A stretch of DNA of 64,000 bases from an uncultured Hyphomicrobiales bacterium (GTDB lineage: Bacteria > Pseudomonadota > Alphaproteobacteria > Rhizobiales > Ancalomicrobiaceae): the NCBI GenBank assembly GCA_903930435.1, contig CAIYYN010000013.1, positions 1 through 64,000 of the forward strand, in the 5' to 3' direction. The position numbers were made by a program, and so were the translations under genes. The notes under the pieces are model-generated. The model was not told the origin of the DNA and did no database searches. It worked only from the letters and a program-made list of their open reading frames with translations. This document shows, one piece after another, positions 1 to 64,000 of the stretch. Numbering within the stretch: position 1 is the stretch's first letter; the number at the start of each line of letters is the position of its first letter.

Positions 1-105
1 AGGGCAGACGTGTTCGACTACATCGAACGCTTCTACAACGTGGTGCGCAGGCACTCGACATTGGGCTATATCAGCCCCGTCGAGTTCGAGCAGAAAGCTC
101 GATAA
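1..105 (+). mobile_element. 3' end of IS3-family transposase (OrfB), cut by window edge
   Basis: The first 34 codons run open from the window edge to a TAA at 103-105. They encode a tail with the YNxxRRHSxLGYxSPxxFE signature that ends IS3-family DDE transposases (integrase core, OrfB). Only the C-terminal part is visible, so the family subgroup and whether the element is intact cannot be judged. It marks a mobile element at the left border of the stress-gene region. Confidence 0.88.
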
Positions 106-115
106 GCTTAAGTGG

Positions 116-141
116 GTGTCTACGAAACCGGCAGCAGGCCA
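116..141 (+). repeat. Probable right terminal inverted repeat of the IS3-family element
   Basis: Eleven bases after the transposase stop lies GTGTCTACGAAACCGG and a further ten bases. It resembles the ends of IS3-family elements, whose right ends often read like GTGTCCACxAAACCGG. The left end lies outside the window, so the repeat cannot be confirmed by pairing. Confidence 0.5.
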
Positions 142-159
142 CACCGGCCAAGCTCTACC

Positions 160-1149
160 TCAGCTAGAGCCAGCAATTTGCGTAGTGGATAGAGGAATGT
201 CGAGTTCGTACACCAGCCCTATCGGCTCATATCTCAATCGAACACTGCCACGAAGTTGAGCGGCAAGGCCGTTGATGAGGCGTGTCCCGAAACTGGGCCG
301 AGCTGGCTCGCTGACCGCCGGGCCACCGCTTTCGGTCCATGTCAGCTTCAACCGTAGCGCATCGTCATCGACAGTCGATGTGATGTCGATGCGCCCCGTT
401 GCGTTGGACAATGCGCCGTACTTGACCGCATTCGTGCATAGTTCGTTGAGAGACATGCTGATCGGAAGGACCGCCTCAGAGGGGATCTGGATGTGAGTGC
501 CTTGAACGGCAAACCTTCGGACGTCATGGCTATCGAACGGTGCGATTGCGTCACGAACGATGTCGCTCAGTTTCGCGCCGAGCCATTTTGATTCCAGCAG
601 CAGATCATGCGCCTTGCCCAAGGCAACCAATCGGCTTTCAACAGCCGACCGGCCCTCTTCGAGGCTCCGCGCTGTTCGCAAGCTCTGCGAGGTAATCGAA
701 ATCACCGTCGCCAACATGTTCTTCACTCGATGATGCAATTCCCCGAACAGCAGTTCCTGAAACCGCTTGGCAAGCTCTACATCCCGTATCGCGGCGACCA
801 CGACGAGTCCGTCGCGGGTCCGATGCGGGCTCAAGCTAATCTCGACCTGGAGTTCGCTGCCGTCCTTACGAAGGCCCCGTAGCTCCAACCCAGTGCCCAT
901 CATGCGAGGGGTCGGGTCACTCATAAAGCGATCCAGATGACCAGTATGCAGGCCTCTGCACCGTTCCGGAATAAGGACGCTGAGCGGCTTTCCAATCAGG
1001 TCGTCGGGCGCGTGACCGAACATGGCCTCGATGCGGTTACTGGCAAAATTGATGCGTCCAGTCTGATCAACGATAACAATGGCATCCGGACTTTCCTCCA
1101 AGAAGCCGTGGAATTGCGCCTCTGCGCTCGGCCCAGCATTCGCGTCCAC
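160..1149 (-). CDS. PAS-domain HWE-family sensor histidine kinase
   Basis: A 329-residue soluble protein. A PAS sensor domain (about residues 14-125, with the 'ESPDAIVIVD' and 'GRINFAS' pattern) is followed by an HWE/HisKA_2 transmitter. The phospho-accepting histidine is H140 in 'ELHHRVKN'. The N box is near N235-N240 ('LNELCTNA'), and the W271-T272-E273 motif that names the HWE family and the 'FGTRLI' G box (287-292) are present. No membrane segment is seen, so it should sense a cytoplasmic signal. The start is a GTG with no strong ribosome binding site, so the N-terminus is uncertain. HWE kinases often feed general-stress phosphorelays, but no response regulator lies next to it. It is the only signalling kinase in the window. 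Confidence 0.9.
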   Translation of the reverse strand: MDANAGPSAEAQFHGFLEESPDAIVIVDQTGRINFASNRIEAMFGHAPDDLIGKPLSVLIPERCRGLHTGHLDRFMSDPTPRMMGTGLELRGLRKDGSELQVEISLSPHRTRDGLVVVAAIRDVELAKRFQELLFGELHHRVKNMLATVISITSQSLRTARSLEEGRSAVESRLVALGKAHDLLLESKWLGAKLSDIVRDAIAPFDSHDVRRFAVQGTHIQIPSEAVLPISMSLNELCTNAVKYGALSNATGRIDITSTVDDDALRLKLTWTESGGPAVSEPARPSFGTRLINGLAAQLRGSVRLRYEPIGLVYELDIPLSTTQIAGSS

Positions 1150-1385
1150 CAGCCAATCGCCCAGATCGCTAACACGCCCAGGATTGTCGGTGGTTTTGGA
1201 CCGCTCCGTCGTCGAAATGTCGTGTTCCTCTCGACCAAGGCACGTCTCTCAGAGGACCCTTGAAATCGCACCGCCTCGGGTACCCGCTAGAGCCCCGGCA
1301 CCCACTTCGAGCCAGATTTCCTGATGACCGGCACCTCATTTACAGGACCTGAAGGCTTCGGACTTAAGGTCGTAACGTCAGTCAC

Positions 1386-1868
1386 TCACCGAAGCTTAAA
1401 TGACTCAACGCCGGCAGCAAGCGAAAGACCGATCTGCCCTTCGATGGAGATCGGCTGCAATGCAAACGAGCGGTGAGAGCCGCCGAGGAGAACATTGGCG
1501 CCCGCGCCAACGCCCAATGTAGCTGAGGCTTCGACACCACCATAGTCGCCGGCCAGAGCGCGGCGCCGCTGCCCGTCTGTGGGCGCGAAAACGTCCCAAA
1601 CGAGGATGCCCCGGTTCGTCGCGCCGAGATCGAGTCCGAACTTCTGGATCGAGCCGAAATAGTGCTCATGCCAGCCATGGAGTGACGTGAACATGCAACT
1701 GAGCTCTCGATGCGACGTGATGATGAGTCCCAGTGCAGCCGAGACGTTACAGCGCAAGGCACCGACCTTGACCTGTTCCGCTGACGAAGCCGCAAGTGTC
1801 GTACCCAAAAAGACGGCGCCAAGCGCGAGCCCGGCAATCGTGTTGCGCCCTAGTACCTTGAACATCAT
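1386..1868 (-). CDS. DUF992 family secreted protein
   Basis: A 160-residue protein with an N-terminal signal peptide ('AGLALGAVFLGTTLAASSAE') followed by a DUF992 domain ('KVGALRCNVS...LGLIITS', 'YFGSIQKFGLDLGAT', 'LVWDVFAPT', 'ALAGDYGG', 'VGAGANVLLGGS', 'SLAAGVESFKLR'). Two cysteines in the N-terminal half could form a disulfide. The start at the double Met (1868) is chosen because GGAAAG sits 6-11 bases upstream and the signal peptide follows. Upstream in-frame codons lack secretory character. DUF992 proteins are periplasmic, common in Hyphomicrobiales and of unknown function. Confidence 0.85.
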   Translation of the reverse strand: MMFKVLGRNTIAGLALGAVFLGTTLAASSAEQVKVGALRCNVSAALGLIITSHRELSCMFTSLHGWHEHYFGSIQKFGLDLGATNRGILVWDVFAPTDGQRRRALAGDYGGVEASATLGVGAGANVLLGGSHRSFALQPISIEGQIGLSLAAGVESFKLR

Positions 1869-2215
1869 AGATCTTTCCAATCCAACTAAGCCTGAGCTCG
1901 AACGCGTTAATTCTGCCGAGGAGGGCACAAAACGATTGAGATACTTTTGCCGCCCTATCGAAACGTCGAAACCGTTGATCAAACAATCCATACATTGGCG
2001 AGCGAAGTCGTTAACCCCGGGGAATATACACAGTCAGCCTCATTGCAGCCCCAACAACGCAGCCTGCCCATTGTCTTTGCGTAGAATCCGACGCTGCCTC
2101 GACGATACCGGAGAGGTCATCTTCAGACGTAGCTGTCTTCGCGAGCGTTGTCGGCTCGGTGCGTAGGCCAGTCCGATATTTCCAGCGCTCGGATCTCTAT
2201 AAGGAGTGACAAACC
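1869..2215. other. Intergenic region between divergent DUF992 and slipin genes
   Basis: About 350 bases with no convincing gene. It must hold both divergent promoters. The only structured element recognised is the GTAG-TTCCGA box at 2081-2098 facing the slipin gene. An 8-base CCCCGGGG palindrome lies near 2014-2021, with no evidence of a role. Confidence 0.6.
2081..2098 (+). promoter_or_regulatory. GTAG-TTCCGA box upstream of slipin gene
   Basis: GTAGAATCCGACGCTGCC, 118 bases before the slipin ATG and pointing at it. It belongs to the AATCCGA subtype, also seen before the RND pair (43498) and nodT (61176). Confidence 0.6.
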
Positions 2216-3049
2216 ATGTTGATCGACATGTCCTACTACGCGGCGGCGCCAATTATTCTTGTCGTTCTGATCGTCCTCTTCGCGTCGGTACGGATCCTGC
2301 GGCAGTACGAGCGGGCCGTCGTCTTCACACTCGGCAAGTTCGAGCGGATCAAAGGGCCCGGACTGGTCCTGCTCTTTCCCTTCATCCAGGAAATGGTGCG
2401 CGTGGATCTGCGTATCCAGGTGATCGAGATCCCGAGCCAGGACGTGATATCGCGCGATAACGTATCGATGAAGGTCGACGCCGTATTGTACTTCAACGTG
2501 GTCGATCCCGAGCGTGCAATCATCGCGGTCCAGAACTATCAGCCTGCGACAAACATGCTGGCGCAGACGACCTTGCGGGCGGTGCTCGGCCAGCACGACC
2601 TTGATGAAATGCTCTCTGATCGAAAGAAGCTTAGCACGGATGTGCAGGGCATTCTCGACACGCAGACCGAGGCCTGGGGCATCAAGGTTAGCAATGTCGA
2701 AATCCGGACGGTCGAACTCGGCGACAACATGGTCCGCGCCATAGCCAAACAGGCCGAGGCCGAACGTGATCGCCGGGCCAAGGTGATCCACGCCGAGGCG
2801 GAATTCCAGGCGTCCCAGACGCTGGTGAACGCGGCGACAATTCTGGGAAGCGTGCCCGCGGCCATGCAATTGCGTTATCTGCAGACGCTGTCCGAGATCG
2901 GCGCGGAGCAGAATTCGACAATCGTCTTCCCGATGCCGATCGATATCATCAAGCCGTTTCTGGATTTGATCCAAAGCCAGGAGGCGCAAATCCATCGCGG
3001 CGGCAATGGCGCGGCCAAACTGCCGCTGGAAGCGCCGCACCTTGTTTGA
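2216..3049 (+). CDS. Slipin / stomatin-like SPFH (band 7) membrane protein
   Basis: A 277-residue protein with one N-terminal membrane segment (about residues 8-26), then an SPFH/band 7 domain ('QYERAVVFTLGKFERIKGPGLVLLFPFIQ', 'VSMKVDAVLYFNVVDPERAI', 'LRAVLGQHDLDEMLSDR', 'WGIKVSNVEIRTVEL') and an Ala/Glu-rich coiled coil (about 180-215). Slipins oligomerise on the inner membrane and organise microdomains; many partner with NfeD proteases, but no nfeD gene is adjacent here. AAGGAGTG lies just before the ATG. It is followed by a small lipoyl-like gene with its own upstream box. Confidence 0.93.
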   Translation: MLIDMSYYAAAPIILVVLIVLFASVRILRQYERAVVFTLGKFERIKGPGLVLLFPFIQEMVRVDLRIQVIEIPSQDVISRDNVSMKVDAVLYFNVVDPERAIIAVQNYQPATNMLAQTTLRAVLGQHDLDEMLSDRKKLSTDVQGILDTQTEAWGIKVSNVEIRTVELGDNMVRAIAKQAEAERDRRAKVIHAEAEFQASQTLVNAATILGSVPAAMQLRYLQTLSEIGAEQNSTIVFPMPIDIIKPFLDLIQSQEAQIHRGGNGAAKLPLEAPHLV

Positions 3050-3059
3050 GGGCTCGTGC

Positions 3060-3077
3060 GTAGTTTCTGACTGTGCC
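3060..3077 (+). promoter_or_regulatory. GTAG-TTCCGA box (variant) upstream of lipoyl-like gene
   Basis: GTAGTTTCTGACTGTGCC starts 72 bases before the ATG at 3132. It has one change (CTGA for CCGA) in the core. It sits directly after the slipin stop, suggesting the small gene can be transcribed independently. Confidence 0.45.
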
Positions 3078-3131
3078 ATCCATCTCGGCAGCGGGCGTGA
3101 AGTGTGCAGTTCACTGACCACGGAGGGTCTG

Positions 3132-3371
3132 ATGGATATCAAGGTCGATGAGATGCTTTGGGGCTCCAGCATGTTGCCCGAGGGAACAGTCGAGCGATGG
3201 TTTGTCTCCGATGGCGCACTCGTCGCCCTTGGCGACCGACTGGCTGAGGTGCGGATCGAGGGCGCGTTGCACGAGATTACCGCACCCACACCCGGTCGGC
3301 TGTCGATCGTTGTGGCTTCAAATATGATGGTGGACCCCGGTTCTCTCTTGGCAAGACTTACCCGAGATTGA
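3132..3371 (+). CDS. Small lipoyl/biotinyl-fold domain protein lacking the attachment lysine
   Basis: A 79-residue single-domain protein matching the lipoyl/biotinyl fold. 'GTVERWFVSDGALVALGDRLAEVRIEGALHEITAPTPGRL' follows the 'G.v..w.v..Gd.V..gd.l.evet.K....i.aP..G.l' pattern. The residue normally modified (Lys in DKA or MKM) is replaced ('RIEGALHEI'), so it probably cannot carry lipoate or biotin. The ATG at 3132 is preceded by GGAGGG. It lies 82 bases after the slipin gene. Function unknown; possibly a structural or partner-binding domain. Confidence 0.75.
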   Translation: MDIKVDEMLWGSSMLPEGTVERWFVSDGALVALGDRLAEVRIEGALHEITAPTPGRLSIVVASNMMVDPGSLLARLTRD

Positions 3372-3919
3372 AACGCCGAAGACGTCCTCGCATGTGCTCG
3401 TCTTGGACAAGGTCGTACTGTCCTCGCCGGTATCTGGATATCGACGACGATCTACTGTCACAACGGAGTTCGAAGCCGGGCATCAGACTACCCGTACTTT
3501 GGCTCGCGGTGTCACTGACCCGGCGGAAACTACTTATTCAGTCTTATGAAAATCGCGAAAGTCCAACGGATGTCCCGGCCGTGCCAATGAGACACGTCTG
3601 CCAGCCGGACGCGATCAAAAACACCCGAAACGCAGCTCATTCTGGGGGCTTGGACGTAGGCCGTCGAACGTAGGCGGCCTCCGACCGCGATCTGGCCGTC
3701 TACTCGGCGAGATTTAAGATGAAATCGTGACTGAAATGCTTAGCGACATTTTAGCGACGGCGTCTCTTGGCTGCTGATCCAAGAAGATCCTTGGCCCCTG
3801 GGTATTTCCCGAGGCTCGCGCGCCACATCGGCGCCCAATAGGCTTTCATGGACCGATCAATAGATGTGTAGCCGGCGCGGAGCGGCGCTGCTTGCATCCA
3901 ACCTAGAGGGATCAAGCCT
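3372..3919. other. Intergenic region upstream of gadB
   Basis: About 550 bases without a convincing gene. A 101-codon frame near its start shows no family signature and unlikely composition, and was not called. The region carries the gadB-proximal box at 3801-3819. Its length and position suggest the main control region of the gad-glsA-asp operon. Confidence 0.6.
3801..3819 (+). promoter_or_regulatory. GTATTTCCCGA variant box upstream of gadB
   Basis: GGTATTTCCCGAGGCTCGC, about 100 bases before the gadB ATG. It matches the window-wide motif except for TTTCCCG in place of GTTTCCG. The same variant spelling recurs upstream of iorA (61391). Confidence 0.5.
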
Positions 3920-5410
3920 ATGCCACTTCACGAACGCGAAAGCGTCAGAGGTCTGCTTGAGGCGGATATCTACGGCACCCACGCAGCCGATATCTCCGTC
4001 CCGAAATTCAAGCTCGGCCAAGGCGAATTACGAGCGGACGTGGCTCATGCGCTTGTACGGGACGAATTGTTCCTGGATGGCAATGCGCGGCAAAATCTTT
4101 CGACGTTCTGCCAGACGTGGCTCGATACCGAAATTCATGACCTCATGGATCTATCGATCGACAAGAACATGATCGACAAGGACGAATATCCCGCGACCGC
4201 CGAGATCGAAGGCCGTTGCGTGAACATTTTGGCGGATCTCTGGCACTCGCCGGATGCGGCGAACACGATCGGTTGCTCGACGACGGGGTCAAGCGAGGCC
4301 TGCATGCTCGGCGGTCTCGCCCTGAAATGGAAGTGGCGCCTCCGGATGGAGGCCGCCGGGAAGCCGACTGGCAAACCGAACATCGTTACCGGCCCGGTCC
4401 AGGTCTGCTGGCACAAGTTTGCCCGTTACTTCGACGTCGAGCTGCGCGAGATCCCACTGGAAAAGGGCCGGCTCGGCATGACAGCTGAGGAGGTGCTGAA
4501 GCGCGTTGATGAGAACACGATCGGTGTTGTTCCGACGTTCGGCGTCACGTTCACCTGCCAGTATGAGCCGGTGGCCGCAATCGCTGCCGCACTCGACAAG
4601 CTGCAGGCCGAAACCGGGCTCGATATTCCAATCCACGTCGATGCCGCCTCGGGCGGATTTATCGCCCCGTTTATCGAGCCCGATCTCGTCTGGGATTTTC
4701 GCATTCCGCGCGTGAAGTCGATCAACGCATCCGGCCACAAATATGGACTTGCGCCTCTTGGCGTGGGTTGGGTTGTGTGGCGCGACAAGGCGGAGTTGCC
4801 CGAAGAGTTGATTTTCAACGTCAATTACCTCGGCGGCAACATGCCGACCTTTGCGCTGAACTTCTCGCGGCCGGCCGGGCAGATCATCGCGCAATATTAC
4901 CTGTTCCTGCGTCTCGGCCACGACGGCTACCGGCGCATCCAGCAGAACGGCTACGATACCGCGCAGCAGATCGGCCGCGATGTCTGTAAGCTTGGGCCGT
5001 TCGAATTATTCTTTGACGGCAATAGCAAAACGGGTCTGCCGGCGATCTCCTTCGTGATCAAAGACGGTGCGGAGCCGGGATATTCGCTGTTCGATTTGTC
5101 GGACAGGCTTCGGGTCCGCGGCTGGCAGGTTGCAGCCTACACGATGCCGCCGAATATCCAGGACGTCGTGGTGATGCGCGTTCTCGTCCGGCATGGATTC
5201 AGCCGCGACATGGGCGACATGCTGATCACCGATATGAAGCGTGGCATCGATTACCTTGTGGCGCATAAGCCGTCGGTCCCGCAGAGCCCGGCCGAAGGGA
5301 CGACATTCACCCATGACGGCGCGGCCGCCAAGTCTTTGCCCGCCGTGCCCGTTGTGAAAGCGGTGCGTGCTGCAGACGGCTCGCACGTGAAGACGAAGCA
5401 AGTCGCTTGA
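3920..5410 (+). CDS. gadB: Glutamate decarboxylase (PLP-dependent)
   Basis: A 496-residue cytoplasmic enzyme that converts glutamate to GABA and CO2 and consumes a proton. The PLP lysine is K274 in 'SGHKYG', the cofactor-binding aspartate is D241 in 'HVDAASGG', and the substrate/phosphate loop 'STTGSSEA' is at about 120-127. Length and alignment follow E. coli GadB closely. 'TTFTHD' places H465 where E. coli has the pH-gating His465, but here 31 extra residues follow, rich in Ala, Val and Lys. GAGGG lies 9 bases before the ATG. First gene of the gadB-gadC-glsA-aspD-aspT cluster, all on one strand with gaps of 60-125 bases. Confidence 0.97.
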
Positions 5411-5532
5411 TGGTCGATGCTCGTGCCAGTCGCCCAGACTCAGCGTGAGCGATGACTGGAGCGATCTCAAATCGGCTCCAGTTTTCGCCCGTCTCAAGAC
5501 TACACAAATCTGAAAATCGATAGGAGGCCCAG

Positions 5533-7026
5533 ATGGCTCTGGCAAAAAAAGCCGTGGTATCCACGTTCAGCATGGCAATGATGACGGGCGCCGCCGTCGT
5601 CAGTCTGCGCGGCCTGCCGATGATGGCGAAGGAGCAGCTGACGCTCTTCGTCTATGTCGCCTTCGCCACGTTCATCTTCCTGATCCCGGCGGCGCTCGTC
5701 TCCGCCGAATTGGGTGGTGCATTCGGTGAAAAAGGCGGTGGCGTCTACACCTGGGTTAAGGAAGCCTTCGGCGCGCGCTGGGGCTTTGTCGCCATCTGGT
5801 TGCAATGGATCCAGAACGTGGTCTGGTACCCGACCGTCCTCGCATTCTCAGCGGCAGCAATCGCTTATGTGGTCGGAAAGCCCGAGCTTGCCAACAACGG
5901 GCCCTATGTCGGCGTCTTCTGCATCGCCTGCTATTGGGCGGCAACGTGGATTTCGCTACGCGGTGTCGATGCGATCGCGAAAGTCACAAGTTGGGCCTTC
6001 CTTGTCGGTACGGTATTGCCTGGCGTCATCATCATGGGTCTCGCGGCGATCTGGATCTACCAGGGCAACCCGATTGCCATGCTGCATCCGGTCGCGACAG
6101 ATTCCGTGTCGGTCATGTCGATGACCGGCGGCCATGCGCATCCGCGTTATTTCCCCAATATTACTGGCATGGGTGACATCGCCTTTCTCGCCGGCATCAT
6201 CCTGCTCTTTGCCGGCGTCGAAGTGCACGCCGTGCATGCCAATGAGATGACGGAACCAAAGCGGCAGTTTCCGCTTGCCATCCTGATTGCGTCCGTCGTC
6301 ATCATTCTCCTGTTCACGCTCGGATCATTCGCCGTCGCTACCGTGCTGCCGAACCAGGACATCAATCTTCAGGAAGGCTTGATGAAGGCCTTTCAGCAGA
6401 TCTTCGACAAGTTCGGCATGGGTTGGGCGACGCCGATCGTCTGCCTGCTGCTCGCGTTTGGCGGTGTCGGCGGTGTCATGTCCTGGATCAGCGGGCCGAG
6501 CCGTGGTCTCCTCTGGACTGCGCAGGAGGGTGAAATTCCGCCCTTCCTGGCAAAGACCAACAAGCAGGGTGTCCAGATCAGCATCCTGATCGTCCAGGGT
6601 GTGATCGTGACCGCCCTCTCGGTTACCTACTTCGTCATGAAAGATGTCAGCGTCGCGTTCTTCCTGCTCAGCGCCATGACGATCTCGCTGTACCTGATCA
6701 TGTATATGCTCATGTACGCCGCAGCCATTCGGTTGCGCTATTCGCAGCCCGACCTGAGGCGCAGCTACCGCGTCCCCGGGGGAACCGCAGGCATGTGGCT
6801 CATTGCCGGCGTAGGATTTGCTGGCGTGGTTTTTTCCTTCGTCGTCAGCTTCTTCCCACCATCGCAGCTGCCGGTTGGAAGTCCAACCCTCTATGTCGGT
6901 CTTGTCGTCGCTGGAACGGTGATTTTCACGGGCCTGCCCCTGCTGATCACCTTCTTTAAGCAGGCATCATGGCGTGCGGTGCAGCAGCCCCCCATGGTCA
7001 CTCCTGTTCTTGCAAAGGCGTCGTAA
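5533..7026 (+). CDS. gadC: Glutamate:GABA antiporter, APC superfamily (GadC type)
   Basis: A 497-residue inner-membrane transporter with about twelve hydrophobic helices and the APC-superfamily N-terminal pattern 'FSMAMMTGAAVVSLRGLPMMAKEQLTLFVY'. It resembles GadC/YjeM glutamate:GABA antiporters and follows gadB by 122 bases, so glutamate uptake coupled to GABA export is the likely role. AGGAGG sits 6-10 bases before the ATG. The tail after the last helix is only about 23 residues, shorter than the roughly 40-residue C-plug that closes E. coli GadC at neutral pH. Gating may therefore differ. Confidence 0.92.
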   Translation: MALAKKAVVSTFSMAMMTGAAVVSLRGLPMMAKEQLTLFVYVAFATFIFLIPAALVSAELGGAFGEKGGGVYTWVKEAFGARWGFVAIWLQWIQNVVWYPTVLAFSAAAIAYVVGKPELANNGPYVGVFCIACYWAATWISLRGVDAIAKVTSWAFLVGTVLPGVIIMGLAAIWIYQGNPIAMLHPVATDSVSVMSMTGGHAHPRYFPNITGMGDIAFLAGIILLFAGVEVHAVHANEMTEPKRQFPLAILIASVVIILLFTLGSFAVATVLPNQDINLQEGLMKAFQQIFDKFGMGWATPIVCLLLAFGGVGGVMSWISGPSRGLLWTAQEGEIPPFLAKTNKQGVQISILIVQGVIVTALSVTYFVMKDVSVAFFLLSAMTISLYLIMYMLMYAAAIRLRYSQPDLRRSYRVPGGTAGMWLIAGVGFAGVVFSFVVSFFPPSQLPVGSPTLYVGLVVAGTVIFTGLPLLITFFKQASWRAVQQPPMVTPVLAKAS

Positions 7027-7031
7027 AGCCG

Positions 7032-7086
7032 ACGGCCGGACTGTCCTGAGCGCGAAGCGCAAGGCAAGCGTTAGGACGGCCGGTCG
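7032..7086 (+). repeat. Imperfect inverted repeat between gadC and glsA
   Basis: GACGGCCGG...GTCCTGA on the left and TTAGGACGGCCGGTC on the right can pair imperfectly around a GCGCGAAGCGC core. There is no T-run, so it is unlikely to be a strong intrinsic terminator. It may modulate the gadC/glsA transcript or mRNA stability. Confidence 0.4.
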
Positions 7087-7109
7087 CTAGGACCGCAAGG
7101 AGGAACACC

Positions 7110-8189
7110 ATGGAAAAGTATCCGACCCGTAGCAAACCAGACAGCGCGACGTTTGCCATCCCGCGACGCCGCCTACTTGGCTTTGGGACTGTCGGTCTTT
7201 TGGCAGCCGCTATGCCATCACTCGTCGGGATCGGCACCGCGATAGCTAAACCCACGCCCGCAGACGAGCGTCGATTGAAGCAACTCGTCGACGAGGCCCA
7301 TTCTCGTTTCGCCACGGTCGGTGACGGAAAGAATGCCGATTACATCCCCTATCTGGCCTCGGTGCCGTCGCACCTCTTCGGCATCGCCATATCGACCCCG
7401 GACGGTAAGGTCATCGAAGCAGGCGACACGACCTATGCCTTTGCCATCGAGTCGGTCGCTAAAGTCTTTACGCTGGCGCTCGTCATGCGTGAATCCGGGC
7501 CGGATATCGTCAAGCAAAAGCTTGGAACGAATGCGACCGGGCTGCCCTTCAACTCGGTCATTGCGCTGGAACTGCATCAGGACGATCCGCTCAGCCCGCT
7601 CGTGAACGCCGGAGCGATGGCGACCGTAAGTTTGGTGAATGCGGCCAATGCTGAAGATCATTGGAGGAAGATCAGCGACAACATGAACGGATTTGCCGAC
7701 GCCGACCTGCCGCTCAACCAAGCTGTCTACAAATCCGAATCCGATACGAACCAGCACAATCGCGCCATCGCATACCTGCTTCAGACTGGAAACCACATGT
7801 ACAGCGATGCGATGGAGGCGTGCGACATCTATACCCGCGAGTGCTCCATCGGCATCACGACACGCGATCTTGCTGTCATGGCCGGGACTCTCGCCAACGG
7901 CGGGGTCAATCCGATCTCGGGAAAACGCCTCCTGGATAAGGCTTACGTTCCCAAAATTCTCGCCGAGATGGCGGTCGAAGGGCTCTACGACACGAGCGGC
8001 ACTTGGCAATATGACGTGGGGTTGCCCGCGAAAAGTGGCGTCGGCGGCGGTATCATGGCGGTCTCGCCGGGCAATTGGTCGATTGCAGCCTTTTCGCCGC
8101 CGCTCGACGCGGCTGGCAACAGCGTTCGTGCGCAGCTCGCCATTGCGTGGATCGCCGATCAACTGAAGGCCAACATCTACGCCGAGTAA
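7110..8189 (+). CDS. glsA: Glutaminase (serine-dependent, GlsA family) with Tat-like signal peptide
   Basis: A 359-residue glutaminase that hydrolyses glutamine to glutamate and ammonia. The catalytic S115-x-x-K118 is in 'AIESVAKVF'. N166 in 'LVNAGAM', 'CSIGITTRDLAVMAGTLANGGVNP' and 'GLPAKSGVGGGI' are further family signatures. Unusually, the first 46 residues look like a twin-arginine signal: 'IPRRRLLGFG' (17-26), a hydrophobic stretch and a likely cut after 'AIA'. The enzyme may therefore be periplasmic, whereas the E. coli acid-resistance glutaminase is cytosolic. It would supply glutamate to GadC/GadB and release ammonia. AAGGAGGA precedes the ATG. Sits between gadC and aspD. Confidence 0.93.
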   Translation: MEKYPTRSKPDSATFAIPRRRLLGFGTVGLLAAAMPSLVGIGTAIAKPTPADERRLKQLVDEAHSRFATVGDGKNADYIPYLASVPSHLFGIAISTPDGKVIEAGDTTYAFAIESVAKVFTLALVMRESGPDIVKQKLGTNATGLPFNSVIALELHQDDPLSPLVNAGAMATVSLVNAANAEDHWRKISDNMNGFADADLPLNQAVYKSESDTNQHNRAIAYLLQTGNHMYSDAMEACDIYTRECSIGITTRDLAVMAGTLANGGVNPISGKRLLDKAYVPKILAEMAVEGLYDTSGTWQYDVGLPAKSGVGGGIMAVSPGNWSIAAFSPPLDAAGNSVRAQLAIAWIADQLKANIYAE

Positions 8190-8261
8190 TCGCACACCTC
8201 AGCAAGAAACGTTCAGCGCCTAACACATTGATCGATCAGCCGATTGCAAGAGGAAACAGAT

Positions 8262-9878
8262 GTGAAAGCCGTTGACTATGAGCGTTTCGCAAAACTAAGT
8301 CCGTTCGAGCTGAAGGATGCGCTGATCGATCTCGCTTCCAGCAAGAGCGACCGGATGATGCTCAACGCGGGCCGAGGGAACCCGAATTTCCTGGCAACGC
8401 TGCCGCGCCACGCGTTTTTTCTGCTTGGAACATTCGCACTTGAGGAGTCCGAACGCTCGTTCTCCTATATGCCCGAAGGCGTTGGTGGTCTCCCGCTTCA
8501 TGACGGAATGGAGGCCCGATTCGGGGCATTTGTCAGCGCCAACGCTGCACGCCCGGGCGCGACCTTCCTCGAAGCTGTCTTGTCCTACGTTCGCGATCGA
8601 TTGGGGTTGTCGGCAGGCGGCTTCCTGCACGAGATTGTCTCAGCGATACTCGGCTGCGAGTACCCAACGCCTCCGCGGATACTGCCGTTTGTCTCCACTA
8701 TCTCCTGCCATTATCTCGCTCGCGAACTCTTCCGCGATCAGTTGCCGGCGAGCGGCATTGATCTGTTCGCCGTCGAGGGCGGCACAGCCGGCATAACGTA
8801 CGTCTTCAATACATTGCGCGAAAACCGGCTTCTTGTGCCAGGTGACAAGATCGCGATCGGCATGCCCATTTTCACGCCCTATATCGAAATTCCCCAGCTC
8901 GGCGATTATCGACTGGTCGAAGTAAACATCGAGGCGGATGGAGCGCACGGCTGGCAATATCCGGACGAAGAGATCGATAAGCTGTTGGATCCTTCCATCA
9001 AGGCCTTTTTCGTCGTCAACCCAAGCAATCCGCCTTCGGTGCAGATCGACGAAAGGTCGATGCAAAGAATCGCGGGGCTCGTCCGGACGAAGCGGCCAGA
9101 TCTTGTGATCATCTCCGACGAGGTTTACGGCACCTTCGCCGACAACTTCCTGTCATTGTTCGCTGTTTGCCCTCACAATACGATCCTCGTCTATTCCTTT
9201 TCCAAATACTTTGGTGCGACGGGCTGGCGTCTTGGATTGATCGTGACACATGCGGACACCGTGCTTGATCGCGCGCTCGCGAAGCTGGCTGAAGTCGATC
9301 AAAAGGCGCTCGAGGGGCGATATTGTACACTCGCGGCGGAACCTCGCGATATCAAGTTCATCGATCGCCTCGTTGCGGATAGCCGTACCGTGTCGCTCAA
9401 CCACACCGCAGGTCTCTCCACACCCCAGCAGGCGCAGATCGCGTTGTTTTCCCTGTTCGCCCTTATGGATGAAGCGGACGATTATCAAAATGCGATCAAG
9501 AGGCTGATCCGACGCCGTCAAACGACCCTGTACAGTGAGCTCGGTCTTTCCACCGCACGAGACTCGAATGGCACGTACTATTATGCCCTGCTCGATCTCG
9601 AGCAGATCGCCACCGAAATGCACGGTATAGAATTTGCGCAGTGGATGCTGGCTAAAAAGGAACCGCTGGAAATGCTATTCCGGCTGGCGGACGAAGGTGG
9701 CGTCGTACTCCTGCCAGGCAAAGGCTTTGGGACTTTGCACCCGTCCGCGCGGGCCTCGTTGGCAAACCTGAATGACTACCAATACGCCAATATTGGGCGG
9801 GTGATCCACACGCTCTCTAACGAATATCATGCGGAATTCGTGCGCGAGACGGCGAAGCCGACACTTGTGACCGCATAG
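8262..9878 (+). CDS. aspD: Aspartate 4-decarboxylase / aspartate aminotransferase (PLP)
   Basis: A 538-residue fold-type I PLP enzyme that converts aspartate to alanine and CO2 and consumes a cytoplasmic proton. The PLP lysine is K315 in 'SFSKYFGATGWRLG'. 'NPSNPPS', 'ISDEVYGTF' and 'NAGRGNPNF' are the expected substrate and cofactor motifs. Length agrees with the AspD family (about 530), longer than ordinary aminotransferases. The GTG at 8262 is preferred over a TTG 18 bases upstream because AGAGGA lies 8-13 bases before the GTG. It is followed after 63 bases by aspT, the usual partner. Confidence 0.95.
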   Translation: MKAVDYERFAKLSPFELKDALIDLASSKSDRMMLNAGRGNPNFLATLPRHAFFLLGTFALEESERSFSYMPEGVGGLPLHDGMEARFGAFVSANAARPGATFLEAVLSYVRDRLGLSAGGFLHEIVSAILGCEYPTPPRILPFVSTISCHYLARELFRDQLPASGIDLFAVEGGTAGITYVFNTLRENRLLVPGDKIAIGMPIFTPYIEIPQLGDYRLVEVNIEADGAHGWQYPDEEIDKLLDPSIKAFFVVNPSNPPSVQIDERSMQRIAGLVRTKRPDLVIISDEVYGTFADNFLSLFAVCPHNTILVYSFSKYFGATGWRLGLIVTHADTVLDRALAKLAEVDQKALEGRYCTLAAEPRDIKFIDRLVADSRTVSLNHTAGLSTPQQAQIALFSLFALMDEADDYQNAIKRLIRRRQTTLYSELGLSTARDSNGTYYYALLDLEQIATEMHGIEFAQWMLAKKEPLEMLFRLADEGGVVLLPGKGFGTLHPSARASLANLNDYQYANIGRVIHTLSNEYHAEFVRETAKPTLVTA

Positions 9879-9941
9879 GAGTCACTATCGAGCCGCACGG
9901 ACATCCGGATTTTTGCTGTCTCCCATGGAGCCTGCCCTACA

Positions 9942-11645
9942 ATGTTGAACACCGTACTTCTCGCCCGGCCCGAGCTGGCGCTCTTTGCCGCTCTGGTGCT
10001 CGGATATGGCCTCGGCGCGATTAAAATCGGTCCCTTCAAGCTCGGGGGGGTGGCCGGGACATTGATCGCAGCCTTGGTCATCGGACAGACCGGTGTCCAC
10101 GTCGATGCGGACCTTCAACGGTTCATGTTTACGCTATTTGTCTACGCGCTCGGCTTCTCAGTCGCTCCACAGTTCTTTGCCAGCATCGACAAGACGACAT
10201 GGACGTGGGGTCTTCTAGTAGTTATCGAGATTGTGGCAATAGTGGCCGTGGCGTTTATCGCGACATGGTGCCTCAAGCTGGACGTCGGCACGGCGAGTGG
10301 GCTGCTTGCCGGTGCGGCGACTGAATCTGCGATGGTTGGTACCGCGAGCGAGGCGATCGGCAAGCTTGGTATCGCAGCGGCGGAAATAAAGACACAGCAG
10401 GCGAACGTGGCGACTGCGTACGCGCTTGCCTATTGTTTCAGTCTGATCACCATCGTCTTGTTCTCCAGTCAGATCGCGCCAAAGCTGCTCGGTATAGATC
10501 TTCGTGAGGAGGCCCGGCGCACGATGGCGAAGCTCGGCGGCGTCGATGCAAACCTCGACGCTGATCAAGCCGATGCTTTCCCGCCGCTCGTAAGCCGAGG
10601 ATTTCTCGTCGCGGCTGCGGCCGGACAAAGCATCGCTGCTATCGAAAGTGCGCTCGCCGGTAATGTCACCGTCGAGGGGCTTCGTAGGGATAACGCCGAT
10701 ATCAAGATCACCGGCGACTGCCTGCTTAGAATGGGCGACGAACTCGCCGTCGCCGGGCTCCGTTCGGCACTCGTGGATGCCGCGAAAATCATCGGCCCTG
10801 AAGCAGGCGATCCCTCGGCCGTGAAATTTATCATCGAGACTCGCGATATCGTTCTGACGCGCTGGCCCGAACATCGAGCACCCGCCACATCGATCATCCA
10901 GTTCCTCCGCGCAGCGACGGTGAATGGCGTCTACCTGTCGGCCGTCACGCGGGACGACCGCAAGCTGCCGGTGCTGGACCGGGCTATGGTCCGTCGCGGG
11001 GATGTCGTGGAATTATTTGGTAAGCCAGAGGATGTTGCGCGCGCAGCCCATCTGCTTGGAAACGCAGAAGTGCCCGACGTTCTGACAGACTTTGTTTATC
11101 TTGGCGGCGGATTGATTGTCGGTATCTTGATCGGGCTACTCACGATTCCGGTGGCCGGCGTGCCGCTTTCCCTTGGGAGTGCCGGAGCGCTGGTTTCGGG
11201 GCTTGGATTTGGCTGGTTGCGCGCGCGGCATCCGACCTTCGGCGCCTTTCCCCCCGCCGCGACGCGCGTTCTGAAGGATCTTGGTCTAGCCATTTTCATC
11301 GCATCGATTGGTCTGAGCGCGGCGCCTAGCGTTCTCGCACTTTTAGGTGCGCGTGGCTGGCAGTTGCCGATTGCGGCGGTTTGTATTTCCTTGGTACCGA
11401 CGCTCATCTCCCTCTACGTCGGTCGCTACCTTTTGCACATGGAGCCTGCAATCCTCTGCGGAGCGCTCGCTGGGCAGCAGGCTAGCACGCCGGCGATCAA
11501 TGCGACTGAGGCTGTGGCAGGCAACCCGGTGCCGATCATCGGCTACACCGTAACTTATGCACTCGCCAATATCCTTTTGCCCTTGTTGGGACCAATTTTC
11601 GTCGTCGGATTTGCGGCGGTTAATGGGCTAGGTTCTCCCCACTGA
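9942..11645 (+). CDS. aspT: Aspartate:alanine exchanger (AAEx family)
   Basis: A 567-residue inner-membrane antiporter. Two hydrophobic halves (about residues 1-190 and 385-567) flank a central cytoplasmic region carrying RCK_C/TrkA_C-type domains (about 205-370), the layout of the AspT/YidE family. Electrogenic aspartate-in/alanine-out exchange together with AspD generates proton-motive force and alkalinises the cytoplasm. 'GLLAGAATESAMVGTASEA' and 'AGQQASTPAIN' are the paired family motifs in the two halves. GGAG lies 11 bases before the ATG. Last gene of the acid-resistance cluster. Confidence 0.94.
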   Translation: MLNTVLLARPELALFAALVLGYGLGAIKIGPFKLGGVAGTLIAALVIGQTGVHVDADLQRFMFTLFVYALGFSVAPQFFASIDKTTWTWGLLVVIEIVAIVAVAFIATWCLKLDVGTASGLLAGAATESAMVGTASEAIGKLGIAAAEIKTQQANVATAYALAYCFSLITIVLFSSQIAPKLLGIDLREEARRTMAKLGGVDANLDADQADAFPPLVSRGFLVAAAAGQSIAAIESALAGNVTVEGLRRDNADIKITGDCLLRMGDELAVAGLRSALVDAAKIIGPEAGDPSAVKFIIETRDIVLTRWPEHRAPATSIIQFLRAATVNGVYLSAVTRDDRKLPVLDRAMVRRGDVVELFGKPEDVARAAHLLGNAEVPDVLTDFVYLGGGLIVGILIGLLTIPVAGVPLSLGSAGALVSGLGFGWLRARHPTFGAFPPAATRVLKDLGLAIFIASIGLSAAPSVLALLGARGWQLPIAAVCISLVPTLISLYVGRYLLHMEPAILCGALAGQQASTPAINATEAVAGNPVPIIGYTVTYALANILLPLLGPIFVVGFAAVNGLGSPH

Positions 11646-11948
11646 CCTCAATCGTCGATTATCTCGCCTTTACTGCGATCATCGCATGGCTCCTGGAAAA
11701 AGATGCGCGACGGAAACGCTGTCTTCAGCGTGTCGGCCAACGCAACTGATCGGGCCAAGCGGACTTGGCTCTGCCCGCACTCCGTCATTGACCGGTCTTG
11801 AAACGGAGAAGATTTAAGTGCCGCATCGGTCTTGAGTAGATTCCGGGCCTGACGCGCCAAGGTGTTGTTCGATATGTCAGGCTTGGATCAGAGCCAAGTG
11901 CATTGACGTTGGGGCTGGTCTGTTTGACGACGTGGTGCAGGCAAATGG
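11646..11948. other. Intergenic region after aspT
   Basis: About 300 bases with no recognisable gene and no clear intrinsic terminator. It carries the GTAG-TTCCGA box at 11836-11855, facing the next small gene. Confidence 0.55.
11836..11855 (+). promoter_or_regulatory. GTAG-TTCCGA box upstream of small membrane protein gene
   Basis: GTAGATTCCGGGCCTGACGC, about 94 bases before the GTG at 11949. It belongs to the GAGTAGATTCCG subtype, shared with the copA and first stress-protein boxes. Confidence 0.6.
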
Positions 11949-12464
11949 GTGACAGACGTGCGACATGCGATGACAGTCCTATCGCGCGGATCTGAGTTTG
12001 ACGCGTTCCTTTTTGCGCCCATTGGCGAGGAAGGTAACGAAATGGCACTCAGTGTCCTTTCCGCTCTCGCTCGTTTGGATATCGATCCCTGGCATGAGGC
12101 AGCTGAATTAGCCCAAATGCCAAGGCTTGCGGCAAAACAACGCTTGAAATCCCTGATCGACGAACTCCCCGAGATCCGATCTATTCTGCCTGACTCCGAG
12201 ATAGCTTCGACACGCTTGATCGCCCTGTTGCCGTCTGGCTCGAAATCCCACGGTGCTGCCTTTAGCAAGGTAATGCCAGGCACCAGCAAGATGATGAATC
12301 CAAAATCCCTCATTTACGTACTGGTGGTCAATCTCCTTCTCGTGGCCGGCTTGACATGTGTCCAGTTGGCCGAGTCGAGGTCTCTCTCGCCTGGGAGAGG
12401 CGACGACGTCGAGTCTTCGGTCGCGGTTGATCCTCCAAAAGACCTATCTTACGGAAATCGATGA
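11949..12464 (+). CDS. Small single-span membrane protein, unknown function
   Basis: A predicted 171-residue protein. Its soluble N-terminal part ('FDAFLFAPIGEEGNEMALSVLSALARLDIDPWHEAAELAQMP') looks like a conserved alphaproteobacterial family often found beside stress genes. A single membrane helix follows at about 119-137 ('LIYVLVVNLLLVAGLTCV'), then a polar tail. Three possible starts lie close together (GTG 11949, GTG 11958, ATG 11970) and no strong ribosome binding site decides between them. No function can be assigned. It has its own upstream box and precedes copA by 87 bases. Confidence 0.65.
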   Translation: MTDVRHAMTVLSRGSEFDAFLFAPIGEEGNEMALSVLSALARLDIDPWHEAAELAQMPRLAAKQRLKSLIDELPEIRSILPDSEIASTRLIALLPSGSKSHGAAFSKVMPGTSKMMNPKSLIYVLVVNLLLVAGLTCVQLAESRSLSPGRGDDVESSVAVDPPKDLSYGNR

Positions 12465-12491
12465 TCGTCGCCGTTGCCGACCTACACATGA

Positions 12492-12509
12492 GTAGATTCC
12501 GACCCTGCC
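12492..12509 (+). promoter_or_regulatory. GTAG-TTCCGA box upstream of copA
   Basis: GTAGATTCCGACCCTGCC ends 42 bases before the copA ATG. This is among the closest spacings in the window, so if the motif is an activator site the 5' leader must be very short. Confidence 0.65.
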
Positions 12510-12551
12510 TTCAAAGTTTGCGCAAGAACCAATCGTGCTACGCTGATCGCG

Positions 12552-14729
12552 ATGACTGAACTTGATACACACGACTTAGCGCCAATAGCCCGACTATCAA
12601 TTGACGATAGCGTTGGCATCTATACTTGTCCCATTCACCCACAAATACGCCAGGTTGGGTCAGGGAATTGCCCCATATGCGGAATGATGCTGGAGCTGGT
12701 CAAAGCGACTGCAGAGGCGGGCGAAAACCACGAACTGGAAGACATGACGCGGCGCTTCTGGATTGGACTTGTTCTCTCCTTGCCCGTATTCATCCTCGAA
12801 ATGGGTAGCCATATCCCCTCGCTTGGCATGCACAATTTAGTTCCGCCTCAAATCTCGACATGGATTCAATTCGCTTTGTCGACGCCGGTCGTCCTGTGGG
12901 CAGGATTTCCGTTCTTCGAACGCGCCTGGAGCTCGGTCGTCCACCGCAGCCTAAATATGTTCAGCCTGATCGCTCTTGGAACCGGGGCCGCATACATCTA
13001 CAGCCTATTTGCGACATTCGCGCCCGGCATGTTCCCCGCCGGTTTTCACGATATGGGCGGCACGGTCGCTGTTTATTTCGAGGCGGCAGCAGTGATTACG
13101 GTCCTGGTGTTATTGGGCCAGGTACTCGAACTCCGCGCCCGCGAGCAGACCGGCGGTGCGATCCGCGCCTTGCTGAACTTGGCTCCCAAAAAGGCGCACC
13201 GCTTGAATGCTGATGGCGAGGACGAGGAGGTCGCCCTTGAGTTAGTTCGGGTCGGCGATCGTCTCCGGGTTCGACCAGGCGACGGCGTGCCGGTCGATGG
13301 CGAAGTGCTTGAGGGCAGGGGAGCCGTGGACGAGTCTATGGTCACAGGCGAGTCGATGCCCGCGTCGAAGAAATCCGGTGACAAGCTTATCGGTGGCACA
13401 GTGAACGGTACAGGCTCACTCATCATGCGTGCCGATAAGGTCGGCGCTGACACCATGCTTGCGCGCATCGTCACCATGGTCAGCGAGGCGCAACGAAGCC
13501 AAGCGCCGATCCAGGCGCTAGCGGACAAGGTGTCCGGCTATTTCGTTCCCGCGGTGCTCGGCGTGGCGGCCATAGCTTTCGTTGCGTGGGCGGTATTCGG
13601 TCCCGCCCCCCCGCTTGCCTATGCGCTGATCGCGGCTGTCTCTGTCCTTATCATCGCCTGTCCCTGCGCGCTGGGGCTCGCCACCCCAATGTCGATCGGG
13701 GTGGCGATCGGCAAAGGCGCGGGCGCCGGTGTCCTAATCAAGTCGGCTGAAGCCCTTGAGCGTATGGAGAAGGTCAATACTCTGGTCGTCGACAAGACCG
13801 GGACACTGACCGAAGGCAAGCCGAGGGTGACGGCCATTATTCCCGCGGCCGGATTCTCCGAGGCCGAGATTTTGCCTTTGGCGGCAAGCCTTGAGCGGTC
13901 AAGCGAACATCCGCTTGCGGTCGCCATCGTCACGGCCGCGAAAGATCGCGGCATGGCAACCAAAGAGCCGACCGAGTTCGCCTCTGTCACCGGCAAGGGC
14001 GTCACCGGCAAGATCGATGGCAGATCCGTGGCGCTCGGCAATGCCAAGCTGATGGCTGATATCGGCGTGAAATTCGATGATTTCGACAGACAAGCCGACG
14101 AGTTGCGCGGCGATGGCGCGACCGCCCTATTTCTGGCAATCGACCAAAAGCCAGCCGGGATCATAGCCATTGCCGATCCGATTAAGGCGACCACGCAAGC
14201 GGCACTCGATACGCTTCGGAAGGACAGCATACGGATCGTGATGCTGACTGGGGACAACAAGACGACGGCAGAGGCGGTTGCGCGCAAGCTTGGGATCACC
14301 GAAATCGAAGCCGACGTTTTGCCGCAGGATAAGAACCGCATCGTCAAGAAGCTGACGTCCGAGGGTCGCATCGTTGCAATGGCCGGCGACGGCGTGAACG
14401 ATGCTCCTGCTCTGGCCGAGGCCTCTGTCGGCATCGCGATGGGAACAGGAACCGAAGTCGCAATTCAGAGCGCCGGAATCACCCTGGTGAAAGGCGATCT
14501 TGCCGGCATCGCGCGGGCGATGGTCCTAAGCCGCGCGACAATGCGCAATATTCGAGAAAATCTGATCTTTGCGTTCACCTACAATGCGATTGGGATCCCT
14601 ATCGCCGCAGGCATACTTTACCCGTCCTTCGGCATCCTTCTCAGTCCGATCATCGGCGCCCTAGCGATGTCGCTTAGCTCCGTTTCCGTGATCGCGAACG
14701 CCCTGCGGCTGCGCACGCTTAAGCTCTGA
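12552..14729 (+). CDS. copA: Copper-exporting P1B-type ATPase
   Basis: A 725-residue heavy-metal pump. The N-terminus has a Cys-rich heavy-metal-binding (HMBD) segment (C26 in 'YTCPIHP', C40 and C43 in 'GNCPICGMM') instead of the usual HMA domain. The actuator TGES is at 265-268. The transmembrane metal site is C370-P371-C372, the phosphorylated aspartate is D414 in 'DKTGT', and the P1B 'SEHPLA' and hinge '[10 protein letters not shown]' motifs follow. CPC plus HMBD points to Cu(I)/Ag(I) export. No copper regulator or chaperone gene is adjacent; an upstream GTAG-TTCCGA box suggests control by the shared regulator. Confidence 0.95.
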
Positions 14730-14855
14730 CGGTATCTCCAGCCCGTGAGGTGGCCTCCTTCACCGTCTCTTGGCGCGTGGGAAAAGTGCAATGACCACCG
14801 ATGCGATCCGGATGCGAGTAACCGCCGGGTTTCCCGAGTTGAGAGATTGGCAAAT

Positions 14856-15023
14856 ATGAATACCGAACAGGATCATGGTGCACCCCGCCCGACTCGCTGC
14901 CGTCGCGATTGGCGGCGAATTCATCATTCTCCGATTTTTTGGGTTGGCGTCGTCATGTTTTTAGCGGCGATTACGATTTACGTCTTAACGGACGACCTCT
15001 ATTGGCGCCCGCATTTCCGATAG
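14856..15023 (+). CDS. Small membrane protein (55 aa), unknown
   Basis: A 55-residue protein with a basic N-terminus ('RCRRDWRRIHHSPIF') and one membrane helix ('WVGVVMFLAAITIYVLT') ending in 'DDLYWRPH'. This pattern resembles small conserved membrane proteins of Hyphomicrobiales. The start at 14856 is chosen because upstream in-frame codons have poor composition. It follows copA by 126 bases and may be cotranscribed. No function is known to me. Confidence 0.55.
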   Translation: MNTEQDHGAPRPTRCRRDWRRIHHSPIFWVGVVMFLAAITIYVLTDDLYWRPHFR

Positions 15024-15370
15024 CAAACCCGCTCGAAGGTATGATCGCGCTCGGGACCGCAGGCGGCGTGCGCTACGCGTGCGTCGCAACGCCCGGCATC
15101 AACCTAAACGATTGAGCGATCACAGAAAGACGATCCTTATCACCTACGGAAAAGGGATTAAGCGATAGCCCCTGGTTTATGGAGGATAATACTTGGACTT
15201 CGATCCACGTCACCGCCCTAAGCAGATGGCGCACGCCGAGGTGGCCGACGTCGGTTGGAAGGCACAAAAGAGCCGCTCGGATCGTCGGGCGACCCAGGCG
15301 GCTTGTTGGAGCGAACGTTGTTCCATCCGCCAGAGAGCCGATGCAGACGTTCATGACTGATCGAGCACGA
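15024..15370. other. Intergenic region, nothing recognised
   Basis: About 350 bases between a small membrane protein and a convergent small secreted protein. Overlapping open frames on both strands lack family signatures. No box, repeat or RNA gene was recognised. Confidence 0.5.
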
Positions 15371-15655
15371 TCAGCAGCGGTTCAGGCCAAGATGCAGCAG
15401 AATGCCAAGCGGAAACATCCGATGGCGATGGTGATACCAACCGCATGTATCATCATCCTGGTCCACGCCGCCGTAAAAGACACCTTGACCGTGCCCGTAG
15501 CGAGTGTGGATTGAATTACCGTTCGACCGCATATTTGCACTGTGGCTGGTATGGCTTGCATGCGATGGGCGAATGATCGGGGCAGCCGCAGCATTGGTGG
15601 AGGCGACTGTGCTGAAGGCCAGACAGATAACTGCAATCAAGGAAAAGATTTTCAT
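15371..15655 (-). CDS. Small secreted His-rich protein, unknown
   Basis: A 94-residue product with a clear Sec signal peptide ('MKIFSLIAVICLAFSTVASTNAAAA'). The mature part is rich in His, Ser and Gly ('HASHTSHSANMRSNG', 'WYHHRHRMF') with two cysteines. Clustered histidines could bind metal, but this is only inferred from composition. The start at 15655 is supported by the signal peptide and AAAGGTG just upstream. Its upstream region is markedly AT-rich. Confidence 0.6.
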   Translation of the reverse strand: MKIFSLIAVICLAFSTVASTNAAAAPIIRPSHASHTSHSANMRSNGNSIHTRYGHGQGVFYGGVDQDDDTCGWYHHRHRMFPLGILLHLGLNRC

Positions 15656-15952
15656 CAGGCACCTTTGTTGTAATTCGTCACGTCGCATGTCGACATTGAT
15701 CGACAATCCGCGCTCAAATGAAAGCAACCTAACGCGGAATACCTTAAGCATTTAGCTCATTTGATTCTAGTATCTACGATCAAGGATTAAGCGGCAGCAT
15801 CGGAAAATACTTAAGAGTTGATCTTCCGAAAAAGCAAAGACTCAAAGATACGCGATATTGTATCTGTCTCGATCACGGCTCATAATAAAAATCTCATGAA
15901 TAAACGCCCATTTCGGCCTTTTCGGGCGAGCGACGCATTGGCAAACGACTAA

Positions 15953-16174
15953 TCAGGCAGCCCGCAACTTCCTCCGGGGCACCGCTTTCAGCACTTTCGT
16001 GGTCGGTCTGGTTTTCAAGGACAAAATCTTGGAGAGATTTCCAAGGAGTGACACGCCCTTATCCTCGATGCTTATATTGCCTGCAATCAGCCGTCGTCGT
16101 GCAGCAAATGATTGCGGCCCGACATCAAGACGCGGATCGACGAAGGCGCCAACGCGATTGGTTTTCGTGATCAA
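15953..16174 (-). CDS. Doubtful small basic protein (73 aa)
   Basis: A 73-codon frame encoding a basic, low-complexity product ending in 'VLKAVPRRKLRAA'. No family is recognised. A weak hairpin terminator candidate downstream on the same strand and a 4-base overlap with the preceding frame give slight support. Confidence 0.25.
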   Translation of the reverse strand: MITKTNRVGAFVDPRLDVGPQSFAARRRLIAGNISIEDKGVSLLGNLSKILSLKTRPTTKVLKAVPRRKLRAA

Positions 16175-16425
16175 CTAAGGGCCGGGACGTGAACATCGCG
16201 CCACATCAAGGCTACCCGTCCTTCGGCGGCGTCCGAAGGCACCATCGCGAACAACCTTGCTCGTCCAACTGTACGCACCGCATATCCGCCAGCCAACGAC
16301 CAATCATGCGGGTGCAGAGCGCCGATAGGCGTGGAATATACGCAGCAAATGATTTTCGTGTAATCAGATGCTCTCCAGTGGGAAGCACTTTGGTCCGGTC
16401 CTTCCGTCATAAACGTGACCGCCAT
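16171..16425 (-). CDS. Doubtful small protein (84 aa)
   Basis: An 84-codon frame ('SHWRASDYTKIICCVYSTPIGALHPHDWSLAGGYAV...') with rather protein-like composition but no recognised family. It overlaps the start of the 73-codon frame. It may be a remnant of a longer gene. Confidence 0.25.
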   Translation of the reverse strand: MAVTFMTEGPDQSASHWRASDYTKIICCVYSTPIGALHPHDWSLAGGYAVRTVGRARLFAMVPSDAAEGRVALMWRDVHVPALS

Positions 16426-16473
16426 CAGGCGTGTGTGACAGCGAGCGCCCGAAGCTCATTTGGAGCATGACGA

Positions 16474-16490
16474 GTAGTTTCCGTGGCTGG
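16474..16490 (+). promoter_or_regulatory. GTAG-TTCCGA box upstream of PRC-barrel gene
   Basis: GTAGTTTCCGTGGCTGG, about 190 bases before the ATG at 16681 and on the same strand. Confidence 0.55.
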
Positions 16491-16680
16491 CCGGCTGTTT
16501 CCGCCCGTGGTTAAAGCCACCCCACGCTTGGCAAGGATGCGTACCGAGTTGGCTAACCCACCTTGGCAATGACTAGCTCGTCGACCGCCGGCCACCCCGA
16601 CCGGCCAGACCCAAGAGCGTCCGACTACGAGTTTGGATGGATCATCAGATTGCTTTCTTAGCCCTCAAGGAACCCGTGCA

Positions 16681-17523
16681 ATGTACAAATCACTCATGCT
16701 TGGAAGTGTCGCCTCGGTTGTCTGCGCACTTCTGGTAACGCCGATTTTCGCCGCCGACCCTATTCCGACGCCGCCTGACGCGGGAATACCGTCGCAGCCG
16801 GCCGCCGTTTGCCTGTCAGATCTGCGCGCCTTTGACGTCGAGATGGAGAAAGACGGCTATTGGTACACCGGCGGCGGCTATAGCATGGGATATCCTGTCG
16901 CCGGATATGGCTATTCCGGCGTAGCTGAACGCGGCGCTGGTGAGATGCCGTTCGGATACGAGTACGCGCGGCCCGGTTACGAGGTTCGAAACTTGATGGC
17001 GAGCGCGACGATCCTTGCTAGGCACGGTAATCAGCAGCCTTGCGAAGACGTTCTCGCGACCACACGCGTGATATACCAAGACTACCTGACCGCGTTGCGT
17101 AGTGGAAAAGAAGCCCAAGGATACGGTCCACAGTGGCAGCAGGTCCAACTGAAGACTGCAATTCCCGTGACGGACGATCATGCGGCATTCCGCTCCGATC
17201 AACTCGTTGGCGCTGACGTCCGCAACGTATCCAATGTGGCGTTGGGAACGGTCAATGACATCGTGATTTCACCAGAAACCGGCAAGATTGCCTATCTCGT
17301 GATCGGTCGCGGCGGATTTTTCGGGATCGATGAGAAATATGTTCCGGTGCCGTGGGCCAGTTTCAAAATAACGCCGGCGGGCAGGACGCTTGTTTTGAAC
17401 GTCGAGAAAGCGGCACTCGGGGCTGCTCCGATGGTCAAGAAGAACGAGCATGCGTCTGTGGCCGAGAGCAAGATGGTCGACGCCTATTGGCTCGCACATG
17501 GGCCAGTTGCATCGGCAGACTAA
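16681..17523 (+). CDS. Secreted PRC-barrel domain protein
   Basis: A 280-residue exported protein. The signal peptide 'MYKSLMLGSVASVVCALLVTPIFAA' is followed by a Gly/Tyr-rich linker ('YWYTGGGYSMGYPVAGYGYSG') and a middle helical part. A C-terminal PRC-barrel (about 175-255) contains 'LVGADVRNVSNVALGTVNDIVISPETGKIAYLVIG' and 'VPWASFKI'. PRC-barrel proteins of this type occur in envelope-stress gene sets of Hyphomicrobiales; their biochemical role is unknown. The start is set by the signal peptide. Upstream in-frame codons to 16633 are not signal-like. Confidence 0.85.
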   Translation: MYKSLMLGSVASVVCALLVTPIFAADPIPTPPDAGIPSQPAAVCLSDLRAFDVEMEKDGYWYTGGGYSMGYPVAGYGYSGVAERGAGEMPFGYEYARPGYEVRNLMASATILARHGNQQPCEDVLATTRVIYQDYLTALRSGKEAQGYGPQWQQVQLKTAIPVTDDHAAFRSDQLVGADVRNVSNVALGTVNDIVISPETGKIAYLVIGRGGFFGIDEKYVPVPWASFKITPAGRTLVLNVEKAALGAAPMVKKNEHASVAESKMVDAYWLAHGPVASAD

Positions 17524-17674
17524 GCGCATTTCTAAAGCTCATTTGGTTCCCGTCGCTGTTCGACAGCAACGATGGGGACCATCGCGCTGTACCCTTGCCA
17601 GTACGCAGACACGGGCTTTTCCACGCAAGGTGAAGGCTGAGGACCAAGATCGTCGCTACGGTTTAGGGCACTGA

Positions 17675-17690
17675 GTAGATTCCGGCCCTG
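17675..17690 (+). promoter_or_regulatory. GTAG-TTCCGA box upstream of stress protein gene
   Basis: GTAGATTCCGGCCCTG, 120 bases before the ATG at 17810. Confidence 0.6.
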
Positions 17691-17809
17691 TGCACCGTTT
17701 TCGACTCGACGATAGATCAATCAGCGTCGTCTCCGATCGCCGGAGATGGGCAGACTGCAAACGCTCACTCCCGAGTCCATCGTTTTCTCGTCTCGTAAAG
17801 GTCCCTAAA

Positions 17810-18370
17810 ATGGAAAATCGTGGATCCCTTGTTGCCATCTTTACAGATCACAAGGCGGCCGAGACGGCAGTCAAGGCACTTGCTGCGGCAGGCTTCGATA
17901 TCAAAGATCTCAGCATCGTCGGGAAGGGCTACACGGTCGAAGAGAAGGTCACTGGATTCTACTCGACAGGTGACAGGATGAAGTTCTGGGGAGCTGAGGG
18001 CGCCATGTGGGGTGGGCTCTGGGGGCTGTTTTTCGGCGGCCTTTTCCTTGCCGTTCCGCTCACCGGGGGCGTCTTTGTGCTCGGTGGCCTCGCTGCTGTC
18101 GTGGCTGCAGGGCTGGAGAACGCGATAGCTGTTGGAGCACTGGGTGTTATTGCCGCAGGGCTATATGACCTCGGGATTCCAAAGAACAGCGCTCTTAAGT
18201 ACGAGACGACCGTGCAGGCCGACGGATTCCTCGTCATGGCACATGGCAATGACGCCACACTTGGCCGGGCAAAAGCGATTCTCGCAACGAACAAGCCGGA
18301 TCATATCGCGTTCCACTCCGGTGTGCCGGTCGCATTCTCGGCGCCTTCGGCAGTGGCGGCGTCCGGGTGA
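17810..18370 (+). CDS. Glycine-rich membrane stress protein (YflT/17M-like N-terminus)
   Basis: A 186-residue protein. Residues 1-50 resemble the general stress protein 17M fold ('VAIFTDHKAAETAVKALAAAGFDIKDLSIVGKG'). A Gly/Leu-rich double membrane segment follows (about 65-125, 'GGLWGLFFGGLFLAVP', 'GGLAAVVAAGLENAIAVGALGVIAAG'), then a soluble tail with 'YETTVQADGFLVMAHG'. A close paralogue lies at 48145. Homologues are common among alphaproteobacterial stress genes but have no proven function. The ATG at 17810 matches the start of the paralogue. Confidence 0.8.
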   Translation: MENRGSLVAIFTDHKAAETAVKALAAAGFDIKDLSIVGKGYTVEEKVTGFYSTGDRMKFWGAEGAMWGGLWGLFFGGLFLAVPLTGGVFVLGGLAAVVAAGLENAIAVGALGVIAAGLYDLGIPKNSALKYETTVQADGFLVMAHGNDATLGRAKAILATNKPDHIAFHSGVPVAFSAPSAVAASG

Positions 18371-18428
18371 GGGGTAACTTCTACAGTCCCGCTTCAATCC
18401 AGGTCGGCAATCCGGCGAGCAGATTCGC

Positions 18429-18448
18429 GTAGTTTCCGACCCTCCCGC
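18429..18448 (+). promoter_or_regulatory. GTAG-TTCCGA box upstream of dnaJ remnant
   Basis: GTAGTTTCCGACCCTCCCGC, 108 bases before the GTG of the truncated J-domain gene. It remains although the gene is destroyed, suggesting the break is recent. Confidence 0.6.
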
Positions 18449-18478
18449 GAGTGGCTTAGGTCGATTATCAGGTCGGGA

Positions 18479-19591
18479 TTACGTATCGACACTTTGTTGA
18501 ACCGCAATCGTGGCTATCTTCCAGAGTCCCGACCATACCTTGGGGAGTTCGCCAAGTGGACGATCCCTATAAGGTTCTCGGTGTTGCTCGTGACGCAAGC
18601 GAAAAAGATATAAGCCGCGCCTACCGTAAGCTCGCAAAGCAGCATCGAAGCTGGTGACATTGATCAGGAGATCGGTCGCCAGCAATTCCAGTTCAGCCGG
18701 ATTGTCCATCAACATCGTCAGGTAGATAGCGGTTTCTTTTGGTTTCAAGGCGACGAGCGCCATTCGCCGCTCTATCCGACGTTGCAATGTTCCGAGCTTG
18801 TAGAGCGTAAAGTCATGAGCAGTTTTGGCGCGAATGAGTTCGATAACGCGGTCGAGCCAATCCTGCGACGAAATGAGAGAGGCAGGGCCCGTGGAAGGCG
18901 TGTCGTCGGCCGCAGCATGCCAGGAACCGACGTGCGCCGTGACCGAGCCAAATTGGGCAAGAACTTGAGGCATATCGATAATCCGGAGGACGTGATCCAC
19001 CACTCCAGTTGCAATCGCGCTGCGCGCCATGCCGTCGTAAGCGGTCTCGTCCGGATCCTGCGCGATGACTAGCCCGCCACTGGTCTTAATCGCCTGGGTA
19101 CCAATGCTCCCGTCGAAGCCCGTACCTGACAGGATGATGCACGCTGCTCTCGCGCCGTAGTCCCGCGCCAAGGATTGTAGCAGAAAGTCTATCGGTAGTC
19201 TGGCGCCGTGATGTACCGTCGGCACCGTGAGGTGGAGAGTTCCGCCTGAAACTGCGAGGTATTTGCCCGGCGGGTTCACATAGAGGTGGTTTCCGGCCAA
19301 GGCCATGCCATTCGCGGCATCAACGACTGTCATCCCGGTGTGGCTCGCAAGAAGCTCCACCATCATGCTTTTGTGCGTGGGATCGAGATGCTGGACGAGG
19401 ATGAAGGCCATCGTGTTCGTTTTCGGCAAAGCATCCAGAAGGTTTCGCGCAGCCTCCAAACCGCCTGCAGATGCGCCAATTCCAACAACGCCAAGCCTTT
19501 CAGCGTCAGCAGGAGGACCCCGCGCTAACAATGACCGCTTGCGTGGTAATCTGGCTAAGGTCGATGCAGATGAGGCGTGTTTCACGGTCAT
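18479..19591 (-). pseudogene. Truncated CheB-CheR hybrid; CheB methylesterase domain intact
   Basis: From the ATG at 19591 the product has a complete CheB-type methylesterase domain: catalytic S41 in 'GASAGG', H68 in 'VQHLDPTHKS' and D160 in 'GTGFDGSIG'. The N-terminal helical part of a CheR methyltransferase follows ('LQRRIERRMAL...LLATDLLINVTSF'). CheR similarity stops at 'VTSF', where 'FRD' is expected. The remaining ~55 residues are antisense translation of the dnaJ remnant and its upstream DNA. The CheR catalytic domain and any C-terminal PAS/kinase modules are lost. The CheB part might still fold and act. No che operon is adjacent. Confidence 0.85.
18556..18657 (+). pseudogene. 5' remnant of a DnaJ/CbpA-type co-chaperone gene
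   Basis: Starting at GTG 18556 (GGGGAG 10 bases upstream), 33 codons encode 'DDPYKVLGVARDASEKDISRAYRKLAKQH', the helix I-II part of a J-domain. The match stops just before the HPD motif that activates DnaK, and a TGA follows at 18655. From about 18646 onward the DNA belongs to the oppositely oriented cheB-cheR gene. This is a gene broken by a deletion or rearrangement, not a small functional protein. CbpM, the usual modulator of such co-chaperones, is encoded 4 kb away. Confidence 0.85.
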
Positions 19592-20298
19592 GTTTGTATC
19601 TATTTCATTTGTGGAAATTAAATTTGTAAAATATCGATAGCATAATTTCGAGGATAGAAGCAAAAATATCACAAATGTCGATTTGTTAACAATTACTAAG
19701 CTAATATCGTGATGTATTGAAGTGTACGACGATTTTATATACTTTATATAGTATCGCATACGGAACTAATATAGCGGATGAATATTATGCGCAAAAATTG
19801 CATGTCTATTATAAAATAACAACCTAAAGCTATCCAAGTTGGCAATTGTCCAAGCAGGGTTGGATCTCTCTAGCGCTGGAGATGCACTTGCACGCCATCC
19901 GCGCTGCGATGATCGTCAAATGCATGCCGTGGCTCCGGCTTCGATGACGCTGATTGCGTATTCGGCGGCGACCTTGGTCCATCAAATGGGGTTCACCGAC
20001 GGCTCCGGGATCTGCTCGTAACTCAACGCATACCTTAGCCTTCGGATGTCAGTGAAGAAGGTCTGCCTGCGTAGTTTCCGAGTCTGCGCAAAGGGATTGC
20101 ACGTCAACTAAAGTGATTGTGTCGGAGACATGGGTGAACGCCAAGCACTAGGCCGGAGCCGCCCAAATGCTCGAAGATCGATCGATCCGCCAAAATAAAA
20201 GATGTGAGGCGTAGCCGAAGGTATTTGAGCGTGCCTGGCGCACAACGCCAAAGCACTGCAAGCGGTCGATTTAACCCCACTTACCTCGGGAGCATTCC
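19592..20298. other. AT-rich region upstream of cheB, then non-coding DNA before wrbA
   Basis: About 700 bases. Roughly 19590-19840 is strikingly AT-rich (runs such as 'TTTATATACTTTATATAG') and forms the upstream region of the cheB remnant. The rest has normal composition and no convincing gene. The box at 20071-20089 faces wrbA. Confidence 0.6.
20071..20089 (+). promoter_or_regulatory. GTAG-TTCCGA box upstream of wrbA pseudogene
   Basis: GTAGTTTCCGAGTCTGCGC, about 210 bases before the ATG at 20299 and on the same strand. Confidence 0.6.
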
Positions 20299-20976
20299 AT
20301 GACCAAGGTTCTTATCCTATAATATTCCACATTCGGTCACATTGAAATGCTCGCCCACGCCATAGCGGAAGGTGCCCGTAAGGCTGGCGCAGAGGTTGAT
20401 ATAAAGCGGGTACCCGAGACGGTCGCCGACGAGGCCGTCAGGCACGTCGACCTAGACTCCGTTCAGGGCACGCCGCTTGGCAGAGTCGAGGATCTCGTAA
20501 GCTACGACGCTATCATTATAGGTACTCCCACGCACTTCGGCGCGCTGGGGCCTGAAATGACCAGCTTCCTCAATGCAGCAGCGGGTTTGTATGCGCGGGG
20601 AGCACTGAATGGTATCGTCGGTGGCGCTTTCACCGCAGTTGCCAAGGACGACGGCGAGCAGGAGAAAACGCTGCTCTCCATCCTCGCCACTCTCCTCAAT
20701 TTCGGAATGGTTGTCGTTGGTATTGACTATGGGCTTGCAGGGCAAGCGGCACCGACCGAAGCGCTTGGTGGCAGCTCCTACGGATCGACAACGATCACGG
20801 GCGGTCATGGTACTCGAATGCCATGGGACAGTGAGTTGGCCGGCGCTCGCTACCAGGGGCATCGCATCGCGGAAACGGCGAAGAGGCTTGCCGACCCCGA
20901 GCGCGCTGGCGAAGCTCGCCTCTCGACACCACAAGGCTCGAACATGACGGATCTAACGTCGTGGCTACCTGATTAA
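20299..20976 (+). pseudogene. wrbA: WrbA-type NAD(P)H:quinone oxidoreductase with in-frame stop at codon 8
   Basis: Reading from ATG 20299 gives '[32 protein letters not shown]'. The stop TAA at 20320-20322 stands where WrbA has Tyr (LYYSxxGH). The rest is intact and WrbA-like: 'YDAIIIGTPTHFGALGPEMTSFLN', 'GGAFTAVAKDDGEQEKTL', 'TTITGGHGTR' and 'ELAGARYQGHRIAE'. WrbA is a tetrameric FMN quinone reductase. Reinitiation at ATG 20347 would omit the first strand and the FMN-phosphate loop, so the product is probably inactive unless the stop is read through. A single TAT-to-TAA change explains it; a sequencing error is possible. Confidence 0.85.
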
Positions 20977-21050
20977 AATGGCCGGCCGCGTAGCACCTGT
21001 CCGGCGATATCCTGACAGGTGCGTCACTCCTCGAAGACTACTGAAAGACA

Positions 21051-21704
21051 TCAATCGACGGAGATATTGTTGAAGACCTGAGTGGTGCCCGCCGCAGACC
21101 AGACTGTTGTCGATGCCAAGTCCCAATCATGCAACGAGGGAACCGATCCCGTCAGCGTGACCCTGCCGTTCTCATCCGCTCGCACGTGGACGCTTTCGTC
21201 GTCGAAGAACCACGAACGCCCAATGGCATGCATGATGTCGTCGCTGAGGTTGGCTGTGTTGACGCGCGGCTTCAGTGTGATGTGATTGGTGACGCCGATC
21301 ACGCCATGCAATCCGTGCACGTCCTGTTCTGCGGCCTGCTGCTGATAGTGCCAACCGACCTGACCGGTCAATGTGACCCAGCCTTTTTCAACCTTTGCCA
21401 TGATCGAATCGCGCGGCAGGCTGACATCCCATGACAGTTGATTTGCGGCTACGGTGGCGATTTCGTCATCGGTTCGGCTAAGACCGGTGGGCACACGGAC
21501 CTCGATCTCCTCGGCGACGGCCCGCACGCCCTTGACGCGCCGGACAGCTTTTTCAGCTGCGAATTTCTGGATATAAGTCTCCACATGTCCTGAAAGTGTT
21601 ACGACGCCGGCCTTGGCCGTCACACCGATATGACCGGCCGTCACACTTGGCTCCCAGGTGAGTTCAGCCAAAACGAGTTTTTGCAGTTCGCTATCCGTGG
21701 ACAT
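21051..21704 (-). CDS. Triple BON-domain protein (OsmY-like)
   Basis: A 217-residue protein with three BON domains (about 4-70, 78-145 and 150-217), shown by repeated 'G.v.L.G.v......a...v..v.gv..v.n.i' patterns. It starts at 'MSTDSELQKLVLAEL'. Unlike OsmY it has no signal peptide, so it may be cytoplasmic. Closely similar to the protein encoded at 54492. BON proteins bind phospholipid or outer-membrane components in characterised cases. It is the last gene of an apparent cbpM-PRC-BON minus-strand group with gaps of 60 and 130 bases. Confidence 0.88.
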   Translation of the reverse strand: MSTDSELQKLVLAELTWEPSVTAGHIGVTAKAGVVTLSGHVETYIQKFAAEKAVRRVKGVRAVAEEIEVRVPTGLSRTDDEIATVAANQLSWDVSLPRDSIMAKVEKGWVTLTGQVGWHYQQQAAEQDVHGLHGVIGVTNHITLKPRVNTANLSDDIMHAIGRSWFFDDESVHVRADENGRVTLTGSVPSLHDWDLASTTVWSAAGTTQVFNNISVD

Positions 21705-21833
21705 TTGGGTCTCCGAAGGTTTCGAGATTAGTTTAAGAATATTGGTTTCTGGTGGAGTGGAGCCTCCGCAAAAAGGAAGCACCCTTAAGCAATGGTTAGA
21801 TCCTAGCATTCTCTGTTCAGCGTAAGGCGGTTT

Positions 21834-22673
21834 CTAAAAGCCTTCACTGACGGCGCTTCGGTCCTTCAAAATCTGTTTTGGCCTATTGAGAGAGCCTTCG
21901 CTCGACCGCCAGCCGTATCCAGGCCATAGATAATATCCATGCAGTCGCGCTTCCATGTCCTCATCGATCAGTTTCACTGGATCCCAAGGTGGGCTATTTC
22001 TGACCTTCTCGCGCGTCACACCGAGATAGACTTTACGATCCACATACTCGATCTCACGGATGGCAAACGGTGACATCAGCACGTGTTTGCCTAGCCACCA
22101 GTTACTGGTTGCGATAATGAGATAGCGAACGCCGAAGCCGTCATCGTCGACCAGCAGGTTTTCAACATGTCCGATGTCACCATCTTCGGCATGGACATGA
22201 TAGCCGGTGATCTCCGCCATGCTGCGCAAATTAGGATTTGCATCATTCTGGCTCCGCGTGATCTCCAGCGGGCGCGTCAGCTCTGGACCGCCGAAAAAGC
22301 GCTGCGGCCCAGCAAATTGGGTCGCCATGGTAGCACCATAAAGTCCGTTGCCCCAATAGGGATCCCAGCCGTAATAGTCGTATTGACTGGTCTCGATCTG
22401 TTGCGAAACTGGTTCGTGATCAAGAATGTTTGGACTGTCCTTAACCTGTGCCTTCGTTAGATCAACCGGCATGACCCTGTCGTTGTGATCGATTACGCCA
22501 ATGGCGGATGGATGAATCAGAACCTTGCGTCCGGTCAGCCACCCGCCCGTATCGACGACCAGCCAGCGGCATTGCCAGCTCCTATCGTCGAACAAAAAGT
22601 CCTTCACAGTTCCGATAGGGCCATCGCTGGCCTCAAGCGTATATCCGTGCATTGCTGTGGGAACGATAAGCAT
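21834..22673 (-). CDS. Cytoplasmic protein with two PRC-barrel domains
   Basis: A 279-residue protein with two PRC-barrel modules. The first is at about 1-80 ('LEASDGPIGTVKDFLFDDRSWQCRWLVVDTGGWLTGRKVLIHPSAI'). The second is at about 155-230 ('VHAEDGDIGHVENLLVDDDGFGVRYLIIATSNWWLGKHVLMSPFAI'). No signal peptide. This double-PRC type is widespread in Hyphomicrobiales near stress genes, with unknown function. It lies between cbpM and the BON gene on the same strand. Confidence 0.82.
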   Translation of the reverse strand: MLIVPTAMHGYTLEASDGPIGTVKDFLFDDRSWQCRWLVVDTGGWLTGRKVLIHPSAIGVIDHNDRVMPVDLTKAQVKDSPNILDHEPVSQQIETSQYDYYGWDPYWGNGLYGATMATQFAGPQRFFGGPELTRPLEITRSQNDANPNLRSMAEITGYHVHAEDGDIGHVENLLVDDDGFGVRYLIIATSNWWLGKHVLMSPFAIREIEYVDRKVYLGVTREKVRNSPPWDPVKLIDEDMEARLHGYYLWPGYGWRSSEGSLNRPKQILKDRSAVSEGF

Positions 22674-22732
22674 TGGGGCATCCTGAGTTGACAGTGTTGC
22701 TAAGGACTCGTTTGGCGCAGGGGATGATGCGA

Positions 22733-23086
22733 CTACGTACGCTGCGGCCAGCCTCGGTCGGTCATTAGGGTTTCATTGCGCAGATCAATTGGCCTAGCGT
22801 CGGGAGGAGAGGGGTTGCCTCCAGGTTGTGGGGCAAATCCACGCATATGGCGGCGCAGGTCATAGAGTTGGTCGAGGAGCAAGAGGACGATCGGGAGCGC
22901 ATCCTCGTTGACCCCGAGATCGTCACGCAGTTCCTGGATCAGCCGGACTCGGGCAACGTCAATGTCCTGAAACATATAGATTCCCATATCGTGATCCGGT
23001 CGGAGCCAATCGTTGGCGATCCACCGATCGAGATCCGGTCGACTTAGGCCACTGATCTCGCCGACAAGCAGATCGATACTGATCAT
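22733..23086 (-). CDS. cbpM: Chaperone modulator CbpM-like (MerR-like helix-turn-helix)
   Basis: A 117-residue protein with the CbpM pattern 'LDRWIANDWLRPD...MFQDIDVARVRLIQELRDDLGVNEDALPIVLLLLDQLYDLRRHMR' and a polar C-terminal tail. CbpM binds the J-domain of CbpA and inhibits it. The ATG at 23086 has ACGGAGA upstream. Longer in-frame extension to 23503 is unlikely because its composition is not CbpM-like and it would read across the box. No cbpA gene adjoins it; the only J-domain sequence in the window is the remnant at 18556. First gene of the cbpM-PRC-BON group. Confidence 0.82.
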   Translation of the reverse strand: MISIDLLVGEISGLSRPDLDRWIANDWLRPDHDMGIYMFQDIDVARVRLIQELRDDLGVNEDALPIVLLLLDQLYDLRRHMRGFAPQPGGNPSPPDARPIDLRNETLMTDRGWPQRT

Positions 23087-23216
23087 GGCAGTCTCCGTCG
23101 TTTGCCCGGAATTGGCTGCATTTACGGGCGTCCGGCCGCTCGGGAACGCCTTGCGCGAATGCGGATCTCGCAGCCACATGTCCGAACTCAAAACGGATAG
23201 TCGACTGCCGTCTCTT

Positions 23217-23236
23217 GCGGGAGGTTCGGAAACTAC
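23217..23236 (-). promoter_or_regulatory. GTAG-TTCCGA box upstream of cbpM-PRC-BON
   Basis: Read on the minus strand: GTAGTTTCCGAACCTCCCGC, 131 bases before the cbpM ATG and pointing at it. Its right half is nearly identical to that of the dnaJ-remnant box (CCTCCCGC). Confidence 0.6.
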
Positions 23237-23362
23237 GTGAATCCGCGCGCCGAAGCCCTCGCGTGAGTAGAACCCGAGCCTGACGCGGTGCGTGCGCAGC
23301 GGGCCTAGATACACAGGCTGCCGGCGGATGGCCTGAATGCGGCCATTTGCAAAGGACGCTGG

Positions 23363-24373
23363 ATGGCCCCCCGCCTTATCGCACCGCTGAGCTCTCGCAA
23401 GGTGCTCTACGCGTCCATCGCGGGCAATCTGGCGGTAGCTGCGACCAAATTCGGCGCCGCCGCCTGGACCGGAAGCTCGGTCATGTTGAGCGAGGCGGTC
23501 CATTCAACGGTCGATACCGGCAATTCAATTCTCATTCTCTACGGGATGCACCGGGCAAAACGGCGACCCAACCGTGAGCATCCGCTCGGGTATGGCCGGG
23601 AAATCTATTTCTGGAGCTTTGTCGTGGCCGTCCTTGTGTTTTCACTTGGGGCAGGCGTCGCGCTCTACGAAGGCATTGCGCATGTACTCCATCCGCAGCC
23701 GATCCAGAATGTGATGGTGAACTACATTGTGATCGGCATGTCCGCCCTCTTCGACGGCACGACGTGGTGGATCGCGCTCTCGAATTTCAAGGGGCGAAGG
23801 GCCTGGTCCGCCATCATCGGAGCCATCCATGACAGCAAGGATCCACCGTCCTTCATGGTCATCTTCGAAGACAGCGCATCCCTGATCGGTTTGGCCATCG
23901 CATTCGCCGGGACGATTCTCGCTGTCCTGTTCGACCAACCGATGATCGACGCGGTTGCCTCGCTGCTAATCGGTTTGCTGCTCGCCGTCACCGCGACATT
24001 ACTTGCTCGCGAGACCAAGGACCTCCTGATGGGCGAAGCCGCCGACCCAGGCATCGTCGCCGCGCTCCTTGGGCTCGCCCGGGAGATGGATGGAATCGCC
24101 CACGCCAACGGAATCGTGACCGTTCACATGGGACCGAGGCAGATCGTCGTCGCGCTCAGTCTGGAGTTTGCGGACGAATTGAAGACACCGGAGATCGAGG
24201 CCAAGGTGATCGAACTGGAGCGTCGTCTGCGCCTTGCTTTTCCCGATGTGATTGCCGTGTTTGTCCGGCCGCAGAGCGTCGAGGGCTACACGATGATGAT
24301 TGACAGCCGGTTTGGCCCGAAAATCAAGAAACCCGGCGACCTTCCTGCTGCGAATGGCAAAACGACAGAGTAG
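23363..24373 (+). CDS. Cation diffusion facilitator family transporter
   Basis: A 336-residue inner-membrane protein with about six helices and a C-terminal cytoplasmic domain (about 215-310). CDF signatures: 'VMLSEAVHSTVDTGNSILILYGMHRAKRRPNREHPLGYGREIYFWS' and 'SLIGLAIAFAGTILAVLFDQPMIDAVASLLIGLLLA'. Family members export Zn, Fe, Mn or Co in exchange for protons. The metal-site residues alone do not settle the substrate. AAAGGA precedes the ATG. Divergent from cbpM. Confidence 0.9.
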   Translation: MAPRLIAPLSSRKVLYASIAGNLAVAATKFGAAAWTGSSVMLSEAVHSTVDTGNSILILYGMHRAKRRPNREHPLGYGREIYFWSFVVAVLVFSLGAGVALYEGIAHVLHPQPIQNVMVNYIVIGMSALFDGTTWWIALSNFKGRRAWSAIIGAIHDSKDPPSFMVIFEDSASLIGLAIAFAGTILAVLFDQPMIDAVASLLIGLLLAVTATLLARETKDLLMGEAADPGIVAALLGLAREMDGIAHANGIVTVHMGPRQIVVALSLEFADELKTPEIEAKVIELERRLRLAFPDVIAVFVRPQSVEGYTMMIDSRFGPKIKKPGDLPAANGKTTE

Positions 24374-24389
24374 TTTCCGAGGCTATCGC
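24370..24389 (+). promoter_or_regulatory. GTAG-TTCCGA box upstream of the MFS-PFOR operon
   Basis: GTAGTTTCCGAGGCTATCGC overlaps the last codon of the CDF gene and ends 63-93 bases before the two candidate starts of the MFS gene. If functional it would control the whole operon to 32259. Confidence 0.6.
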
Positions 24390-24451
24390 TGGCGCTGGTT
24401 CCCCGACCACTCTCATCGTAGCTGACGTCCCGACCAATTCCCGGTCTGATC

Positions 24452-25786
24452 GTGTCGGCAGACGATGGGCGGGTTTTGGCAATGGCGACACTAGCGGTAC
24501 TCGTCCAACCGGCGGCGTCGAAAGACGATCCGAAAACAGCGTTCATCGTTGCATGGGGCCTTTGCCTCGTGTTCTATTTCCTTCAATACGCCTTGCGCTC
24601 AGCGCCGGGCGTCATGATCCCCGAACTGACGACTGCCTTCGGCCTCACGACGCTCGGCGTCAGCACGCTGCTCGGGCTTTACTATTACACCTACGCTGGA
24701 TTCGCGATCGTGGCGGGCGCCTCGCTTGATCGCTACGGAGCAAGGTTGCCGATCGTTGTCGGTGTCCTGGCGACAGCGCTCGGAAGTGTGTTGTTCGGGC
24801 TCGGCAGCATGGGCGCGGCAGATGGCGGACGCTTGCTGCAGGGCGCTGGCTCGGCCTTTGCCTTTACCGGCGCGGTGTTTTTGGCGGTGCACGGGTTTTC
24901 GGCTCGCTGGCTTGCCACAGCCGTTGGCTTCACTCAGCTGGCGGGCATGCTCGGCGGCTTTGCCGGGCAATTCGCTGTTTCGCCGATGGTTCATGGACTG
25001 ATCGCCTGGCAGTCGTTCTGGATCTACGCCGGGATCGCGCTGGCGCTCGTGGCGGTCCTTCTGTTCATCGCAACGCCCTCGCATGACGCCCCTGTCGCTG
25101 GAACCACACCTGGAAACACGTCGATCTGGGCGATGTTCGCCCCCTACAAGATCGTCCTGAGCAATCCGCAGTCCTGGATCTGCGGCTTGATCGGCGGCCT
25201 TCTGTTCATGCCGACGACCATCGGCGACATGATCTGGGGCGTGCCGTTCCTCGGCCATGTCGAAGGCGTGACGACGGCCGAGGCCGTTGCGCGTGCCTCA
25301 ATGGTGCCGCTCGGCTGGGTGATCGGTGCGCCACTGTTGGGTTATGCAGCCGACGTCATCGGCCGGCGCAAGCCGGTGCTCCTCGCTGGGATCGTGCTGA
25401 TGCTCATCTCCGGCATCGCCATCGCCTACTATGGCACGATGATCCCGCCTTATGTCGGCGGGCTCGCGTTTGGCATCGGATCCGGCGCCGCGATGATCCC
25501 CTACACGATGATCAAAGAGGCCAATCCGGACAAGGTGAAAGGCAGCGCCACCGGCGCGATGAATTTCCTTGTTTTCAGCCTCAGCGCCTTTCTCGCACCT
25601 GTCTTCGGCCTGGTCCTGTCGAAACTGTCGGGCGGCGGCGCACTGACCGTGCAGGTCTTCCAGCAGGCCGACACGATCTGGGTTGGGGCCGTCGTCCTCT
25701 CGTTCGTCCTGACCCTGTTCCTGCGCGAAACCGGCGTGGGCAGATCGCCTGCGCCCTCTGTCGCGCCGCTCAAGGTCATCCGTTGA
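24452..25786 (+). CDS. MFS transporter
   Basis: A 444-residue major facilitator with about twelve helices. 'LDRYGARLPIVVG' is the loop 2-3 motif and 'ADVIGRRKPVLLAGI' its second-half counterpart. It begins at GTG 24452 or, equally plausibly, ATG 24482; neither has a strong ribosome binding site. Substrate is unknown; its place as first gene of a pyruvate oxidoreductase operon suggests a carboxylic acid. It is followed after 75 bases by the FeS flavoprotein gene. Confidence 0.85.
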   Translation: MSADDGRVLAMATLAVLVQPAASKDDPKTAFIVAWGLCLVFYFLQYALRSAPGVMIPELTTAFGLTTLGVSTLLGLYYYTYAGFAIVAGASLDRYGARLPIVVGVLATALGSVLFGLGSMGAADGGRLLQGAGSAFAFTGAVFLAVHGFSARWLATAVGFTQLAGMLGGFAGQFAVSPMVHGLIAWQSFWIYAGIALALVAVLLFIATPSHDAPVAGTTPGNTSIWAMFAPYKIVLSNPQSWICGLIGGLLFMPTTIGDMIWGVPFLGHVEGVTTAEAVARASMVPLGWVIGAPLLGYAADVIGRRKPVLLAGIVLMLISGIAIAYYGTMIPPYVGGLAFGIGSGAAMIPYTMIKEANPDKVKGSATGAMNFLVFSLSAFLAPVFGLVLSKLSGGGALTVQVFQQADTIWVGAVVLSFVLTLFLRETGVGRSPAPSVAPLKVIR

Positions 25787-25861
25787 ACCGCGCGACCCAT
25801 CACGCCTGATCGGTGCGATCAGCCCATGCCTCCCCCGACACGCGCAGGATCGAGACAGCTC

Positions 25862-27535
25862 ATGACAGTCAGACAGTCGGATTTCACGCCCATCATCGAT
25901 CTCGTCCGCGAGAAGGGCATCGGCCCGGTCCGCGAACAGCGGCCGGCCTATGTCGATCTCCTGCCGCCGTGCAACAGCGCTTGCCCAGCCGGTGAAAATA
26001 TCCAGGCCTGGCTGGATCTGGCCCAGGCCGGAAAATACCAGCGGGCCTGGGAGACGATCCTAGCGGACAATCCATTCCCCGCCGTCCACGGCCGTGTCTG
26101 CTATCATCCATGTGAGACAGGTTGTAACCGGACGCAGGTCGATAGCGCCGTCAGTATTCATGCGGTCGAGCGCTTTCTCGGCGATCTCGCCACCAAAAAC
26201 GGTTGGACGGTGCCTGCTCCGGCGCCTTCGACCGGCAAACGCGTGCTCGTCGTCGGCGGCGGTCCGAGCGGTTTGTCGGCGGCCTATCATCTGGCGCGAA
26301 AGGGCCATGCGGTCGAGATCCGCGATGCCGGCCCACTGCCCGGCGGCATGCTGCATTTCGGCATCCCCGCATACCGATTGCCGCGCGACGACCTGATGGC
26401 GGAAATCGCCCGGATCGAGGCGATGGGCGTCAAAATCACGCTCAACCACAAGGTCACCGACGTGCTGGCCGAACAGGCGGAGGGTGGCTTCGACGCCGTG
26501 TTCATTGCCATCGGGACCCAAATCGGCAAGCGCATCAATATTCCCGCCCGCGATGCCGCTCACGTTTTTACCGCGATCAACCTGCTACGCGACGTGGATA
26601 GCGGAGCGGCCCCGAAACTTGGCCGCCGCGTTGTCGTCTACGGCGCTGGCAATACGGCCATGGACGCCGCCCGAACGGCACGGCGGCTTGGCGCGGAAGA
26701 GGCGCTGATCGTGTTCTTCATGGATCGCGACCACATGGAGGCGCACGACTTCGAGGCGGAAGAAGCGCTCTCCGAGGGCATCAAAATCAAGTGGTTGAGC
26801 AGCATCCACGATATCGACGCGACCCAAATCACCGTCGAACGCATGGTGATGGATGCGGACGGCAAGCCCCAGCCGACCGGCGAATACGAAACATTGAAGG
26901 CGGATTCAGTGGTGCTTGCGCTGGGTCAGCGCGCCGACAGCGGCTTCCTTAAAGGCATTCCCGGCATCGTCTTCAAGGCGGATGACACCGTCATCGTCGA
27001 TAGTGGCATGATGACCGGGCACGCGGGGATTTTCGCCGGCGGCGACATGGTCCCCGGCGATCGGACTGTGACGTCTGCCGTCGGTCACGGCAAAAAGGCC
27101 GCCCGCCACATCGACCGCTGGCTTGGCGGGGAACCAGCCATCATTCCGGCGCCCAAACATTCGCTGGCAACCTTCGATCTGCTGCATCTGCCGATCTATA
27201 CCGACGCCCCCGTCTCCATCCAGTCGGAACTGTCGCTGGAGGATCGGCTCGGGCATGGCTTCGTCGAGACGACAGCCGGCCTGTCAGAGGCCGAGGCGCT
27301 GTTTGAGGCAAAGCGCTGTTTGTCCTGCGGCAACTGCTTCGAATGCGACCAGTGCTTCGCGGCGTGCCCGGAGCAGGCGATCGACAAGCTCGGGCCGGGC
27401 AAGCGCTACGCCTACAACTTCGATCTCTGCACCGGCTGTGCGGTCTGTTTCGAGCAGTGCCCCTGCCACGCCATCGAAATGGTCCCGGAGCCCGTCGCCG
27501 TCTCGGCAACCTTTCGATTGGAGCATCGGCTATGA
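25862..27535 (+). CDS. GltD-like NAD(P)H oxidoreductase with extra C-terminal 2[4Fe-4S] ferredoxin domain
   Basis: A 557-residue protein. The N-terminal Cys-rich Fer4_20 domain has 'CNSACPAGENIQAW' and 'CYHPCETGC'. The FAD site 'GGGPSGLSAAYHLA' is near residue 130, the NAD(P)H site 'GAGNTAMDAARTARRLG' near 260, and two [4Fe-4S] motifs lie at about 488-535 ('CLSCGNCFECDQCFAACP', 'CTGCAVCFEQCPC'). It resembles the glutamate synthase small-subunit family. Its TGA overlaps the nifJ start, so it most likely moves electrons between NAD(P)H and the pyruvate oxidoreductase or its ferredoxin. ATG 25862 is chosen over 25826 because AGGA precedes it. No glutamate synthase large subunit is near. Confidence 0.88.
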   Translation: MTVRQSDFTPIIDLVREKGIGPVREQRPAYVDLLPPCNSACPAGENIQAWLDLAQAGKYQRAWETILADNPFPAVHGRVCYHPCETGCNRTQVDSAVSIHAVERFLGDLATKNGWTVPAPAPSTGKRVLVVGGGPSGLSAAYHLARKGHAVEIRDAGPLPGGMLHFGIPAYRLPRDDLMAEIARIEAMGVKITLNHKVTDVLAEQAEGGFDAVFIAIGTQIGKRINIPARDAAHVFTAINLLRDVDSGAAPKLGRRVVVYGAGNTAMDAARTARRLGAEEALIVFFMDRDHMEAHDFEAEEALSEGIKIKWLSSIHDIDATQITVERMVMDADGKPQPTGEYETLKADSVVLALGQRADSGFLKGIPGIVFKADDTVIVDSGMMTGHAGIFAGGDMVPGDRTVTSAVGHGKKAARHIDRWLGGEPAIIPAPKHSLATFDLLHLPIYTDAPVSIQSELSLEDRLGHGFVETTAGLSEAEALFEAKRCLSCGNCFECDQCFAACPEQAIDKLGPGKRYAYNFDLCTGCAVCFEQCPCHAIEMVPEPVAVSATFRLEHRL

Positions 27536-30500
27536 ACGTCGCAACCCCCGTTTTAGCCAAAGTCGCCGCGACCGGGACGAGTCCCGCAGCAGGCGTCACG
27601 CCAGCCACGGATCGCCGCGATACCGGTGCTGCGGAGAGGGCGACGATGGATGGCAATACTGCCGTCGCCTATGTCGCCTATCGGGTCAATGAGGTCTGCG
27701 CGATCTACCCGATCACGCCGTCGTCGACGATGGCAGAGCTGGCGGATGAATGGGCCTCGCAGGGGCTCAAGAATATCTGGGGCGGTGTCCCGATCGTGCA
27801 AGAAATGCAGAGCGAGGGCGGCGCTGCGGGCGCGGTGCATGGTGCCCTCCAGTCGGGCGCGCTGACGACGACCTTCACGTCGTCGCAGGGGCTGCTGCTG
27901 ATGCTGCCGAACATGTTCAAGATCGCCGGGGAACTGACATCGACGGTCTTCAATGTGGCGGCACGGTCCGTCGCCACGCAGGCGCTGTCGATTTTCGGCG
28001 ACCATTCCGACGTGATGGCGATCCGCTCGACCGGCTTTGCCTTGCTTGCGTCGGCGTCCGTCCAGGAAGCGCACGACATGGCGCTGATCGCGCAAGCCGC
28101 GACGCTGGAATCCCGTGTCCCCTTCATGCATTTCTTCGACGGATTTCGCACGTCGCACGAACTCAACACACTCTCGATCATTCCCGACGCCTCGATCCGG
28201 GCGATGATCCGCGACGATCTCGTCCGCGCGCATCGGGCCAGAGCGCTGAACCCGGAACACCCGGTCATGCGCGGCACGGCGCAAAATCCGGATACGTTCT
28301 TCCAGGCACGCGAAGCCAGCAATCTCTTCTATCTCGCAACGCCGGCCATCGTGGAAAAGGCCATGGCCGATTTCGCGGGACTGACGGGACGGACCTACAA
28401 GTTGTTCGACTACAGCGGCGCCGTCGATGCCGATCGCGTCATCGTCATCATGGGGTCGGCCGCCGAGACGGCTCTGGAAACGGCGGTCTTCCTCAACGCC
28501 GCTGATCCGCATACCAAGCTCGGCGTTCTGCATGTTCACCTGTATAGGCCGTTCTCCGTCGAGCATTTTCTTGCAGCGCTGCCGGTAACGACCAAAGCGA
28601 TTGCGGTCCTCGACCGGACCAAAGAGCCGGGCAGCACAGGCGAGCCGCTTTACCTCGATTGCCTCGCCGCGATGATGCAGGGCTCTGCGTCCGGCGCGGT
28701 GGCGTCAGTCCCGAGGGTGGTCGGCGGGCGCTATGGTCTGTCGTCGAAGGATTTCACGCCGGCAATGGCCAAGGCGGTCTTCGACGAACTGTCAAAGCCA
28801 AAACCGCTGAACAGCTTTACGGTCGGCATCAACGATGATGTCACCCATCTGAGCCTGTCGTTCGATCCGACGTTTACAATCGAGGCGGCCGATGTCGTTC
28901 GGGCCGTCTTCTATGGCCTCGGATCTGACGGAACAGTCGGCGGCAACAAGGGCAGCGTTAAGATCCTCGCCGAAAACGGCGACCGCTATGCCCAGGGCTA
29001 TTTCGTCTACGACTCGCACAAATCAGGGGCGCAAACGCTCTCGCATCTGCGCTTCGGGCCGAACCCGATCCATGCGCCCTATCTGATCGCGGCGGCGAGC
29101 TTCGTCGCCTGCCATCAATTCGGCTTTCTTGAGAAGGTTGACGTCCTGTCTCTTGCCGCGCCGGGCGCCACCTTTTTGCTGAATTGCCCTTATGAGCCCG
29201 AGGACACCTGGAACCATCTGCCGCGCTCGGTACAGCAGGAGATCATCGACAAGCATCTCCAGCTTTACGTCATCGACGCTTCCAAGGTCGCACGCGAAAC
29301 CGGGCTCGGCGGTCGCGTCAACACGGTCCTGCAGACGTGCTTCTTTGCACTCTCGGGCGTCCTGCCGCGCGACGAGGCGATCGGCCGCATCAAGCACATG
29401 ATCGAGAAGACCTACGGCAAGAAGGGCGACAGCGTCGTCAAGGAAAACTTCGCGGCCGTCGACCAGACGCTGGCGAAGCTGCGCCAGGTCTCCATCCCGA
29501 TCTCGGCCACCAGCAGCTTCGAGCGCCCGCCGATCGTGTCTCCCGCCGCGCCAGCCTTTGTGCAACGTCTCACAGCTGAGATCATGGCCGGCCATGGCGA
29601 AGCGCTTCCTGTCAGTGCGATGCCGATCGATGGAACCTTCCCCACGGGCACGTCGGCCTGGGAAAAGCGCAACATCGCCGACGAAGTGCCGATCTGGGAG
29701 ACGGACCTCTGCATCCAGTGCGGTCAGTGCGCGATCGTCTGCCCGCACGCCGTCATCCGCGCCAAATTCTATGATGACGACAAGCTGCACGATGCGGCGT
29801 TGCCGGCGCCTGCGTCGTTCAAATCGGCACCGGTCAACGCACGCGGCTATCCGGAGGCCCGCTTCACGCTTCAGTTTTACATGGAGGATTGCACGGGTTG
29901 CGGTATCTGCGTCGAGGTCTGTCCTTCGCACAGCCCGCGCGCGCCCAACACCAAGGCGATCAACATGGTGCCCAAGGCCCCGGTGCTGGAGGCCGAGAAA
30001 GCCAATATTGCCTTTTTCGAGACCTTGCCGGTCAACGATCGGTCCCGCGTCGACTTTGCCAATGTGCGGGGCATCCAGTTCCTGGAGCCATTGTTCCAGT
30101 TCTCCGGCGCCTGCGCCGGCTGCGGCGAGACGCCATACCTCAAGCTTCTCTCACAGCTATTCGGCGACCGCGCGCAGATCGCCAACGCCACCGGCTGTTC
30201 GTCGATCTACGGCGGCAATCTGCCTGTGACGCCCTGGTCCAAAAACGCCGATGGTCGAGGCCCGGCCTGGTCGAACTCGCTGTTTGAGGACAATGCCGAA
30301 TTCGGTCTTGGCTTCCGTCTTGCCGCGGACATGCATGTGGCGATGGCCGAGCGACTGCTGCGGGAATTGAGCCCGCAGATCGGCAGCGAGTTGGTCGAGG
30401 CCATCCTGTCGGCGCCGCAGATCCGCGAATCCGAGATCCTGATGCAGCGCGGCCATGTGGCCGAGCTGAAACGCCGGCTGACCACGCTCGGCGATCTGCC

Positions 30501-31236
30501 GGTGGCGCTCGATCTTCTGTCCGTCATCGATCACCTCGTCCGCCGCTCGATCTGGCTCGTGGGTGGCGACGGCTGGGCCTATGACATCGGCTATGGCGGC
30601 CTCGATCATGTGCTGGCCAGCGGGCGCGACGTGAACGTCCTCGTGCTCGATACGGAAGTCTATTCCAACACGGGCGGTCAGGCCTCGAAGGCGACCCCGC
30701 TCGGCGCTGTCGCCAAATTCGCGGCGGCCGGCAAACGGACGGCCCGCAAGGACCTCGGTCTCCAGGCAATCGCCTATGGCAACGTCTATGTCGCTCAGGT
30801 GGCGATGGGGGCCAACCCGCAGCAGACGCTGCTTGCCTTCCGCGAGGCAGAGGCCTGGCCCGGGCCATCACTGATCCTCGCCTACAGCCATTGTATCGCG
30901 CACGGCTTCGACCTCCGCTTCGGCATGAAGCAGCAGGATCTGGCAACCGCGTCAGGCTATTGGCCGCTGTTCCGCTTCAATCCGGCGATGGCGACGGCGG
31001 GCGAGGCGCCGTTCCAACTCGACAGTCCGCGACCGACGATCCCGCTGAAGGATTACGCCTACAATGAGCTTCGGTATCGCAGCCTTGCCAGCACTAGGCC
31101 GAAAGACGCCGAGGACCTGCTGACCATGGCGCAGGTCGCGGTTCGGGAGAAATACGCCCAGTACGAGGCGCTGAGCCAGCGCGACGGCAGCCGGTTCCAC
31201 CCGGACGCCCGCACTTCAGCGACCGAAAAGGTTTGA
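27532..31236 (+). CDS. nifJ: Pyruvate:ferredoxin (flavodoxin) oxidoreductase, single-chain
   Basis: A 1234-residue homodimeric-type PFOR: pyruvate + CoA gives acetyl-CoA + CO2 + reduced ferredoxin/flavodoxin. The N-terminal pyruvate-binding domain contains 'AVAYRVNEVCAIYPITPSS'-type sequence ('VAYRVNEVCAIYPITPSST'). Two [4Fe-4S] motifs lie near 726-800 ('CIQCGQCAIVCPH', 'CTGCGICVEVCPSHSP'), a third cluster is indicated by 'CAGCGET' near 860, and the thiamine-diphosphate site 'GDGWAYDIGYGGLDHVL' is near 1012. The ATG overlaps the upstream stop (ATGA). The first ~38 residues are an unusual Ala/Thr-rich extension. Followed after 3 bases by the DHOD-like gene. Confidence 0.96.
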   Translation: MNVATPVLAKVAATGTSPAAGVTPATDRRDTGAAERATMDGNTAVAYVAYRVNEVCAIYPITPSSTMAELADEWASQGLKNIWGGVPIVQEMQSEGGAAGAVHGALQSGALTTTFTSSQGLLLMLPNMFKIAGELTSTVFNVAARSVATQALSIFGDHSDVMAIRSTGFALLASASVQEAHDMALIAQAATLESRVPFMHFFDGFRTSHELNTLSIIPDASIRAMIRDDLVRAHRARALNPEHPVMRGTAQNPDTFFQAREASNLFYLATPAIVEKAMADFAGLTGRTYKLFDYSGAVDADRVIVIMGSAAETALETAVFLNAADPHTKLGVLHVHLYRPFSVEHFLAALPVTTKAIAVLDRTKEPGSTGEPLYLDCLAAMMQGSASGAVASVPRVVGGRYGLSSKDFTPAMAKAVFDELSKPKPLNSFTVGINDDVTHLSLSFDPTFTIEAADVVRAVFYGLGSDGTVGGNKGSVKILAENGDRYAQGYFVYDSHKSGAQTLSHLRFGPNPIHAPYLIAAASFVACHQFGFLEKVDVLSLAAPGATFLLNCPYEPEDTWNHLPRSVQQEIIDKHLQLYVIDASKVARETGLGGRVNTVLQTCFFALSGVLPRDEAIGRIKHMIEKTYGKKGDSVVKENFAAVDQTLAKLRQVSIPISATSSFERPPIVSPAAPAFVQRLTAEIMAGHGEALPVSAMPIDGTFPTGTSAWEKRNIADEVPIWETDLCIQCGQCAIVCPHAVIRAKFYDDDKLHDAALPAPASFKSAPVNARGYPEARFTLQFYMEDCTGCGICVEVCPSHSPRAPNTKAINMVPKAPVLEAEKANIAFFETLPVNDRSRVDFANVRGIQFLEPLFQFSGACAGCGETPYLKLLSQLFGDRAQIANATGCSSIYGGNLPVTPWSKNADGRGPAWSNSLFEDNAEFGLGFRLAADMHVAMAERLLRELSPQIGSELVEAILSAPQIRESEILMQRGHVAELKRRLTTLGDLPVALDLLSVIDHLVRRSIWLVGGDGWAYDIGYGGLDHVLASGRDVNVLVLDTEVYSNTGGQASKATPLGAVAKFAAAGKRTARKDLGLQAIAYGNVYVAQVAMGANPQQTLLAFREAEAWPGPSLILAYSHCIAHGFDLRFGMKQQDLATASGYWPLFRFNPAMATAGEAPFQLDSPRPTIPLKDYAYNELRYRSLASTRPKDAEDLLTMAQVAVREKYAQYEALSQRDGSRFHPDARTSATEKV

Positions 31237-31239
31237 GCC

Positions 31240-32259
31240 ATGGATACCGATCTCACGTCAAACTATCTCGGCCTCACGCTTAGAAATCCGATCGTCGCCT
31301 CGGCTTCGCCCTTGTCGGCGACCGTCATCGGCGTTCGGCAACTGCATGCCACCGGGGCCGGCGCCATCGTGCTTCCCTCGTTGTTCGAGGAGCAAATCCG
31401 CCATGACATGCGGTCTACCGAACGGCTTTCCCAGGTGGGGTCGAATAGTTTCCCCGAGGCATCGTCGTATTTTCCTGACACTGTGAGGGATGATGGCGTC
31501 CCGCATCGCTATCTCGACCTGATTGCAGAGGCGCGCCACGCTGTCGATATTCCGATCATCGCCAGCCTCAACGGGACGACGGTCTCGGGCTGGGTCGACT
31601 ATGCCAGCCAGTTCGAAGCGGCCGGAGCGTCGGCGATTGAGCTGAATTTCTATCGGATTGCTTCCAGCCCGACCGCGACAGGCCCCGAGGTGGAAGCTGA
31701 TTGCATCGCGCTACTGAAGGCGGTGCGTGCCCGCGTCAAAATTCCGATCGCGATGAAGCTGCATCCGCATTTCTCGGCTTTCGGCGCCATGGCGCGCCAA
31801 CTCGATGCCGCCGGCGCCGACGGGCTTGTCCTCTTCAACCGTCTCTATCAGGCCGATATCGATCTTGTTCGCCTGGCGTGGACGAATGACGTCGCCTTGA
31901 GCCATCCGTCAGAGATCCGCCTCGGCCTGCTGTGGCTGTCGCAACTTTCCGGCCGGCTCTCACATGCGTCGCTGGCGGCAGGTTCGGGTGTCGAGACTGT
32001 TGACGAGGTCCTCAAGTACCTGCTGGCCGGTGCCGATGTCGTCATGACCGCATCGGCGCTATTGCGCCACGGTCCCGGACATATCCGCACGCTGCTGTCG
32101 GATCTGAAGACCTGGCTGGAGCTCCGCGACTTCAAGTCGGTCTCCGAGATCAGAGGGTTGATGGAAGCGACGCATCCGGTGACAGATACCGAGCGGCAGG
32201 AGCGTGGCGACTATATTCGTAGCCTCACGGGCTATCGTGGCCCCTATGTTCGCAGGTGA
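31240..32259 (+). CDS. Dihydroorotate dehydrogenase-like flavoprotein (PFOR-associated)
   Basis: A 339-residue FMN TIM-barrel protein ('LGLTLRNPIVASASPLS', 'IPIIASLNGTTVSGWVDYASQFEAAGASAIELNF', 'IPIAMKLHPHFSAFGAMARQLDAAGADGLVLFNR', 'GADVVMTASALLRHGPGHI'). It belongs to the DHOD/PreA superfamily but to a branch commonly linked to nifJ genes rather than pyrimidine synthesis. It ends the PFOR operon 3 bases after nifJ and converges on ackA with only 18 bases between. The reaction is unknown; a redox role with ferredoxin is inferred from context. Confidence 0.85.
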   Translation: MDTDLTSNYLGLTLRNPIVASASPLSATVIGVRQLHATGAGAIVLPSLFEEQIRHDMRSTERLSQVGSNSFPEASSYFPDTVRDDGVPHRYLDLIAEARHAVDIPIIASLNGTTVSGWVDYASQFEAAGASAIELNFYRIASSPTATGPEVEADCIALLKAVRARVKIPIAMKLHPHFSAFGAMARQLDAAGADGLVLFNRLYQADIDLVRLAWTNDVALSHPSEIRLGLLWLSQLSGRLSHASLAAGSGVETVDEVLKYLLAGADVVMTASALLRHGPGHIRTLLSDLKTWLELRDFKSVSEIRGLMEATHPVTDTERQERGDYIRSLTGYRGPYVRR

Positions 32260-32277
32260 GCCGACCGGGTCAGACAG

Positions 32278-33462
32278 TCATGCCGACAACAACGACGCCT
32301 GCGTGTGGCGGGCGATCATCAACTCCTCGTCCGTCGGCATGACGCGAATGTCGATCCGGCTCTCCTTGGCGCTGATGCATGTTGCGCCGCTGGCATTGAG
32401 GACCGGGTCGAGTTTCACGCCGAGCCAGGCGAGGCGATGGCAGACGCCAGCCCGAATTTCAGCCGAGTGCTGGCCGATACCCGCCGTGAAGATGAGGCCA
32501 TCCAATCCGCCGAGCGCGCTGACAAGCCCGCCGATCTCGCAGGCAATGCGATAGGTGAAGAGATCGATGGCACGCCGGGCATTTGGATCATCTGACGCCA
32601 GAAGAAGGCGAATGTCGCCGTTGATGCCGGAAACACCGAGAAGTCCGGAATGGCGGTAGAGCATGTCCTCGATATCGGGCAGGCTGTGCCCCAACCGCGC
32701 AAGGTAGAAGATCACGCCGGGATCGAGGCTGCCGCAGCGGGTCGACATCACCAAGCCATCAAGGGTGCTGAATCCCATGGTAGTCGCGATGCTCCGGCCA
32801 TTCTCGAGCGCGCAGAGGCTGGCACCGGACCCCAGATGCGCCACGATCACGCGGCCAGAGGCCAAACCAGGAGCTTCCAGCCTCAGTTCACCGGAAATAT
32901 ATTCGTACGACAGGCCATGGAAACCGAACCGGCGAACGCCTGCATCGGTAATCGTTTTTGGAACCGCCAGCGCCGTCGCCTCGGACGGCATCGTGTGGTG
33001 AAAGGCCGTATCGAAGCAGGTGACCTGCGTCAGGGCCGGACGAGCGGCGGCAATCGCGTGGATGGGCGCCAGATTATGGGGCAAATGCAGGGGATCAAGC
33101 GGTATCAGTTTGTCGAATGCCAGGAGCAGGTCCGGCGTCACGATGGCTGGCTCGATGTGTGCGTCACCGCCATGAACCACCCGATGGCCGATCGCAACGA
33201 GCTCTGACGATCCGAGGTGCGCGTTGGTCAACTCCAGCAGGACGTCGAGAACCCCAGCGAATGAGGGCGCGTCCGCTGCCGCCCAACGACGTTCCGAGAT
33301 GATCGCACCCGATGGGTCCAGCACCTGAAGATGCGGTGACGCCTCCAGATTCTCGATCTCGCCCTGTAACTGAAGAGATAGACCACCATCGGTGCCGAAG
33401 AGCGCGAACTTTATGCTGGAAGATCCCGCGTTCAGCGTCAAGATCGACTTTGCCTGGATCAT
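32278..33462 (-). CDS. ackA: Acetate kinase
   Basis: A 394-residue enzyme: acetyl-phosphate + ADP gives acetate + ATP. Family signatures are 'LTLNAGSSSIKFALF' at the N-terminus, 'HRVVHGG' (about 90), 'CFDTAFHHTMP' and 'RRFGFHGLSYEYIS'. 'VIVAHLGSGASLCALENGRSIATTMGFSTLDGLVMSTRCGSLDPG' and 'FTAGIGQHSAEIR' complete the set. Its ATG overlaps the pta stop by 4 bases. With pta and the convergent PFOR operon it completes an ATP-yielding acetate route. Confidence 0.97.
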   Translation of the reverse strand: MIQAKSILTLNAGSSSIKFALFGTDGGLSLQLQGEIENLEASPHLQVLDPSGAIISERRWAAADAPSFAGVLDVLLELTNAHLGSSELVAIGHRVVHGGDAHIEPAIVTPDLLLAFDKLIPLDPLHLPHNLAPIHAIAAARPALTQVTCFDTAFHHTMPSEATALAVPKTITDAGVRRFGFHGLSYEYISGELRLEAPGLASGRVIVAHLGSGASLCALENGRSIATTMGFSTLDGLVMSTRCGSLDPGVIFYLARLGHSLPDIEDMLYRHSGLLGVSGINGDIRLLLASDDPNARRAIDLFTYRIACEIGGLVSALGGLDGLIFTAGIGQHSAEIRAGVCHRLAWLGVKLDPVLNASGATCISAKESRIDIRVMPTDEELMIARHTQASLLSA

Positions 33463-34853
33463 GTGAACGCCCCCGATCGGGCCATCAGGACTGCAACCGC
33501 GCAGGACGCCAGACGCGCGCCTGCGCTATCGGCCCGACTGGTGAGGATAATCGGCACGCTCGCGCCAATCACAACGCCCGCGGCCTCCGCGCCGGCGAGA
33601 AACGTGAGTTGCTTGGCGAGCATGTTGCCTGCCTCGAGGTCAGGCACGACGACAATATCGGCTCGGCCGGCCACAGGTGAGACGATGCCCTTTTCCCTCG
33701 CGGCCGCCTCGTTGATTGCGTTGTCGAAGGCCAACGGACCATCGAGCGGACCGCCCGTGATCTGTCCCCGATCGGCCATCTTGCAGAGGGCGGCAGCGTC
33801 GAGTGTCGACGGGATCCGATCGTTGACGAGTTCCACCGCGGAAAGGATAGCGACGCGTGGCATCGCAACGCCCAGCAGATGCGCCAGGTGGATCGCGTTC
33901 TGAACAATATCGACCTTCTCGACGAGCGTGGGGATGATGTTGATGGCCGCATCCGTCACGAGAAGCAGACGTTCGTAATCGGGAACGTCGATCACGAAGA
34001 CATGACTGATCCGGCGCGTCGTCCTGAGGCCCGTTGTCGAAGCGATGACTGGATGCATCAAGACGTCCGTGTGCAAGTCGCCCTTCATAATCAGGCCAAC
34101 TTCTCCGGCGTGGACCATTTCCACTGCACGAGCCGCCGCCGCCGCCCCGTTCTGGGCATCGACGAGGCGACAGTTGGAAATGTCGATGTTGCCAAGCTTG
34201 GCAATGGAACCAATGATATCGGTCGGCCCAATCAATATGGGAACAATCAAGCCCGCGCGGCTGGCATCCAGGGCGCCGTGTAACGCCGCAGCATCCACCG
34301 GCATCACAACGGCTGTCGGTACCGGACTATCGTTTCCCGCGCGCGCAATGATCGACCTGAGCCTGTCGTGCCGTTCGACGCGGATGCGCGGCACGGCCGT
34401 TGTCGACTGAAGAAAGCCTACCTTGGGCGGGAGCACTTCGACCGATCCTGTCAAGATCGTGAGGTCGTTCTGATCGGTACATAAGCATTCGAAAGTTATC
34501 GACGTCGTCGCTTCATTTCGCGAGCTAAGCGTTATGCTCGCATTTATAATGCCTGCTATCTCAGGAGGTGAAATGAAATGCAAGTCTTGTCGCAAGATGC
34601 TGGAACCGGGACCCGGTAGCTTGGTTCCGATCAGAACTGACACAATGCCTGCCACCCAATTGGGCTGAACCAGGGTGGGGTCTGGTTCGCTCGCACGGAG
34701 GTGAACCGGTATATCTCTGAGACCGCCGATTGCAGCCTCGAATAGATCGAAATCGCGCTGGGCGACAACGTGAGACAGACGGGCGGTCTCGCCAACTTTC
34801 AACGTTTCGAAGGTACGAATATGAGAAGAATTGTCAGGGGAAATCGCATTCAT
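33459..34853 (-). CDS. pta: MaoC-like domain fused to phosphate acetyl/butyryltransferase
   Basis: A 464-residue two-domain protein. The N-terminal ~140 residues resemble a MaoC/hotdog hydratase ('TFETLKVGETARLSHVVAQRDFDLFEAAIG'). The C-terminal ~300 residues are a phosphotransacetylase ('GLIMKGDLHTDVLMHPV', 'RRISHVFVIDVP', 'ITDAAINIIPTL'-like 'VTDAAINIIPTL', 'GGPLDGPLAFDNAIN', 'ADIVVVPDLEAGNMLAKQLTFLAGAEAAGVVIGA'). This architecture is usually annotated bifunctional enoyl-CoA hydratase/phosphate acetyltransferase. It lacks the N-terminal regulatory domain of E. coli Pta. The start at 34853 is preferred over a long in-frame extension to 35036 that crosses the divergent control region. Confidence 0.92.
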   Translation of the reverse strand: MNAISPDNSSHIRTFETLKVGETARLSHVVAQRDFDLFEAAIGGLRDIPVHLRASEPDPTLVQPNWVAGIVSVLIGTKLPGPGSSILRQDLHFISPPEIAGIINASITLSSRNEATTSITFECLCTDQNDLTILTGSVEVLPPKVGFLQSTTAVPRIRVERHDRLRSIIARAGNDSPVPTAVVMPVDAAALHGALDASRAGLIVPILIGPTDIIGSIAKLGNIDISNCRLVDAQNGAAAAARAVEMVHAGEVGLIMKGDLHTDVLMHPVIASTTGLRTTRRISHVFVIDVPDYERLLLVTDAAINIIPTLVEKVDIVQNAIHLAHLLGVAMPRVAILSAVELVNDRIPSTLDAAALCKMADRGQITGGPLDGPLAFDNAINEAAAREKGIVSPVAGRADIVVVPDLEAGNMLAKQLTFLAGAEAAGVVIGASVPIILTSRADSAGARLASCAVAVLMARSGAFT

Positions 34854-35273
34854 CAATCGATACCTGTTCCAAAGACTTAGTTGAAAAACTTGAGCCTGTA
34901 GAAAAGCCCCGACCAGAAACCGCAGCGCGGTGCTTTGCGGTGGCCTGCTGGGATCGGCCATCGTCAGGTCCCGTCGATCCAGCCTATGCCGAATTGGTGT
35001 TCGCTCGCAGATCAGGGCGTATCTACGCATCTTCACGCGCGACGAAGCAGGATCGGAAACTACACATTTTCAGTTCGGCCACGTCGCCTAACGCGCCGGC
35101 GCTTCATCGTCCCAGCCAAGCAAACCCAAGCGGTTCGGTCGGTGCGTATATCCCGATTCTGTCGCCAGGACCTGCCTGTCAATTATCCTTTTACGTGGCC
35201 GTGCCGAGGAAACAGACAACGGTTTTTTCGAATGAAGCGAGCCGATCGTATCGACCGCCGAGGGGCTCGAAAA
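34854..35273. other. Divergent control region between pta-ackA and oleate hydratase
   Basis: About 420 bases with open frames running through on both strands but no recognisable protein. It contains the pta-facing box at 35047-35063. No separate box facing the oleate hydratase gene was recognised. Confidence 0.6.
35047..35063 (-). promoter_or_regulatory. GTAG-TTCCGA box upstream of pta-ackA
   Basis: Read on the minus strand: GTAGTTTCCGATCCTGC, 194 bases before the pta ATG and pointing at it. The GATCCTGC half is shared with the nnr and nodT boxes. Confidence 0.6.
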
Positions 35274-36899
35274 ATGTCTGCATCAGACCATCTCAGCCCG
35301 CGGGGAATGACTGCAGCCAAATCCGGTACACGCAAAGCCTATCTGGTTGGTGGTGGCGTTGCGTCGATGGCAGCGGCCGTGATCATGATCCGCGATGGCG
35401 ATCTGCTTGGCCACAACATCACGATCATCGAACAGCTCGACAAGCTCGGCGGCAGCCTGGACGGATCGGGATCTCCCGATGCCGGATATGTCCTGCGCGG
35501 CGGCCGCATGTTTGAAAGCAAATATCTCTGCACGTACGATCTCTTCGCCTCGATCCCGACGCTCGATCACAGCCGGACGGTCACCGATGAGATCCTCAGT
35601 TGGAACGAGACGATCCACACGTCATCGAAATCCCGCCTGGTCCGCAATGGACGCCGGCAGACTGCGCCGAAATTCGGGCTCAGCGAGCGCCATATCCTGA
35701 CAATCGAACGTTTGGTGCTTGAACCGGAAAGCCTGCTCGGTCGCAGCCGGATCGCCGATCAGTTCGATCCGGCATTCTTCGAGACCGATTTCTGGTTCAT
35801 GTGGTGCACCACCTTCGCCTTTCAGCCCTGGCATAGCGCGGTCGAATTCAAACGCTATCTCGCACGTTTTTCCCATATGGTCGACGGTTTCGAGCGCCTC
35901 CAAGGGATTATGCGGACGGTGTTCAATCAATATGACTCCATGGTTCGCCCGCTGGAAGCTTGGCTGCTCGAGCGAGGCGTCATTTTCCAACTGAAGTCCC
36001 GCGTGACCGATATCACCTTCGTCAACGACGCAGACATCCTGGTCCCGATTGGGATCAAGTGCGAGTGCGCAGGGGCGTTGATGGAGATCGCGGTCGGCGC
36101 GGACGATCTCATTCTGGTCACGCTCGGCTCCATGACGGAAGCCTCCAGTCTCGGGACGATGGACGCGGCGCCAGCCTTGAAAGGCAAATCAGCCGGCGGA
36201 TCCTGGACACTGTGGGAGAAAATCGCCGATGGTAAACCCGCATTCGGTCAGCCCCATGTCTTTGCCGACCACGTGGATCGATCGAAATGGGTCTCCTTCA
36301 CGACGACGCTTCACGATCCGACATTCCTAACTCTGGTTCGCGACCTCACGGGCAACGTACCGGGCGAAGGCGGCTTGATTACCTTTCCGAATTCCAATTG
36401 GCTTGCCTCGATCGTCATTCCCTACCAGCCGCACTTCATCGGCCAGCCCAAGGATGTCTTTGTCTTCTGGGGCTATGGGCTTTCGGTGGACAAGCCGGGG
36501 GATTTCGTCAAGAAAGCAATGTCCGACTGCTCCGGGCGCGAGATAATGACCGAGATCCTCGGCCATTTACACATCACAAACGAGGCCGCCAAAATCCTCG
36601 CTTCATGTATCTGCATTCCATGCATGATGCCGTTCATCACAAGCCAGTTTCTACCGCGTGAAGCCGGTGATCGTCCGGCGGTGATCCCAGTGGGAACGCG
36701 CAATCTTGCCTTCATGGGCCAGTTCTGCGAACTGCCCGACGACGTTGTCTTTACCGTCGAATATTCCATCCGATCGGCGCAAATGGCGGTTAACGCGCTA
36801 CTCGACCTCCACCGGCCGCCACCACCGGTCTACAAAGGATCAGTTGATCCAAGGATTCTCTACAAGGCATTCTTCGCGTTGCACGACATTAGGGCCTGA
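35274..36899 (+). CDS. ohyA: Oleate hydratase (FAD-dependent fatty acid hydratase)
   Basis: A 541-residue flavoprotein of the myosin-cross-reactive-antigen/oleate hydratase family, which adds water to the cis-9 double bond of unsaturated fatty acids. The FAD-binding start 'AYLVGGGVASMAAAVIMIRDG' is near residue 25. 'EQLDKLGGSLDGSGSPDAGYVLRGGRMFE', 'FWFMWCTTFAFQPWHSAVEFKRYLARF' and 'FMGQFCELPDDVVFTVEYSIRSAQMAV' are family hallmarks. The ATG at 35274 follows GAGGGG by 8 bases; an earlier ATG at 35232 is possible. It could modify membrane or host fatty acids under stress. Convergent with the mgtA operon. Confidence 0.93.
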   Translation: MSASDHLSPRGMTAAKSGTRKAYLVGGGVASMAAAVIMIRDGDLLGHNITIIEQLDKLGGSLDGSGSPDAGYVLRGGRMFESKYLCTYDLFASIPTLDHSRTVTDEILSWNETIHTSSKSRLVRNGRRQTAPKFGLSERHILTIERLVLEPESLLGRSRIADQFDPAFFETDFWFMWCTTFAFQPWHSAVEFKRYLARFSHMVDGFERLQGIMRTVFNQYDSMVRPLEAWLLERGVIFQLKSRVTDITFVNDADILVPIGIKCECAGALMEIAVGADDLILVTLGSMTEASSLGTMDAAPALKGKSAGGSWTLWEKIADGKPAFGQPHVFADHVDRSKWVSFTTTLHDPTFLTLVRDLTGNVPGEGGLITFPNSNWLASIVIPYQPHFIGQPKDVFVFWGYGLSVDKPGDFVKKAMSDCSGREIMTEILGHLHITNEAAKILASCICIPCMMPFITSQFLPREAGDRPAVIPVGTRNLAFMGQFCELPDDVVFTVEYSIRSAQMAVNALLDLHRPPPPVYKGSVDPRILYKAFFALHDIRA

Positions 36900-36950
36900 A
36901 ATGGTGCGGCTTTCCACAAACCTCGCGGAAGCGTCCGAGCCGCGCCGCCA

Positions 36951-39554
36951 TCAGTGCCTGACCAAGAGACGGTAGAAGGCGATCTTCGTGACCTCGACGA
37001 GTGCAAGGTATGCGATCGTGACGGGGATGACGTAGGCGAAGATCATGGCTGGCGGCCTCACAAACCCAAACCATTCGCCGAGTGTAAGAATGGGAATGAG
37101 TAACGCGACGGCGACCGCCGACAGCGACATGCAGATGAGGAACAAGCTCGGCCGGCTCGAAAAGAACCACCGCCGTGTCCGAATGCAGAAGACGACCAGA
37201 ATTTGGGTCGTCATCGATTCGATGAACCACCCGGTCTGGAACAATGCTTGGTCAGCGTCGAATAGATAGAGCAACGCGTAGAACGTCAGAAAATCGAAGA
37301 TCGAACTTACCGGACCAAAGACGAGCATGAACCGTTCGATCAGTTTGATGTCCCATTTGATCGGTCCTGTGATTGCCTCTGGATCGACGCGATCAAACGG
37401 TATCGCGACTTCCGACACGTTGTAGATCAGGTTGTTCAACAAAATCTGGATCGGCAGCATGGGAAGAAACGGCAGGATAAGCGCGGCGCCCGCCATGCTG
37501 AACATATTGCCGAAATTCGAGCTCGCCCCCATCAGGACGTATTTGGAGACATTTTCGACCGCCCCCCGGCCCTCGATCACCGCATCCTGGATGACCGACA
37601 GATTGTGTTCGAGAAGGATCAGGTCGGCCGCCGCGCGAGCCACGTCTGCCGCGCCGTCGACGGAAATCCCCACATCGGCCGCATGCAGTGCCGGAGCATC
37701 GTTGATACCATCGCCCATAAAGCCAACGACATGTCCCAGACGTTTTAATGCCAGCAGAATTCGGTGCTTCTGCTGGGGATTGACGCGACAAAACAAATTG
37801 ACCTGCGGCAATTGGCCAAGGAGTGCCTCTTCGGGCAAGTGATTCAGCGCGTCGCCGGTGAGCACGCCCGTGACAGGTATGCCGATTTCGGCGAAGACGT
37901 GACGGCTGACCAATTCGTTGTCGCCGGTCAGCACTTTCACGGAAATGCCGGCGGCAGCCAGCGCCTGGATCGTCGTTCCCGCGCTGGCTTTAGGCGGGTC
38001 AAGAAAGACCGCATAGCCCGAAAAAACCAGGTCGCACTCGTCGGCGATCGCAGCTGTCGGATGGTCGGGATCGACCTCACGGCTCGCAATCCCCAGAACC
38101 CGGAAACCTTGCCCCCCGAGAGCGTCAAGCGTGGCCTCGAAGGTCCGGCGCGTCTCGGCATCGATCGGCACAACCTTGCCATCCGGGGCCATGTATCGAC
38201 CGGAGAGACGCAGCAGATCTTCGGGAGCCCCTTTGACGATAAGACTGCGCGTGCCGTCGTGGTCAACAAGGACCGATACGCGCCGTCGTTCGAAATCGAA
38301 TGGAACCTCGTCGATCTTCTTCCAACCACCGAAATCGAACGGCTTGGCAGCAAGAATCGCGTCGTCGAGCGGGCTCTTCATGCCGCTTTCGAACTGACTG
38401 TTGATGAAGGCATCGGCATAGGCGTTGGCGCTCTCGGCCCCGTGCCCGTCGACAGCGCGCACCATCCTGACGATTGCTTCGGTCAAGGTACCTGTCTTGT
38501 CGGTGCAGAGCATGTTCATGGCGCCGAGATCGTGGATCGCGGACAGCCGCTTGACGATCACTTTTCGCTTGGCCAGGGCCATGGCCGATCGCGCGAGCGT
38601 GACCGTCATGATCATCGGCATCAGTTCCGGTGTGAGCCCGACCGCCAGCGCCAGCGCAAACATCAGCGATTCCAGGATTGGCCGGTGAAACGAGATATTC
38701 ACGACCAGCACGAAGAACACCATCAGAATGGTGAAGCGCATGATCAGCATGCCGAACCGACGAATGCCGACCACGAAGGCGGTGTCCGGCGGCTTCTCGG
38801 CGAGGCTCGTCGCCAGATGTCCGAGCGACGTCTTGCCTCCCGTCCGGCAAACGAGGATCGTCGCCGTCCCGCTGATAACCGAGGTGCCGGCGAAGACCGC
38901 GTTCGATGCGCCAGCCGGATTTTCAGCGCCAGACGCAACTTCGCCGGCCTGCTTTTCGGCCGGGTAGGCTTCTCCCGTCAGCAGCGCCTGATTCACGTAG
39001 AGATCGCGGCTGGCGAGCAGCCGTGAATCGGCAGGAACGAGATCACCCGCGATGAGCTCGACGATGTCGCCCGGAACCAACTGGTCGATCGGCACTGAGC
39101 GGCTTTGACCATCGCGCCGGACGGTTGCCTGGACCGCCACGGATTGCCGCAGCGCATCGACGGCACTCTGCGCGCGGACTTCCTGTACGAAATCGAGGAT
39201 CATGCTGAGCATGACGATGCTGAACACGATCAGGAAGCTCGCTATATCACCGGCCGCGGCCGAGAGCGCGCTCGCCACGAGCAGGATAATCACGAGCGGG
39301 TTGCGAAAGCGCGCGAGGAATTGAAGCCAGAGCGGCGAGCGCTTTTCGGTTGCCGCATCGTTCAGTCCATAGGTTCGCAACCGCGACTGCGCCTCGACCT
39401 CAGTCAGTCCTGCGGGGGTAGAGGCGAGGCTGACGAGTAGTCCGTCCAACGGCCCCCTCCAGAAATCATCCGGGCCGGGTTCCGTATGTACGACGCTTGT
39501 CGCAGGGCCAACGTCGGTTTTGCTGGTGTTGCCACGGTCACCGATCGCGTTCAT
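36951..39554 (-). CDS. mgtA: P-type magnesium-transporting ATPase (P3B, MgtA/MgtB type)
   Basis: An 867-residue P-type ATPase: N-terminal cation-ATPase domain ('LDGLLVSLASTPAGLTEVEAQSRLRTYGLN'), TGEA near 193, 'GLTPELMPMIMTVTL' (about 306-320, MgtA signature), D352 in 'DKTGT', the 'GDGINDAPAL' hinge, and about ten membrane helices with four near the C-terminus. It imports Mg2+ along its gradient using ATP. It starts in a 4-base overlap with the end of the mscS-type gene, so it is the last gene of nnr-adh-mscS-mgtA. No PhoPQ-type regulator or long leader is seen. Confidence 0.94.
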   Translation of the reverse strand: MNAIGDRGNTSKTDVGPATSVVHTEPGPDDFWRGPLDGLLVSLASTPAGLTEVEAQSRLRTYGLNDAATEKRSPLWLQFLARFRNPLVIILLVASALSAAAGDIASFLIVFSIVMLSMILDFVQEVRAQSAVDALRQSVAVQATVRRDGQSRSVPIDQLVPGDIVELIAGDLVPADSRLLASRDLYVNQALLTGEAYPAEKQAGEVASGAENPAGASNAVFAGTSVISGTATILVCRTGGKTSLGHLATSLAEKPPDTAFVVGIRRFGMLIMRFTILMVFFVLVVNISFHRPILESLMFALALAVGLTPELMPMIMTVTLARSAMALAKRKVIVKRLSAIHDLGAMNMLCTDKTGTLTEAIVRMVRAVDGHGAESANAYADAFINSQFESGMKSPLDDAILAAKPFDFGGWKKIDEVPFDFERRRVSVLVDHDGTRSLIVKGAPEDLLRLSGRYMAPDGKVVPIDAETRRTFEATLDALGGQGFRVLGIASREVDPDHPTAAIADECDLVFSGYAVFLDPPKASAGTTIQALAAAGISVKVLTGDNELVSRHVFAEIGIPVTGVLTGDALNHLPEEALLGQLPQVNLFCRVNPQQKHRILLALKRLGHVVGFMGDGINDAPALHAADVGISVDGAADVARAAADLILLEHNLSVIQDAVIEGRGAVENVSKYVLMGASSNFGNMFSMAGAALILPFLPMLPIQILLNNLIYNVSEVAIPFDRVDPEAITGPIKWDIKLIERFMLVFGPVSSIFDFLTFYALLYLFDADQALFQTGWFIESMTTQILVVFCIRTRRWFFSSRPSLFLICMSLSAVAVALLIPILTLGEWFGFVRPPAMIFAYVIPVTIAYLALVEVTKIAFYRLLVRH

Positions 39555-40576
39555 TGGCTTTCTTTCGGCTGAGGTGGGGATTGTTTCGTTGCGACCTGGA
39601 ATTGGTCTCCACCAACTAATCGGACATCCATCGTCGGTGCGCCGATCCGGATATCAGCACCATGGAAGGCGTCCGCAATGCGGCTGAGCATCCCCGACTT
39701 CATGCCGGGAACCAGTGCAAAGCTATCGATTGCGAAGTTCAACTCGTAAACGACGACGGAATCCAAGAACTCGCACGCGAATGCTCCAGGGACAGTTCCT
39801 TTGATGATGTCAGGATTTGCGCTGGCTGCTGTAATCAACGTTTCAATCACGCGTGATGGCGCGACCGCAAAATCGACTTCCAGTCGAATAGTGCACTGAT
39901 GAGGACCTCTCGGTCGGCTATGGTTCGTAACAATGGATTTGGTGACGAGACTGTTCGGAATGACGATCATATCATTTGACCAGGTCTTGATCCGGGTCGC
40001 CCGCCAATTGACGAGCATGACCCGGCCCGAGGCATGGTCTGACAGGGTGATCCAGTCTCCCGCAGCGAAAGGTCGCTCGATGTTGATCGCGAGACCCGCC
40101 AAAACATCCCCAAGAGTGTTTTGGAGTGCCAGACCCAAGACAATCGCCACGACGCCGGATGTCGCCAGAAAGGTCGATACCGGTTGTTTGAACACCGTAC
40201 CGACGATGCCGATAAACGCGAGAAAATAGATGAGCCCTGATGCGAGATCGGCGAAAAGTCGTCGCGCGTGCGGTTCGTCATTATTTGGAAAGAACGTCCG
40301 ACGAAGAAAAAGATCAAGCACGCTCGAGAAGAGCCATGCACCCAGGATCCACCATGCAAATCCGAATATTTCTAGTGGCAGCCTTGGCCCGTCCGGGGTC
40401 GTCTCGAAAAGGAACTGCCCGAGCGGGTTACCGGTTCGCGGAAACAAAGCTGTTATAAGCACAAGTGCGCAGCCGCCTCCAAACAGGGAGCGATATTCAT
40501 GTAGGCGCGGAACTAGCGCCAGCATGAGAAGGGCTGCAGCGGTCGATAGGAGGCCAATCTCGATCGAGCCGAACAT
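39551..40576 (-). CDS. MscS-family mechanosensitive channel
   Basis: A 341-residue membrane protein with about five N-terminal helices and an MscS core: the pore helix 'ATSGVVAIVLGLALQNTLGDVLAGLAINIERPFAAGDWI', beta domain 'VNWRATRIKTWSNDMIVIPNSLVTKSIVTNHSRP', then a C-terminal alpha/beta domain. It releases solutes under membrane tension. It lies 80 bases after adh and overlaps mgtA by 4 bases. Confidence 0.92.
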   Translation of the reverse strand: MFGSIEIGLLSTAAALLMLALVPRLHEYRSLFGGGCALVLITALFPRTGNPLGQFLFETTPDGPRLPLEIFGFAWWILGAWLFSSVLDLFLRRTFFPNNDEPHARRLFADLASGLIYFLAFIGIVGTVFKQPVSTFLATSGVVAIVLGLALQNTLGDVLAGLAINIERPFAAGDWITLSDHASGRVMLVNWRATRIKTWSNDMIVIPNSLVTKSIVTNHSRPRGPHQCTIRLEVDFAVAPSRVIETLITAASANPDIIKGTVPGAFACEFLDSVVVYELNFAIDSFALVPGMKSGMLSRIADAFHGADIRIGAPTMDVRLVGGDQFQVATKQSPPQPKESQ

Positions 40577-40656
40577 CGCTTACGTCAATCCCCGCTATCG
40601 ATCGGCCGCATAAAAACAGCCGCGACCACGGCTTTTGACGTCGAAAAACGCGGTAC

Positions 40657-41649
40657 TTATGGCACCAGAACGGCCGCACCCTCGAACCGGCCCGCCCGAA
40701 GATCAGCAAGCGCTTGGTTAGCTTTGACGAGCGGATAGGTCGTTGTCCGTGTCACGATACCCATCTCGGGCACGCGGCTAAGGAAATCGATGCCATCCTG
40801 TCGCGTGAGATTGGCGACAGACCGGATTTGGCGCTCTTCCCAAAGCAACGCATAGGGGAAGCTCGGGATGTCGCTCATGTGGATGCCGGCGCAGACAACC
40901 ACACCGCCCTTGCGGACGGCTTTCAGCGCCGCAGGCACCAGTTCTCCGACAGTGGCGAAAATAATCGCAGCATCCAGCGGTTCCGGCGGCATTTCATCTG
41001 ATCCGCCTGCCCAAGTGGCCCCGAGAGATCTGGCGAAGGCCTGGGTGGGAAGATCTCCAGGCCGGGTAAAGGCGAAGACCGAGCGTCCCTGCCATTTCGC
41101 GACCTGCGCCACGATATGGGCCGCAGCGCCAAATCCATAGAGCCCCAACTTCTTGCCCTCGCCGGCGATCCCAAGTGATCGCCATCCAATCAGACCTGCG
41201 CAGAGCAAGGGCGCGAGCGATACATCGCTGCCGGTTTCGCCAAGCGGGAATGCGAACCTCGCATCCGCGATTGTCGCCGTCGCGAAGCCGCCATCGCGCG
41301 TATAGCCCGTGAAGACCGGGTGATCGCAGAGATTTTCCCTGTGCATTTGACAGTAGGGACAAATACCGCAGGTGTGGCCTAGCCAGGGAATGCCCACGCG
41401 TTGGCCAATCGACAGGCCTTCGACCCCGGGCCCCATCGCATCGATCCGGCCGACGATCTCGTGGCCGGGAATGATGGGCGCGACCGGTTCGGGAAGTTCA
41501 CCGTCGACCACGTGCAAATCGGTTCGACAGACGCCGCAAGCCGCGACCTTGATACGAACCTGACTCGGACCCGGTTGCCGATCATCCAACTCCATCCACT
41601 GGAGAGGCGTTCGCAATGTCTTCAGCACCATTGCATGCATGAAATTCAT
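40657..41649 (-). CDS. Zinc-dependent medium-chain alcohol dehydrogenase
   Basis: A 330-residue MDR enzyme. Catalytic zinc ligands are in 'CGVCRTDLHVVDGELP' and 'GHEIVGRI'. Structural zinc cysteines are in 'CGICPYCQMHRENLC', and the Rossmann motif 'GLYGFGAAAHIVAQVA' is near 170. It resembles the zinc-binding alcohol dehydrogenase subgroup with short C-terminus (330 versus about 350 residues). The next Met (MHAMVLK) is an equally likely start. Cotranscription with nnr (52-base gap) suggests NADH-linked aldehyde reduction during energy limitation. Confidence 0.9.
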   Translation of the reverse strand: MNFMHAMVLKTLRTPLQWMELDDRQPGPSQVRIKVAACGVCRTDLHVVDGELPEPVAPIIPGHEIVGRIDAMGPGVEGLSIGQRVGIPWLGHTCGICPYCQMHRENLCDHPVFTGYTRDGGFATATIADARFAFPLGETGSDVSLAPLLCAGLIGWRSLGIAGEGKKLGLYGFGAAAHIVAQVAKWQGRSVFAFTRPGDLPTQAFARSLGATWAGGSDEMPPEPLDAAIIFATVGELVPAALKAVRKGGVVVCAGIHMSDIPSFPYALLWEERQIRSVANLTRQDGIDFLSRVPEMGIVTRTTTYPLVKANQALADLRAGRFEGAAVLVP

Positions 41650-41700
41650 CCCCGGCTGCTGTGGTTTGATTGAGGTGAGAGCGCCCTCGTGCCTGTGCGC

Positions 41701-43167
41701 TCACGAAGAGCCTTGGAGGCGTTGAAAAACACCTGGAAGGAGGTCTGGCAAATCCTCGGCGATAAGGCCGGGTCCAAAAGCGGTAGCCGCAGCGCCGTGA
41801 AGCCAGACTGCTGCTGCGGCAGCAAGGAACGGGTCCATTTTCTGGGCGAGGAGACCGAGGATCATCCCACTCAGGACGTCGCCCGAACCTGCGGTCGCTA
41901 GGGTCGGGGGGGCATTCGTATTGATAATCGCCCGTCCATCAGGAGCAGCAATGACAGTGTCGCTACCCTTCAGAATGACGAAGGCACCGCTCCGCTTAGC
42001 GGCGGCGCGCGTTCGTGTCAGCTTGTCGCCCGGCAGGCCAAAGAGACGTCGAAACTCACCTTCATGCGGTGTCATGATGCACGTATCGACGATGGCCCGA
42101 TCGAGTTCCGAAGCATCCTCCTGAAACGACGTGATCGCATCTGCGTCGAGCACGGTTGGCCGCCCGGATGCCAGCATCGCAAGTGCGCGGTCTCGGGTCT
42201 CTCCGCCTACGCCTGCACCGGGGCCGATCAGCAATGCGGAAATGCGGCGGTCGGTGAGCAGGTCGTCAAAGTCGTGGCTCGTTGCGATCGGTCGAACCAT
42301 GATGCTGGTGAGCGCGGTCGCATAGATCGGCAGGGCGATTTCGGGCACCGCGATCGTTGTGAGCCCGGCACCGACACGCGCCGCGGCACGAGCGGCCATT
42401 CTGGCGGCGCCAGTCATCGGGTATCCCACGGAGATCAACGCATGACCGCGCGCGTATTTGTTGCCGGCGTCGTCGGCCCGAGGCAAATCGGTCAGCCAAA
42501 GGACTGGATCATTCTCAAACGTGTTTGGGACGATCGTGTCCAGAACGGATGGCGGAGTACCGATGTCGGTCACGACGACGTTCCCACATAGCAACCGTCC
42601 GGGTAGTAGGAGATGGCCGGGTTTTTTGCGAAAGAAAGTAACGGTGAGAGCTGCGGCAGCTCCGCCCAAGGCTTCGCCGGTATCCCCCATCACGCCGCTT
42701 GGAACGTCTACGGCCACTATCGGAGCTGATCTGCAAGCTGCAGCGGTCAAGGTCTCGGCGGCCGGACCTTCTAATGCCCGGCTTAGCCCGGCGCCGAAGA
42801 TTGCATCCACCACCAATTCCGACCCGTCGAGCACTGCTGGGATCAGAGGCTCGATCGCTCCTAGCCACCGCTCTGCGTGATAGCGTGCTTCGCCCGCGAG
42901 ATGCTTACGCTGTCCTAGCAAAGCCAGGCGCACGCTCCAACCGGCCTTGGCAAGATGCGACGCGGTCACGAACCCATCGCCGCCATTGTTCCCTGGACCG
43001 CAAAGGACGGTAACGGCGCGCGCCGACCAGCGCTGTTGAATTTCGCGTGCAACGGATTTGCCAGCGTTTTCCATCAAGATCGTGGCAGGCGTTCCCGCTG
43101 CGATCGTCAGGCGATCGGCTTCGCTCATTTGCCGGATATCAAGCAGCGCCGTGTGCAAATTCAACAT
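41701..43167 (-). CDS. nnr: Bifunctional NAD(P)H-hydrate epimerase / ADP-dependent dehydratase
   Basis: A 488-residue metabolite-repair enzyme. The N-terminal YjeF_N epimerase domain (about 1-210) has 'VLCGPGNNGGDGFVTASHLAKAGW' and 'DAIFGAGLSR'. The C-terminal YjeF_C/NnrD dehydratase domain (about 225-488) has 'LLIGPGAGVGGETR', 'VLDADAIT', 'TPHEGEFRRLFG' and 'ATAGSGDVLSGMILGLLAQ'. It regenerates NAD(P)H from its hydrates. Head of the nnr-adh-mscS-mgtA operon. A second copy elsewhere would be expected if this is an accessory stress copy. Confidence 0.94.
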   Translation of the reverse strand: MLNLHTALLDIRQMSEADRLTIAAGTPATILMENAGKSVAREIQQRWSARAVTVLCGPGNNGGDGFVTASHLAKAGWSVRLALLGQRKHLAGEARYHAERWLGAIEPLIPAVLDGSELVVDAIFGAGLSRALEGPAAETLTAAACRSAPIVAVDVPSGVMGDTGEALGGAAAALTVTFFRKKPGHLLLPGRLLCGNVVVTDIGTPPSVLDTIVPNTFENDPVLWLTDLPRADDAGNKYARGHALISVGYPMTGAARMAARAAARVGAGLTTIAVPEIALPIYATALTSIMVRPIATSHDFDDLLTDRRISALLIGPGAGVGGETRDRALAMLASGRPTVLDADAITSFQEDASELDRAIVDTCIMTPHEGEFRRLFGLPGDKLTRTRAAAKRSGAFVILKGSDTVIAAPDGRAIINTNAPPTLATAGSGDVLSGMILGLLAQKMDPFLAAAAAVWLHGAAATAFGPGLIAEDLPDLLPGVFQRLQGSS

Positions 43168-43429
43168 TTGTTCGCACCCGTGGATAGAGGAGGCGCAGGA
43201 ACAGAAGTTGGCTCCGGTGATTTGCTGGAAAACGCACGATCCATCACTTGCGCAACGACTGATGCGCGGGCGTTAACAGATCCAGTTCGCTATTCTTCGA
43301 TGTCGGCATCTTGCTCTCCTGACCAAGCCTGGCGTTTTTGGGTGTGTCTAAGCCAGAGGCACCCAACGCTGCGCGCGGGGTTTTAACTACGATTTCCGGC
43401 ATCAGTCTAAGCTGATCGTGTGTGTCGGA

Positions 43430-43446
43430 GCAGGATCGGAAATCGC
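43430..43446 (-). promoter_or_regulatory. Degenerate GTAG-TTCCGA box facing nnr-adh-mscS-mgtA
   Basis: Read on the minus strand: GCGATTTCCGATCCTGC. The right half is a perfect match, but the GTAG half has become GCGA. It is 263 bases from the nnr ATG. Confidence 0.4.
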
Positions 43447-43497
43447 TCATGCCGATCCGGAACTCGAAACCAGCAGCAATCCCAGATTGCTCGGTAG

Positions 43498-43515
43498 GTA
43501 GAATCCGAAGCTGCC
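43498..43515 (+). promoter_or_regulatory. GTAG-TTCCGA box upstream of RND efflux pair
   Basis: GTAGAATCCGAAGCTGCC ends 29 bases before the GTG at 43544. This short distance favours the TTG at 43589 as the real start of the fusion protein. Confidence 0.55.
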
Positions 43516-43543
43516 GCAGCTCTCATGTCGCCTCCTATATTTT

Positions 43544-44764
43544 GTGGCGTCATGGACGGCGCTGGTTGCGGCCTCTGAGAGCTCTAGATTGACCGATGAA
43601 CGCCCCACTTCGAACCGAAAGCCATGGATTGTCGTCGGGGTCGTGACGGTGCTTGCCATCATTGCCGGCGTCGCGTGGTGGCGGATCGCGGTCGAAAATC
43701 AGGCAGCCGCCGTCGCCAAAGCCGCCGCCGCACAGCCGATTAAGGTTCCTGTAACATCCGCCTCGACTAAAACGGCCGATTTCCCGGTCTATCTGAATGG
43801 GCTCGGCACCGTTGAGCCGTACCAGACCGTGACCGTCAGCAGTCGGGTTGACGGTGAGATCATTAAAGTCGGCTTCAAGCAGGGGCAGATGGTCGACAAA
43901 GGGGATCTGCTATTCGTCATCGACCCGCGCCCGTATCAAGCCGTACTCGACGCTGCCGATGCCAAGAAGGCACAGGATCAGGCAAGCCAGACTGAGGCAC
44001 AGCTCAATTTGAAGCGAAGCGTTGATCTGGTCGGGAAGGGCATTGATTCCAAGCAGCAACTTGATACCCAGCAAGCAACCGTCGACCAACTGACTGCCCA
44101 GATCAAAGGTGATCAGGCACAGATCGACAGCGCGCAAACCCAACTCGGTTATACAACGATCCTTGCTCCTATTGCCGGAAGGACCGGCTTCCGGCTGGTC
44201 GACGTCGGCAACATCGTGCATGCGGCGGGAAGTACCGGCATCGTGACGATCGCCAAACTTCAACCGATCTCCATCGTCTTCACGGTTCCGGAGGAGCAGA
44301 TCGGACCGGTCAACGACGCTCAGGCGGCTGGCGACGTTCCCGTTCTGGCGGAGAGTTCGGATGGGCTTAAAGTTCTCTCGAAGGGACATCTCTCGATCGT
44401 CAATAATGCAGTCGATCCACAGAGCGGTACCATCGGCCTAAAGGCATCCTTCGCCAATGCCGACAATGCTTTATGGCCCGGCCTTTCGGTCTCGACGCGC
44501 CTTCTGGTCCAAACGCTCACCAAAGTCACCGTGATCCCGCACGGCGCGATCCAGAACGGGCCTGACGGGCTCTTTACCTACGTCATCGGAGCTAATTTTA
44601 AGGTAGAATTGCGCGCCATTACGATCGGCCCAGACATGGATGGGACCGCAGTAGTCCTGACCGGCCTGAAGCCGGGCGAAACAGTTGTTACGTCGGGACA
44701 ATATCGCCTTGGGCCGGGCACACTCGTCGAAGCGACGCCCGATGCCGCCGACAAGGCGTCCTGA
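43544..44764 (+). CDS. RND efflux periplasmic adaptor (membrane fusion protein, MdtA type)
   Basis: A 406-residue adaptor with one N-terminal membrane anchor (about 28-46), a barrel-sandwich/lipoyl domain ('VTVSSRVDGEIIKVGFKQGQMVDKGDLLFVIDPRPYQA'), a coiled-coil hairpin rich in Gln/Ala/Asp (about 130-190) and beta-barrel domains ('TILAPIAGRTGFRLVDVGNIV'). It links the RND pump encoded 2 bases downstream to an outer-membrane channel. The start is uncertain: GTG 43544 as given, or TTG 43589, which shortens the polar N-terminus and fits the close upstream box better. Confidence 0.92.
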   Translation: MASWTALVAASESSRLTDERPTSNRKPWIVVGVVTVLAIIAGVAWWRIAVENQAAAVAKAAAAQPIKVPVTSASTKTADFPVYLNGLGTVEPYQTVTVSSRVDGEIIKVGFKQGQMVDKGDLLFVIDPRPYQAVLDAADAKKAQDQASQTEAQLNLKRSVDLVGKGIDSKQQLDTQQATVDQLTAQIKGDQAQIDSAQTQLGYTTILAPIAGRTGFRLVDVGNIVHAAGSTGIVTIAKLQPISIVFTVPEEQIGPVNDAQAAGDVPVLAESSDGLKVLSKGHLSIVNNAVDPQSGTIGLKASFANADNALWPGLSVSTRLLVQTLTKVTVIPHGAIQNGPDGLFTYVIGANFKVELRAITIGPDMDGTAVVLTGLKPGETVVTSGQYRLGPGTLVEATPDAADKAS

Positions 44765-44766
44765 TC

Positions 44767-47700
44767 ATGGCGACGAATATCTCCGCGCCCTTTATCCGGC
44801 AGCCGATCGCAACATCCCTGCTGATGGTGGGCATTCTGTTTGCCGGAATTGTCGCCTATCCGAGATTGCCGGTCGCGCCGCTGCCGGAAGTGGACTTCCC
44901 GACCATCCAGGTCTCCGCGTCGCTCTCCGGCGCAAGTCCCGAAACGATGGCGTCGTCCGTCGCGCAACCGCTCGAAACGCAATTCGCCCAGATACCCGGC
45001 GTGTCGCAGATGACATCGACGAGCACGCTCGGGGCCACCAGCATTACCATCCAGTTCGACCTCAACCGGGCGATCGACGGTGCCGCCAACGATGTCCAGG
45101 CCGCGATCAATTCCGCCAGCGGTCAACTCCCGAAGGACTTGCCGGGTCCGCCGACGTATAGAAAAGTCAATCCGGCGAATTCGCCCATTCTTTTGCTTGG
45201 CGCAACGTCGGCAACGATGCCGCTGACCGATCTCGACGATCAGGTCGAGACTAAACTCGCTCAGCAGATCAGCCAGATCTCGGGCGTGGCGCAGGTCAGC
45301 GTTGGCGGACAACAAAAGCCGGCGGTGCGGATCCAGCTCGATCCGGCCAAACTTGTCGCAAAATCGCTCTCGCTGGAAGATGTGCGCACGGCACTGACGG
45401 TGGCGACCGCAGACAGCCCCAAGGGCGCCGTCAACGGGCTGACGCAGTCCTACACAATCTACACCAATGATCAGCTGACCGAGGCGGAGCCCTGGAACGA
45501 CGTGATCGTAACCTATCGCGGCAATGCGCCGCTGCGGGTGCGCGACGTCGGCAAGGCGGTTGATGCCGCGCAGGATTCCACCCAGGCCGCTTGGGCCGAC
45601 GGCAAGCGCGGCGTCTTCTTGATCATCTTCCAGCAACCGGGTGCCAACGTCATCACGACCGTGGACAGTATCATGGCCGCGCTTCCCGGCCTGAAAGCCA
45701 CGCTTCCGCCGGCACTCGACATCTTCGTGCTCGCCGACCGGACGCAGACGATCCGGGCTTCAGTTCAGGATGTGCAGTACACGCTGCTGATCACGATCGC
45801 GCTGGTGATCATGGTCATCTTCATCTTCTTGCGCAGCGTCTGGGCGACCATCATCCCAAGCATCGCTGTTCCGCTGGCGCTGCTCGGCGCCTGCGCCCTG
45901 ATGTGGGTGGTCGGCTACAGCCTCGATAATCTGTCACTGATGGCCTTGACGATTTCGGTCGGCTTCGTCGTCGACGACGCAATCGTGATGCTGGAGAATA
46001 TCACCCGCTACATCGAGGCCGGCGAGGAGCCCTATGCCGCCGCGATGAAAGGTTCCGGCGAAATCGCGTTCACCATCGTGTCGATCAGCATCTCGCTGAT
46101 TGCCGTCCTCATTCCGCTGTTCCTGATGAGCGGCATCATCGGGCGATTGTTCCAGGAGTTCGCCGCGACTCTCGCCATGACGATCGTTGTGTCAGCCATC
46201 GTGTCGCTTACGCTTACGCCGATGCTGGCGTCCCGTTACCTAGTGTCGGCCAACGCGACGGCCCATGGGCGGCTCTATCAGTGGAGTGAGCGTGGCTTCG
46301 AGGGGCTGTTGAAGGGATACGAGCGCGGGCTCGACGTCGTGCTGAAGTTTCGCTTCATCACGCTGCTCGTCTTTTTGGCGACCCTCGGCTTCACGGCTTA
46401 CCTCTTCGTGATCATTCCGAAGGGGTTTTTCCCGCAGCAGGACACGGGAATGATTTCCGGCATCGCCGAGGCCGGGCAGGATGTATCATCGGCCGAAATG
46501 ATGAAGCACATGGAGGCGCTCGGCGCGATCATCAAAAAGGATCCGGCCATCGATCATTTTGCCATGTCCTCGGGCGGCAACGGCAATGCGGGCAACACCG
46601 GGCGCATCTATATCACCTTGAAACAACGGGCCGATCGCGACGCCACCGCGGATCAGGTTATCGCACGGCTCGCGCCGGGTCTCGCCACCGTTCCAGGCGC
46701 GCGACTCTTCCTCCAGGCCTCGCAAGACGTCAGCGTCGGCGGGCGGTCATCCCGCACGCAATATCAATATACATTGCAGGCGCCCGGTCTCGCCCAACTG
46801 AACACCTGGGCGCCGAAGTTGCTCGCGGCCATGCAGGGGTTGCCGCAACTGAAGGACGTGGCGTCGGATCAGCAGACCGGCGGAACCACGCTGACGCTGA
46901 CGACCAATCGCGATCAGGCCGCACGCTTTGGGCTGAACCCGCAATTGATCGACGACACGCTTTACGATGCCTTCGGCCAGCGTCAGATCGCGCAGTATTT
47001 CACGCAGGAAGCGACGTACGAAGTCATCATGGAGATCCTGCCGAGCCTGAGGGGCGACGTGGCTACGCTGGACAAGATCTTCCTGAAATCGCCGACGACG
47101 GGTGCAGAGGTGCCCCTTTCGGCCTTCGCCCAGTGGTCGACGATGCCCGTTCAACCCTTGTCGATCAACCATCAGAGCCAGTTTCCCGCCGTGACGCTGA
47201 GCTTCAATCTGGCCAACGGCGTATCCTTGGGACAGGCAACGGACGTCGTCTCGGCGGTCAAGACCAAGATCAACATGCCCACGACGATCACGACCAGTTT
47301 TCAAGGGACCGCGCAAGCGTTCCAGCAGTCGCTCTCCACCGTCCCGCTGCTGATCGTCGGCGCGCTCGTCATCGTCTATCTGATCCTCGGCATTCTCTAC
47401 GAGAGCTACATTCATCCGCTAACCATTCTCTCGACGCTGCCGTCGGCCGGAGCGGGAGCCCTCCTGATGCTGATGCTGTTTCATTTCGACTTCAGCATGA
47501 TCGCGCTCATCGGCATTATTCTTCTGATCGGTATCGTCAAGAAGAACGGCATTCTGCTTGTCGATTTCGCGATCACGGCCCAGCGCGATGATCACCTTTC
47601 GCCGCATGACGCGATCCGCCGCGCCGCGCTCCAGCGCTTTCGCCCGATCATCATGACGACGATGGCGGCCATGCTCGGCGGCATTCCATTGATGTTGGGG

Positions 47701-47913
47701 CACGGTACCGGCTCGGAACTGCGCCAACCACTCGGCTACGCCATGGTCGGCGGCCTCATCGTCAGCCAGGCGCTGACACTCTTCACGACGCCGGTCATCT
47801 ACCTCTACCTCGACCAGTTCGGATCGTGGGTAACCCACTGGAGGAAGCCGCCCAAATCGTCAGGAAACCTTAGCGATGCGGGAATTGTCACGATTATTCA
47901 CTCGTTGCCTTGA
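44767..47913 (+). CDS. RND multidrug efflux permease (MdtB/MdtC type)
   Basis: A 1048-residue HAE1-family proton/drug antiporter: N-terminal 'FIRQPIATSLLMVGILFAGIVAYPRLPVAPLPEVDFPTIQVSASL', a large periplasmic loop, 'VGFVVDDAIVMLENITRYIEAGE' (proton-relay aspartates) in TM4, a second periplasmic loop, and 'LIGIVKKNGILLVDFA' near the end. The PLPEVDFPTI start is typical of MdtB/MdtC-like pumps. No outer-membrane channel gene follows, so it may use a shared one such as the NodT protein at 59606. Confidence 0.95.
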   Translation: MATNISAPFIRQPIATSLLMVGILFAGIVAYPRLPVAPLPEVDFPTIQVSASLSGASPETMASSVAQPLETQFAQIPGVSQMTSTSTLGATSITIQFDLNRAIDGAANDVQAAINSASGQLPKDLPGPPTYRKVNPANSPILLLGATSATMPLTDLDDQVETKLAQQISQISGVAQVSVGGQQKPAVRIQLDPAKLVAKSLSLEDVRTALTVATADSPKGAVNGLTQSYTIYTNDQLTEAEPWNDVIVTYRGNAPLRVRDVGKAVDAAQDSTQAAWADGKRGVFLIIFQQPGANVITTVDSIMAALPGLKATLPPALDIFVLADRTQTIRASVQDVQYTLLITIALVIMVIFIFLRSVWATIIPSIAVPLALLGACALMWVVGYSLDNLSLMALTISVGFVVDDAIVMLENITRYIEAGEEPYAAAMKGSGEIAFTIVSISISLIAVLIPLFLMSGIIGRLFQEFAATLAMTIVVSAIVSLTLTPMLASRYLVSANATAHGRLYQWSERGFEGLLKGYERGLDVVLKFRFITLLVFLATLGFTAYLFVIIPKGFFPQQDTGMISGIAEAGQDVSSAEMMKHMEALGAIIKKDPAIDHFAMSSGGNGNAGNTGRIYITLKQRADRDATADQVIARLAPGLATVPGARLFLQASQDVSVGGRSSRTQYQYTLQAPGLAQLNTWAPKLLAAMQGLPQLKDVASDQQTGGTTLTLTTNRDQAARFGLNPQLIDDTLYDAFGQRQIAQYFTQEATYEVIMEILPSLRGDVATLDKIFLKSPTTGAEVPLSAFAQWSTMPVQPLSINHQSQFPAVTLSFNLANGVSLGQATDVVSAVKTKINMPTTITTSFQGTAQAFQQSLSTVPLLIVGALVIVYLILGILYESYIHPLTILSTLPSAGAGALLMLMLFHFDFSMIALIGIILLIGIVKKNGILLVDFAITAQRDDHLSPHDAIRRAALQRFRPIIMTTMAAMLGGIPLMLGHGTGSELRQPLGYAMVGGLIVSQALTLFTTPVIYLYLDQFGSWVTHWRKPPKSSGNLSDAGIVTIIHSLP

Positions 47914-48144
47914 GTGGAGATGGTGAATTTCATCCATCTAGCCCGAATATAATCATAGAAAATATCGCCAAACTGCTTTTCCAATATGCAAATCATCGCT
48001 TCGCCTGCGTATATGCCGAACCTATCAATTTTAATGGTCTGCGGTCTAGCTTGATTAACTGTGGAAAACGCATGCCAGCGTTCAGGCATATCGTAATCCT
48101 GCAACGAATTTCTTCGCAAATTATAGATATCGAAGGAGAATAAA
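47914..48144. promoter_or_regulatory. AT-rich leader before second stress-protein gene
   Basis: About 230 bases, clearly AT-richer than surrounding genes. No GTAG-TTCCGA box was found, in contrast to the paralogue at 17810. GAAGGAGAA sits before the ATG. It probably carries the promoter for 48145. Confidence 0.4.
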
Positions 48145-48699
48145 ATGGAACATCGGGGATCTGTCGTTGCAGTATTTACTGAGCACAAGGCCGCAGAGAC
48201 AGCGGTTAAAGCGTTAGCCGCCGCTGACTTCAACATCAAGGATCTCACTATCGTCGGCAAAGGGTACAAGACCGAGGAGACTGTCGTCGGCTTTTACTCG
48301 ACGGGTGACCGAATGAAATTCTGGGGAACGCAAGGCGCCGTTTGGGGCGGCCTGTGGGGCCTGTTTTTCGGCGGGCTCTTCCTTACCGTCCCGGCTGTCG
48401 GCGGCGTGGTCGTGCTCGGCGCCCTGGCCACGATCATCATTTCGGCGTTGGAAAACGCCCTTGTTGTCGGTGGCCTTGGGATGCTCGGCGCCGGGCTTTA
48501 TGGCCTCGGGATCCCGAAAGACAGTATCATCAATTACGAAACAGCCATCAAGGCAGACGGCTTCCTGGTGATGGCGCATGGTGATGCGGCAGAACTCTCC
48601 CGCGCCAAGGCCATCCTCGCCAAGACCAATCCAGCCAGCATTGATGTTCATTCCGGCCCCTTGTCTGTAGCTCAATCGGATGTTCGAGCGGCGGGCTGA
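48145..48699 (+). CDS. Glycine-rich membrane stress protein, second copy
   Basis: A 184-residue paralogue of the protein at 17810, alignable end to end: 'VAVFTEHKAAETAVKALAAADFNIKDLTIVGKG', 'GFYSTGDRMKFWGTQGAVWGGLWGLFFGGLF', 'YETAIKADGFLVMAHG'. A strong ribosome binding site (GAAGGAGAA) fixes the start. The membrane part is again Gly/Leu/Val-rich. It is a single gene with its own AT-rich leader and a terminator-like hairpin afterward. Confidence 0.82.
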   Translation: MEHRGSVVAVFTEHKAAETAVKALAAADFNIKDLTIVGKGYKTEETVVGFYSTGDRMKFWGTQGAVWGGLWGLFFGGLFLTVPAVGGVVVLGALATIIISALENALVVGGLGMLGAGLYGLGIPKDSIINYETAIKADGFLVMAHGDAAELSRAKAILAKTNPASIDVHSGPLSVAQSDVRAAG

Positions 48700-48712
48700 G
48701 CGCATTCAACTT

Positions 48713-48748
48713 TGGGGATGCTGCCTCCACAAAAAGGCAACGTCCCCA
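48713..48748 (+). terminator. Terminator-like hairpin after second stress-protein gene
   Basis: TGGGGATGCTGCCT pairs with AGGCAACGTCCCCA (12 Watson-Crick pairs, one G-U, one mismatch) around an 8-base loop, 14 bases after the stop codon. There is no T-run, so termination may be weak. Confidence 0.5.
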
Positions 48749-49071
48749 TCGGTCGTCAAAAGACGTGGTTCAATCGGGCGTAATTTGACGGAGGAACGGC
48801 CTACGCCTGAAGTAATGGTAGAAAAATAAAGCTGTTTAAGGGTTGGGGATCTGAGATCGAGCGTGAGTAATTTCCGAACCTAACGCAAGCACTCGGTGGC
48901 CCGTAAAGTTTCGAATGCTGTGCAGGCCGTAAAGCCGCTGCATGACCGCAAGACGGCTTGATTTGGCACGTTTGGAGAGCATTCGATGGGCGAGGCCGCG
49001 TCAATATATCGACGGATCTTTATCGCGGGCGGATATTCTCGCTCAACAGGGGCTAGAGCAGCTTCTTCCCC
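48749..49071. other. Intergenic region upstream of yhiI-rbbA-yhhJ
   Basis: About 320 bases without a convincing gene. It contains the box at 48867-48886; nothing else was recognised. Confidence 0.55.
48867..48886 (+). promoter_or_regulatory. GTAA-TTCCGA box upstream of ABC exporter operon
   Basis: GTAATTTCCGAACCTAACGC, 186 bases before the ATG at 49072. This copy is the one closest to the AAGTAATTTCC element I recall from Sinorhizobium nifA/fixK promoters. Confidence 0.6.
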
Positions 49072-50226
49072 ATGGACAACGGCCCCTCACGGCGACAGGG
49101 CCCACTTCCACTTTCGGCGCATCCGATGACCGATCAAGGGGGGCTCCCAGAAGGTAGAGCCGAAATTGTCGCCGCTCCCGCAAACGTGCCCGCTCCTATC
49201 GAAGCCATTGCCATCCCTCAAATCGAACCGACTCCATCTCCAACCAAGCGACGCTGGTGGCCGAAGCTATTGGTCGCCGTGCTTTTGATCGGCGGCGCCG
49301 GCGGTGGCGCTTTCTGGTGGCTTAGCCGGCCGCCCGGCCTGCCGCCTGGCATCGCCTTTTCGAATGGACGGCTTGAGGCGGACGAGATTGATGTGGCGAC
49401 AAAGTTTGCCGGACGGATTTCTGAAATCCTGGCGGATGAAGGTACGATGGTAAAGGCCGGCGAGGTCGTTGCCCGAATGGATACGCGCGACCTGCAGGCC
49501 CAATTGTCGCAAGCGAACGCCCAGATCGCCCAAGCCCAGCAATCAGTCCTGCAGAACGCCGCGGACCTGGTCCAAATGAACAGCCAGTTGAAGCTGGCCG
49601 AGCAACAGTTGCAGCGCACCAGCGTTCTGGCCGCAAAGGGTTACGAGACAAAAGATGTCCTGGACCAAAGGCAATCGCAGTTCGACGTCGCAACGGCTGC
49701 CTACCACAACACCGAGGCCAAGATCGCGGCCGCGACAGCCGGTGTTCAGGCGGCGACCCACAATGCCGACCTGATCCAGGTCAATATCGCCGACAACACG
49801 CTCCTAGCGCCCAAGGACGGTCCAATAGAGTACCGCCTGACCAATGTCGGCGAGGTTCTGCCAGCCGGTGGAAAGGTTTTCACCATGCTGGATGTCACCA
49901 ACGTCTACATGGATATTTTTCTGCCAACGCAGACTGCGGGCCAGGTCAAGATCGGCGACGAGGCCAGCATCGTTCTTGACGCAATTCCCGCGAAACCGAT
50001 CCGTGCTCGTGTAACCTTTCTCGCGGCGATAAACGAGTTCACACCGAAGACGGTCGAAACAAAGTCGGAGCGAGACAAGCTGATGTTTCGCGTTCGTGTC
50101 CGCATCGATCCCGAATTGCTGCGGACACACGAAGCCCAGGTCCGCTCCGGCCTACCGGGCCTTGCCTATATCCGCTTAGATACGACGCCTTGGCCCTCTG
50201 CCGTGCAGCCCGTGATCGGCCGATGA
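49072..50226 (+). CDS. yhiI: HlyD-family membrane fusion protein of ABC exporter (YhiI type)
   Basis: A 384-residue adaptor: polar N-terminus, one membrane anchor (about 64-82, 'LLVAVLLIGGAGGGAFWWL'), a lipoyl-like half-motif ('ISEILADEGTMVKAGEVVARMDTRDLQAQL'), a Gln/Ala-rich coiled coil (about 145-235) and a beta-barrel ('NTLLAPKDGPIEYRLTNVGEVLPAGGKVFTMLD'). Position and architecture match YhiI of the yhiI-rbbA-yhhJ operon. An internal ATG at 49126 is a possible alternative start. It overlaps rbbA by 4 bases. Confidence 0.9.
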   Translation: MDNGPSRRQGPLPLSAHPMTDQGGLPEGRAEIVAAPANVPAPIEAIAIPQIEPTPSPTKRRWWPKLLVAVLLIGGAGGGAFWWLSRPPGLPPGIAFSNGRLEADEIDVATKFAGRISEILADEGTMVKAGEVVARMDTRDLQAQLSQANAQIAQAQQSVLQNAADLVQMNSQLKLAEQQLQRTSVLAAKGYETKDVLDQRQSQFDVATAAYHNTEAKIAAATAGVQAATHNADLIQVNIADNTLLAPKDGPIEYRLTNVGEVLPAGGKVFTMLDVTNVYMDIFLPTQTAGQVKIGDEASIVLDAIPAKPIRARVTFLAAINEFTPKTVETKSERDKLMFRVRVRIDPELLRTHEAQVRSGLPGLAYIRLDTTPWPSAVQPVIGR

Positions 50227-52952
50227 CCTGCACGGTCGAACCAGTTGCTGTTCTCGGGAACGTCTGGCACCGCTATGGCAAGCAGATTGCTCTCCGTGGG
50301 GTGTCGGTTGAACTGCATGCGGGAGGACTGGTCGGTCTGATCGGTCCGGACGGCGTCGGTAAATCTACCCTGCTTGCCATACTTGCTGGGGCAAAGCGGG
50401 TGCAAGGCGGCAATCCAGGAACGAGCGAAATTTGCGTGTTCGGTGGCGACTTCACGCAGGCGCGGCACCGCACCGAGGTATGCGCGCGTATTGCCTATAT
50501 GCCGCAGGGGCTTGGGCGAAACCTCTACCCGGATCTGACCGTGCGGGAAAACATTGCCTTCTTTTCTCGACTGTTCGGGCAGGACGCCACCGAGCGCGCG
50601 CGACGTACCATAGAGTTGCTCGCGGCGACCAATCTGGCGCCGTTTGCAGACCGCGCGGCACGCAAGCTATCCGGCGGAATGCGCCAGAAGCTTGGCCTCT
50701 GCTGCGCACTTATCCATGACCCGGACCTGCTGATCCTTGACGAGCCAACGACGGGCGTGGACCCGCTGTCCCGCCAACAGTTTTGGGACTTGGTGGACCG
50801 CATTCGCGCCGGGCGGCCGAGCATGAGCGTGATCGTCGCCACCGCCTATATGGAAGAGGCCGAGCGGTTCGGGCAATTGGTTGTCATGAATGGTGGCGCG
50901 GTCCTCGCGACCGGCACGCCGGCCGAAATCAAACAACGCACAGGCTGCAGTACACTGGACGAAAGCTTTATTGCCTTGCTTCCGGAAGATGTGCGCGCGA
51001 CCCGCGTACGCCCAAATATCCCAAAGCTCGGTGATGAGACTGCGGGCGTTGCCATCAGCGCCATCGGCCTCACGCGTCGCTTCGGTGATTTCACAGCGGT
51101 CGACGACGTCAGCTTCGGTATAACAAGAGGCGAGATCTTTGGATTTCTCGGCGCCAATGGCTGCGGCAAGACGACGACCATGCGCATGTTGGTCGGCTTG
51201 CTGCCCGCAAGCGCCGGCACGGCTCTGCTGTTCGGCCGTGCGGTCAATGCAGCAGACATAAGTATGCGCTACCGCGTCGGCTACATGTCACAATCGTTCT
51301 CACTTTATACGGAGCTGACCGCAAGGCAGAACCTCGCACTGCATGCCAGACTCTATCATATCGAGCCAGCGAAGGCCGGTCTCCGGATCGCCGAACTCGT
51401 AGCGGGGTTCGGCCTTGCCAACCATCTCGACGCCCTTGCAGCCGATTTACCGCTCGGTATTCGGCAACGGCTTGCCTTGGCAGTCGCCGTCATCAACGAG
51501 CCGCAGATCCTGATCCTCGACGAACCGACATCCGGCGTCGATCCAATGGCACGCGATCAGTTCTGGGCATTGCTCGGCGACCTATCGCGCAAGAGCGGGG
51601 TTACTATTTTCATCTCGACCCATTTTATGGAAGAAGCCGCACGCTGCGATCATATCCTGCTGATGAATGCGGGTAAGGTGCTGACCATGGGCACACCAGC
51701 CGAGGTCGTGAGCCTCTGGGGCGGTCCAACACTCGAGGAAGCATTCATAGCCTGTCTGCAGGCGGCGACCGGAGCGCAAAGCCAGCCGCCCGCGCCTGTG
51801 CAAGTGACGACACCGCGAACGCGGCCGCATGCGTTCAGCTTTCAGCGCATGCTGGCCTATGCCCTGCGGGAGACGCTTGAACTTCAGCGCGATCCGATCA
51901 GGCTGAGTTTTGCTGTTTTCGGCATGGCGTTCCTCATGATCGTCGTTGGCTATGGCACCAACACCGATGTCGATCATCTCCCGTTCGCGGCCTACGACCA
52001 GGACCAGACGCCGGAAAGTCGTTCGTATCTCGAAACATACCGAGGCTCGATCTATTTTGCAGAACGCGCTCCGATTGCCAGCTCGGATCAGTTGCAAGAG
52101 CGCTTGGCGAGCGGCGAACTGAAGCTTGCGCTTAACATCCCAGCCGGCTTCGGCCGCAACGTTCGACGAGGCCTGCCAACCAATGTAGGTGCCTGGGTGG
52201 ACGGCGCGATGCCGTTTCGCGCCGAGACGACACGCGGCTACGTGGAAGGTGTTCAACAGCTCTATTTGACTGGCCTGGCAACGTCTGAGGGACTTACTTC
52301 CGCCGCGCCTGCGATCGTCGGCCTGCGATTTCGCTACAATCAAGACTTCGACAGCGTCAACTCATTAGTACCCTCGACCATGGCGCTCCTACTGGCCCTT
52401 GTTCCGGCCATTCTGATGGCGCTCGCGGTGGTCAGAGAAAAGGAGTTCGGCTCGATTACCAACCTGTATGTTACGCCCGTCACGCGGGCAGAGTTCATGC
52501 TGGGCAAACAGATTCCCTACGTCGCACTCGCTATGGCCGGCTTCGCCGTCGTCGCAACAATTGCATCTCTGCTGTTTGGCGTTCCGGTTAAGGGCAGCGT
52601 GTCAGCGCTTGTGGCGGGGACGCTGATCTATGTCTATGCAACGACGGCCTATGGTCTGCTGATCTCGGCATTCGCCAGTACGCAGATTGCCGCACTGTTT
52701 GGCACCGCCTTGTTGACGGTCATCCCGGCGACCCAGTTCTCCGGCATGCTCTCGCCCGTTTCATCGCTCACTGGCATGGGTGCGGTGCTCGGGCACCTGT
52801 TTCCGATGAGCTACTACCTGCCGATCGCGGTCGGTACGTTCACGAAGTCGCTCGGGTTCGCTGAACTTGGACCAACGATGCTCATCCTGGCTCTCTTCGT
52901 ACCGGCGCTCCTCGGGCTCAGTCTCATGATGCTGCGCAAGCAGGAGAAGTAG
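50223..52952 (+). CDS. rbbA: ABC transporter with two fused ATPase domains and ABC-2 permease (RbbA type)
   Basis: A 909-residue protein close in length and layout to E. coli RbbA/YhiH (about 911). The first ATPase domain (about 8-235) has Walker A 'GPDGVGKST' at 41-49, signature 'LSGGMRQKL' and 'LILDEPTTGVDP'. The second (about 275-510) has Walker A 'GANGCGKTT' near 309, the degenerate signature 'LPLGIRQRL' and 'LILDEPTSGVDP'. The ABC-2 membrane domain (about 545-909) follows. E. coli RbbA was described as ribosome-associated, but the operon looks like an exporter. Starts in an ATGA overlap and is followed 4 bases later by yhhJ. Confidence 0.92.
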   Translation: MTCTVEPVAVLGNVWHRYGKQIALRGVSVELHAGGLVGLIGPDGVGKSTLLAILAGAKRVQGGNPGTSEICVFGGDFTQARHRTEVCARIAYMPQGLGRNLYPDLTVRENIAFFSRLFGQDATERARRTIELLAATNLAPFADRAARKLSGGMRQKLGLCCALIHDPDLLILDEPTTGVDPLSRQQFWDLVDRIRAGRPSMSVIVATAYMEEAERFGQLVVMNGGAVLATGTPAEIKQRTGCSTLDESFIALLPEDVRATRVRPNIPKLGDETAGVAISAIGLTRRFGDFTAVDDVSFGITRGEIFGFLGANGCGKTTTMRMLVGLLPASAGTALLFGRAVNAADISMRYRVGYMSQSFSLYTELTARQNLALHARLYHIEPAKAGLRIAELVAGFGLANHLDALAADLPLGIRQRLALAVAVINEPQILILDEPTSGVDPMARDQFWALLGDLSRKSGVTIFISTHFMEEAARCDHILLMNAGKVLTMGTPAEVVSLWGGPTLEEAFIACLQAATGAQSQPPAPVQVTTPRTRPHAFSFQRMLAYALRETLELQRDPIRLSFAVFGMAFLMIVVGYGTNTDVDHLPFAAYDQDQTPESRSYLETYRGSIYFAERAPIASSDQLQERLASGELKLALNIPAGFGRNVRRGLPTNVGAWVDGAMPFRAETTRGYVEGVQQLYLTGLATSEGLTSAAPAIVGLRFRYNQDFDSVNSLVPSTMALLLALVPAILMALAVVREKEFGSITNLYVTPVTRAEFMLGKQIPYVALAMAGFAVVATIASLLFGVPVKGSVSALVAGTLIYVYATTAYGLLISAFASTQIAALFGTALLTVIPATQFSGMLSPVSSLTGMGAVLGHLFPMSYYLPIAVGTFTKSLGFAELGPTMLILALFVPALLGLSLMMLRKQEK

Positions 52953-52956
52953 CGGC

Positions 52957-54087
52957 ATGCTGCGGCCCCTGATGAACGTATTCTGGCTGTCCTTGAAGGA
53001 GGTACGAAGCCTGCTGAGCGACTGGTTCATGCTAGGGTTGGTCATCTTCAGCTTCACGTTCTCCATCATATCGCAGGCACAGAACACCGCTCAGGAGGTG
53101 AATAACGCCACGATCGCCATCGCCGACGAAGACCAGTCGCAACTGTCCCGTGGAATCGCGCAGCACTTTCTGGCACCCTATTTCAAACCTGCCGAACAAA
53201 TCTCGGTGCACGATATCGACCAGTTACTGGATCGCGCGCGATACACGTTCATCGTCGACATCCCACCGCATTTCGAACGTGATGTTCAGGCTGGCCGGCG
53301 TCCGACGGTACAGGTCAACATTGATGCGACTGCCGCCATGCAGGCCGGCATCGGCTCTGGCTACGTGCAACAGATCATCATGGCTGAAATCCAGCGCAGC
53401 CTGTCGCGGACGGACACTGTGCAACCGGCTGCCGTGACGTTGACGATTCACCTGGCATTCAACCCGAACGCGGCACCCGGCTGGTTCATGAGTATAATCG
53501 GCATCATCAATACGATAACAATGTTGTCTATCCTGCTCTGCGGAGCCGCCGTGATCCGCGAGCGTGAACACGGCACCATGGATCACCTCCTCACACTCCC
53601 GCTGTCGCCTGTCGAGATCGCGTCTGCCAAGGTGCTGGCCAATGGCTTCGTCATCCTGGTCGCAACGGCGCTCTCGCTTTACCTCGTCGTGCGCGGCCTC
53701 CTCGCGGTGCCGATCGCAGGATCAATCCCGCTCTTCCTGTTTGGTGTGGCGTTGTACCTCTTCTATGCGCTTGCAGTCGGCCTGTTCTTGGCGACCCTGG
53801 TGCAGTCGATGCCGCAGTTCGGTCTATTGTTTATATTGGTGTTCCTTCCGATGCAGATGCTATCCGGCGGCAACACGCCCCTGGAGAGCGAACCGCGCGT
53901 TCTGCAGATCGTCATGCAGGGAGTCGCATCAACACACTTCGTCAGCTTCGCCGAGGCCATCCTGTTCCGCGGTGCGGGGCTCGCATTGGTCTTTCGGGAC
54001 TTTCTGGCGGTTGCTGGACTTGGTGCTCTATTCTTTGTGCTGTCCGTTGTGCGCTTTCGGCGAAGTGCTGCAGCAACGGCTGGCTGA
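52957..54087 (+). CDS. yhhJ: ABC-2 type permease (YhhJ type)
   Basis: A 376-residue inner-membrane subunit. One N-terminal helix ('LSDWFMLGLVIFSFTFSIISQAQ') is followed by a periplasmic domain (about 45-175) and five or so C-terminal helices including 'REREHGTMDHLLTLPLSPVEIASAKVLANG', the ABC-2 coupling segment. It pairs with the permease half of RbbA to complete the exporter. It begins 4 bases after rbbA; the ATG follows AGCGGC, so the start is set by conservation rather than a good binding site. Confidence 0.92.
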   Translation: MLRPLMNVFWLSLKEVRSLLSDWFMLGLVIFSFTFSIISQAQNTAQEVNNATIAIADEDQSQLSRGIAQHFLAPYFKPAEQISVHDIDQLLDRARYTFIVDIPPHFERDVQAGRRPTVQVNIDATAAMQAGIGSGYVQQIIMAEIQRSLSRTDTVQPAAVTLTIHLAFNPNAAPGWFMSIIGIINTITMLSILLCGAAVIREREHGTMDHLLTLPLSPVEIASAKVLANGFVILVATALSLYLVVRGLLAVPIAGSIPLFLFGVALYLFYALAVGLFLATLVQSMPQFGLLFILVFLPMQMLSGGNTPLESEPRVLQIVMQGVASTHFVSFAEAILFRGAGLALVFRDFLAVAGLGALFFVLSVVRFRRSAAATAG

Positions 54088-54491
54088 GTGGTTTTGTTGC
54101 TTGGGATCTGGGCAGAATAACAGATGGGGAGCTGGGATTTTTACGCGCCAGGTTCCAACTCACCTGCGCGCAAGCTCCAATTGTTTGGTGACCGACGAGG
54201 ATGCCATTTGTCCCCCTATGGTATGGTCAGAGACAAGGGCTGATTTCTATTCCGGCCGATAACCACAAACCGATCCGTCCGACAGTAATCGAAACTTGGG
54301 TGTTTTCCGACGCTATCGTTCAGGTGCACGCTGGATAAATTCGTTCTGGAGATCGAGGCGTCGGCATCTGGGATCCGCGCACTTGATCCAGTCATCGGAC
54401 AAAATTGGAAAGCTGCAAAACTCTGGTTTGTTTAGCCGTGCTTGCCGATCTTCCGATGTCCCAACATCATTCCCAGAATGAGGAGACAGAA
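54088..54491. other. Intergenic region upstream of second BON gene
   Basis: About 400 bases with no recognisable gene; a 61-codon frame was not called. It contains the box at 54300-54318. Confidence 0.55.
54300..54318 (+). promoter_or_regulatory. GTGT-TTCCGA box upstream of second BON gene
   Basis: GTGTTTTCCGACGCTATCG, 174 bases before the ATG at 54492. The right half matches the MFS-PFOR box (GCTATCG). Confidence 0.5.
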
Positions 54492-55142
54492 ATGTCAGCT
54501 GACAGCGAATTGCAAAAATTGGTTTTGTCTGAATTGGCTTGGGAGCCTAGTGTTACGGCCGGCCATATTGGTGTAACGGCAAAAGCCGGGGTGGTCACGC
54601 TTTCCGGGCACGTCGAAACCTATGTGCAAAAATTTGCGGCCGAAAAAGCGGTGCGGCAGGTGAAGGGCGTCAAGGCCGTGGCCGAGGAGATTGAGGTTCG
54701 TCTGCCGTCCGGCGTGAGCCACGCTGATGATGACATCGCGGCTGCCGCCGCCCAGCGTATCGCATGGGACGTGGCCTTGCCGCGAGATGCCATCGTCGCA
54801 AAGGTCGAAAAGGGCTGGGTTACACTGACCGGACAGGTTGGTTGGCACTATCAGCAGGAAGCGGCGACACTCGACGTCAGCGGACTTCACGGTGTCATCG
54901 GCGTGACCAACAATATTAAGTTGAAGCCGAGGGTCAACGTCGCCAACCTCAGCGGCGACATTATGAACGCGATGGGGCGGTCCAGATACTTCGACCAGGA
55001 AACGGTCCATGTCCGCGCTGACGGCGGAAAGGTAACCCTGACCGGGTCGGTTCCAAGCTTGTATGATCGTCAATTGGCATCGAGGACGGCTTGGTCAGCA
55101 GCCGGAACGACCGAAGTTGAAAACGACCTCGCCGTCGCCTGA
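54492..55142 (+). CDS. Triple BON-domain protein, second copy
   Basis: A 216-residue paralogue of the protein at 21051. The first ~80 residues are nearly the same ('DSELQKLVL.EL.WEPSVTAGHIGVTAKAGVVTL') and similarity continues to the C-terminus. Three BON domains, no signal peptide. AGGAGA lies 5-11 bases before the ATG. Followed by a strong intrinsic terminator, so it is probably a single-gene unit. Confidence 0.9.
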   Translation: MSADSELQKLVLSELAWEPSVTAGHIGVTAKAGVVTLSGHVETYVQKFAAEKAVRQVKGVKAVAEEIEVRLPSGVSHADDDIAAAAAQRIAWDVALPRDAIVAKVEKGWVTLTGQVGWHYQQEAATLDVSGLHGVIGVTNNIKLKPRVNVANLSGDIMNAMGRSRYFDQETVHVRADGGKVTLTGSVPSLYDRQLASRTAWSAAGTTEVENDLAVA

Positions 55143-55172
55143 CGCCGCATCAGGATATGACGTGATCTAAAG

Positions 55173-55213
55173 AACGACCTTTGCCCGGCGTGAAGCACGG
55201 CAAAGGTCGTTTT
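55173..55213 (+). terminator. Strong intrinsic terminator after second BON gene
   Basis: Perfect 13-base arms AACGACCTTTGCC and GGCAAAGGTCGTT with a 13-base loop, ending in a short T-run (TTTT). It lies 30 bases after the BON stop and before the VIT gene. Because the arms are symmetric and A-rich sequence precedes them, some bidirectional activity is possible. Confidence 0.85.
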
Positions 55214-55332
55214 GATGACCAGCACACGCCGGCGCTGACAGTCGGCCTGATGCCCTGTGGCCGCACCTCAATCCGATGCACTTGCTGGGTGCCCCGTGAA
55301 CCAGCGGCAGATTTCCCCGGAAGGCATAGCCA

Positions 55333-56025
55333 ATGAAGCACGATATCGAACGACATCGTACCGGTTCGGTTGGGTGGCTCCGTGCGGCGGTCCTGGGAGC
55401 GGATGACGGCATCCTGTCAACGGCCAGCCTGATGCTCGGAGTTGCCGCAGCGCACGGAAGTCGCGCCAATTTGATTGTCGCGGGGGTGGCCGGCTTGGTT
55501 TCCGGCGCCATGTCGATGGCAGCAGGCGAATATGTCTCTGTGCATTCACAGGCTGATACCGAGCAGGCGGATCGTGTGCTTGAACGTTCAGAACTCTCAA
55601 CCGATAGCCAGGGAGAGCATGAGGAGCTTGCAGCGATCTATGTCAGTCGCGGTTTGGAACCAGATCTCGCTAAGCAAGTTGCTGATCAGCTCATGGCGCA
55701 TGATGCGTTGGGAGCTCATTTGCGCGACGAACTCGGCATTACAGAGGCATTCATAGCTCGGCCGATCCAGGCTGCAGTGGCGTCAGGCGCTAGTTTTTCT
55801 GTCGGAGCGGTTGTGCCTCTTTTCGTCACGGTGATCGCGCCTCAAACAAGTGCAATTGCCTTTATCTTTGTGACGTCGCTCCTGTGCCTTGCTGGGTTGG
55901 GCGCACTTTCGGCACAAGCTGGAGGGGCAAGCATGACGATTGGGGCAATGCGTGTGACATTCTGGGGTGCCTTCGCGATGGCTGTCACTGCGGGAGTAGG
56001 CCACGTATTCGGGACATACGCATAG
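55333..56025 (+). CDS. VIT1/CCC1-family iron/manganese transporter
   Basis: A 230-residue membrane protein of the VIT family: 'GWLRAAVLGADDGILSTASLMLGVAAAHGSR' (first helix with metal-site Asp), 'GLVSGAMSMAAGEYVSVHSQADTEQAD', a cytoplasmic Glu-rich loop ('EHEELAAIYVSRGLEPDLAKQVADQLMAHDALGAHLRDELGI') and three C-terminal helices. Members move Fe2+/Mn2+ out of the cytoplasm. It starts at ATG 55333, 120 bases after the terminator. No box was found in that gap. Confidence 0.92.
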   Translation: MKHDIERHRTGSVGWLRAAVLGADDGILSTASLMLGVAAAHGSRANLIVAGVAGLVSGAMSMAAGEYVSVHSQADTEQADRVLERSELSTDSQGEHEELAAIYVSRGLEPDLAKQVADQLMAHDALGAHLRDELGITEAFIARPIQAAVASGASFSVGAVVPLFVTVIAPQTSAIAFIFVTSLLCLAGLGALSAQAGGASMTIGAMRVTFWGAFAMAVTAGVGHVFGTYA

Positions 56026-56254
56026 GCGGATAAACGTATTCCTCTACCGAAACGGGCTATACCGAGCATTGCTGGATTATGTTTGTCCAATGGGGTTCGA
56101 ATAGCAGGGGTATCGACGACAATTGCCTATGTCCAGTCTCTACAGCCTGACGAAATTGTCCAGCCGAGGACCAGTGCTCCGCTCGACACCGGGGTTGTCC
56201 CTGAAGTGACGGAGGGCGCGGTTCTCCGTGCTTTAGATTTCGCTCATTGCGCAG

Positions 56255-58318
56255 TCACTCGCGTTCCAACGCTACAACTGGATCAAGTTGCGCAGCGCTG
56301 CGTGCAGGCAAATAGCCGAAAGCGATGCCGATGAGGGTAGAGACTGCGAAAGCGCCGATAATCGAGGTGGCTGAATAGACAAAGGTGAAGCTCGACCCCA
56401 GCGCGGCGAAGATCTGGCCGGCCAACAGCGCCAGCATGATGCCGAGAATGCCGCCAACGATGCAGACGAGAACGGCTTCGGTCAGGAATTGCTGGAGGAT
56501 ATCACTCCGCCTGGCACCGACCGCCATGCGCACCCCGATCTCCTTCACGCGTTCGGAGACGGATACGAGCATGATGTTCATGACGCCGATGCCGCCGACG
56601 ACCAACGAGATCACGGCGATGGCTGCGATCAGCAGCGTCATCGTATCGGTCGTGGCGGTGATCGTCTGCCGAATATCGTCATTGTTCATGATGAAGAAAT
56701 CCAGGACGCCATGCCGGGCGATGAGGAATTTCGTCGCGGCCTGTTCGGCGAGCGTCGAATCCGTATCGTCGGAGACAAGCAGCAGGATGCTGCGCAGCGT
56801 GCTCGAGCCAGTGAAGCGCGCCTGCACTGTCGTATAAGGGAGATAAACTGAAAGGCTGGTACTATTGCCAAATCCGGTCAACTGCTTTTGCAGCACGCCG
56901 ACGATCGTTGCCGGCACTTTGCCAATCAGGATTATTTGACCGACCGGGCTCAACTTCGCAGCTGGAAAAAGGGCGGCCCGCGTATTGTCGTCGATCACAA
57001 CCTCTTGCGTCATATGCGTGACGCTGTTGTCCGTGAAATATTGACCTGCAGCTAGTTGTGTTCCCTTGACCGAGAAATATTCGGCGCCGACCCCATTGAC
57101 CTGCGCGCTCAACTCTAGCGACCCGAGCCGGACCGTCGTCGATAAGGTGACGGTCGGCGCAACGCCCGCTGCATAGGGTTGTCGAGCGATTTCAAGCGCA
57201 TCGGCCAACTTCAAAGTCTGCACCTTGCCGGACCGCAAGTCGCCGTAGTTGAGGCCGGGAAAAATCTCCAGTGTGTTCGTGCCAAGATTGGAGATACCGG
57301 CAAGGACTTTTTCGCGCGAGCCTTCGCCGAGTGCCACGACGGCAACAACCGACGCGATGCCGATGATGATGCCGAGCATGGTCAGGAATGTACGCAGTCC
57401 ATGCGCGCGCATGGACATGAGCGCCATCTTGAACGCCTCGCCGAAGCGATCGAAGGCGGCCCTCCAGGCATGTAGCCCGCCTTGGGATGCGGTTACTGTC
57501 GCGGCTGACATCGCCTCAGCCGCCTGACCTCCAACTGGCGCATCCGTGGAATGATCGACAGGGCTGTCGGAAACGACCCTTCCATCGGAAATTTCGATGA
57601 TGCGGTTGGCCCTTCTGGCCACTGCCATGTCGTGGGTGACCAAGATCACGGTGCGACCCTCCCGGTTGAGTTCGGTCAGGATGGCAAGCACTTCCTCGCC
57701 GCTGGCATGATCGAGCGCGCCTGTGGGTTCGTCGGCGAGGATGACATTGGCATCATTCATCAGGGCGCGGGCAATCGATACCCGTTGCTGCTGGCCGCCA
57801 GATAGCTTGCCGGGCGGATATTCCAACCTATCGGCCATTCCGAGCCGTGTCAGTAGCATCGACGCCCGGGCCACTCGTCCGGCCGGCGTCACACCGGAAT
57901 AGATTGCGGGAACCTCGACGTTGCCGATCGATGTCAGTTCCGACAGCAGGTGATAGCGTTGGAAGATGAACCCGAAATGTTCGCGCCTCAACTTGGCCAG
58001 TTCATCCGGATCGAGCGAGCCCGTTTCGCGACCGCCGATGAGATAGGTGCCCGATGTTGCGCGATCGAGACAGCCGAGGATGTTCATCAAAGTGGATTTG
58101 CCGGAGCCAGACGCACCGATAATCGCCACCATCTCGCCGGTGAAAATCGACAACGTGATTCCGTGCAGGACGACGACAACATCGTCGCCGGACGGAAATG
58201 CCTTTGTGACGCCATCGAGGGCGATCAGCGGAGTCCCGGTCTGGTGCGGCGACAAGAGACCGCCGACCGGCTGGGGCGTTGCTACGGGATCTCGCGGCGA
58301 ACTTTTCGCTTCCACCAT
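56255..58318 (-). CDS. macB: MacB-type ABC exporter (ATPase fused to FtsX-like permease)
   Basis: A 687-residue protein. The N-terminal ATPase (about 25-260) has Walker A 'GASGSGKST', signature '[15 protein letters not shown]' and '[11 protein letters not shown]'. One helix near 310, a large periplasmic domain and three C-terminal helices ('[45 protein letters not shown]') follow. MacB drives periplasmic substrates through MacA into an outer-membrane channel by mechanotransmission. Last gene of nodT-macA-macB; 4-base gap after macA. Confidence 0.95.
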
Positions 58319-58322
58319 GAGG

Positions 58323-59609
58323 TCAAAGACCCCCGCTTGGCGGACGGTGGGTACCAGGCCCAGCCGTGGTGGAAGCTGGCGCGATATTTGACTTGCGGTT
58401 CGAGACGACGCGTTCGCCCTCGGTCAGTCCGGTGAGGATTTCGATACGAACCTTGTCGTCGAGGCCGGTGGTGACGGCGCGGCTGGTGATGACGTTCACG
58501 GCATCGACGACCTCGACGCTGCGCACGCCCTTGGCATCGGGATCGGAAACCGCAGAAGTCGGGATCGTCAGCACGCCCTTGGCGCTCCCGAGCACGATAC
58601 GCACCTGTGCAGTCATGTAAGTGAGAAGCTTCCCGCCTGGATTGGGGACGTCAAAGTTGCCGTAGTAATAGATGGCCAGCGACGTCGTCGACGAGGTCGA
58701 ACTGCTCGCTGTGGATGACGACGTAGCGGCAACGATTGTAGAGTCCGATCTAAGGGCGTCCGGAGCCGGGTCGATCGTGACAAGCTTGCTGTCCCAGCGA
58801 TTGACGAGATCGCCGAGGATCGTGAAATAGACGGGCTGGCCGGGCTTCGTCGCGGTGACATCCGCCTCGTTGATCTCGGCTCGTACCGCCATCGTATCGA
58901 CCTGGCCCATGATAACGATGGTTGGCGCCGACTGCGCAGCATTGACCGTCTGACCTTCCTGTGTGACGACCAGCAGCACCATTCCGTCGATCGGAGCGAG
59001 AATGCGGGTATAGGCAAGATTGACGTTGGCGGTATCGATCGCGATCTGGGCTTCAACAATTTGCGCCTCGATCGAAACGACCTGGAATTGGGTCGTCGTC
59101 ACGAGTGCTGTCGCGGCCTCCAGGGCGTCTTTAGACGTCGCCTTATCGGCTTCGGTGATTTTTGCGCGTCCAAGCGCTGCGGTTGCGTAAGTCAGCGTCG
59201 CCTGGGTTCCGGCCAGCAGCGCCTGAAAGGTTTGCAGAGATGCATTTGCGGTCTTCAGGGCATTCTGCTGATTGACGTCGTCGATCTGGGCGATGAGGTC
59301 ACCGGCTTTTAGGTTCTGCCCAAGGGAGACTTTCATCGAGGTCAATCGCCCCGAGACCTGCGCCCCCACGGCGACAAGCTTCGTTGGCCGCAACGTACCT
59401 TGCGCCAGCACATCGACCTCAATGTCGGCCTTTTCGACTTGTGCCGTCAGGATGCCCGCGAGCGGGTCGCGGCTGGCATATTTCCACCAGCCCCAGGCAC
59501 CGGCGCCGGCAACGATAATCGCCACGACAACCGCGATCTTTATGCCTGTGGAAAGGCGTTTGCGGGCGGGCTTCACAGCCCCTGGCGGGATTGAGAGGGG
59601 AGCGTTCAT
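58323..59609 (-). CDS. macA: MacA-type periplasmic adaptor
   Basis: A 428-residue adaptor: N-terminal membrane anchor (about 24-42), lipoyl half-motifs ('VEKADIEVDVLAQGTLRPTKLVAVGAQVSGRLTSM'), a coiled-coil hairpin (about 112-195) and beta-barrel domains ('YTRILAPIDGMVLLVVTQEGQTVNA'). A Ser/Thr-rich stretch (about 293-310) is an unusual low-complexity insertion. It overlaps the nodT stop by 4 bases and precedes macB by 4 bases. Confidence 0.94.
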   Translation of the reverse strand: MNAPLSIPPGAVKPARKRLSTGIKIAVVVAIIVAGAGAWGWWKYASRDPLAGILTAQVEKADIEVDVLAQGTLRPTKLVAVGAQVSGRLTSMKVSLGQNLKAGDLIAQIDDVNQQNALKTANASLQTFQALLAGTQATLTYATAALGRAKITEADKATSKDALEAATALVTTTQFQVVSIEAQIVEAQIAIDTANVNLAYTRILAPIDGMVLLVVTQEGQTVNAAQSAPTIVIMGQVDTMAVRAEINEADVTATKPGQPVYFTILGDLVNRWDSKLVTIDPAPDALRSDSTIVAATSSSTASSSTSSTTSLAIYYYGNFDVPNPGGKLLTYMTAQVRIVLGSAKGVLTIPTSAVSDPDAKGVRSVEVVDAVNVITSRAVTTGLDDKVRIEILTGLTEGERVVSNRKSNIAPASTTAGPGTHRPPSGGL

Positions 59610-61108
59610 TGTGCGACAGCCAAATGAGGGCCGGTATTGTTGTCGACGACCAAAGGACGGTCGACAACAATGGGATCATCCCATCCACCGCCCAGCGCCT
59701 TGGCGAGCGCGATAGCATCGGTCGAAATGGACATCCGGCTCTGGATCAGGGCGTCGTCGGCCGAATAAAGTGAGCGCTCGGCGTCGAGCACGTTGAGAAA
59801 CGGTACGCTGCCTGCCTGCCAGAGCTTTTTCGATAGCCGGTCGGCGTTGCGATAGGCATCCGCCGCCTTGTCGAGTGCCGCCCCGCGAGTTCGCTCCTGC
59901 GACAAGAGGACGAGCGCATTTTCCACATCCTCCATCGCGGTCAGCACGAGCGACTGCAGGGCGAGCCGAGCTTCGTCGCGTTGCGCGCCAGCGACATCGG
60001 TAGCCGCGACGAGCGTCCCGCCGGAGAAGATCGGCACGGTCAATGTCGGGCCCCAGGACCAGCCGATGGTCGAGCCTCTACCGAGCTCGCCGATCCGAGA
60101 CGCGGAACTGGCGATCGATCCAGTGAGGTTGACGCTCGGGTAGAGCGCGGCGTCTGCAACACCGATCTTCGCCGTCGCCTGGGCGAGTTGGCGCTCGGCC
60201 ATTGCGATATCCGGGCGGCGCGACAACAGATCGGCCGGCAGCCCCGGCCGCAATCGGTCGTGGGGCAGCGGCAGCGGCGCAGACCGATCCAGCCACGCCA
60301 GCAGCGCGCCTGGTTCGCGGCCGAGCAGGATGCCGAGCCGGTGGATAGCCTGAGCACGGGTTTGCACCAATTGCGGAACGACGGCCTCCGTCGAGGTCGC
60401 GAGCGCGGTTGCGTTCGCCAAATCGAGTTCGGAACTCGACCCTGCCTCAAACAAGGACTTCGTCAGAGCGACCGTTTGACGCTGCGAGGCGGCCGTCCGT
60501 CTGGCGAGCGCGATACGCGCCTCGGTGCCGCGCAGTTCGATATGGTTGGTGCCGACATCGCCGATCAGCGTCAGCAAGGTCGCGCGCAGGTCTGCGTCCG
60601 CCGCCTGCACCCCGTAGGTCGCGGCTTCGACGGTGCGACGCTGCCCCCCGAACAAGTCGAGCTCCCACGATGCATCGAACCCAGCTTGAAACAGCCATTT
60701 GGGCGTACCGGCATTTTCGCCAGGGAGTTTTGTTTCGATCGCCGATGCATCACCGTTCAGGACCGGGAATAGTCCACCGACCGCCGCCCGCCGCGTCGCG
60801 CGCGCTTCGCGGATTCGGGCGGTCGCTGCAGCGACATCGAGATTGCCGGCAACGGCCTCGTCGATAAGCCGGTCAAGGGTGGGATCGCGGAACGTCTTCC
60901 ACCAATGGGAGAGATCGCTCCTGGCGGCCGTCGATCGTGGAACCTCAGCAAATTGATTTGGAACCGTCAAGCTGGCGCCAATGTAGTCAGGTCCAACAGA
61001 ACACGACGCCAGACAGCCAATACTTAGGAGCCCAGAAAACAATCCTAAAAGGCGCTTTGCGAGTCCTTCCGCAGGCGTGGCTTCTAATGAAACTCGTTCT
61101 ATTCGCAT
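59606..61108 (-). CDS. Outer-membrane efflux lipoprotein (NodT family)
   Basis: A 500-residue TolC-like channel subunit. The lipobox 'LASC' places the lipid-bearing Cys at 36. 'VGPDYIGASLTVPNQFAE' is the typical NodT/OprM start, and two OEP repeats follow with helices such as 'LPADLLSRRPDIAMAERQLAQATAKIGVADAALYPSVNLTGS'. First gene of the nodT-macA-macB operon, giving a complete tripartite exporter; it could also serve the RND pump at 43544, which lacks its own channel. Confidence 0.94.
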   Translation of the reverse strand: MRIERVSLEATPAEGLAKRLLGLFSGLLSIGCLASCSVGPDYIGASLTVPNQFAEVPRSTAARSDLSHWWKTFRDPTLDRLIDEAVAGNLDVAAATARIREARATRRAAVGGLFPVLNGDASAIETKLPGENAGTPKWLFQAGFDASWELDLFGGQRRTVEAATYGVQAADADLRATLLTLIGDVGTNHIELRGTEARIALARRTAASQRQTVALTKSLFEAGSSSELDLANATALATSTEAVVPQLVQTRAQAIHRLGILLGREPGALLAWLDRSAPLPLPHDRLRPGLPADLLSRRPDIAMAERQLAQATAKIGVADAALYPSVNLTGSIASSASRIGELGRGSTIGWSWGPTLTVPIFSGGTLVAATDVAGAQRDEARLALQSLVLTAMEDVENALVLLSQERTRGAALDKAADAYRNADRLSKKLWQAGSVPFLNVLDAERSLYSADDALIQSRMSISTDAIALAKALGGGWDDPIVVDRPLVVDNNTGPHLAVAQ

Positions 61109-61175
61109 GGTCGCGCCCGCACTAGCGTCGAATGACCGACGTGAGACAAAGATTAAACGAGGTGGCCAGCTGCTC

Positions 61176-61193
61176 GGCAGGATCGGATTCTAC
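61176..61193 (-). promoter_or_regulatory. GTAG-TTCCGA box upstream of nodT-macA-macB
   Basis: Read on the minus strand: GTAGAATCCGATCCTGCC, 68 bases before the nodT ATG and pointing at it. Confidence 0.6.
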
Positions 61194-61319
61194 TCAGTCC
61201 GGGCTAGGGTGCGCCAATATGGTGGTCGCGACGCCACAGGCTTCCAATCAGGGGTTTTGTGGGTTTCAGTCCCATGTCCGATCGGGCCGCTTGAACCCAA
61301 GCTCCGCAAATAGTTCAAA

Positions 61320-61348
61320 TTCTCAGAAGTCGGAAATATTTCTGAGAA
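61320..61348. repeat. Inverted repeat containing a half box
   Basis: TTCTCAGAA (61320-61328) and TTCTGAGAA (61340-61348) are perfect 9-base inverted arms. The spacer reads TATTTCCGAC on the minus strand, matching the core of the window-wide motif. It could be an operator for a dimeric regulator. Confidence 0.45.
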
Positions 61349-61390
61349 AAAGTGGCACGAGCTGGTCGCTCTTCAAGTTGTCGCGAAATG

Positions 61391-61410
61391 GGTATTTCCC
61401 GGACCTCCGC
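61391..61410 (+). promoter_or_regulatory. GTATTTCCCG variant box upstream of iorAB
   Basis: GGTATTTCCCGGACCTCCGC, 144 bases before the iorA GTG. Same TTTCCCG variant as the gadB box. Confidence 0.5.
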
Positions 61411-61553
61411 TTAGAGCTCTCCCGCAAATATAGTGTGATCGGGTTTGGCAGCTCTGATCTGTCTCCAATGCTGATGAACGCTCGATAGACGAGGTCCACG
61501 CCTCAAGCGAAATCAATCTTTCCGCAATCGCAAACCTAACGAGAGGCTGAATC

Positions 61554-62030
61554 GTGAAACGCGACATCGAATTCAAGCTCAACGGAGCCCTCGTCAGCCT
61601 CAACGCCGATGACGACCGAATATTATTATGGACCTTGCGAACGGATCTTGCGCTGACCGGAACCAAATATGGATGCGGCGAAGGTATCTGTGGTGCATGC
61701 ACAGTCGTGATCAACGGCACAGCACACCGGTCATGCCGCGTTGCACTGAAAGAGGTGATCGGCGCCGATGTGAAGACAATCGAGGGCCTCGCCGGAAAAG
61801 ATCAACTGCACCCATTGCAGCAGGCGTTCATCGATTATGGCGGCTTTCAGTGCGGCTATTGTACATCCGGCATGCTGCTCGATGCCTATGTCCTGCTCAG
61901 CGATGAGCCTCATCCGAGCCGTGGCACGATTATCGCCCATATGGATCACAATCTATGTCGCTGCGGCGCGTATCAGCGCATTGTCGATGCGATCGAACAC
62001 GTCTCCGCTCAAACGGAAGGTCAGTTGTGA
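61554..62030 (+). CDS. iorA: [2Fe-2S] small subunit of molybdenum hydroxylase (IorA type)
   Basis: A 158-residue electron-transfer subunit of the xanthine oxidase family. The plant-type [2Fe-2S] ligands are C41, C46, C49 and C61 ('CGEGICGACTV', 'RSCRVAL'). The second cluster uses C100, C103, C135 and C137 ('QCGYCTSGM', 'LCRCGAY'). The GTG start follows GAGAGG. The downstream gene overlaps its stop (TGATG), and the two-subunit layout without an FAD subunit matches isoquinoline 1-oxidoreductase-like or aldehyde-oxidising enzymes. Confidence 0.93.
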   Translation: MKRDIEFKLNGALVSLNADDDRILLWTLRTDLALTGTKYGCGEGICGACTVVINGTAHRSCRVALKEVIGADVKTIEGLAGKDQLHPLQQAFIDYGGFQCGYCTSGMLLDAYVLLSDEPHPSRGTIIAHMDHNLCRCGAYQRIVDAIEHVSAQTEGQL

Positions 62031-64000
62031 TGACCATTCCGCTTATTGACCGCCGCGACGTGCATAAGCTCCTCGGTGGAGGCATTGTTATTCTGTTTGG
62101 GCTTAATTCGTCGGCACCTTCTGCTGCTGCAGAGCGACCAGCGTATCCAACAGACTTCAACGCGTATCTGAAGATTGGCGACACTGGGCGGGTCACCGTT
62201 TTTTCGGGCAAGATCGAAATGGGACAGGGGGTGATGACATCATTGGCTCAGATGGCAGCGGAGGAACTGGGTGCAGATCTTTCCTCGATCGACATGGTGC
62301 TGGGTGACACCGAAACATGTCCTTGGGATATGGGGACATTCGGATCGATGTCGACGCGCGTATTCGGGCCGGCATTGCGCGCGGCAGCCGCAAAAGCGCG
62401 AGTGGTGTTGACCAGTATCGCTGCAAAGACGCTCGGCGTCTCGGCGGACAAACTTTCGATCGAAGCCAGTACAGTTTCAGTCATCGGCGACGCGAGCCGG
62501 CAAATCAGTTTTGCGGACTTGTCCAAGCGTGTAAAGACCGCGCAAGCGATCGACGAAGCGGCTACACTCCATTCCGCTGCCAACTTTACGGTGATTGGCA
62601 GCTCGCCAAAGCGACTGGATGGCGTGGAGAAGGTTACAGGCGCCGCGAAATATGCCGCCGATATGCGGCTTCCAAATATGCTGTATGCACGAATTCTGCG
62701 CCCTCCCATGCATGGCGCAAGCCTGACCCAGGTTGATACCGCTGCGGCTGAGCAACTGCCGGGCGTTCGGGTAGTCAAGCGGGGAGACCTGATTGCCGTG
62801 TTGCATGCTGAGCCTGACGCGGCAGTTGCCGCCTTGGCGCAAATCCACGCTGACTGGAAGCTCCCGGATGCAACTCTGAACCCCAACACTATATTCGACC
62901 ATATTTTGGCGGATGCCGGAGATCAGAAGACGGTATCGTCCAAGGGCAGTCTTGCCACTGCGTCCTCAGTACAACCGTTTGAGACTATCTTTCACAAGGG
63001 ATACGTGGCCCATGCCCCAATGGAGCCGCATGCAGCCTTGGCGGACGTCAGGGCTACCAGTGCCACGATTTGGGCTTCGACCCAAACACCGTTTCCGACC
63101 CGTGATCGTATAGCCAAGGCGCTCGGCTTCGACCCGAAGTCGGTCCGGGTCATCACGCCGTTCGTCGGCGGTGGCTTCGGCGGAAAGAGTGCCGGCGGTC
63201 AGGCTTTGGAGGCAGCAAGTCTGTCACAACTGGTCAGTAAGCCTGTCCTGGTCGAATGGACCCGCGCCGAGGAATTCTTCCTTGATACGTTTGACCCGGC
63301 GTCCGTCGTCAAGATCCGCTCTGCGCTGGACAAAGACGGCAACATAACGAGTTGGGATTATTCGGTCTTCGCCGCTGGAGAGCGTGGTGCGAACACGTTT
63401 TACAATATACCCAACGTGCGGATCCTCTCGGCTGGCGGAACATCTTACAGTGGTGCGTCTGGGACCGCTGGTCTCCATCCATTTGCAGTGGGGCCGTGGC
63501 GTGGTCCGGGCGCAAATATGAACGTGTTTGCTACGGAATCCCAGATCGATATCATGGCGAAGGCTGCCGGTGCGGATCCACTCGCCTTTCGGCTTCGGCA
63601 TATCCAGGATCCGCGGATGCGCTCCGTGCTGCTGGCTGCTGCGAAGGCCTTCGGCTGGCAGGAGGCGATCGGCCCAAGCGGCAGAGGCTACGGCATCGCC
63701 TGCAGTAGCGATGCAGGCAGCTGCGTGGCAACCATGGCCGAGGTGAAGGTCGACAAATCTACCGGCAAGGTGACTGTTCTCAGGATGGTGTGCGCGCAGG
63801 ACATGGGAGTAATCGTCAATCCCATAGGCGCGACGATGCAAATCGAAGGTGGACTGACGATGGGGCAGGGGTACGCCCTGACCGAGGAGCTTCGTTTCCA
63901 GGGTGGAGAAATCCTCGACCAGAACTTTGACACTTATTACCTGCCGCGTTTCAGCAGCACGCCGCATATTCAGGTGGTCCTGGTCAAAAATGACGACATT
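62030..64000 (+). CDS. iorB: Molybdopterin-binding large subunit of molybdenum hydroxylase (IorB type), 3' end outside window
   Basis: Open from ATG 62030 to the window edge: 657 codons, against about 730-750 expected. A Tat-like N-terminus ('DRRDVHKLLGGGIVILFGLNSS') suggests periplasmic export with IorA. 'FSGKIEMGQGVMTSLAQMAAEELG', 'YAADMRLPNMLYARILRPPMHGA', 'HKGYVAHAPMEPHAALADV', 'TPFVGGGFGGKS' and 'AVGPWRGPGANMNVFATESQIDIMA' are molybdopterin-binding family motifs. It oxidises an N-heterocycle or aldehyde; the substrate cannot be told. An accessory XdhC-type gene may follow beyond 64000. Confidence 0.92.
   Translation, partial: MTIPLIDRRDVHKLLGGGIVILFGLNSSAPSAAAERPAYPTDFNAYLKIGDTGRVTVFSGKIEMGQGVMTSLAQMAAEELGADLSSIDMVLGDTETCPWDMGTFGSMSTRVFGPALRAAAAKARVVLTSIAAKTLGVSADKLSIEASTVSVIGDASRQISFADLSKRVKTAQAIDEAATLHSAANFTVIGSSPKRLDGVEKVTGAAKYAADMRLPNMLYARILRPPMHGASLTQVDTAAAEQLPGVRVVKRGDLIAVLHAEPDAAVAALAQIHADWKLPDATLNPNTIFDHILADAGDQKTVSSKGSLATASSVQPFETIFHKGYVAHAPMEPHAALADVRATSATIWASTQTPFPTRDRIAKALGFDPKSVRVITPFVGGGFGGKSAGGQALEAASLSQLVSKPVLVEWTRAEEFFLDTFDPASVVKIRSALDKDGNITSWDYSVFAAGERGANTFYNIPNVRILSAGGTSYSGASGTAGLHPFAVGPWRGPGANMNVFATESQIDIMAKAAGADPLAFRLRHIQDPRMRSVLLAAAKAFGWQEAIGPSGRGYGIACSSDAGSCVATMAEVKVDKSTGKVTVLRMVCAQDMGVIVNPIGATMQIEGGLTMGQGYALTEELRFQGGEILDQNFDTYYLPRFSSTPHIQVVLVKNDDI

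Follow-up and report, generated by a model that had tools for sequence, protein, structure and literature searches.

A YbaS-type glutaminase with a Tat-like signal peptide beside gadB and gadC: a candidate exported variant of glutamine-based acid resistance

Does a glutaminase of an acid-resistance operon ever work outside the inner membrane? The activity of YbaS/GlsA is described as intracellular in the part of PMC6250119 consulted here. We analysed a stretch of 64,000 nucleotides from an uncultured Hyphomicrobiales bacterium (the window), in which a YbaS-type glsA gene follows gadB and gadC and begins with an apparent export signal (Table 1). In the reading that we prefer, and that we consider rather probable, this acid-type glutaminase carries a Tat signal peptide, is exported and hydrolyses periplasmic glutamine to feed the GadC-like antiporter and GadB, which would make the system a two-compartment variant of AR2_Q. 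Among the matches listed from titles and abstracts of the open-licence PMC literature, none concerned a gad-operon GlsA with a leader.

Table 1. Features of the gad/asp gene block and of the glutaminase leader in the window
Feature	Coordinates	Strand	Evidence
gadB, glutamate decarboxylase	3920..5410	+	TIGR01788 634 bits (cut-off 380)
gadC-like amino acid antiporter	5533..7026	+	TIGR03813 490 bits (cut-off 650); NF053662 489 bits (cut-off 640)
Shine-Dalgarno AAGGAGG	7097..7103	+	6/6 AGGAGG matches; 6 nt 5′ of ATG 7110
glsA ORF, YbaS-type glutaminase precursor, 359 aa	7110..8189	+	ATG start
Tat-like signal peptide, 46 residues, predicted cleavage after A-I-A	7110..7247	+	sequence rule
Twin-arginine motif RRRLLG, residues 19-24	7164..7181	+	sequence
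Mature glutaminase, YbaS type	7248..8189	+	NF009020 473 bits (curated cut-off 395)
Glutaminase catalytic domain	7326-8180	+	Pfam PF04960, residues 73-357
aspD, aspartate 4-decarboxylase	8256..9878	+	NF006755 762 bits (cut-off 321); TIGR03801 738 bits (cut-off 435)
aspT, aspartate-alanine antiporter	9942..11645	+	TIGR03802 594 bits (cut-off 547)

The enzyme behind the leader is complete. The Pfam match covers the full-length domain (E 9.5e-100), and 171 of 306 residues aligned with E. coli YbaS are identical. This identity extends to all eight positions that we take to form the YbaS active site (Ser66, Lys69, Asn117, Glu161, Asn168, Tyr192, Tyr244 and Val262). The YbaS structure 1u60 covers the enzyme part. 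Residue 3 of YbaS aligns with residue 52 of the window protein, so the leader is an addition to a complete enzyme.

The leader region has a single stop-free forward frame, which is the frame of the leader. With a codon-usage score of +3.8, it is also the only positive frame of the six, the other five scoring -2.8 to -15.7. A scan of the sequence between the upstream in-frame stop, which ends at 7049, and the ATG at 7110 found no other in-frame start codon. One property counts against the leader, namely its GC3 of 0.59, which is lower than that of the mature part (0.73).

The leader consists of a polar n-region, the twin-arginine motif, a hydrophobic stretch (residues 22-45, mean Kyte-Doolittle 1.77) and A-I-A at residues 44-46, followed by K; it lacks cysteine. 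We used a Tat rule that is our own criterion and other than SignalP, requiring an RR motif, an h-region and A-x-A at the N-terminus. The rule was passed by 108 of 20,000 composition-matched shuffles of residues 2-50, by 28 of 3169 ORFs in the sampled loci (glsA loci included) and by two of the 162 window ORFs of at least 100 aa, one of which is glsA itself. The genome encodes TatC (231.9 bits, contig C17), and RR is also kept in the leaders of five related loci (L003, L006, L114, L124 and L125). Export by Tat is a well-supported prediction from the sequence, and a periplasmic location is likely. The preliminary description had proposed a glutaminase with a 46-residue leader composed of RRRLLG, a hydrophobic stretch and A-I-A; the perfect AGGAGG, the sole positive frame and the complete enzyme that follows confirm it.

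The leader could nevertheless be unused or inefficient, with an internal start or retention leaving a cytoplasmic glutaminase, as in E. coli. There is an in-frame ATG at residue 35, and 12 of 15 rows in the enzyme's own clade are leaderless. However, this ATG has a Shine-Dalgarno match of 3/6, compared with the perfect one at the far start, and the RR is retained in the diverged sister L003. We therefore give little credence to an unused leader. The ATG and a TTG at residue 31 (also 3/6) both lie within the h-region, and a TTG at residue 56 (4/6) lies within the enzyme N-terminus, so the alternative starts are weak or inside the enzyme. The preliminary description had set against export the pattern of homologues starting after residue 46 from a conserved internal start. 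The leaderless GlsA proteins of the GadC loci do fit this objection, yet no good start occurs at that point in the window, and L003 keeps its RR leader.

Alternatively, the N-terminus might be an uncleaved anchor that tethers the enzyme to the periplasmic face of the membrane. A hydrophobic stretch of about 24 residues would suit an anchor, and tethering may occur in the family, because the leaders of L007, L008 and L014 are lipobox-like. The window leader, by contrast, has the A-I-A/K cleavage site and no cysteine, and we regard an anchor as very improbable.

The genes gadB-gadC-glsA-aspD-aspT are separated by intergenic gaps of 63 to 122 nt. The first proposal, a Tat-like leader in front of an acid-type glutaminase that neighbours gadB and gadC, is supported. 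GadB exceeds its family cut-off; the GadC-like protein falls below both GadC cut-offs, so glutamate is only its putative substrate, which counts against the preferred reading. Its closest plasmid match is a Caballeronia GadC (57% identical), with which it groups in a GadC tree (support 99/98, long branches flagged). Both lie outside the main GadC group of 27 rows (93/98), some of which represent one gene twice. The GadC proteins of the leaderless loci L052, L091 and L095 likewise lie outside, so the window GadC does not form a clean separate subtype, and a subtype that carries only glutamate is only a guess. The Caballeronia locus has gadB and gadC, but the 18.6 kb examined gave no match to GlsA. 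No record in the plasmid collection covered 80% of the gadB-to-aspT block.

If the leader functions, the glutaminase would fold in the cytoplasm, and Tat would export the precursor, a step that the sequence supports, so that the enzyme would act in the periplasm. Glutamine would there yield glutamate and ammonia, and the ammonia would bind a proton on the outer side of the inner membrane. The GadC-like antiporter would import the glutamate in exchange for GABA, and GadB, in making GABA from glutamate, would consume a second proton inside. Judging by their families, AspD and AspT may run a parallel aspartate/alanine cycle. In this scheme, glutamine would be hydrolysed before transport and not after it. 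Were export real, ammonia would remove protons outside the inner membrane; an acid-active glutaminase would not draw on the glutamine pool of the cytoplasm, and glutamate would be all that the antiporter has to carry. Another contig of the genome encodes a second glutaminase, which is leaderless, so a cytoplasmic glutaminase would remain despite export; this counts for the reading. On the other hand, E. coli GadC transports glutamine itself, and the known AR2_Q scheme therefore needs no export, which counts against it. The role in acid resistance and the flux of the system are plausible proposals.

To place the enzyme among its relatives, we use counts of genomes with a YbaS-type GlsA above the cut-off, in samples that overlap: 20 of 397 in the order, 3 of 385 in the class, 11 of 398 in the phylum, 3 of 60 in one alphaproteobacterial family and 3 of 321 in another class. 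The window protein is the only one of the 20 matches in the order that has a leader. Seven others are leaderless and lie in gadB-gadC-glsA loci, and 12 of the 20 have a short STGxLP-type N-terminal extension that contains no hydrophobic stretch. Loci L097-L109 of this order form, with L120 (Roseomonas), a separate leaderless clade in which the STGxLP extension is conserved; no gad genes were found near its members in the flanks examined. PF04960 is present in 4 of 15 genomes of the family, the window's included, and is absent from both further genomes of the genus.

A tree built from 92 enzyme domains, with the leader excluded, pairs the window with L003 (support 99/97) in a clade of 15 rows (100/96). 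This YbaS/gad clade contains E. coli YbaS (L128) and 11 further leaderless rows, all 11 of whose loci hold GadB and GadC; leaders occur in the window, L003 and L006. Leader presence requires five changes on the tree, and the starred branches force at least four changes. The L003 enzyme is 65% identical to that of the window, and its leader has diverged but keeps SRRHLL. No gad genes were found near L003 or L006 in the DNA examined, which counts against the acid-resistance reading. By eye, the ORFs around L003 look like putative cobalamin genes, and those around L006 like putative tyrosine recombinases. The content of acidic and basic residues was uninformative (3 leader-bearing against 12 leaderless rows of the clade).

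Leaders are common outside this clade. Dropping four outgroup rows (L001 and L056-L058) from the 92 leaves 88 loci, of which 39 have leaders and 49 do not; the set is non-random, since a pattern scan that started from the window protein supplied its 53 named loci. Flanks extended up to about 8 kb, several contigs being shorter. According to leader types assigned by eye from the protein starts, six of the 39 are Tat-like (the window, L003, L006, L114, L124 and L125) and the remainder are Sec-like or lipobox-like; L012, with RR and a lipobox-like cysteine, was scored as not Tat.

Leader-bearing relatives tend to adjoin porins and AspT-type antiporters. A porin-family gene is directly adjacent to glsA in 20 of 39 leader loci and in none of 49 leaderless loci (Fisher 2e-9, ancestry ignored). 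An HMM built from seven DcaP porins, all from leader loci, found a match in 24 of the 39 loci with a leader. Among 53 leaderless rows it matched two, L052 and L092, in which a related porin lies upstream of gadB. The origin of the HMM and these two rows both count against the preferred reading. In whole genomes, the Pfam DcaP model exceeded its cut-off in 6 of 10 with leaders and 0 of 22 without (Fisher 2e-4, ancestry ignored). The gene lies within 0.6 kb of glsA in five of these six and 2.6 kb away in one, and leaderless genome G180 has one match below the cut-off. The leader-bearing enzymes are also poor in cysteine (rank test p 4e-13, ancestry ignored). Shared ancestry inflates such tests, because the starred branches provide only four independent pairs. 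On these pairs, neither the porin association (1.3 with, 0.6 against) nor that of low cysteine (3.0 with, 0 against) is significant.

We scanned 20 neighbours of leader-bearing glsA genes with Pfam. DcaP exceeded its cut-off in L007, L010, L013, L019, L022, L113 and L115, and fell below it in L024. Other matches were an OprB porin (L012), Na/sulphate symporters of the DASS type (L009 and L011), DcuA/B (L030), a Na/H exchanger (L007), TauE (L115), an amidohydrolase (L049) and an S66 peptidase (L051), while neighbours in L011, L020, L038 and L126 had no Pfam family. The DASS-type proteins and DcuA/B import anions or dicarboxylates, and their position beside leader-bearing glsA, like that of a symporter in L119, counts for the preferred reading. 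Several of these neighbours do not fit an uptake module, which counts against one. A gene that stands between those of an outer-membrane porin and an inner-membrane importer suits a periplasmic enzyme, and this setting is the best indirect evidence that the leaders of the class work.

A DcaP-like porin adjoins a leader-bearing glutaminase in L007, L008, L010, L013, L014, L017-L019, L022-L024, L026, L030, L032, L038, L113-L115, L124 and L125. These pairs span Pseudomonadota and Bacteroidota and look like a module for the uptake of glutamine or glutamate. In L012, an apparent fusion of glutaminase and porin was rejected: the long ORF is in a different frame, and the porin match lies downstream of glsA. 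Proteins of 441-462 aa that end in RLIGGYKF or RLIGGITF stand beside leader-bearing glsA at L053:8066-9451, L055:5945-7324, L020:5445-6785 and L126:9125-10447; they are perhaps another family of outer-membrane barrels, and those of L020 and L126 had no Pfam match. On a Salmonella Macclesfield plasmid (L119:1271-12415, NZ_CP022118.1), the neighbours of a leader-bearing glsA are a gene annotated as a dicarboxylate/amino acid symporter and genes of the methylaspartate pathway, which degrades glutamate. Here, glutamine is perhaps converted to glutamate outside, then imported and degraded.

The porins raise the question of whether the window enzyme is exported for nutrition. Periplasmic glutamine would then supply glutamate for uptake, and the gad and asp genes would conserve energy at moderate pH through decarboxylation and antiport. 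The leader-bearing relatives are indeed found more often with porins (the 24 loci above) than with GadB (5 of 39), and the Salmonella plasmid offers a setting of this kind. However, the YbaS/gad clade includes the window gene, which directly follows gadC, and the Pfam DcaP model found no porin in the window genome. We consider a nutritional role rather unlikely. The missing DcaP match also counts against the preferred reading of an exported enzyme for acid resistance.

The antiporters near glsA differ between the two groups, where near means a tblastn match of more than 90 bits with the window protein anywhere in the locus; GadB was counted in the same way. GadC occurs in 26 of the 49 loci without a leader, and among the 39 leader loci only the window has it (Fisher 8e-8, ancestry ignored). 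The claim that acid-resistance glutaminases are otherwise cytoplasmic agrees with this distribution, 26 of the 27 sampled GadC loci being leaderless, and with the intracellular activity cited above. The same 26 loci count against a pairing of exported GlsA with GadC. AspT-type antiporters, by contrast, occur in nine of the 39 loci that have a leader and in none of the 49 that do not (Fisher 4e-4, ancestry ignored). Eight of the nine pass TIGR03802: the window protein, L005 (636), L007 (638), L008 (639), L014 (648), L018 (653), L019 (661) and L110 (628), while L055 (425) fails.

Given that AspT-type antiporters in our sample occur only with leader-bearing GlsA, and that aspD and aspT directly follow glsA in the window, AspT, and not so much GadC, might be the partner of the exported enzyme, which could for instance hydrolyse asparagine as well. 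Yet in L005, L007, L008 and L014 the AspT-type gene stands beside a GadB above the TIGR01788 cut-off, and no AspD was found in the stretch examined, which points to glutamate; moreover, YbaS is described as a glutaminase. Service mainly to AspT therefore seems quite unlikely. The stretches with AspT, GadB and leader-bearing GlsA are L005:3694-6834, L007:2441-5537, L008:3771-6839 and L014:3171-6337, and their "aspartate-alanine antiporters" are candidate glutamate/GABA antiporters.

From these partnerships we infer that exported GlsA pairs with carriers of the acid form, and cytoplasmic GlsA with a GadC that takes glutamine. Tentatively, and with more doubt than confidence, we suggest that glutamine acid resistance has two compartment designs. 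One would combine cytoplasmic GlsA with a glutamine-carrying GadC. The other would combine exported GlsA with acid-only antiporters (the AspT family, and perhaps the window GadC), often with a porin that admits glutamine. The window, with its Tat leader, GadC and AspT, would be a mixed form. If the rule is true, AspT-family proteins beside GadB are predicted to be glutamate/GABA antiporters. The real substrates of GadC and AspT relatives could, if export is real, be tested from gene order.

We now note further properties of the window. A long GC-rich hairpin (7034-7085) occupies the gap between gadC and glsA (z -2.0, with 7 of 200 shuffles as stable) and could set the transcript ratio. An intrinsic terminator in this gap was rejected, since the scan gave no site on the + strand and the hairpin has no T run. 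An SPFH gene (2216-3049) lies upstream of the gad/asp block and a copper-type P-ATPase (12552-14729) downstream. In E. coli (L128), glsA/ybaS likewise lies between copA and the SPFH gene qmcA, a resemblance that is possibly chance. A pyruvate:ferredoxin oxidoreductase (27343-31236), a 339-aa ORF (31240-32259) and an acetate kinase (32278-33462, - strand) form a possible low-oxygen energy block (27343-33462). Two proteins with three BON stretches each (21051-21809, - strand, and 54405-55142, + strand) share the stretch MSTDSELQKL or MSADSELQKL.

Four known systems bear comparison with this locus. The periplasmic glutaminase-asparaginases of the AspQ/AnsB type also hydrolyse amides in the periplasm, but we take them to belong to a protein superfamily other than PF04960. 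A Sec leader is predicted for AspQ in the part of PMC6679007 consulted. The leader-bearing glutaminases beside DcaP-type porins (among them L010, L013, L019, L113-L115, L124 and L125) share with the window a signal peptide and the same enzyme. Their leaders are Tat-like in L114, L124 and L125 and otherwise mostly Sec-like or lipobox-like. They differ from the window in belonging to other clades of the tree, and a porin replaces the gad genes in the loci listed. Aspartate decarboxylation and antiport by AspD and AspT is represented by two window genes above their NCBIfam cut-offs, but the pair here follows gadBC and a leader-bearing glutaminase.

The closest comparison is with AR2_Q itself, known as ybaS-gadC in E. 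coli and as gadBC-glsA in Brucella microti, where hdeA follows the operon (PMC5695133); the portions of that source covered here do not name the compartment of the enzyme. The window resembles AR2_Q in its gadB-gadC-glsA order, with gadB two genes upstream of glsA, and in having a YbaS-type enzyme of the same clade. It differs in the Tat-like leader, in a GadC-like protein that falls short of its families, and in aspD-aspT, which replace hdeA after glsA. A glutaminase that acts inside the cell is a feature of AR2_Q that the window, judging from its leader, would not share. If export is real, the family name "glutaminase A" can mask a change of compartment. The gadBC-glsA arrangement, B. microti included, is called group IIa in the consulted part of PMC6250119, and the window would count as a variant of this group with an exported enzyme.
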